A program made the translations under genes and the position numbers. The notes beneath the pieces are model-generated. The model had not been told where the DNA came from, did no database searches, and was given only the letters and a program-made list of their open reading frames with translations. A DNA stretch of 22,509 bases from a virus, in IMG/VR virus record IMGVR_UViG_3300043397_000004, positions 1-22,509 of that record; one strand, given 5' to 3'. This document shows positions 1-22,509 of this stretch, piece by piece (positions within the stretch are counted from its first letter, which is position 1; each line of letters starts with the position of its first letter).

Positions 1-748
1 ACACAACAATCGTTTGGTCTTTATGTTGGACAATGTTGCGGAATATTTGCTCATCATGCTCATACATTTGCTGGCCTGATTCACTACGGATTCCTCCCGT
101 GGGGCTTTTCAAGTGCCATGTAATAGCATTAGGAACTACCAGCAATTCATAGCCTTTTTGATTTAAGCCATAGGTGAAAAGCGTTTCCTCTCGATGAGCG
201 ACGCGAGACAGGCCAAGATTGAAGTCATGTATGCCAGCGCGATATAGGAATGAACAATACAAATGCTCAACAACATGAGGTCTATGCACTAAACCCCATT
301 GAAGGTTTGGCTCTGAATAAATATTTTTGATGAGGCCAGACGAGCCAAGGTATTCAGGAACATGAGGAGGATTCATCACAGTTCCGCCAATTGCTCCTAC
401 ATTGTCAGTGATATAGGAAGACAAAGTTCCCAAGACGTTAGGCTCTGGAATCGCATCATCATCAACGCGCCACACCCAATCATAGCCCCAAGTGTTTGCC
501 ATCTGGTGAATGTAGTGCTGACCTTTCTTAGGGGCGTAGACCCATTCCCAATCCAAGCCTTTGCAGTGCATGACGTAGAACAGGTTTTGATACAGCGGTT
601 CATTCCGCATATCTTGTGGCTCATCATTGTCATCAAAGATGATGAGCTTGTCTGGCAGTTTTGATTGGTTCAAGATTGCTTGAATAACCAACGGTAGAGT
701 AGTGAAGTAGCGACCACGGGTCGCCACCGAGCAAAGAATCTTACTCAT
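1..748 (-). CDS. family 2-like glycosyltransferase (partial, runs off left edge)
   Basis: The minus strand is open from ATG at 748 to the window edge (249 codons, no stop). The product begins MSKILCSVATRGRYFTTLPL, typical of GT-A family 2-type enzymes (the N-terminal nucleotide-binding TRGR), continues to LPDKLIIFDDND, and has the metal-binding DxD region VWRVDDDAIPE (about residues 93-102). Downstream is a REETLFTYGLNQKGYELL helix, a candidate acid/base region, followed by WHLKSPTGG. It overlaps the methyltransferase by ATGA. Sugar donor and acceptor cannot be told from sequence. The C-terminus is missing. Confidence 0.85.
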   Translation of the reverse strand, partial: MSKILCSVATRGRYFTTLPLVIQAILNQSKLPDKLIIFDDNDEPQDMRNEPLYQNLFYVMHCKGLDWEWVYAPKKGQHYIHQMANTWGYDWVWRVDDDAIPEPNVLGTLSSYITDNVGAIGGTVMNPPHVPEYLGSSGLIKNIYSEPNLQWGLVHRPHVVEHLYCSFLYRAGIHDFNLGLSRVAHREETLFTYGLNQKGYELLVVPNAITWHLKSPTGGIRSESGQQMYEHDEQIFRNIVQHKDQTIVV

Positions 749-1419
749 TGGTCAAACCTGCACAGCATCAGATTGAACTTGTTTGCATCGCTTACAGGAA
801 TCATTTTGTCTGTCAGGTAGCCATGCTCAGAGATGTAGGCAAACTTTGCTCCGGGGAAGTTTTGCTCACTCAACCCATGCAACTTGTGATGCTCGCCCCA
901 AAATCCAATAGGCTCATTGTGAGGGACTGTAATTAACAATCGTTTGCAATTTCTCTTGAGTTTCTCGACAACCTCAATGCCGTTTTGAAGATGCTCAATG
1001 ACCTCAAATGCAATGATGGTGTCTTGATTACTTATGTTGTGATGATTGATGTCAAAGCACTTAAAGAATCGGTTTGAACCCCAATCTTGTTCGTAAGCAA
1101 CGTCAATGATGATTGGGTCGTAATCTAACCCCCAATACTCCATGTCTTGAGGTAGGAATTGGCTTCCATATCCCGTGGAGCATCCAATCTCCAAGATTGT
1201 TTCGCCCCACAGATTTCTGTTTGCCCAAAGGTATCGGGTTGTTTCACGCGCGTGAACAGGGTCGCCCTTTAAGAACACCGCCCTTTCATAGTTGTTGGTC
1301 AGTCTCCAACGATACCAATCAGGGTGATGTTCTTTAGCAAGTTTCAGGGCATGAATCTCAAGGATTTTTTCCCATTGCGTGTTGATGTCGAGTCCATATA
1401 GCGTCTTGTCTTGTGTCAT
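745..1419 (-). CDS. class I SAM-dependent methyltransferase
   Basis: This 224-aa protein has the class I fold motifs: motif I ILEIGCSTGYGSQFL (about 75-89), an acidic post-I strand YWGLDYD (95-101, SAM ribose-binding Asp) and IIAFEVIEHL (135-144), as in methyltransferases of the Methyltransf_11/23 type that often act on sugars, lipids or small molecules. No DNA-specific motif (DPPY/PC) is seen. It starts 3 nt after the fibre stop and overlaps the glycosyltransferase by ATGA. The substrate is unknown; a sugar on the phage fibre or host surface is inferred from context. Confidence 0.85.
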   Translation of the reverse strand: MTQDKTLYGLDINTQWEKILEIHALKLAKEHHPDWYRWRLTNNYERAVFLKGDPVHARETTRYLWANRNLWGETILEIGCSTGYGSQFLPQDMEYWGLDYDPIIIDVAYEQDWGSNRFFKCFDINHHNISNQDTIIAFEVIEHLQNGIEVVEKLKRNCKRLLITVPHNEPIGFWGEHHKLHGLSEQNFPGAKFAYISEHGYLTDKMIPVSDANKFNLMLCRFDQ

Positions 1420-1422
1420 GTC

Positions 1423-2748
1423 TTATTCCAGTTTTTTCTCCAACTCAAGCACTCGCTCTGCCAATTCAATGGCAATCACAAGAGCCGCTGGCCCATAGTT
1501 TACAGACAAAAAGCCATTTTCATTTTCAAGAACTGCCTCTGCCAATGCCAAAAGCATTGATTGAGCGGATACACCAACGTGCTTGCCTTCAACGTCAACG
1601 CGCTCATAGAGGCCACGCTTCACTTGAACGATGCGCTCAAGCAAATCAGGCGGTAATGCAGACCAATTCTTTTTCAATCGGTCATCAGATGAACCTGTAA
1701 CGGTAACGGCAGTCAACGCGCCTGTTGACGGAAGGAATGAAACAGGGCTGGTTGTAGAGACTGTTGGAGTCTGATTAGAGCCAGATGCCGCAACGCCAAC
1801 AATGTATTGAGTTGTCGCCGCAGTGCTTGCCGTAGCGTTGATTGCAGTTGACGGGCCAGCGCCACCAGCAGAGCCTGAGTATCCTGAGTAACCGCTATAT
1901 CCAGATGTTCCTTGAGAACCGTTCTGACCGCTGAAACCTGACGTACCAGTTGCTCCAGTCGCACCAGAGTAACCGCTAAAACCTGACGTACCTGTTGCAC
2001 CAGTGGCTCCTGAGTATCCAGAAAATCCAGATGCGCCAGTTGCACCATTGGCCCCTGAGTAACCTGAGAATCCAGATGTACCAGTTGCTCCAGTTGCGCC
2101 GCTGTAACCAGAAAAACCAGATGCGCCAGTTGCGCCTGTTGCTCCAGAATACCCGCTAAAACCAGAAGTTCCGTTTGTTCCGTTTGTTCCAGAAAATCCA
2201 GACCCTCCAGAGAAGCCAGAAATGCCAGAGTAACCAGAAAAGCCAGAAGCACCATTGATACCTGAATAACCACTAAAACCAGATGTACCTGTTGCGCCAT
2301 TCAATCCAGAATAGCCACTATATCCAGAATAGCCAGAGACACCGCTTCCAGAGTAGCCAGAGATTCCGCTACCTGAATAGCCAGAGAATCCGCTTCGACC
2401 AGACCAACCAGAAATTCCAGAGTAACCAGAGAAGCCGACAATTCCAGAAAAACCAGAAATCCCGCTAAATCCACTGATTCCAGAATATCCAGACCATCCA
2501 GAAACGCCACTTCCAGAGAATCCTGAATAGCCAGAAATACCTGAATATCCGCTAAAACCAGATATACCTACGCCACTGTAACCAGAATAGCCTGAGTATC
2601 CAGAGAATCCGCTTGCTCCATACAGACCACGATCAATTTTGATTGTGTTGTTTGGCGGCGTTTGGATGTTGATGTTTTGTCGAGCAGGAGGCTGGACAAC
2701 GATTTCTACATTGTTTTGATTAACAACCTTAACGGAGATGTCTGCCAT
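1423..2748 (-). CDS. collagen-like tail fibre with S74 intramolecular chaperone
   Basis: This 441-aa protein has three parts. Residues 1-40 are a short beta-rich attachment region (VKVVNQNNVEIVVQPP). Residues 41 to about 293 are Gly-X-Ser/Thr triplets, mostly GFSGYSG and GATGATGASG; prolines are absent in the triplet region. The rest (about 294-441) includes a short linker and an S74 (intramolecular chaperone autoprocessing) domain starting SDDRLKKN, with S354 and K359 or K360 as candidate catalytic residues, and a C-terminal helix ERVLELEKKLE. S74 domains help fibres trimerise and then cut themselves off. The start has GGAG 7 nt upstream. Confidence 0.88.
   Translation of the reverse strand: MADISVKVVNQNNVEIVVQPPARQNINIQTPPNNTIKIDRGLYGASGFSGYSGYSGYSGVGISGFSGYSGISGYSGFSGSGVSGWSGYSGISGFSGISGFSGIVGFSGYSGISGWSGRSGFSGYSGSGISGYSGSGVSGYSGYSGYSGLNGATGTSGFSGYSGINGASGFSGYSGISGFSGGSGFSGTNGTNGTSGFSGYSGATGATGASGFSGYSGATGATGTSGFSGYSGANGATGASGFSGYSGATGATGTSGFSGYSGATGATGTSGFSGQNGSQGTSGYSGYSGYSGSAGGAGPSTAINATASTAATTQYIVGVAASGSNQTPTVSTTSPVSFLPSTGALTAVTVTGSSDDRLKKNWSALPPDLLERIVQVKRGLYERVDVEGKHVGVSAQSMLLALAEAVLENENGFLSVNYGPAALVIAIELAERVLELEKKLE
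1869..2628 (-). repeat. triplet-repeat array coding for Gly-X-Ser/Thr
   Basis: The DNA consists of nine-base-related imperfect tandem units coding for Gly-Phe/Tyr/Ile/Val-Ser and Gly-Ala-Thr/Ser triplets. Unit order varies, with longer blocks of GATGATGASG near the 3' end of the gene (about 1930-2160). Codon usage for the same residues differs between units, so the array is not a recent single-unit expansion. It lies entirely inside the fibre gene. Confidence 0.85.
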
Positions 2749-2751
2749 GAC

Positions 2752-3240
2752 TTACTCCACCACAATGCCATCAGAGCGAACCAAGAACAGTAAAAAGATG
2801 ATGTAATCGTTGGCTGGATTTGAACCAGCGGCAGGGAAACTGATTTTGACGCGGCCAGAGAAACCCACGCAATCTTGAGCATTGATGTCCAACTCCGGGT
2901 CTGAGTCTATCAAGCCCCATGCAGAATCATCAATCACCAAAGTAAACAATCCAGCGGCGTTGGAACGATTTGTGATCGTCAAAGAGACTGGAGACGGTGT
3001 TGGGGAATAGTTGGAAATGTCGAACGACAATCCGTTACGAGTGTCGGTGATATTGGAGATTTCTCGACGAATGATCTGCGCGTCAATCGTTGCGCCAGTT
3101 AAGTCAAGTGGAGTTACATTGTCCGAGGCTTTGATTGCTAAATTCCAATAGGTTTGCTGCTCCCAAACGAGTTCACCAGCAATAATTGGATTGTCGAAGC
3201 CGCTTACTTGTGTAAGGGTGTTTTGATTGAAGATAGCCAT
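2752..3240 (-). CDS. beta-rich baseplate/fibre-support protein (BppU N-term-like, tentative)
   Basis: This 162-aa protein is dominated by predicted strands and includes the segment TPLDLTGATIDAQIIRREIS (about 43-62), a pattern seen in BppU-type receptor-binding support domains and other phage Ig-like proteins. Later segments SLTITNRSNAAGLFTLVIDD and FSGRVKISFPAAG are further strands. GGGAAAG lies 3 nt before ATG. It precedes the collagen-like fibre by 3 nt, suggesting it supports or attaches that fibre. The BppU similarity is only a visual impression and may be convergent. Confidence 0.55.
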   Translation of the reverse strand: MAIFNQNTLTQVSGFDNPIIAGELVWEQQTYWNLAIKASDNVTPLDLTGATIDAQIIRREISNITDTRNGLSFDISNYSPTPSPVSLTITNRSNAAGLFTLVIDDSAWGLIDSDPELDINAQDCVGFSGRVKISFPAAGSNPANDYIIFLLFLVRSDGIVVE

Positions 3241-3328
3241 AACTTTCCCTGCTCTCAGGTTGTGACGCTCCCCATGTACTCACAGGGCTACGGAAGTCTT
3301 ATTTTATCGTGTCACGAAAATCAATGGC
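3241..3328 (-). other. 88-bp intergenic spacer with three dyads
   Basis: This is the largest internal gap in an otherwise tightly packed cluster. It contains an imperfect palindrome (3301-3321: ATTTTATCGTG on plus, one spacer base, CACGAAAAT), a TGTGA/TCACA pair (3261-3265 and 3280-3284, 14-nt loop), and a CCTG/CAGG hairpin (3248-3259) next to the GGGAAAG ribosome site of the following gene. I see no convincing -35/-10 pair and no U-tract, so neither a promoter nor a terminator is called. Confidence 0.4.
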
Positions 3329-3613
3329 TCAATATTTACCTTCGGCAAATACGTTTACAAACACAGTTCCGTCTTCCAAGGCTTCAATTTCATGCCATTC
3401 ATTTGCCACAAGATTTACAGGCTGAGTGTCTTTGGTCATCACCAATTCACGGCCTTCCTTGCGCACGATTAGGCTTCCTGCATTAACCATTGTTAAATGT
3501 GCATACTCATGCTCATGGCGAGGAAGTCCTTGGCCTTTAAAAGCGTGATACACATTTAATGCCGCACCGTCATAAACAACTTTATGAACTGGTAGGATGG
3601 TTTGGACTGTCAT
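3329..3613 (-). CDS. small single-domain cupin in fibre cluster
   Basis: This 94-aa protein fits a one-domain cupin (RmlC-like jelly roll). The first cupin motif is visible as GLPRHEHEYAHLTMVNAG, with H33, H35 and H39 as candidate metal ligands (H39 stands where a Glu is common) and G46. The second motif shows H74 in LVANEWHEIEALEDGTVFVN. So a metal-binding site could be made of four histidines. It overlaps the upstream gene by ATGA, and a weak ribosome site suggests coupling. Cupins include metal enzymes and sugar-binding or isomerising proteins; here a structural or sugar-linked role near fibres is inferred. Confidence 0.8.
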   Translation of the reverse strand: MTVQTILPVHKVVYDGAALNVYHAFKGQGLPRHEHEYAHLTMVNAGSLIVRKEGRELVMTKDTQPVNLVANEWHEIEALEDGTVFVNVFAEGKY

Positions 3614-3867
3614 AGTGTTTGAGCGCCTTGGCTAATAGGCTGAACGACTGGAGCAGGCTCTGGAGGAGCGATGTATTCAGCAACTTCACCAAATTCACCA
3701 GAAGATGCGCGATCAAATACTTCTTTTGTGTATGCGTACTGATCTCCTTCAATAAAAGCGCCAAATGGAAAAAAATCAGAGGCTTCTGCAAACTTTACTT
3801 CACATTCGATCAGCGTGTGTTCCGCATTTTTCCATACAGGGTTTCTGATCTGTTCAACGGTATACAT
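3610..3867 (-). CDS. small tail-module protein, fibre assembly-like
   Basis: This 85-aa protein starts MYTVEQIRNPVWKNAEHTLI and has the pattern NPVWKNAEHT...CEVKF...FFPFGA...YAYTKEVFDRASSGEFGEVAEY, a pattern I recall from small proteins near phage fibre genes. The last 15 or so residues are Pro-rich (APPEPAPVVQP). Its function is unknown; a role in fibre assembly or attachment is inferred from context. The ATG at 3867 is preceded by AAGGA; the longer frame opens earlier but reads through that ribosome site. It overlaps the cupin gene by ATGA. Confidence 0.65.
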   Translation of the reverse strand: MYTVEQIRNPVWKNAEHTLIECEVKFAEASDFFPFGAFIEGDQYAYTKEVFDRASSGEFGEVAEYIAPPEPAPVVQPISQGAQTL

Positions 3868-3877
3868 AATTTTCCTT

Positions 3878-4291
3878 TTAAGAAATACGAATCCAAAGAC
3901 CGCTAGGCGCAAAAGATCCGCAGCATATCAATTGCGTGTTCAAAGTGCTTAACGATTTCCATGTGCCTGTATTAACAAGCGTTAAAGTTGGGCTTATATA
4001 TACACCTGAATATATGCTAAAACTGCCATTTCGGTTGATAGTCCCCGTTGCCATTTGATAGAGACTGCTACCTGCAACCGTTGCGCCTGTTGAATAAGTT
4101 GTATTATTATTTGGGCGCCCGTTAATAATTTGACCAATCGCGTATGTTGATGTATCAATTGCAATCGTTCCAGTGGTGGTAATTGTCCCGCCAGTTAAAC
4201 CACCACCAGCAACAACTGAGGTCACTGGAGGACTATTGAGTGTTGCACCTGTCGAAAACGTCAGACCCGTTCCATTAAGACTTGAACCCAT
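3878..4291 (-). CDS. short fibre-type protein, second copy class
   Basis: This 137-aa protein begins MGSSLNGTGLTFSTGATLNS and holds VVAGGGLTGGTITTTGTIAI, a beta-helix type motif seen in phage fibres, then a variable C-terminal part ending in TQLICCGSFAPSGLWIRIS. It has a strong AAGGAG ribosome site 7 nt before ATG. It lies 10 nt after the previous fibre-like stop, so the two form a fibre gene pair. The C-terminal half, with two adjacent cysteines, may be the receptor-binding knob. A specific family was not recognised. Confidence 0.7.
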   Translation of the reverse strand: MGSSLNGTGLTFSTGATLNSPPVTSVVAGGGLTGGTITTTGTIAIDTSTYAIGQIINGRPNNNTTYSTGATVAGSSLYQMATGTINRNGSFSIYSGVYISPTLTLVNTGTWKSLSTLNTQLICCGSFAPSGLWIRIS

Positions 4292-4301
4292 TTATTTCTC
4301 C

Positions 4302-4652
4302 TTACGGCATTGATGTAACCACACCAGTAGATGTGATTTGTGCAACGATTGCACCATTGTATTTAAAAACAAGGCTTGAGCCAGATTGCTCAATAGACCA
4401 ATTTGTTGTTGAAAATGCGGTTGCGGCAGAAGCTGTTGCGGCATTACCTGAAATGTTTACAGGCCAAGTGCCAGTAGCGCCTGTGCCATCATTTGCAGGG
4501 ACGCCAAGGTTGCCACGGGCAGAGGATGCAGTGGAGGCTCCTGTGCCGCCATTGGCAACGGGGACGGCGTTGACCAACCCATCAGTTGCGTCAAGTTGTC
4601 CAGCAGTGTTTAGGTTATTCGCCAGTTGCGAAAGATTGAAAGCCTGAGTCAT
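4302..4652 (-). CDS. short tail fibre protein with GGTG repeat motif
   Basis: This 116-aa protein carries the motif VANGGTGASTASSARGNLGV (about 33-52) that is common in phage tail fibres, followed by GTWPVNISGNAATASAATAF, another fibre repeat type. The C-terminus (WSIEQSGSSLVFKYNGAIVA) resembles the start of a fibre knob. It starts after AGGA with an 8-nt spacer. With only 116 aa it is short for a fibre, so it probably forms a small trimer attached to the tail tip or serves as an adaptor. The cognate receptor cannot be inferred. Confidence 0.75.
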   Translation of the reverse strand: MTQAFNLSQLANNLNTAGQLDATDGLVNAVPVANGGTGASTASSARGNLGVPANDGTGATGTWPVNISGNAATASAATAFSTTNWSIEQSGSSLVFKYNGAIVAQITSTGVVTSMP

Positions 4653-4661
4653 AGTTTTCCT

Positions 4662-7600
4662 TTAGGCAGCGCCTATTCTCGCAAAAGTTTGCTGATTAAG
4701 CAAGGTGATGCTATTGCTAAATGGAGTTGTCAAAACCCAACTTGCGGCATAAGCATTGTAGTCATAGGTCTTGGTCAGTAAGCATCCATTTGCATAGACT
4801 TCCATTGACAATGGGTTGCTGTTGAACGGATAGGTCGATTGACCGTTTACTGAGTAAGTCGGCGTGTTTGAAATGTTACTTGCTGGCACAGCCAAGTTGT
4901 TTGGTGTGAACTGTATAACAGTTAGGCGACCAGTCAAAGGAGCAGGGAATCCATCAATCGCATTTGTTGATGGATTGACGTTGTAATCAATCTCGCTAAT
5001 CTGCACACCGTTCACAAAGATGAACTCAAACCCGTTCCTAACCGAATACTCGGTTGGTAGGAAACTTGTGATTGCAGTCACATCTTGGTCGTAACGAGTG
5101 AATGGAGCGTAGTTAGAACCAGCCGCGCGATAGCGATAGATTGAATTTCCAGCGGTTGCTCCAACAATCGGCGTTGTAAACGTGATGACTTTTGTGCTTT
5201 GATTTACAGATGCAACAACGTAAGTCAAAGGTGTACCCACATTGCTAAAACCAAGCGAATCGCCAGCCTGAACTTTATTCCAAGGCAATCCAGAATACGT
5301 TACGGTATTTGTTGTGCTCGATGAGATTGCAATATTCAATGGCTCGTAATACACGCTAGTGCTATTGCCGCGCATATAGATGATGACAACCTTTTCACCC
5401 GCTGCACAAGCGGTGTTCATCACAACAGTTGTACCAGTCTCTGTGTATTCAGTTGGGTCAAGCAAATCGCCATTTCGAGACACAAGCACCCAACCGACTG
5501 TGTGAGCAATGCTAAAACTCGTCTGTCCAGCAGTTGCACTAAACACATCTTCTGTGTAATAAAAGTTGTCAGCCTCAGAGAAACCAACCACGCGACCATA
5601 AACGTCAATCGTCAAAGTTGCCGCATTAAATGACTTGGAATATACGCCAGCACCAAAGTTCAAAAAGTCATGCAAGTTGACCTTCATTGAGCCATCAGTG
5701 TTGTTGCTAACAGCCAAGAAGCCATCATTGACGTTATTGCCGGTGGCTCCAGCAATCGTAAGTTGACCAGTGCGAACGTCTAAGTCAATGAAACTTTGAT
5801 TTGATCCTGTCGGGTCAAGCAAGCCAGACCATTGAGTTGAGTCATACACGGATGTGTCTGTTGGAACAAATGCTCCGCCCAAATTTAGATAGCCAGCATT
5901 ACCTACGTTGAAACTGAACTTACGATTCTGTCGGTTTGCATATAGCAAATAGTTCAGAGTACCAAATGATGATGATGCTTGATACCAAGTGTAAAGAGCA
6001 GGATTTGTCCCACCGTTTGCCGTAGTGTTGTTGAACAATCCGTAATACGCTTTGCCGCGAGGGTTGTAACTAAAACCGCTTGTGCCGTCATTGTTATCTG
6101 CATAAGCGATTGCCAGCCAACGCTCTGTATATTGGAATGTTGTCGGCTTCCAATTGAATGGAGATGAAGCGGCAGAGTAAATGCTTGTTGCAAGGTTGTT
6201 CACCATGCGCACAAAGAAATACCAAGTTCCGTTTGGAATGTTGTAGAGATTTACAACGCCCATTACAGCTCCGGGAGTGTAAGGGTTTCCGCCGGGATTT
6301 ACATCAGTCGTTCCAGCAAAGAACATCTGAGAGCTTGTTGGGTTTGAGTATGCGCTATACCAAACTTCGGCGTACTGAGTAATGCCGTTTGAGCTTGCGC
6401 GAACCTGAACACCAAAATATGGGACGTTTGCAAAAGGCGCAGTGACAGTCACGACTGGAGCTGTAAGCACGCCAAAAAATGATGGGTCGCCAATACCGGT
6501 ATTGTCAGCAGGAACAAACTGAGTCACATCGGCATCGCTGTAAACAGTCGAGTTGTACTCTGTTAGGTTTAACTGAGCTGTGATATTTCCATCACCACCG
6601 TATTGTTCGGTGACTTTAATCACACGGAATGGCTTTGCAGTCCATCCGTAGTTTGCATTGGTCACCGTAACAATGTCACCAGCCTCAAGCTGAATGCCTG
6701 AATAGTTTGTCTGACACTGAATCTGCAAGTCTTCCCTTGCAGCCTTCAAGAAACGATTAGCCAAAAGTTGAACGCGCACATCATTATTGACCAAGTTCAA
6801 ATTGATGGACTGCTTGTTTGTAGGCTCATTGTTAAACAGTAATGCAGGGTCAATCTGAGCCAAGTCGTAAGTCACAGAATTGAATGAATCCTTGACTGTG
6901 CCATCTGGATATTTACATTCAACAATGTTGTAGCTATTGCTTACATCCATTGGGGAAACGCTGATACTCGATACCATGTTGGTATCGTTGATGTCCATGA
7001 CTACATCTGTCGAGTCCTTCTGAACAACCACACCCCATTCGCTTTGGATTTCGTTGTATTTCAACAAACAATCGCAGCAGGCAGACATAATTTGCAAGTT
7101 CTGCATGATTGTCTGGGTTGTGTCAATTACGCCATCAAACTTGAATCGAGCTTGAGTAGCCACTGTGCCATCGTACTCATGGAAGGTTACAACCTCATTG
7201 CCATAAGTATTCAATGCAGTCAGGCTTGCCGTGTTGATTTGAGCCAATGGAATCGCTGCACCATAGCGAGTCGATGTCATGTAGTCAAGGAACGAGTCGC
7301 CAATGTCTGTGCGAGAGTTTGTGATTTGAAATCTGGTCTGAGAAAGACCGGTCAGACTTGCGTTGTGGCTGTAAACCATCTTAATGATGGCAAAAGCACA
7401 GTTGCTCATCAACTTACTTCCGTCCCATTGGTATGTCAAGCCGGAAGCCTGCATAACCTGAATGGCACTCAAAGATGTGTTTGTTCCGCTGTTTGAACCA
7501 TTGCTATATGTGTAAAAGAACAGCTTTCCATCAACGGATGTGTCAACAATTCCTGTCGATTCATCCAACAATGAAACAACACGGGTCTGGTCTGTCCCAT

Positions 7601-7985
7601 CAAAATTACACAGCTTCCCGCCCCAATAAATTTTTCCAAACGTAATGTCGTCTGGAGTTCCACTGGATTCAGTATTTGTCACTTCTGATAAGGCAATGAC
7701 GTAATACAGATTTTGATTGTCTTCGGTAATACTGAGGTCAGTAATGATGCCACCAACATAAGCAGTGCCATAGACTACGGGTAGCTTATTACTGCCAGCA
7801 GGAGGAACTTGAGCGCGAGAGCCGGGGTTTTGTTGGCTTGGAAGATCGCCACCAAGAGACTGGCTATTTAATTGCTGGCTAACAATTGCAGATGCAGTAA
7901 TGACGGTCGCATAAGCAACTACGCTTGCAACAGTAGCATTGAAAGCATATTCTTCAACGAGATAGGTCGCTAATGCCTCAGCCAT
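4662..7985 (-). CDS. central tail tip / host specificity protein (gpJ-like)
   Basis: This 1107-aa protein is the largest here and occupies the gpJ position. It probably forms the tip hub that contacts the host receptor. An N-terminal hydrophobic stretch spans about residues 14-38. The Phage-tail_3-like hub region runs to about 490 and includes SYNIVECKYPDG and LEAGDIVTVTNANYGW. An FN3-like domain follows (about 507-610, NIPNGTWYFFVRMVNN). From about 630 the protein is adhesin-like, with at least two beta units of the form (F/V)xNGxxL/I...(D/E)Y (about 836-848 and near 990) and a third variant near the C-terminus. A Cys cluster (SACCDC, 301-306) is unusual for this hub region. Translation start overlaps the GNAT-like gene by 8 bp. 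Confidence 0.88.
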   Translation of the reverse strand: MAEALATYLVEEYAFNATVASVVAYATVITASAIVSQQLNSQSLGGDLPSQQNPGSRAQVPPAGSNKLPVVYGTAYVGGIITDLSITEDNQNLYYVIALSEVTNTESSGTPDDITFGKIYWGGKLCNFDGTDQTRVVSLLDESTGIVDTSVDGKLFFYTYSNGSNSGTNTSLSAIQVMQASGLTYQWDGSKLMSNCAFAIIKMVYSHNASLTGLSQTRFQITNSRTDIGDSFLDYMTSTRYGAAIPLAQINTASLTALNTYGNEVVTFHEYDGTVATQARFKFDGVIDTTQTIMQNLQIMSACCDCLLKYNEIQSEWGVVVQKDSTDVVMDINDTNMVSSISVSPMDVSNSYNIVECKYPDGTVKDSFNSVTYDLAQIDPALLFNNEPTNKQSINLNLVNNDVRVQLLANRFLKAAREDLQIQCQTNYSGIQLEAGDIVTVTNANYGWTAKPFRVIKVTEQYGGDGNITAQLNLTEYNSTVYSDADVTQFVPADNTGIGDPSFFGVLTAPVVTVTAPFANVPYFGVQVRASSNGITQYAEVWYSAYSNPTSSQMFFAGTTDVNPGGNPYTPGAVMGVVNLYNIPNGTWYFFVRMVNNLATSIYSAASSPFNWKPTTFQYTERWLAIAYADNNDGTSGFSYNPRGKAYYGLFNNTTANGGTNPALYTWYQASSSFGTLNYLLYANRQNRKFSFNVGNAGYLNLGGAFVPTDTSVYDSTQWSGLLDPTGSNQSFIDLDVRTGQLTIAGATGNNVNDGFLAVSNNTDGSMKVNLHDFLNFGAGVYSKSFNAATLTIDVYGRVVGFSEADNFYYTEDVFSATAGQTSFSIAHTVGWVLVSRNGDLLDPTEYTETGTTVVMNTACAAGEKVVIIYMRGNSTSVYYEPLNIAISSSTTNTVTYSGLPWNKVQAGDSLGFSNVGTPLTYVVASVNQSTKVITFTTPIVGATAGNSIYRYRAAGSNYAPFTRYDQDVTAITSFLPTEYSVRNGFEFIFVNGVQISEIDYNVNPSTNAIDGFPAPLTGRLTVIQFTPNNLAVPASNISNTPTYSVNGQSTYPFNSNPLSMEVYANGCLLTKTYDYNAYAASWVLTTPFSNSITLLNQQTFARIGAA

Positions 7986-8409
7986 GATTCACGCCCCATG
8001 TTGTGTTTACTCGTTTCATTTGGTGTCTTTCAAAGTCTGCGTTCCCGTAGGTGCTGAAATAGAAATCAGACACCTTTTCCTCATCCACCCATTGTCTCGC
8101 AATTTTGAAATATTCACGCAACAATTCAACTTTCACCCTATCGTTCTTTCCATGCCACATGGCCTCTTGAAGGGTGAATACATTGGGAATCCATAGGCAT
8201 GGCGCTTTGATAGCCACAAGAAGACCAGTCAAATCTTCATCTACAAGCACAAATCCCCTGCCTGCATAAATCTGAGCTAGAACCATGTCAATGTGCTCCA
8301 TTGACCATTTGCTCATATCTGAGGACAAAGGATGCTGGTAGGCTGTATGGAAGTGAACCAGCAGCTCTTTTATTTTGTCATTGTCGTGTGGGTTAGCGAA
8401 TCGAATCAT
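7978..8409 (-). CDS. GNAT-fold acetyltransferase-like protein in tail-tip cluster
   Basis: This 143-aa protein has the overall GNAT layout: beta-1/helix-1 MIRFANPHDNDKIKELLVHF, a strand pair GFVLVDEDLTGLLVAIKAP, a helix-rich middle (KVELLREYFKIARQWVDEE), and a C-terminal strand DFYFSTYGNADFERHQMKRV. The acetyl-CoA pyrophosphate loop, normally R/Q-x-x-G-x-G/A, is degenerate (HGKNDR), so catalysis is doubtful. It fills the position where lambda-type phages have an NlpC/P60 (gpK) gene, and overlaps both neighbours (TGATG at its start, 8 bp with the tip protein). Similar GNAT-like proteins occur in other phage tail clusters, where their role is not settled. It could be a structural component or modify a tip protein. 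Confidence 0.7.
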   Translation of the reverse strand: MIRFANPHDNDKIKELLVHFHTAYQHPLSSDMSKWSMEHIDMVLAQIYAGRGFVLVDEDLTGLLVAIKAPCLWIPNVFTLQEAMWHGKNDRVKVELLREYFKIARQWVDEEKVSDFYFSTYGNADFERHQMKRVNTTWGVNHG

Positions 8410-9014
8410 CAGCTATTTGGACTTGCGCCCTTACCAAATGGATAGTTGATAGATTCTAAGTACGGCACACGGGCCATGCTTGTGTCGCCAGTATTGAAGA
8501 ACTGCCATGAGTTGTCATTGGTAAATCGTCCAGCCGTTCTGTTTTGCAAGATGAGCTGAATTGATGATGCGCTAACGGTAATCACACCAAGATAAGTCTT
8601 ATGGTCTTCATCCCATGTCTCACCAATGTGAAAACTGGTCACGTTACCAGTAAAGAACTTGTAGAGGCCGCCTGTGCCGCCAGATGTCAAAAGCTCGTTA
8701 TCCGTATTGAAGAAACCATGCCACATCTCAATTTTGGAGCCTTTGATGTTCTGACCCAAAACCCAACCTAATAAGGCTGTATCAATACCCACCAAAGTCA
8801 CCGTAGTCTCATTGGCTGTACTCTTAATGTCACGGGTAGCGTCACCAATGCTCACAAGCTGGCTGAGGCCGTCAAACGGCTGAGAGTCAACCGCAGATAC
8901 CGTAATCGCATAAGGAGCCGTAGAAAAGCGATATACGCCAGATGCCGTGGTCACACGGACAAACTCGGCATGACGAATATTTGTCGTTCCATCAACAGGC
9001 GTAATCACGTTCAT
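8409..9014 (-). CDS. tail tip/hub protein, gpL-position (BR0599/DUF2163-like)
   Basis: This 201-aa protein lies between the distal-tail gene and the GNAT-like gene, where lambda has gpL. It has a beta-rich layout with VTLVGIDTALLGWVLGQNIK, a mid segment YKFFTGNVTSFHIG, and the pattern NRTAGRFTNDNSWQFFNTGD followed by a hydrophobic residue, which resembles the C-terminal motif of phage tail-hub proteins of the BR0599/DUF2163 type. No cysteines are seen, so the iron-sulphur cluster known for lambda gpL has no visible ligands here. It starts with ATGA overlapping the upstream stop and ends in TGATG overlapping the next start. The assignment is by position and motif resemblance. Confidence 0.6.
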   Translation of the reverse strand: MNVITPVDGTTNIRHAEFVRVTTASGVYRFSTAPYAITVSAVDSQPFDGLSQLVSIGDATRDIKSTANETTVTLVGIDTALLGWVLGQNIKGSKIEMWHGFFNTDNELLTSGGTGGLYKFFTGNVTSFHIGETWDEDHKTYLGVITVSASSIQLILQNRTAGRFTNDNSWQFFNTGDTSMARVPYLESINYPFGKGASPNS

Positions 9015-9691
9015 AGTACGGACTCCATTGCCTTAAAGATTCCTGACCATTGAATGTAGGAGTCATTGGTCATTGGGATGAGCGTATAGGTTGGGTACTC
9101 GCGCAAAATGACGGGGAATGTCACGCCAGTGTACGAAGTGCCACCAAGACTTGTTGTATTACCAAACTCGCCAATTACAGCCGCCGTAGCCACCGTCACT
9201 GGCGTAATCAGTGAGCGATGAACTGGGATGTTCACCGTAGTGCCAGGGCCGCGCACAACATCAGCCGTGGCAATGTACGAATAACGACCAACTTGGCAAA
9301 AGTCGCCAGCTTTGACGATGTACTTTGTCGATGGCATCGTTGGAAGACTGCCAAGCACCAAGACCTTGTTGGCGCTTGATGTCTGCCAGCGGCAAGCTGT
9401 GATTTGAGCCTCTGTCATGTCACCTTGATACTGGATGTAGTTCACCCAACCAGTCGTAGAAAAATTCAAGAATTGCTCAAGTGATTTGTCAGGAATTCGC
9501 AAGCTATTCAACAATGCCCTGCTCTTGGAATAAAGCAGGTAATTCATTGGACGAAGCTCAAAGATAAACGGAACAACAGTCAGAACTTCCGAGGTTGTGA
9601 TTCTCTGATTTCGACTGATTGACTGACCAATGAATCGTTGGTCATTGATGCCAACAGATTCGCTGTTTTTCAGGATTTCGGTGAGAGCCAT
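9011..9691 (-). CDS. tail tip protein, distal tail (Dit/gpM-position), probable
   Basis: This 226-aa protein directly follows the tape measure, the usual position of distal-tail or gpM-like tip proteins that link the tube to the tip complex. It is strand-rich, with TTSEVLTVVPFIFELRPMNY near the N-terminus and a C-terminal YTGVTFPVILREYPTYTLIP that looks like a beta-sandwich end. A specific family was not recognised. The ATG at 9691 is chosen because GAGG lies 5 nt upstream and it begins just after the tape measure stop. The longer frame from 9742 overlaps the tape measure C-terminus without a better signal. It ends with an ATGA overlap into the next gene. Confidence 0.65.
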   Translation of the reverse strand: MALTEILKNSESVGINDQRFIGQSISRNQRITTSEVLTVVPFIFELRPMNYLLYSKSRALLNSLRIPDKSLEQFLNFSTTGWVNYIQYQGDMTEAQITACRWQTSSANKVLVLGSLPTMPSTKYIVKAGDFCQVGRYSYIATADVVRGPGTTVNIPVHRSLITPVTVATAAVIGEFGNTTSLGGTSYTGVTFPVILREYPTYTLIPMTNDSYIQWSGIFKAMESVL

Positions 9692-9693
9692 GA

Positions 9694-12066
9694 TTACCTC
9701 GAAGATGGAACAGAACGACCTGCGCTCTGGTTGGCTGACCACACAGCCATCTTGTTCTTAGCCAAGAATTGAGTAGCAGACTGTGTATCAATCGCGCTCA
9801 TGCTGGCAATGTATGGGCCATTGTATTGAATGGTTGTGCCAGTGTTCAAGCCGCTCAAATCTCCGCTGTTAGGAACAATTGTTCCTGCGCCTCTTGGCAC
9901 AAACAACTCAGGGCCATTCTCTCCAACAATTGATGCTTGACCAGCATTGAGCGGGCCTCCAACAGCACTAGCCATTGTGAATCCACTGGTGTTGATGTCC
10001 GATTCAAACTGACCTTTTAAACTTGGCATACCGGCAAAGATACTTCCAAGTCCAGAAGTCATCTTCAAAGCCATTGCGCGAATCTGAATGTTGATAAGCT
10101 CATTGATGATGCCAGTAGCGAAATCCTTGAATGACAACTTTCCTGTCTTTACAAAGTTCTGCAAGGCGGTGGTCATGTTTGAATAAACGGCTTGATTAAC
10201 CTCTTGAAGCATCTTCAATGTTTCAGCTTGCTTTGCAATTTCTTCGCGTGTTTTTTGCAATCCACGGAGTCTTTCTTGCTCTGCTTTTTTGCCATTTACA
10301 TCGGCATCAAGTTTCTTATTACGCTCGATTTCAGCAATCTCTTGCTCTGTCTTTAAGCGAGACATCGCAATTTCTAAATCTGTTGAAGAAGAAAATACAT
10401 TCTGTTTGTAGACCTGAAGTTTCTCACGCTCTTTTTCCAAAGCGTTTTCTTCAAGCATTGCTTTTTCTCTATAACGCAAAATCTCATCACGAGATAAATT
10501 TGCTTGCTCCAGAGCCAAATCAGCAGACTTGCGCTCTGCTTCTGCTTTAGCGTTATCTCGCAATACTCCAGCAATCTGAGGGTTGGCGGCAATCTTTCTG
10601 TCAAGCTCCATTTTGGCAATCTTTAATTCCATTGCCTTTTTGAGTTCTAACTGAGCAATCTTATCAACGCCTGCCGCTGCAATCGCGTATCTAGTTCTTT
10701 CTTTTTCTTCTTCCGTTTTTGCGGCCATGTCAATGACTTGCTGACCGTATTTACGTTGGAACTCTATTTTCTTTTCGTTGGCTTGGTCTTCGTTTGATTG
10801 ATTGGTGGCTTTCTCTGCGGCATCAGTAAACTTATTGAGCAAGTCAATATATTCCTGAGTAGCCTTTACAGCTTGCTGACTACCTTCTCCATAAGCAGCC
10901 TTCATTGCAGCAATGTGTTGCAATGAAATGTCCAACTGCATGGCGGCGCTAGGGCCGTTGCTTACAAACTGTTTGATTTTGTCGTAGTAGTCAGCAACAC
11001 TTGTTGCAACGTCTTTCCACAAAGAGGCAAGTGGGCCAAGAATGTTTTGCTGCTCTTTCAGCTTTGCATTGAAAGCATCGGCAGTGTATGTAATAGCCTC
11101 TTGGTGTTTTCCTTGCTTATCAAGGTTTTCAATCTGCTTGTACTGTTCAAGAGTCAAGAAATGATATTGACTATTCAGTTTGGCGGCAGAGCTTGCCGTT
11201 CCATCAAATGCTGGAATCAGTTTCTCGGCAACCGTTGATGCAGATTCGCCAGAGATTCTTGAGAATGAAGCAATGACTTGCGCTACGGAAGAAATTGATT
11301 TTTCAGCAAACTGACCAGACGCAACAAGCATCTGAATTGAATCCCTAGTCCCGCCAATGCTTTGATGATACTTTCCGCCAATCGACTCCGCAAGAGAGTT
11401 GAAGCTGCTCAAAGTCATTCCTGCGTAGTTGTTTGTCAATGCAAGAGCAGCATTAAACTTTTCAGCCTCTTTACTGCCTTGATAGAACGCAATACCAAGA
11501 CCAAGCACAGAAGCGCCAACAGCAGTTACGGCAACAGCAACTGGAGTAATGTAAGTAGCAAGGGCAGCAAACATTGGCTTCAAGCCGCCAAATTGGTCTT
11601 TTAACTGACCGCCCTGCTGCATTAAGACCATCAATGGATTTTGACCACCCATCAAACTGGTTACGGTATCAGTAGTTTGATACATGATGGCTTGACGTTG
11701 AAAGTTTGTTAAACCTTTTCCTGCTCCAGCCATTTCAGCTTGAGCTGCATTTTTAGCGGATAGGGCAACAGCGTCATAAGCTGCGGCAGTTCTTTTCAGA
11801 TTTGAAATGATGACATCTGGTTGATTCTTGTATTTACCAAGCTCAATCTGTTGATTGAGTTTTTCAACCTCCGTCAACGTCTTTCCGTAGTTTTTTGTAG
11901 CGTATTCAAGACGCACAATTTCTTTGGCGGCATCTTCTGCATCACGCTTGATTTGAGCCTTGAATGAGCCAAACTTCTTTTGGGCTTCCTCAATCTTGGA
12001 AACAAGTTCACCAGAATCAAGTCCGAGAACAATACCAAGCCTAGCAATGTTTTGTGATGCTGCCAT
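9694..12066 (-). CDS. tape measure protein (lambda type)
   Basis: This 790-aa protein sets tail length and is carried inside the tube. The N-terminus (IARLGIVLGLDSGELVSKI, then helices to about residue 110) resembles TMP_2-type tape measures. A hydrophobic segment spans roughly residues 163-195 (GLGIAFYQ at its end) and could insert into the host membrane on infection. Residues about 430-625 are a long charged coiled-coil. The lambda-like C-terminal domain follows (NMTTALQNFVKTGKLSFKDF, then GIINELINIQIRAMALKM), and then the conserved GENGPELFVPRGAGTIVPN (about 715-733). GGAAG lies 7 nt before the ATG. With the textbook figure of about 0.15 nm per residue the tail would be near 120 nm; this is an inference. 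Confidence 0.93.
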   Translation of the reverse strand: MAASQNIARLGIVLGLDSGELVSKIEEAQKKFGSFKAQIKRDAEDAAKEIVRLEYATKNYGKTLTEVEKLNQQIELGKYKNQPDVIISNLKRTAAAYDAVALSAKNAAQAEMAGAGKGLTNFQRQAIMYQTTDTVTSLMGGQNPLMVLMQQGGQLKDQFGGLKPMFAALATYITPVAVAVTAVGASVLGLGIAFYQGSKEAEKFNAALALTNNYAGMTLSSFNSLAESIGGKYHQSIGGTRDSIQMLVASGQFAEKSISSVAQVIASFSRISGESASTVAEKLIPAFDGTASSAAKLNSQYHFLTLEQYKQIENLDKQGKHQEAITYTADAFNAKLKEQQNILGPLASLWKDVATSVADYYDKIKQFVSNGPSAAMQLDISLQHIAAMKAAYGEGSQQAVKATQEYIDLLNKFTDAAEKATNQSNEDQANEKKIEFQRKYGQQVIDMAAKTEEEKERTRYAIAAAGVDKIAQLELKKAMELKIAKMELDRKIAANPQIAGVLRDNAKAEAERKSADLALEQANLSRDEILRYREKAMLEENALEKEREKLQVYKQNVFSSSTDLEIAMSRLKTEQEIAEIERNKKLDADVNGKKAEQERLRGLQKTREEIAKQAETLKMLQEVNQAVYSNMTTALQNFVKTGKLSFKDFATGIINELINIQIRAMALKMTSGLGSIFAGMPSLKGQFESDINTSGFTMASAVGGPLNAGQASIVGENGPELFVPRGAGTIVPNSGDLSGLNTGTTIQYNGPYIASMSAIDTQSATQFLAKNKMAVWSANQSAGRSVPSSR

Positions 12067-12067
12067 G

Positions 12068-12538
12068 TTAAATCTTCCGTTTGGCTAATTTTTGCGCTTG
12101 AGCAGGGATGCTCACAGCCAGTTCAGATTTTAGTATGTTGATGACATTATCGCGATTTCTTTCTAACGCAGTCCTCAAGAAAGGATGCTGCGGGGTTCTG
12201 GCATTCCCAAACTCTTGAGAAAGTGAAACGGCGCTCTTTTTTACAGATACAACACCGATAAAAAAGTCAGTAGGCGAAACAAATTCTGACTTTCTATCTG
12301 CGGAAGTTGGAATTCTTACATTGCTACGGATAGTGTCCTGCAAATGAATTGGGCCAGTATTCTTTTCATCACGAGGCGCATCAGCTATGGCGCTTGCCAA
12401 AACTGGCTCTAAAGCCTTTGCAACAGCTTTATTGACAGCGCCACGAACTGCCGTGTCAGCTCGGAAGTTGTTGGCAAGCTCAATGAGCTGTTGCTCAAGC
12501 TCCTCAAATCCTTCGGCTTTAAAGATTTCGACGGTCAT
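12068..12538 (-). CDS. HK97 gp10-like tail completion/neck protein
   Basis: This 156-aa protein has the signature of the HK97 gp10 family: an N-terminal FEELEQQLIELANNF helix, a helix of paired alanines (AVNKAVAKALEPVLASAI), a central beta region, and the hallmark EFGNARTPQHPFLRTALE (about 110-127), followed by a C-terminal amphipathic helix. gp10-type proteins join or complete the tail at the neck. Normally the gene sits before the tail terminator; here it lies after the chaperones and directly before the tape measure. It overlaps the upstream frame by ATGA, which supports coupling to G-T translation. The family call is fairly sure; the role in this phage is less so. Confidence 0.78.
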   Translation of the reverse strand: MTVEIFKAEGFEELEQQLIELANNFRADTAVRGAVNKAVAKALEPVLASAIADAPRDEKNTGPIHLQDTIRSNVRIPTSADRKSEFVSPTDFFIGVVSVKKSAVSLSQEFGNARTPQHPFLRTALERNRDNVINILKSELAVSIPAQAQKLAKRKI

Positions 12539-13352
12539 TTCATAGCCTCCGTCAACATTGCTGGAGCATTTGGAGCCATAGCCATAAACGACATCAATTT
12601 CTTGCTGTTGTCTGCGGCCTTCTGTTCATCCGTCAATGGAGGAATAATGTAATCATGCGTTGATGGCAAAACATGATTGATGGTAAACGGGGTAGCGCCC
12701 TGCTTCAACTTTGAATTCAAATTTCCAGTTGTAAGCGTACTCAAGGCAAGAAGTATGCCTTTGTTCCCTATTACGCCGTCACTGAACATGATTTCGATGT
12801 TTTGCATCTCATTCGCTGGTATGTTGTCGGGACAACCACCATGCGCCCAAACATAAGCTCGGGCCTGCTGACGGTTATCCCTTATGAGTTTTTTCGAGTG
12901 TCCTTGTAACCCGGCTGGATGGCTTCATTGATTTTGTCAATGATTTCCATCTGTACTGCCAACGGCCATTCTTCCTCAATCTCCTCGTAGGTGATGTCAT
13001 CAAGAGTTCCGCTAACAGGAATCAAAAGTCGGATGTACTCAACCACTCGCTGCTCCATCATTAGAACAGCTTTTGATAATTCAAAGGTAGATTTGCCGTC
13101 GATGATTACGTCAGTTTCTGTAATCTCTACGCCAATAGGAGGATTGGCGCGAAGCTCTTTTGTCATTAAGTCAAATTTAGCTTTTGCTTTGGCGTCATCA
13201 ACTTTTGTAATGCGCTCTTGCAAAGCCGTCATTTCGACAGTAAGAGGAATACGAACTTTGAATTCGTGTCCGCCAATTGAGAATGTCTTGGTACGGATTT
13301 GCGCGACTGCGCTCTCGTACTTCTTACCGAAGGCAGAGGATAACTTGCTCAT
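12535..13352 (-). CDS. tail assembly chaperone G-T fusion made by -1 frameshift
   Basis: Slippage at A AAA AAC (12894-12888) moves ribosomes into the -1 frame, which is open from there to 12535. The fusion would be about 272 aa: 155 residues of G, 27 linker residues decoded before the in-frame ATG at 12807, and 90 residues of the T part. The ATG at 12807 has no ribosome binding site, so the T part is probably made only as the fusion. This mirrors lambda gpGT, whose T domain recruits tube subunits to the tape measure. The offset between the two frames is 545 nt, equal to -1 modulo 3. The 3' end overlaps the next gene by ATGA. Confidence 0.9.
12882..13352 (-). CDS. tail assembly chaperone G (non-frameshifted product)
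   Basis: This 156-aa protein occupies the lambda gpG position between the tube and the tape measure. Tail chaperones of this class bind and solubilise the tape measure during tail assembly and are absent from the virion. The sequence is a beta-rich N-terminus (FSIGGHEFKVRIPLTVEMTA) followed by an acidic helical region with DITYEEIEEEWPLAVQMEII near the end. The ATG at 13352 has AGGA 7 nt upstream. The gene ends CGA AAA AAC TCA TAA: the slippery heptamer lies just before the stop and diverts some ribosomes into the next frame. Function rests on position and the frameshift signal more than on sequence identity. Confidence 0.85.
   Translation of the reverse strand: MSKLSSAFGKKYESAVAQIRTKTFSIGGHEFKVRIPLTVEMTALQERITKVDDAKAKAKFDLMTKELRANPPIGVEITETDVIIDGKSTFELSKAVLMMEQRVVEYIRLLIPVSGTLDDITYEEIEEEWPLAVQMEIIDKINEAIQPGYKDTRKNS
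12888..12894 (-). other. -1 programmed frameshift heptamer A AAA AAC
   Basis: On the minus strand the G frame reads CGA AAA AAC TCA TAA, so the heptamer A AAA AAC is in the X XXY YYZ register required for tandem tRNA slippage. It is two codons before the G stop. An inverted repeat CATAAG (12886-12881) / CTTATG (12857-12852) with a 23-nt loop starts one base downstream. It could act as a weak stimulator, although the usual spacer is 5-9 nt. Confidence 0.92.
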
Positions 13353-13360
13353 ATAGAGTC

Positions 13361-13588
13361 CTATCGTGTGGTTTTGATAATCTTGTGGTAGATGACTTCA
13401 TTCAGCTCAAGGGCGTATTCTGCCACTTGCTCTGGGGTCATTTTGTCGGCATGATGACGAGCAATGTCATGCGCCAAAGCAACCGCCGTCAAACGTTGCT
13501 GAGTAAACCCAAACCAGTCCTTGCGAGACTCGGCTTGGGTTACTAAGAAGTTCAACAGGTCGCTATTGTCTTTTACTGTAATTGTCAT
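13361..13588 (-). CDS. small protein between tail tube and chaperone genes, unknown
   Basis: This 75-aa protein is predicted to be mostly helical (DLLNFLVTQAESRKDWFGFT, then QQRLTAVALAHDIARHHAD and TPEQVAEYALELNEVIYH). I do not recognise a family. It starts 11 nt after the tube stop with no convincing ribosome site, so it is probably translated by coupling, and ends 8 nt before the chaperone start. Its place suggests an accessory tail-assembly factor. It is not the frameshift partner, because the slippery site lies in the next gene. Confidence 0.7.
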   Translation of the reverse strand: MTITVKDNSDLLNFLVTQAESRKDWFGFTQQRLTAVALAHDIARHHADKMTPEQVAEYALELNEVIYHKIIKTTR

Positions 13589-13599
13589 GTGATGTTGTA

Positions 13600-14124
13600 T
13601 TAAGCGTTGTTAGACCAGCCGTAGCTGTTGCCACCGACAGGGTGGATTGCGAATTGATACTTACCTTCGGCAGAGGGAGACATATCCCACTTCAAGCCAC
13701 CAATGCGGGCATTGAAGGCGTAAGCAACAGTGTCAGTGCCATCATAAACAGCAACAACAAAAGTACGGATGGTTGTGCCGTTGTAACCGTCTTCACGAAT
13801 CAACAACTGAGCAGGGTCAGCAGGGTTCCATGCAGATGTGACGTTCAAAGAAGTCACTTGGTTTTGAGTGGTAATTTTTGCACCAGTACGAGCACCAGCC
13901 ACAGAGTAAGCAGCCACGGCATCGTCAGAGCCAAATGCAGGCACAGCTTCCACGGGGATGAGGATGCCATCGCCACCAGTACCGCCAGCCTCAGTGCCGA
14001 TGATGCCAGCCACTTGAGCTGTCCATGTAGACAGTTGAGCGTCAGTCAATGGTGTTGGAGAAGCGCCGTCTTGCATCCACAATGTTGCGGTGTAACCGGG
14101 TAAGACTTTATCAATGAGAGCCAT
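13600..14124 (-). CDS. major tail tube protein
   Basis: This 174-aa protein follows the tail terminator and precedes the tail chaperones, the invariant position of the siphovirus tube subunit. It is Gly/Ala/Thr-rich and strand-dominated, with NQVTSLNVTSAWNPAD and IRTFVVAVYDGTDTVAYAFN forming likely tube strands, and begins MALIDKVLPGYTATLW. The start has a strong AAGGA 7 nt upstream, better than its neighbours, consistent with the high expression a tube protein needs. A gap of 35 bp precedes it, larger than most joints here. The function is inferred mainly from context; a family name is not claimed. Confidence 0.78.
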   Translation of the reverse strand: MALIDKVLPGYTATLWMQDGASPTPLTDAQLSTWTAQVAGIIGTEAGGTGGDGILIPVEAVPAFGSDDAVAAYSVAGARTGAKITTQNQVTSLNVTSAWNPADPAQLLIREDGYNGTTIRTFVVAVYDGTDTVAYAFNARIGGLKWDMSPSAEGKYQFAIHPVGGNSYGWSNNA

Positions 14125-14159
14125 TTTGATTTCCTTAGAAAAGAGTTGATGTAACTATC

Positions 14160-14579
14160 TTATGCTGGAACATCTATTGTGCAATCCAAAAAGATTTGCG
14201 CCAAATTCTGCTCGTTGTCATAGCTGTTGTATAGCCAAACCACATCAGCCTTCGCAATGAAGAACCCATCAGTCGGACTACCAAATTGACCACTATAACC
14301 GTGTAAGGATTGTAATACCTGATTGGAAATAGTGAAACCGTCTTCAATGTTTTGAGTGAAGATGGAAATCTGGAACACAGGACGGTCAATGCCCTTGTTG
14401 TTCTGTTGCTGGCCTGTGTAAACAGGCTGGTGGACATTGCGCAACTGCCATGTGATGAACTTTGGCTGTTTTGCAAAATTGCGGTTAAACGAAGCATATA
14501 CAGGCACAGGCGTAACAATGTTTGCCAGTTGATACTGGATTGCCTTGCCGTACAGGACTGGATTGAGTTGAGTCGTCAT
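14160..14579 (-). CDS. tail terminator / tail completion protein (probable)
   Basis: This 139-aa protein sits between the stopper and the tail tube genes, the usual site of the tail terminator (lambda gpU / DUF3168-like), which caps the tube and binds the head. The sequence has features of that class: TPVPVYASF near the N-terminus, FITWQLRNV, a QNNKGIDRPVFQISIFTQN strand pair, a helix with ISNQVLQSLHGYSG, and a C-terminal YNSYDNEQNLAQIFLDCTI strand. Start and stop of the two genes overlap as ATGA, indicating coupling. The assignment is mostly from context plus this strand-helix pattern. Confidence 0.68.
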   Translation of the reverse strand: MTTQLNPVLYGKAIQYQLANIVTPVPVYASFNRNFAKQPKFITWQLRNVHQPVYTGQQQNNKGIDRPVFQISIFTQNIEDGFTISNQVLQSLHGYSGQFGSPTDGFFIAKADVVWLYNSYDNEQNLAQIFLDCTIDVPA

Positions 14580-14920
14580 ACTGCCGTCACAGGGTCGTTG
14601 CGATAACAGAGAAGCATCACGGTCATGCGGTCGTTTGCTTCACGCACATCCGTAATACGCCAATCTTGGCCGCGCCAAGTGATTGAGAACAAGTCCTGCC
14701 CGTCCACGATTGCTTTGATGTTCGGCGTGTAGTTCAGAGTGAACTGAGTCAACTCTTGGTACAGGCGGTACTTGTCAGCAATCTTTAAGCTGTTCGCAAC
14801 ATCAGACACACGAGCGCGAGTATCAAACCATTTGGTCTGAGTGGTCGCACCTTCGCCAAAATCACTCTCAGAGAAAGTGAGGTTGTTGACTGCGATTTGC
14901 TCAAAACGTGCAATTGCCAT
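14576..14920 (-). CDS. head-tail joining / stopper protein
   Basis: This 114-aa protein resembles head closure proteins of the SPP1 gp16 / HK97 gp7 type (Phage_H_T_join class), which plug the connector and accept the tail. The visible pattern is a short N-terminal strand region, TKWFDTRARVSDV, then a central segment and the C-terminal IVDGQDLFSITWRGQDWRI with TDVREANDRMTVMLLCYR, typical of the family's beta-barrel. It starts directly after the connector stop and its end overlaps the next gene by ATGA. Position and length agree with the role. Confidence 0.75.
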   Translation of the reverse strand: MAIARFEQIAVNNLTFSESDFGEGATTQTKWFDTRARVSDVANSLKIADKYRLYQELTQFTLNYTPNIKAIVDGQDLFSITWRGQDWRITDVREANDRMTVMLLCYRNDPVTAV

Positions 14921-15592
14921 TTACATCACCAATGGTTTGTAAGGGCGCAAGAGAGCCTGAACACCCCAAGGAATGTTGTGCTGGATTGGGCCAGTTGTAT
15001 CGCTACGATTGTTATAGAGGTGAGTCAACAACAGCAAACCAGCCTGTTTGATTACGGGATAAGCCGCCAAGGGGTTTGCTGCTGTTGTGTACTCGCAAAT
15101 CACAGGAGCAGTCATTGAGCTGTTCATGTTCGTTGGCAAGTTTGCCACGACAACCTTGTTTCCAGACGGGTCGTAGTAATACTCAGTGACATCTACCGTG
15201 ATTAACTCAGGCGGGTTATTGTCATTCCAGTATCGAACTGCGTCCACAGAAACGCCAGAAAGAATTGGGTCTTGATTCTGGCTTACTTCTGGCAAATCCA
15301 ACGCCAAAGGAGTTCCGTACAAACTTGCAGTGTTGTACCAAACGCGATATGACGTTGGGAAGATTGACATACCAAGGAAGTCCTCGATAGTCATGCGAAC
15401 AGCCAACTCAAGTCCAGATAGGTAAGTGTCTTGGCTTTCGTCACCAAACAGGTTTAACTGATTGGTGATTTCATCCAGAGTCAACCAAGCGGTAGCAATG
15501 TCACGGCTGATTTGCTCTGTCTTTGTATAGTTGAACGGATTGCGCGTTGGCACACCGTAATTCAAGTAACCGAGTTGTGAATCAGCAGCCAT
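14921..15592 (-). CDS. head-tail connector (gp6-like adaptor)
   Basis: This 223-aa protein probably forms the ring that extends the portal after packaging (HK97 gp6 / SPP1 gp15 class). The diagnostic part is the helical segment WLTLDEITNQLNLFGDESQD followed by TYLSGLELAVRMTIEDFLGM (about residues 37-77 of the chosen start), which matches the usual connector pattern of a short LTLDE helix, an acidic loop and a long helix. The C-terminal helix AAYPVIKQAGLLLLTHLYNN fits the same fold, with a beta-rich insertion between. The ATG at 15592 has AAGG 7 nt upstream and starts 13 nt after the previous stop; the longer frame overlaps the capsid paralogue with no better signal. Next come the stopper and terminator genes, as expected. 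Confidence 0.82.
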   Translation of the reverse strand: MAADSQLGYLNYGVPTRNPFNYTKTEQISRDIATAWLTLDEITNQLNLFGDESQDTYLSGLELAVRMTIEDFLGMSIFPTSYRVWYNTASLYGTPLALDLPEVSQNQDPILSGVSVDAVRYWNDNNPPELITVDVTEYYYDPSGNKVVVANLPTNMNSSMTAPVICEYTTAANPLAAYPVIKQAGLLLLTHLYNNRSDTTGPIQHNIPWGVQALLRPYKPLVM

Positions 15593-15605
15593 TTTATACC
15601 CTTGA

Positions 15606-16628
15606 TTAGATACCATCAATCGACAAACGCACACCAGCAAATGGGTCGCGCACTGACGATACCACACGCTTTTCAGCGTAGATGGTTACAAAGCCGGGCT
15701 TAGTTTGCTCAAACATTTGAATGGTCATCTGTTCTTCATCAGCAATGGTCAAAAAGCGATTCCAATTTGCCAAGTAGATTGGGAAATCACCAGACAAATA
15801 TGGGTTAGGAACCACAGGGAAACCAAAGATACGACCAACAGAAGCGCCGTCAGAATCGCCGACCTCTAAGAACAAAGGCAAGCCTTGTGTATCTTTCAGT
15901 TCACGCAAAGACAAAATCATTTCAGGGCGAATATGCCATGCCGTACCATCCAAAGACCAGTATTGGGCTGGAAGGGTAGAGGCCATTGAAACAATTGCAT
16001 CATAGTTAACGGGGTCACCATTCAATGGCACTGTTGCAATTTCATGCAAGCCATTGGTGATTGATGTGCCGCTTGTGCCGTATGAGCTGACTGCTCCCAC
16101 AGGGTAGCTATCAAGTCCGCGCAAACCGTTTGTTGCGCCAGTGGAAGTTGTAGAAGAACCGTCTTGGTCATTATTGATGACCATAGATTGGCCTTCCAAT
16201 TGAGCAAACTCAAGGGCTAAGTCTTCAACAATAGTTGACTCAAGAGCATTTACATCCGACAGAACCGCTGTACGGATTGGCAATTGAGCGGAGAGTACGC
16301 GAACAGGCAATTGCCAAATGGTCGTATCGACATCTGGAGAACCGCTGTTCGGAGTGAATGAGTAACCCCAAGGGTCGGTTGAATCTGCTGCGTTACCAGT
16401 CTTGGCAACCAGCATGAGGTCGGAGCCGTCGATAGGAATCTGACGAGAACCTTGACGTAATGGGTTTGCTTGACGCAAAGCGGCAAACGCATCGTCGAAT
16501 ACAACATTACCACCAACACCCGAACCAGAACCAGTGATTCCAGAGGCTTCTTTCAGGTCAATGGTGACTTTGCCACCTTCGGTAATGGCTTGCTTAATGC
16601 CGTTCAGGATTTTTTCGGTGATAGTCAT
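15606..16628 (-). CDS. second HK97-fold capsid paralogue lacking the delta domain
   Basis: This 340-aa protein is clearly homologous to the preceding major capsid protein. In the 38-residue block beginning LKEAS, about 23 positions are identical. TAVL/TAAL, the NNDQ..S motif, NGLRGL(D/N), the PAQYW/PQQYW segment, and the EKR...SVRDPFA C-terminus also match. Before LKEAS it has only about 24 residues instead of about 104, so the long scaffold arm is absent. The ATG at 16628 is chosen because GGAA lies 6 nt upstream and it falls after the terminator; the longer frame opens with TTG and reads through the terminator hairpin. It could be a vertex (penton) protein, an alternative shell subunit or an inactive duplicate. 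Capsid-fold homology is sure; the role is inferred. Confidence 0.9.
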   Translation of the reverse strand: MTITEKILNGIKQAITEGGKVTIDLKEASGITGSGSGVGGNVVFDDAFAALRQANPLRQGSRQIPIDGSDLMLVAKTGNAADSTDPWGYSFTPNSGSPDVDTTIWQLPVRVLSAQLPIRTAVLSDVNALESTIVEDLALEFAQLEGQSMVINNDQDGSSTTSTGATNGLRGLDSYPVGAVSSYGTSGTSITNGLHEIATVPLNGDPVNYDAIVSMASTLPAQYWSLDGTAWHIRPEMILSLRELKDTQGLPLFLEVGDSDGASVGRIFGFPVVPNPYLSGDFPIYLANWNRFLTIADEEQMTIQMFEQTKPGFVTIYAEKRVVSSVRDPFAGVRLSIDGI

Positions 16629-16647
16629 AGTTATTCCAATGAGAGTT

Positions 16648-16674
16648 AAAAAGATGGGAGCCGAAGCCCCCATC
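16648..16674 (-). terminator. intrinsic terminator after the major capsid gene
   Basis: On the minus strand GATGGGGGC (16674-16666) pairs with GCTCCCATC (16661-16653) across a TTCG tetraloop, giving a 9-bp stem with one G-T wobble, followed by TTTTT (16652-16648). This is a textbook Rho-independent terminator with an extra-stable UUCG loop. It lies 11 nt after the capsid stop and 19 nt before the start of the second capsid-like gene, inside an otherwise continuous same-strand gene cluster. Confidence 0.9.
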
Positions 16675-16685
16675 CAAGGCAACTA

Positions 16686-18029
16686 TCAGGTTGCAGTGCC
16701 AGTCGAGCGATAACGCACGATTGCGAACGGGTCGCGCACCGATGTAGCCAAACGCTTCTCACCGAAGAAGGTGATGTAGCCGGGGGCTGTTTGGTCGTAA
16801 CGACGCATGACCATGTTCAAACGGTCAATGATGGTGTGGCCGCGTGACCAGTCACCGAAGTACATTGGGTACAAGCTGGTTGTGCCAGCAGAGCCAGTTG
16901 TAGCTTGCGATGGGTTGTCCAAATACTTGTTAACCACAACGTCGAAGCCCAACAAGCGACCAACGATGCCGTTTGTTTCCAGAGGAGACATACGTTCGAA
17001 CACAGGAGTGCCGTTGCTGTCTGTCAGACCACGGATTTGAGCCAACAAAACAGGGCTGACGATGAACTTTGCAGATTCAGTCCAGTATTGTTGTGGCAAG
17101 GCGTAGATGAAGTTCACAACGTCTTTGTAGGTGATGTTTGCAGCACCGACAGTGTTCACGTTGGAAGTCAACTGGTCATAGGTAGCCAAGCTGTGCAAGC
17201 CGCTTGTAGAACCAGTACCGCTTGTGCCGAAGGCAGCAGTAGAAGTTGTACCACCAGCATAAGTTGCATTAGCACCAGCATATTGGTTCAAACCGCGCAG
17301 ACCGTTAGAGCCACCGTATGGCAAGCTGGTAGAGCCTTGGTCGTTGTTTTGAATCATTGACAGAGCTTCGGCTTGTGCGAATTCAGCCAACATATCGTCA
17401 ACCACGTTTGCTTCCAAACCGTCGATGTCGTCAAGAGCAGCAGTACGGATAGGGAACTGCACGTTCAAGTCTTGCAAAACCAATTGCCAGATTGAAGTGT
17501 TTTCAGTTGTTGCCGCGCCGTTGTTCTGGATTGCGTAGCCCCATGCAGCACCAGCATTGCCAGTCTTCACACGGAACTGATAGCTAGAACCATCAGTAGC
17601 CACAGTGCGAGACACGCCGCGCATTGGGTTAGCCAAACGCAGAGCAGCAAACACAGGGTCATAAGCAGTACGACCGCCTTTACCATCACCACCGCCTGTC
17701 AGAGCCGAGGCTTCTTTCAGGTACGCTTCCATTTGAGATTCATCTGCAAAAACTTGCAATTGCTTCTCAAGGGTGTTTTTGCCTTCGGCGATTGCTTTGA
17801 GCTGCTCTTTGACAGAACGGTTCACATCTTGGCGAACGCTCTTAGCTTTTTCTTTGTGAACTGCGGCAGCAGGAATAGCGGCAACTTTTGCTTCCAAAGA
17901 TGCAACCATTTCGCTAAACTCGGCTTTAACAGCTTCGATAGCAGCAGGGATTTGGGCTTCAACAGCCACGATGCTCTCAGCTTGTTTAGCTTCGATAGCA
18001 TCCAATTTGTCGATGATTTCTTTTGACAT
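16686..18029 (-). CDS. major capsid protein, HK97 fold, with delta scaffold domain
   Basis: This 447-aa protein is the principal shell subunit. Residues 1 to about 105 form a charged, Ala/Glu/Lys-rich, coiled-coil-prone segment (KLDAIEAKQAESIVAVEAQI, later KSVRQDVNRSVKEQLKAI) typical of the HK97 delta domain, which scaffolds assembly and is then removed. The mature part probably starts near LKEASALTGGGDGKGG (from about 104) and runs through the conserved FAALRLANPMRG, IWQLVLQDLNVQFPIRTA, NGLRGLNQY and EKRLATSVRDPFAIVRY blocks to the C-terminus. It lies 2 nt after the protease stop. An intrinsic terminator begins 11 nt after its stop codon, so it is probably the last gene on the most abundant transcripts. 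Confidence 0.95.
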   Translation of the reverse strand: MSKEIIDKLDAIEAKQAESIVAVEAQIPAAIEAVKAEFSEMVASLEAKVAAIPAAAVHKEKAKSVRQDVNRSVKEQLKAIAEGKNTLEKQLQVFADESQMEAYLKEASALTGGGDGKGGRTAYDPVFAALRLANPMRGVSRTVATDGSSYQFRVKTGNAGAAWGYAIQNNGAATTENTSIWQLVLQDLNVQFPIRTAALDDIDGLEANVVDDMLAEFAQAEALSMIQNNDQGSTSLPYGGSNGLRGLNQYAGANATYAGGTTSTAAFGTSGTGSTSGLHSLATYDQLTSNVNTVGAANITYKDVVNFIYALPQQYWTESAKFIVSPVLLAQIRGLTDSNGTPVFERMSPLETNGIVGRLLGFDVVVNKYLDNPSQATTGSAGTTSLYPMYFGDWSRGHTIIDRLNMVMRRYDQTAPGYITFFGEKRLATSVRDPFAIVRYRSTGTAT

Positions 18030-18031
18030 GA

Positions 18032-18835
18032 TTAACCTTTTAGGCGTTTGTCGAGGAGTTTAAGAAGTTCACGTTGCTCAAGAGCAGCGAGAATTTCCAC
18101 GTTGGTCGCTTCCGCATCAGAATCGCTCTGAGTCGTCGCATTTTCAGTTGGCTCTTGGGCAACATCACGCTGCTCAATCACTTTCTTGAAGGTAGATGCG
18201 GCAGCGACCGCATCTTTCTTGGATAGACCAGCATCACGCAGGGCTTGTTCCAAAACTTTCAGGTCAGCAGTGCCATCAGCTCGGAAATACTCCAGCTTTT
18301 GCACTTCTGCCATTGGATTGTTTGGGTACATCACAACCGACACTTCACGCAATCCACCTTTGGTGATTTGGAAGTAGCCGTCTTCGTATGGGTCATCGGA
18401 ACCGACGGTCATTGGAGTACCGTCTTCTTTTGTCCACTGATATTCTTCGGCGTATGCACCAACAGACACGCCACCAAACATATTTGGCGACTCGCTCATC
18501 ACTTGATACAAATCAGAACCTTGAGTGGTGTTTACATACAAACGACCGCAGGCTTTCATGCCAGTTTCATCAAACTCAAACGATGTCCACTCACCCACAG
18601 GAATGGAATCAGCATCATGGTTCACGAACATTGGGAGAGGACGGCCAGCTTTGCTGAACGCTTCTGCCCATTGCATAAACGCCTCGGGTTGATAGTTGAA
18701 CTTGCGGCCATCAGCGCCTTCGCGTGGCCCCCAAGTTGTGACAACGGCTTCAATATTGCCTGTTGGCTCTGCGTTGTCTGTTTTTTCGAGTACCAGTTTG
18801 GCCTCGCACACCATCATCAAATTCTTTTGCGTCAT
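18032..18835 (-). CDS. prohead maturation protease, HK97 family (U35/S78)
   Basis: This serine protease is packed inside the prohead and removes capsid scaffold (delta) domains before DNA packaging. The 267-aa protein has the family pattern: a His motif FVNHDADSIPVGEW with candidate catalytic H73, a Ser motif FGGVSVGAY with candidate S124, and the conserved LREVSVVMYPNNPMAEV segment (about 162-178). The tail from about residue 190 is charged and probably a self-cleaved, capsid-binding region. The ATG at 18835 has GAGG 6 nt upstream. It lies directly before the capsid gene, as in HK97. Its natural substrate is the first capsid protein, which has a delta domain; the downstream paralogue largely lacks one. 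Confidence 0.93.
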   Translation of the reverse strand: MTQKNLMMVCEAKLVLEKTDNAEPTGNIEAVVTTWGPREGADGRKFNYQPEAFMQWAEAFSKAGRPLPMFVNHDADSIPVGEWTSFEFDETGMKACGRLYVNTTQGSDLYQVMSESPNMFGGVSVGAYAEEYQWTKEDGTPMTVGSDDPYEDGYFQITKGGLREVSVVMYPNNPMAEVQKLEYFRADGTADLKVLEQALRDAGLSKKDAVAAASTFKKVIEQRDVAQEPTENATTQSDSDAEATNVEILAALEQRELLKLLDKRLKG

Positions 18836-18968
18836 GGATTACCTCATCGACTTTGGATAAATCAATGTCGTGTATTATTTTTGGTGGTCTGCCGCGCTTT
18901 GGGGACGGCGGAACAGTTGGCCTATTTGCTACCAACGATGCTACCATAATCTTAAAAATCAACGACAT
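18750..18968 (-). CDS. small AT-hook-like ORF between portal and protease (uncertain)
   Basis: This 72-aa ORF begins with ATG immediately after the portal stop (TAAATG) and overlaps the protease gene by 86 bp in another frame. I do not recognise a family. Its first 45 or so residues fill the 133-bp portal-protease gap and include a basic AT-hook-like KRGRPPK followed by DIDLSKVDEVIHD. That is reminiscent of the GRPKK...AIDEL tail of the small terminase in this window. No strong ribosome site precedes it, so expression would depend on coupling to portal translation. It could be a real DNA-binding peptide, a decayed remnant of a DNA-binding gene, or chance. The second half may only mirror protease coding sequence. 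Confidence 0.4.
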   Translation of the reverse strand: MSLIFKIMVASLVANRPTVPPSPKRGRPPKIIHDIDLSKVDEVIHDAKEFDDGVRGQTGTRKNRQRRANRQY

Positions 18969-20366
18969 TTATTTGCCGATGTTCATTTTGCTCTTTTGGT
19001 TGCCGCCACCGCCACCAGTATCTTGAGGGCTTGAGCCTGCAATTGGGTCGGTTGGTTTTGTGTCTTGCTTTAACTCATTACCGCCTTCCATTTGAGCCTT
19101 GCCCAAATATTCACGCGCTTCGTTTGGAGTCAAGATGCCAGCGTCAACACCAGCTTTCACATAATTCATTTGATCGAGTGGAGCGCCCTTCAAGAAGTTC
19201 GCGGTATCGAATTGAATGCTCAGTGATGGGTAGCCATTAAACAATTGCTGTTTCAATTTGTCCTGCACGTTCACGATGGTTGGGTACATCGTTGATTTAT
19301 AGAACTCATCGAGCAATGTCTGAGTGTTGTTGTACTTTTGGTCTTGAATGCCAATCATTGCAGGAGGCACACCAAACAAACCACAAATACGCTTCATGGT
19401 CTGAATCTTCAATTCAGCAGCTTGGGTGTCTTGCAAAGTAAGGATGTCCAAAGGCGTGTATTTCATGCCTTGGTCGAGCAACATACCTTGGCCGGGCTTT
19501 GACTCATCAGTGCGCTGGCTACCAGTCATACTTGACCAAGCCTCTTTCAGACGCGAAGCCAGTTCTTTGTACTTTCCATCAGGGATGACCTGCTCAGTCG
19601 TGAACATACCAGTTGGCTTTGCGCCATTTAGCATGATGAAGTTGGCGTAAACATCAATATCTTGGTCGAGCGTCACCAATTCAGCAGCCAAGATACCTTT
19701 GTTGAAACCAGCCGAACCTTGCCATGCGGCCTCTTTAACGTGCATCACTTGATGGGCCATCAAAGGCTCATCTTTGCTAAAACCGTATGAAGGGGTAGAC
19801 AAACGGTATGAAGGATAACGAGCAGGGTTGATAGTTACGGCAATCAACGTCGAATCCAAAACATACATCTCCATTGGAGTCTGCGATGGGTTCTTTTGGT
19901 CTTCGCGCCACCAGAGGGTAAACGCCTCGCCAGACAATTCCAACCACATGAGCCACTGATACCAAAACTCATATTTTGATTGGAAGTTGTTTGGGTTATT
20001 CAGGAGCTTTGCAACTTGCTTGGCTTTATTCTTATCCCGAACGCCAACAGACTTGTCTTTCACAGCGTCGAGATATGAGCCATCCTCTTGCTCTGACATT
20101 ACCTTGATTGGCAACTGAGCCAATGCACGAGCCTTTGCACCAACGCAAGCCATGACTGTGCTGTTGCGCGTCAACAAGCTCATGTCGATGACGCGACCAG
20201 CAGTATTCGTGCTGGAAGTCGTTACATACAAGACTTGAGTATTGACTGTGGGGCGCGTATTGCTACCCGAATAAACAATGTTGTTACCTAGAGCCGTTTG
20301 GCCGAAAAGGTTGTTGCTTTCGTCCGATTGCGTGGACTTACGTTTGAAAATGTCAAGAATAGCCAT
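18969..20366 (-). CDS. portal protein, HK97 family
   Basis: The dodecameric portal forms the DNA channel at one capsid vertex, docks the terminase and nucleates head assembly. The 465-aa product has the HK97-portal pattern: N-terminal MAILDIFKRK, the conserved block STVMACVGAKARALAQLPIK, and a later RICGLFGVPPAMIG segment followed by NTQTLLDEFYKSTMYP. The C-terminus is low-complexity (GSSPQDTGGGGGNQ). The ATG at 20366 is chosen because AGGAG lies 5 nt upstream; the longer frame begins with a GTG at 20396 without a better ribosome site. It follows the large terminase, the standard order. Its TAA stop directly abuts the ATG of a small ORF. Confidence 0.96.
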   Translation of the reverse strand: MAILDIFKRKSTQSDESNNLFGQTALGNNIVYSGSNTRPTVNTQVLYVTTSSTNTAGRVIDMSLLTRNSTVMACVGAKARALAQLPIKVMSEQEDGSYLDAVKDKSVGVRDKNKAKQVAKLLNNPNNFQSKYEFWYQWLMWLELSGEAFTLWWREDQKNPSQTPMEMYVLDSTLIAVTINPARYPSYRLSTPSYGFSKDEPLMAHQVMHVKEAAWQGSAGFNKGILAAELVTLDQDIDVYANFIMLNGAKPTGMFTTEQVIPDGKYKELASRLKEAWSSMTGSQRTDESKPGQGMLLDQGMKYTPLDILTLQDTQAAELKIQTMKRICGLFGVPPAMIGIQDQKYNNTQTLLDEFYKSTMYPTIVNVQDKLKQQLFNGYPSLSIQFDTANFLKGAPLDQMNYVKAGVDAGILTPNEAREYLGKAQMEGGNELKQDTKPTDPIAGSSPQDTGGGGGNQKSKMNIGK

Positions 20367-20396
20367 ATCGACTCCTAGTTTCCGTGATGTTATCAC

Positions 20397-22070
20397 TCAA
20401 AATAATCGTAGTCCATAGGAGTCTGAAACGAATACGTTATCCAAATGGCAGTGCAAAGCCATAATCATTGCGATTATTCCGTCAACCTTGGCGGACGGGT
20501 CGGCTTCGTTTTTTCTCACTTTTACGTTGCCGTTTACGTCCGTATAGACCTCGCAGTTGCCCAATTGCCATCCCACAAACGGATTTCCGTCATGTTTTAT
20601 AGCCTTCTTGAGAATTAACTGCTCTGCCGTTTTCGACGGGTTGGATAGCACTGCCATACCTTGTCCAACCTTTTTGACTGGAAGGCCATAGGAAAACAGG
20701 TTGGCAACCAAAGCAGCAGCGTTGTAAGGGTCATAACCAATTTCTTTGACTTCATATATCTCAGCCTCTTGTCGAATATAGGATTCAATCTCATTCAAGT
20801 CTGTCACGTTTCCGGGCGTTAGATGCAAGATGCCAGATGCAACAGCCTGACTGAAAATTGACTTGTAATGGTTCGGAATCAGCTCAATCGACTCCTCTGG
20901 CAAGAAGAATTTGAACTTAGCGTACAGGTCTTCCTCGTCATATCGGTGAAGCGTCACCACGGCATTCAAATCTCGACTGTGAGCCAAGTCAAATCCAATG
21001 AATGTGGCCTCTGGCTTATCAACAGGCATTTCAGCCACGGACTCATCCCAATATCGACGGTCAACCCATGCGGCATTAGAGCTGACATAGATATTGAGCT
21101 GTTTACACAAGAATTCATTAAGCGACGCAGGTTTGCTCTTAGCCTCATCCGCCATGTGTTGAATGGCCTCGGTTGTGACCGACACGCCAAGCATAGGGTT
21201 AGCCTTACCCCACACAGCAGGGTCAGACCACTCATCGCCGGGGTCTACGGAATACAGCAGGCCAAACCAACGGAATGAATCTTCCGCCGCTCCGCGCAGC
21301 ACAGCCCGAAAATGGTTCAAGTCCTCATAGAATTTTGTCTCTTTGGTGAAGCTGGCGGTCGTCAGGTACATCCTTAAAGGATTCTTACGAGCAGCCATAC
21401 CTGAGTGCAACACTTCGATTGAGCCGCGCTCGGTAATCTGAGCTGCTTCGTCAATCATCGCGCACGATGGGTTCTTACCGTCACCAGTCTTACGGTTTTC
21501 ACGCGACAGAGCGCGGTAGGTAGATGTGGAATCACCAGCCTTTTTCAGCTCACCTCGAAACGGAATGAATCGGCTTTGCAACTCAGGAACCATACTTTCC
21601 ATGATGGCCTTGGATGAGTCAAAGCAGATTGACGCCTGTTCACGGTTTGTCGCCAAGGTGAACACTTCGGGGCCAGCCTCGCCAAACAGCAGCTCGTACA
21701 AAGCAATGATGGATGCAAGGGTTGTCTTGCCAGACTTTCGAGGCACGAACAAGATAACGTCTGTCACCCATCGAATGCTATGGTCTTTCTTGTTTCGGAA
21801 ACCATACACAGCCGCAAGGAATAGAACCTGAAATCCCTCAAGCTCAATCGACTTGCCTGCGTCCGGCCCTTTTACATGGCGACAGAACTTAGCAAATTTT
21901 AGGATGTGTTCAGCTTTGGCGGGGACGAACTCGTATGGCGCATCTTTGCGCTCAACCATGTCCAAGAATCGCTGGCAAGCAATTTTTACATCCTCACACG
22001 CAATCTTATCGCCACGAACAATGGCAGTTGCGTACTTGAATGCAGGCTCAAGCAGTGTTGAATAGCTCAT
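20397..22070 (-). CDS. terL: terminase large subunit (ATPase/nuclease)
   Basis: This is the packaging motor: it cuts concatemeric DNA and pumps it through the portal using ATP. The 557-aa length is usual for the Terminase_1/HK97-type family. The N-terminal ATPase shows Walker A PRKSGKTT (about residues 110-117), Walker B CAMIDEAA (203-210, with D207 and E208) and a coupling motif MYLTTAS (about 234-240). The C-terminal RNase H-like nuclease starts at FIGFDLAHSRD with D361 as the first metal ligand; GYDPYNAAA and the aspartate in KVDGIIAMIMAL are candidates for the others. It overlaps the small terminase and ends just before the portal gene. All motor and nuclease motifs look intact. Confidence 0.97.
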   Translation of the reverse strand: MSYSTLLEPAFKYATAIVRGDKIACEDVKIACQRFLDMVERKDAPYEFVPAKAEHILKFAKFCRHVKGPDAGKSIELEGFQVLFLAAVYGFRNKKDHSIRWVTDVILFVPRKSGKTTLASIIALYELLFGEAGPEVFTLATNREQASICFDSSKAIMESMVPELQSRFIPFRGELKKAGDSTSTYRALSRENRKTGDGKNPSCAMIDEAAQITERGSIEVLHSGMAARKNPLRMYLTTASFTKETKFYEDLNHFRAVLRGAAEDSFRWFGLLYSVDPGDEWSDPAVWGKANPMLGVSVTTEAIQHMADEAKSKPASLNEFLCKQLNIYVSSNAAWVDRRYWDESVAEMPVDKPEATFIGFDLAHSRDLNAVVTLHRYDEEDLYAKFKFFLPEESIELIPNHYKSIFSQAVASGILHLTPGNVTDLNEIESYIRQEAEIYEVKEIGYDPYNAAALVANLFSYGLPVKKVGQGMAVLSNPSKTAEQLILKKAIKHDGNPFVGWQLGNCEVYTDVNGNVKVRKNEADPSAKVDGIIAMIMALHCHLDNVFVSDSYGLRLF

Positions 22071-22419
22071 CTATGGCAGTAGGTGTGGATGTCTTCTTGG
22101 GCCGACCACGGGCCACAAGCGCAAGCTCGGCCAGAATCTTCACAGCTTTGTCGAGACATTCGGTTCTTATCTTGTAATAGGGAGAAGTGGCAGGGCCGGA
22201 GTTGTAATGCTCAATCATTCCTTGGGTCTGGATGATTCTTTGAGCATCAATCAAACTTTGCATAGTCATCACCAACATACCAACCAATGTTTCATCACTC
22301 GCAGTCAGAGCGCCTGTGGAGCTTTCCACTTCGCTACGAATTTGAGTCTCAAATGCAATCGCATCCCATGTATCTGGTTCGCGAATGTAATTGATGATGT
22401 GTTTGGGTGCTTTTTTCAT
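22048..22419 (-). CDS. terS: terminase small subunit (P27-like)
   Basis: This is probably the DNA-recognition subunit of the packaging motor: it binds the packaging site and loads the large subunit. The call rests on size (123 aa), the helical pattern, its place directly before the large terminase, and a resemblance to P27-type small terminases (helical N-terminal part, then a conserved segment around YYKIRTECLDKAVKILAEL). The C-terminus carries a basic AT-hook-like ARGRPKK followed by AIDELF. The ATG at 22419 is chosen because AGGGA sits 7 nt upstream; the longer reading frame opens only with TTG at 22443. The 3' end overlaps the large terminase by 23 bp, so the two are translationally coupled. 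Family assignment is by eye and moderately sure; the role is surer than the family. Confidence 0.8.
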   Translation of the reverse strand: MKKAPKHIINYIREPDTWDAIAFETQIRSEVESSTGALTASDETLVGMLVMTMQSLIDAQRIIQTQGMIEHYNSGPATSPYYKIRTECLDKAVKILAELALVARGRPKKTSTPTAIDELFNTA

Positions 22420-22509
22420 TGGGATTTCCCTAAATGCTGTCAAGTAGTATACCTTACTCCCCCCTCTGACTTACTATCTCTACGAAATTACCCCCGCGCC
22501 TGCTCCGCA
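22420..22509 (-). other. region upstream of terminase, unresolved
   Basis: These 90 bp before the small terminase hold two runs of G on the minus strand (5 and 6 bases) in a GC-richer stretch than the flanking genes, a -10-like TATACT near 22451-22446, and the ribosome site. A TTGACA box at 22443 lies too close to the start to drive it. A packaging site (cos/pac) often lies here, but no defining motif is visible. Confidence 0.3.

Follow-up and report, generated by a model that had tools for sequence, protein, structure and literature searches.

A candidate low-copy shell subunit encoded beside the main HK97-type capsid protein in small freshwater phages

The head module of this virus raises a question: what does a small phage do with two HK97-type capsid genes lying side by side? 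According to a 2026 review, a phage of ~40 kb makes its T=7 shell with one coat gene, and hexons and pentons are seldom made of different proteins, T4 being the phage example (PMC13185644). The stretch that we analyzed (hereafter the window) is a whole virus record of 22,509 bases. Pfam and PHROG searches identified in it a siphovirus-type head module on the minus strand, in the order TerL, portal, protease, MCP1, MCP2, adaptor; the capsid genes occupy the place expected for them in the order TerL, portal, protease, capsid, adaptor. The relevant features are listed below (↓ marks a predicted cut).

20397..22070, minus strand: terminase large subunit (TerL; PF20441/PF03354)
18969..20396, minus strand: portal protein (PF04860, 204 bits)
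18032..18835, minus strand: prohead protease, S78 (PF04586, 41.3 bits)
16686..18029, minus strand: MCP1, 447 aa, main HK97-type capsid protein (PF05065)
17712..18029, minus strand: MCP1 residues 1-106, delta/scaffold-like domain (modelled helix and conserved predicted cut site)
16648..16675, minus strand: intrinsic-terminator-like hairpin, GGATGGGGGC-TTCG-GCTCCCATCT and then a T run, in the MCP1-MCP2 spacer (scan for terminator-like sites)
16634..16637, minus strand: GGAA resembling a ribosome-binding site, upstream of the start codon of MCP2 (sequence inspection)
15606..16628, minus strand: MCP2, 340 aa, second capsid protein, ATG at 16628 (PF05065)
16548..16628, minus strand: MCP2 residues 1-27, short conserved leader ending in L-x-E↓A-S (alignment)
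14921..15592, minus strand: head-tail adaptor, the next gene after MCP2 (phrog_40/442 connector)

Kinship and leaders of the two capsid proteins

MCP1 (103.9 bits) and MCP2 (87.4 bits) both matched the PF05065 Phage_capsid family (cut-off 24.2) over most of the model, and both matched the PHROG major head protein phrog_10. They also aligned with one another, by BLASTP (140/360 identical, 39%; E 4e-72) and in a profile-profile comparison (probability 100, 42% identity, 318 columns). These searches agree with the initial annotation, which had described two intact HK97-type paralogues from blocks common to the 447- and 340-residue proteins: the coordinates, lengths and blocks were correct, with NGLRGL and EKRxxxSVRDPFA present in both, and the high identity noted from LKEAS onward amounts to 23 of 39 residues by direct count. 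Acquisition of MCP2 from an unrelated phage was ruled out, as the two proteins are each other’s closest relatives. A readthrough fusion was likewise rejected; in the window, 57 bases separate the genes and they share a frame, but this arrangement is not conserved, because the spacers of most relatives span 50–77 bases, often with a length not divisible by three.

The best solved structural match of MCP2 is the capsid protein of RcGTA, to which residues 141–339 of a low-confidence AF2 model (mean pLDDT 48.8) aligned with a Z of 12.5 (5.3 Å, 166 residues). The models of MCP2 and MCP1 (mean pLDDT 40.2) were built from 21–25 close sequences and are too poor for mapping hexon/penton interfaces. The HK97 and Rhodobacter GTA capsids resemble the present system in their PF05065 fold family, an S78-type protease and a delta-like domain, here on MCP1; they differ from it in that one gene serves both hexamers and pentamers.

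The N termini of the paralogues are dissimilar. In MCP1, 106 residues lie ahead of the predicted cut in [L/M]-x-E↓A-S (LKE↓AS in the window), which qualifies the segment as a delta-type scaffold domain, and a helix covers residues 2–50 of the AF2 model (pLDDT 60–70 there). MCP2 has 27 residues ahead of the cut in L-x-E↓A-S and no helical delta domain of ~100 residues. Counted up to LKEAS, the numbers are 103 and 24 (about 104 and about 24 in the initial annotation). Its statement that only the first gene encodes a scaffold domain stands for the long domain, although MCP2 still carries a short, strongly conserved leader.

The glutamate is invariant in both proteins (E106 in 111/111 distinct MCP1 sequences; E27, together with A28, in 112/112 distinct MCP2 sequences), whereas no such constraint is seen at the x position, a pattern expected of a protease motif. 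[L/M]-x-E↓A is a probable prohead-protease site common to the two proteins; the S78 protease is expected to cut both leaders, and the delta domain of MCP1 is predicted to be cut after E106. The MCP2 leader is probably a propeptide or targeting sequence and likely removable. In T4 and in giant phages, prohead proteases cleave on the C-terminal side of a glutamate preceded by a short motif; T4 gp23 and gp24 are both cut, and the internal head proteins of T4 have short leaders that serve as capsid targeting sequences (PMC5694885, PMC9026906). As a separate observation, MCP2 carries an extra N-terminal domain of ~101 residues in five contigs (L237:5380-6705, L238:5369-6694, L240:2816-4141, L241:5385-6707 and L242). 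It matches phrog_2859 (E 1.9e-29), to which PHROG assigns no function, and is fused ahead of the usual MCP2 leader, whose helix and EAS site are kept, as if it were a passenger carried into the prohead.

Could MCP2 instead build an alternative or size-variant capsid, for other growth conditions or another cargo, without co-assembling with MCP1? It has all of the conserved fold blocks, and the hairpin likely gives it a separate expression level. We nevertheless consider this very unlikely: one portal and one protease are common to both proteins, and MCP2 alone would have no obvious scaffold, because it is devoid of the long delta domain and the head module contains no other scaffold gene. It is also improbable, if less so, that MCP2 acts outside the shell, in head-tail joining or as an internal or decoration protein. 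Such a role would suit a gene that adjoins that of the head-tail adaptor, lies behind the hairpin and shows moderate codon bias; it accords poorly with the full-length PF05065 match, the retained putative prohead-protease site and an identity to MCP1 that extends over the whole fold.

Occurrence, age and selection of the pair

The window belongs to a large set of small lake-water/freshwater phages that carry paired capsid genes side by side. A second case, based on culture, is the isolated Methylophilaceae phage P19250A (KX815270; 38,749 bp), which has both paralogues in the same gene order (63% and 59% identical to those of the window) and a spacer of 77 bases; its first capsid gene is annotated as “GTA capsid”, whereas the second, MCP2, is called “hypothetical”. 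The set grew to 377 loci when viral contigs and contigs from genomes were scanned. In 355 of them, which are not equivalent to as many independent genomes because some share a contig, the end of MCP1 was followed by MCP2, and there was no counterexample among loci that reached far enough; in the 8 loci where MCP1 is complete but MCP2 is missing, the contig ended ≤190 bases past the MCP1 stop codon. The scans retain close relatives first, and distant single-copy relatives may have escaped them. No intermediate single-copy relative was found among 369 genomes of one bacterial class, and each of seven distant phages compared (Marinobacter AS1, Pseudomonas VW-6S, Bcep176 and four others) has one annotated full-size capsid gene. 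Phage Venkman, a reported cluster-mate of P19250A, was rejected as a carrier of the pair: its gene content is podophage-like and includes no such pair. Two loci contain a gene split into two ORFs (MCP2 in L042, 5889-6868; MCP1 in L097, 4494-5843), by sequencing error or real disruption, and one pair (L163, JAHEYD010000010.1) is on a contig binned with a Candidatus Nitrosotalea archaeal MAG, probably a mis-binned phage contig.

In an IQ-TREE phylogeny of 57 proteins, the MCP2s formed one clade (support 95/99) on a long stem (0.95), and the MCP1s one side of a branch (77/98); the root is weak because the outgroups are on very long branches. Each MCP2 grouped with other MCP2s, never with the MCP1 of its own genome. 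This clustering points to a single old duplication that preceded the spread of the family, with most of the change in MCP2. Median dN/dS, calculated from 1027 pairs with unsaturated dS, was 0.124 for MCP1 and 0.121 for MCP2 (about 0.12–0.13). A neutral substitution rate in MCP2, which the initial annotation had named as evidence that would speak against its proposal, was thus not observed; the gene is under purifying selection. The same annotation had entertained a redundant copy under decay, and had argued against it from the intact blocks. That argument is borne out. Relatives with a single MCP show that a second copy is not a general requirement, but a dN/dS of about 0.13, the retention of MCP2 in every locus examined and the age of the duplication exclude decay for practical purposes, and we rejected it.

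Selection has not kept MCP2 uniform. Between the window and locus L018, identities are 93% for the portal, 92% for the protease, 93% for MCP1 and 85% for the adaptor vs. 63% for MCP2. An almost constant MCP1 thus functions with MCP2 proteins that differ considerably. In comparisons with L018, L024 and L017, MCP2 (15606-16628) is the most divergent head-module gene among otherwise near-identical phages. Given a low dN/dS and a dS that is raised as well, the divergence looks like exchange of an MCP2 cassette between close phages rather than fast adaptive change.

The spacer between the capsid genes

Among the terminator-like sites found in the window by the scan, the hairpin between MCP1 and MCP2 has the most GC pairs. 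A hairpin followed by a T run is present in 221 of the 225 distinct spacers among the loci, compared with 24/1125 shuffles, and under a stricter hairpin rule the counts are 194/225 and 3/1125; the remaining 4/225 spacers have the stem with a poor T run. Across relatives, the sequence and length of the spacer vary, while a GC-rich hairpin and then T are retained. Most spacers of relatives also contain a GGAA-like ribosome-binding element. The hairpin is a probable intrinsic terminator; as it lies directly after MCP1, most transcripts would be expected to end there, and MCP2 and the later genes to be made at a lower level.

Codon bias was used as a proxy for expression. In the window, ENC, which is noisy for short genes, was 36.6 for MCP1, 40.3 for a 174-aa product, 44.0 for MCP2, 45.5 for the protease, 46.3 for the portal, 47.5 for the adaptor and 54.0 for TerL; MCP1 therefore has the strongest bias of the genes tested. 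(From its position and size, our guess is that the 174-aa product may be the tail tube.) ENC was lower for MCP1 than for MCP2 in 104 of 107 distinct genomes. The intermediate bias of MCP2 is in keeping with a copy number in the tens.

An ORF of 180–199 aa lies in the spacer, just behind the hairpin, in contigs L036/L152 and L038. These ORFs (L036:5704-6246 and L038:5929-6528) match the homing endonuclease family phrog_314 (5e-15 and 1.7e-15, respectively) in PHROG only, a Pfam search having given no match, and by motif reading they look GIY-YIG-like. The apparent exchange of MCP2 fits a site used by mobile endonucleases. A further observation comes from Rhizobium phage RHph_X2_25 (L175:3525-5721), in which two annotated homing endonucleases are directly behind a single capsid gene.

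Candidate roles of MCP2

In T4, gp24 is a vertex paralogue of gp23, present in 55 copies and also cleaved (PMC5694885). Gene 24 follows gene 23, so that both systems have paralogous genes in the order protease, major, minor; here, too, two paralogues are maintained under selection. The minor paralogue has a leader, cleaved on gp24 and predicted to be cleaved on MCP2, with a glutamate-terminated motif in both. An intrinsic-terminator-like hairpin comes right after the major capsid gene in each case; in T4 it is GGGAACCTTCGGGTTCCC+T6 (GGGAACC-TTCG-GGTTCCC-TTTTTT), shortly after gene 23. Even the homing endonuclease gene in the equivalent spacer has its counterpart: segD, which encodes a GIY-YIG endonuclease, sits as an insertion between genes 23 and 24. 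The differences are also plain. T4 has ~169 kb, a prolate head and separate scaffold proteins, whereas the cultured relative of the window has ~39 kb, and the present system has a scaffold fused to MCP1 and an S78 protease. Even at E values as high as 10, a PDB profile search did not return any T4 capsid chain, and MCP2 is not closer to gp24 than to MCP1. Because MCP2 has no detectable sequence relation to gp24 and its closest relative is MCP1, the split arose separately from that of T4; the resemblance is one of arrangement, not descent.

From gene order, the conserved terminator-like hairpin, codon bias and the T4 analogy, we lean, by a little, toward MCP2 as a dedicated vertex (penton) subunit that assembles on the scaffold of MCP1. 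One shell would then be made of two paralogous HK97-type subunits. MCP1, bearing the covalent scaffold (delta) domain, would form the hexamers, and MCP2, brought in at low copy number, would most likely supply the pentamers at the eleven vertices not taken up by the portal. If a genome of ~38 kb means T=7, there would be 55 copies of MCP2 and 360 of MCP1. Entry of MCP2 would depend on its contacts with MCP1 and on the short leader at its N terminus; each of the two proteins would be cut by the S78 protease at their common [L/M]-x-E↓A site; and the putative terminator would stop most transcripts, keeping MCP2 and the genes that follow at a fraction of MCP1.

Several points weigh against a vertex role. 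A terminator at this place need do no more than favor MCP1 over all that lies downstream, and hence does not specify vertices; the T7 terminator after gene 10 favors the capsid gene over downstream genes. The swapping of MCP2 at a near-constant MCP1 is not obviously compatible with a closely fitting penton, and RcGTA and other relatives with one MCP demonstrate that pentons can be made without a second gene. It is conceivable, though rather unlikely, that MCP2 is a minor shell subunit not limited to the vertices, either mixed into hexamers or confined to the surroundings of the portal vertex, and that it tunes shell size, stability or portal incorporation. The pairing, conservation, hairpin and leader data fit such a subunit equally, and its ready exchange fits a tolerant, substitutable one. 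Two HK97-fold proteins in one shell also occur among Family 2B encapsulins, to go by the title of 9bje; these are cellular compartments with no portal, protease or delta domain, and the match is through the shared fold only. On the other side, the sole well-described tailed-phage precedent that we found for paralogous shell proteins is the hexon/penton split of T4 (PMC13185644). In sum, we consider a low-copy shell role for MCP2, vertex or other, to be probable. The chances are about even for the fuller vertex proposal: that a hexon/penton split evolved independently of T4 in ~38-kb, presumably T=7 siphophages, with copy number set by the conserved terminator, the vertex gene an exchangeable cassette and the spacer an endonuclease insertion site.

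Our literature search, which excluded most subscription journals and did not cover the P19250A genome paper, found no description of paired capsid genes in small phages. Recognizing the second capsid genes of the family would correct annotation, in which they probably go under the label hypothetical; phage trees built on the MCP may also mix up the two paralogues. If the vertex assignment is true, these phages would provide an independent case of hexon/penton separation in a small phage and contradict the view that such phages rely on one capsid gene for hexons and pentons alike. Why and how pentons separate from hexons would become a comparative and experimental question, as there are many natural variants and a cultured representative, P19250A.

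Follow-up and report, generated by a model that had tools for sequence, protein, structure and literature searches.

A conserved terminator-like hairpin between two paralogous capsid genes in relatives of the lake phage P19250A

Results

Two HK97-type capsid genes flank a hairpin in the late gene cluster

The window analyzed here, meaning the whole stretch of DNA at its full length, is a 22,509-base IMG/VR virus record, probably a fragment. The minus strand carries the late genes, which comprise the terminase large subunit, portal, S78 prohead protease, MCP1, MCP2, connector and tail genes. The features around the capsid gene junction are as follows.

18938–18946, minus strand: candidate extended -10 promoter element TGNTAGCAT, upstream of the protease and MCP1 genes, from recurrence in relatives
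18032–18835, minus strand: prohead protease gene (S78), upstream of MCP1 (Pfam PF04586, 2.4e-10)
16686–18029, minus strand: MCP1, the main capsid gene, 447 aa (Pfam Phage_capsid, PF05065, E 1.4e-29)
16652–16675, minus strand: terminator hairpin, 10 pairs with a C(UUCG)G loop, from fold, scan and conservation in relatives
16648–16652, minus strand: U-tract of five T, from the sequence; the first T doubles as the tenth (G-U) pair
16629–16647, minus strand: 19-nt leader from the U-tract to the MCP2 start, with no promoter-like site
15606–16628, minus strand: MCP2, the paralogous capsid gene, 340 aa (Pfam Phage_capsid, PF05065, E 1.2e-24)

MCP1 and MCP2 are both HK97-type capsid genes by Pfam, and their products are 41% identical over MCP1 residues 104–444, starting at MCP2 residue 25. 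MCP1 consists of an N-terminal helical part of ~105 aa followed by the HK97 domain, and a predicted model of modest confidence (mean pLDDT 68) places helices at residues 2–51, 65–81 and 97–107. MCP2 lacks this long helical part; its predicted model (pLDDT 75) has one 15-residue helix ahead of the capsid domain and an HK97 fold, for which the RcGTA capsid (6tb9, E 1.6e-18) is the top Foldseek match. MCP2 is in these respects of the gp24 type: it has the HK97 fold, is a paralogue of the main capsid protein and is shorter than it at the N-terminus. The analogy with the shorter N-terminus of T4 gp24 suggests that it may have a vertex role. We infer that MCP1 is the more abundant capsid protein. 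A fibre-like reading frame at the distal end of the late cluster (1423–2748, minus strand) carries a long Gly-rich collagen-like repeat (GFSGYSG).

The junction hairpin has the anatomy of an intrinsic terminator

The MCP1 stop codon occupies 16688–16686 and the hairpin stem begins 11 nt beyond it. Read on the minus strand, 16675–16652 is GGATGGGGGC-TTCG-GCTCCCATCT, followed by TTTT, with the whole element extending over 16675–16648 (MFE −17.1 kcal/mol). An earlier note on this DNA had given the position, the UUCG loop, the T-run and the spacings, all of which we confirm on re-reading the sequence; the nine base pairs that it assigned to the stem are also present, but the stem has 10 pairs, the tenth being a G-U pair (6 G-C and 2 G-U in all, around a loop of 4 nt). 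On the transcribed strand, five consecutive T (16652–16648) immediately follow the stem, and the opposite strand has no T-tract, so that the hairpin is one-directional. The element thus combines the G+C-rich stem, short loop and 3' U-tract of an intrinsic terminator with a position directly behind the major capsid gene, within a same-strand late cluster.

We compared this hairpin with the rest of the window in several ways. The fold of a 76-nt stretch containing it is 2.9 sd better than those of 200 dinucleotide shuffles, 2 of which are equal or better. On the late (minus) strand, a strict, bulge-free terminator detector returns the junction hairpin and nothing else; on the plus strand it returns three weaker sites (−12.0 to −12.5). 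Run on 20 order-1 Markov simulations of one strand, it gave 6 hits in total. A looser generic scan of 5000–22509 on both strands yields 24 candidates versus 18.1 expected, with the junction hairpin at the top of the list by G-C pairs.

The hairpin is kept in relatives while its sequence changes

Relatives were collected by IMG/VR homology searches with MCP1, MCP2 and the MCP1 of Methylophilaceae phage P19250A (KX815270), the only named relative found (1 record of 50,697 per search). The locus lists (L003–L209) hold the best 80 of 116 matches, the best 80 of at least 596 and, for the third search, all 59. From 208 loci, 4 without MCP1 and 8 in which MCP1 runs to the contig end were left out; the 196 used reduce to 150 distinct contexts, merged only if ~450 nt around the MCP1 stop were identical, and all 150 belong to one phage group and are not independent samples. 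MCP2 is the next queried gene behind MCP1 in 148 contexts, the remaining 2 stopping at the contig edge. In 146 of these 148, 53 to 83 nt separate the two genes. The gaps in L099 (575 nt) and L101 (643 nt) are long because a homing-endonuclease-like gene sits between the terminator and MCP2 (L099 5704–6246 and L101 about 5926–6528; phrog_314, E 5e-15 and 1.6e-15; no match in a Pfam scan). Extra sequence is also seen in the portal-protease gap of L011 and L069 (~490 and 640 nt), by eye HNH- and GIY-YIG-like endonucleases.

The earlier note had proposed looking for the hairpin in relatives, and we find it there. The strict search, counted from −45 to +110 nt around the MCP1 stop, detects a terminator in 135 of the 150 contexts, as 54 distinct hairpins. 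A permissive search, which takes the best hairpin per context and whose count has no matched random control, gives a hairpin in 150/150 (MFE −15.2 to −22.4 kcal/mol), in 67 distinct forms, some differing only in stem extent, with 55 distinct cores. At least 5 T are present among the 9 nt behind the permissive stem in 132 contexts (median 6 T); fewer than 4 T follow the chosen stem in 10, partly because the search paired the T-tract into the stem (e.g., L008, L064, L104, L171, L201). By eye, the 15 contexts that miss the strict test still have a hairpin at the junction, with a bulge or inner loop (L086, L091, L095), a spacer, or a short or displaced T-tract (L070–L072, L185, L190 and several of the P19250A group); these 15 failures indicate that terminator strength varies.

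The informative contrasts for conservation are a shuffle of the stem arms and the strict counts. Across 44 distinct bulge-free arm pairs, numbered from the loop outwards, 5 of 7 positions show all of G-C, C-G, A-T and T-A. When the 3' arms are reassigned at random, pairing drops from 100%, a value fixed by construction and lacking a matched random control, to a mean of 70%, with a maximum of 75% in 500 shuffles. Over 1.37 Mb of loci, the strict detector records 135 hits at the MCP1/MCP2 junction versus 70 elsewhere, 31 of the latter within five marked genes and at least 12 more within a small gene after the putative tail-tube gene. Both arms of the stem vary, as do the loops, and therefore shape and T-tract are kept and the letters are not. 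The conserved thing is the hairpin element and not the UUCG loop that the earlier note had emphasized: UUCG, with C-G, G-C or A-U closing pairs, occurs in 37 contexts, while 113 carry other loops, among them UACG, GCAA, GAAA and CGAAAA, and we reject the UUCG loop as a functional core. A chance hairpin has a negligible probability and is refuted: simulated sequence does yield ~0.3 strict hits per strand of window length, but the site is kept at the same junction in 150/150 contexts as its sequence changes. The note's identification of an intrinsic terminator is strongly supported by the location of the element, by its T-tract on one strand only and by its persistence through changes in both arms of the stem.

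Many other strict hits appear to be coding

A second conserved terminator ~3.1–3.4 kb downstream, to which 21 strict hits in one distance bin had pointed, was considered and rejected. In P19250A, a strict hit within a gene on the same strand (9162–9196) is stronger than that at the junction (−17.2 versus −12.2 kcal/mol), and the hits of L156, L159, L161 and L169 in this bin share that coding hairpin. The 23 strict hits within the protease gene are likewise taken as coding.

Among 106 loci examined, 15 strict hits fall ≤150 nt behind the stop of a putative tail-tube gene, so named by position because the gene has no PHROG match. Twelve of these lie 53–80 nt past the stop, inside the small gene that comes next, and we regard them as coding; that of L067 falls by eye in an apparent second tail-tube copy, and those of L091 and L192 look like terminators. 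With L026, L064 and L184, added after inspecting five picked loci, there are five relatives in which a terminator follows the putative tail-tube gene, either directly or after one intervening small gene; the product of the tail-tube gene is presumably another high-copy one. Tandem copies of this gene occur in L067 and in L184 (about 8930–9958), where the pair is followed by the terminator.

Promoter-like signals around the capsid genes

A scan of 5000–22509 finds 15 promoter-like sites versus 21.6 expected by chance, and none in the gap before MCP2. As 19 nt between hairpin and MCP2 are too short for a -35/-10 pair, the earlier note was right that a full promoter has no room before the MCP2 ATG at 16628. 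We looked for synonymous-site constraint in MCP1 and MCP2 as a sign of an internal promoter and found none marked; the lowest 12-codon windows of MCP1 and MCP2 fall ~3.1 and 2.6 sd below the mean, respectively, which we judged informally to be within the range of several hundred windows, and an internal promoter on these grounds was rejected.

Upstream of the protease, TGNTAGCAT is unique in the window and is found in the portal-protease interval of 84 of 119 contexts, namely 84/90 with the window-type protease and 0/29 with the P19250A type; elsewhere it occurs 6 times in 1.19 Mb of late strand. Its codons are invariant (GTA in 39/39 where valine and GCA in 64/64 where alanine, among 66 distinct sequences). 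This element could possibly be a late promoter for the protease and MCP1, and we treat it as a lead only because it is absent from the 29 P19250A-type contexts and from 6/90 others and has no clear -35 box. If real, it would make protease and MCP1 a promoter-to-terminator cassette, comparable to that described for the LUZ100 capsid gene in the portion of the report available (PMC10134795). A small ORF overlapping the protease start (18753–18968, minus strand) is conserved in 104 loci (66 distinct sequences) and has no match in Pfam and PHROG scans.

Discussion

A probable leaky terminator behind MCP1

We consider it likely that the hairpin is a leaky intrinsic terminator, ending many late transcripts after MCP1 and letting a fraction reach MCP2, the connector and the tail genes by read-through. 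This is the simplest reading because the polarity is correct, the other strand has no T-tract, and neither room nor signal for a promoter exists before MCP2; the U-tract of the window, with five T only, counts against this reading, as do the 15 contexts missed by the strict search, the 10 with fewer than 4 T behind the stem and the stronger in-gene hit of P19250A. Antitermination or a non-consensus promoter could supply the downstream genes instead. The hairpin would act as a Rho-independent terminator, probably for host RNA polymerase. Late transcription would pass through the protease and MCP1, many polymerases would halt in the U-tract just behind MCP1, and those remaining would continue into MCP2, connector and tail genes, giving a high level of MCP1 mRNA, which the hairpin perhaps also protects at the 3' end; transcripts for head-completion and tail parts, which are lower-copy, would be scarcer. 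Termination in the cell, read-through feeding the downstream genes, and stoichiometry as the purpose are what we infer from this arrangement.

The earlier note had the downstream genes expressed by partial read-through or antitermination, with a low stoichiometry of the second capsid protein, which would follow if transcript levels fall in this way. Read-through is plausible, given a gap with no promoter-like site and such sites not above chance; the antitermination alternative, in which a phage factor or RNA confers resistance late by a Q-, N- or put-like process and the terminator is a time switch instead of a fixed divider, we consider unlikely. Antiterminated operons can accommodate a terminator inside a single late strand, and the five relatives with a second terminator downstream fit such a scheme. 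However, an Rfam search of the window and P19250A returns no match, and a scan that covered 21 of the 58 P19250A proteins found none matching an antitermination or RNA polymerase family; one scanned protein matched the transcriptional regulator phrog_858 and an endonuclease VII-like protein gave a weaker match to an anti-sigma family. It is quite unlikely that a separate promoter in or close to MCP2 serves the downstream genes, with the hairpin acting only as an insulator between two transcription units. The minus strand has two 9-of-12 promoter-like sites (16199–16170 inside MCP2 and 15619–15591 at the connector gene start) that would suit this arrangement, but neither could drive MCP2, sites of this kind are rarer than chance, and the capsid genes show no marked synonymous constraint.

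A hairpin that mainly protects the capsid mRNA 3' end or marks a processing site, with little termination, seems very unlikely to us. A stem of 10 pairs is short for RNase III, and in most relatives the hairpin comes with a correctly oriented T-tract. Protection of the 3' end and termination are not exclusive, and the φX174 terminators, in the part of the report available, both end transcription and stabilize the upstream transcript (PMC3335065).

We argue that a transcript drop after MCP1 is itself under selection, since the hairpin is kept while its letters turn over, and the constant order MCP1-terminator-MCP2 makes it testable whether termination strength sets the ratio of the two proteins. 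In a more speculative extension, which we regard as rather unlikely, MCP1 with its long scaffold-like N-terminus would form hexamers, MCP2 would form vertices as gp24 does, and read-through would be tuned to set the hexamer:pentamer ratio. The geometry of a T=7 shell calls for 360 to 55, and with equal translation this would correspond to read-through of about one in six or seven; the stem would be free to change because only strength is selected.

Comparison with known systems

P19250A has the same gene order, with MCP1 63% and MCP2 59% identical to those of the window and its second capsid gene annotated as a hypothetical protein. A hairpin with a T-rich tract lies between its MCP1 and MCP2 (6021–6038 onwards), weaker (−12.2 kcal/mol) and with another loop. 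Separately, the P19250A (L210) gene at 28452–29108 (minus strand), annotated as diguanylate cyclase/phosphodiesterase and situated near an ERF recombinase, matches the YqaJ viral recombinase domain (E 9.6e-20), which makes the cyclase label a likely mis-annotation. Among the papers searched, none combined phage, two capsid genes and terminator, and 'terminator' has 0 occurrences in the available main text of literature on or citing P19250A.

MCP1/MCP2 and T4 gp23/gp24 both pair a main capsid protein with a paralogue that has a shorter N-terminal part or propeptide, at 41% identity for MCP1/MCP2 versus about 20% for gp23*/gp24*. The available part of one report describes gp23 and gp24 as capsid paralogues, probably from a gene duplication, with 65 versus 10 residues removed (PMC9958956). 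T4 mobE, according to the accessible sections of another, provides a leaky terminator between two genes of one enzyme, with ~30% termination and a promoter of its own for the gene behind (PMC2988022).

The likeness to T7 T-φ lies in its position immediately behind the major capsid gene (10), and we know of no paralogous capsid gene after the capsid gene of T7. T-φ acts on the phage's own RNA polymerase, whereas the P19250A scan found no polymerase among 21 of 58 proteins. Genes 11 and 12 are expressed only by read-through of T-φ, as given in the available part of the source (PMC5592923). In T7-like LUZ100, a terminator follows the capsid gene, which forms a promoter-to-terminator cassette; the promoter is phage-specific (phage polymerase), and the available excerpt of that report does not mention a second capsid gene (PMC10134795).

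The leaky Rho-independent terminators of φX174, an unrelated ssDNA phage, resemble the proposed element in working with host polymerase. The accessible text describes TJ, TF, TG and TH as 'not stringent', with mRNA falling stepwise downstream, and gives TF behind gene F a weak hairpin score (PMC3335065), whereas the MCP1/MCP2 hairpin is stable. The mechanism of post-capsid termination is already known from a few model phages (T7, LUZ100, φX174); what is added here is that the element is conserved in a whole group of phages, most of them uncultured relatives of the lake phage P19250A, and that it sits between two capsid paralogues.
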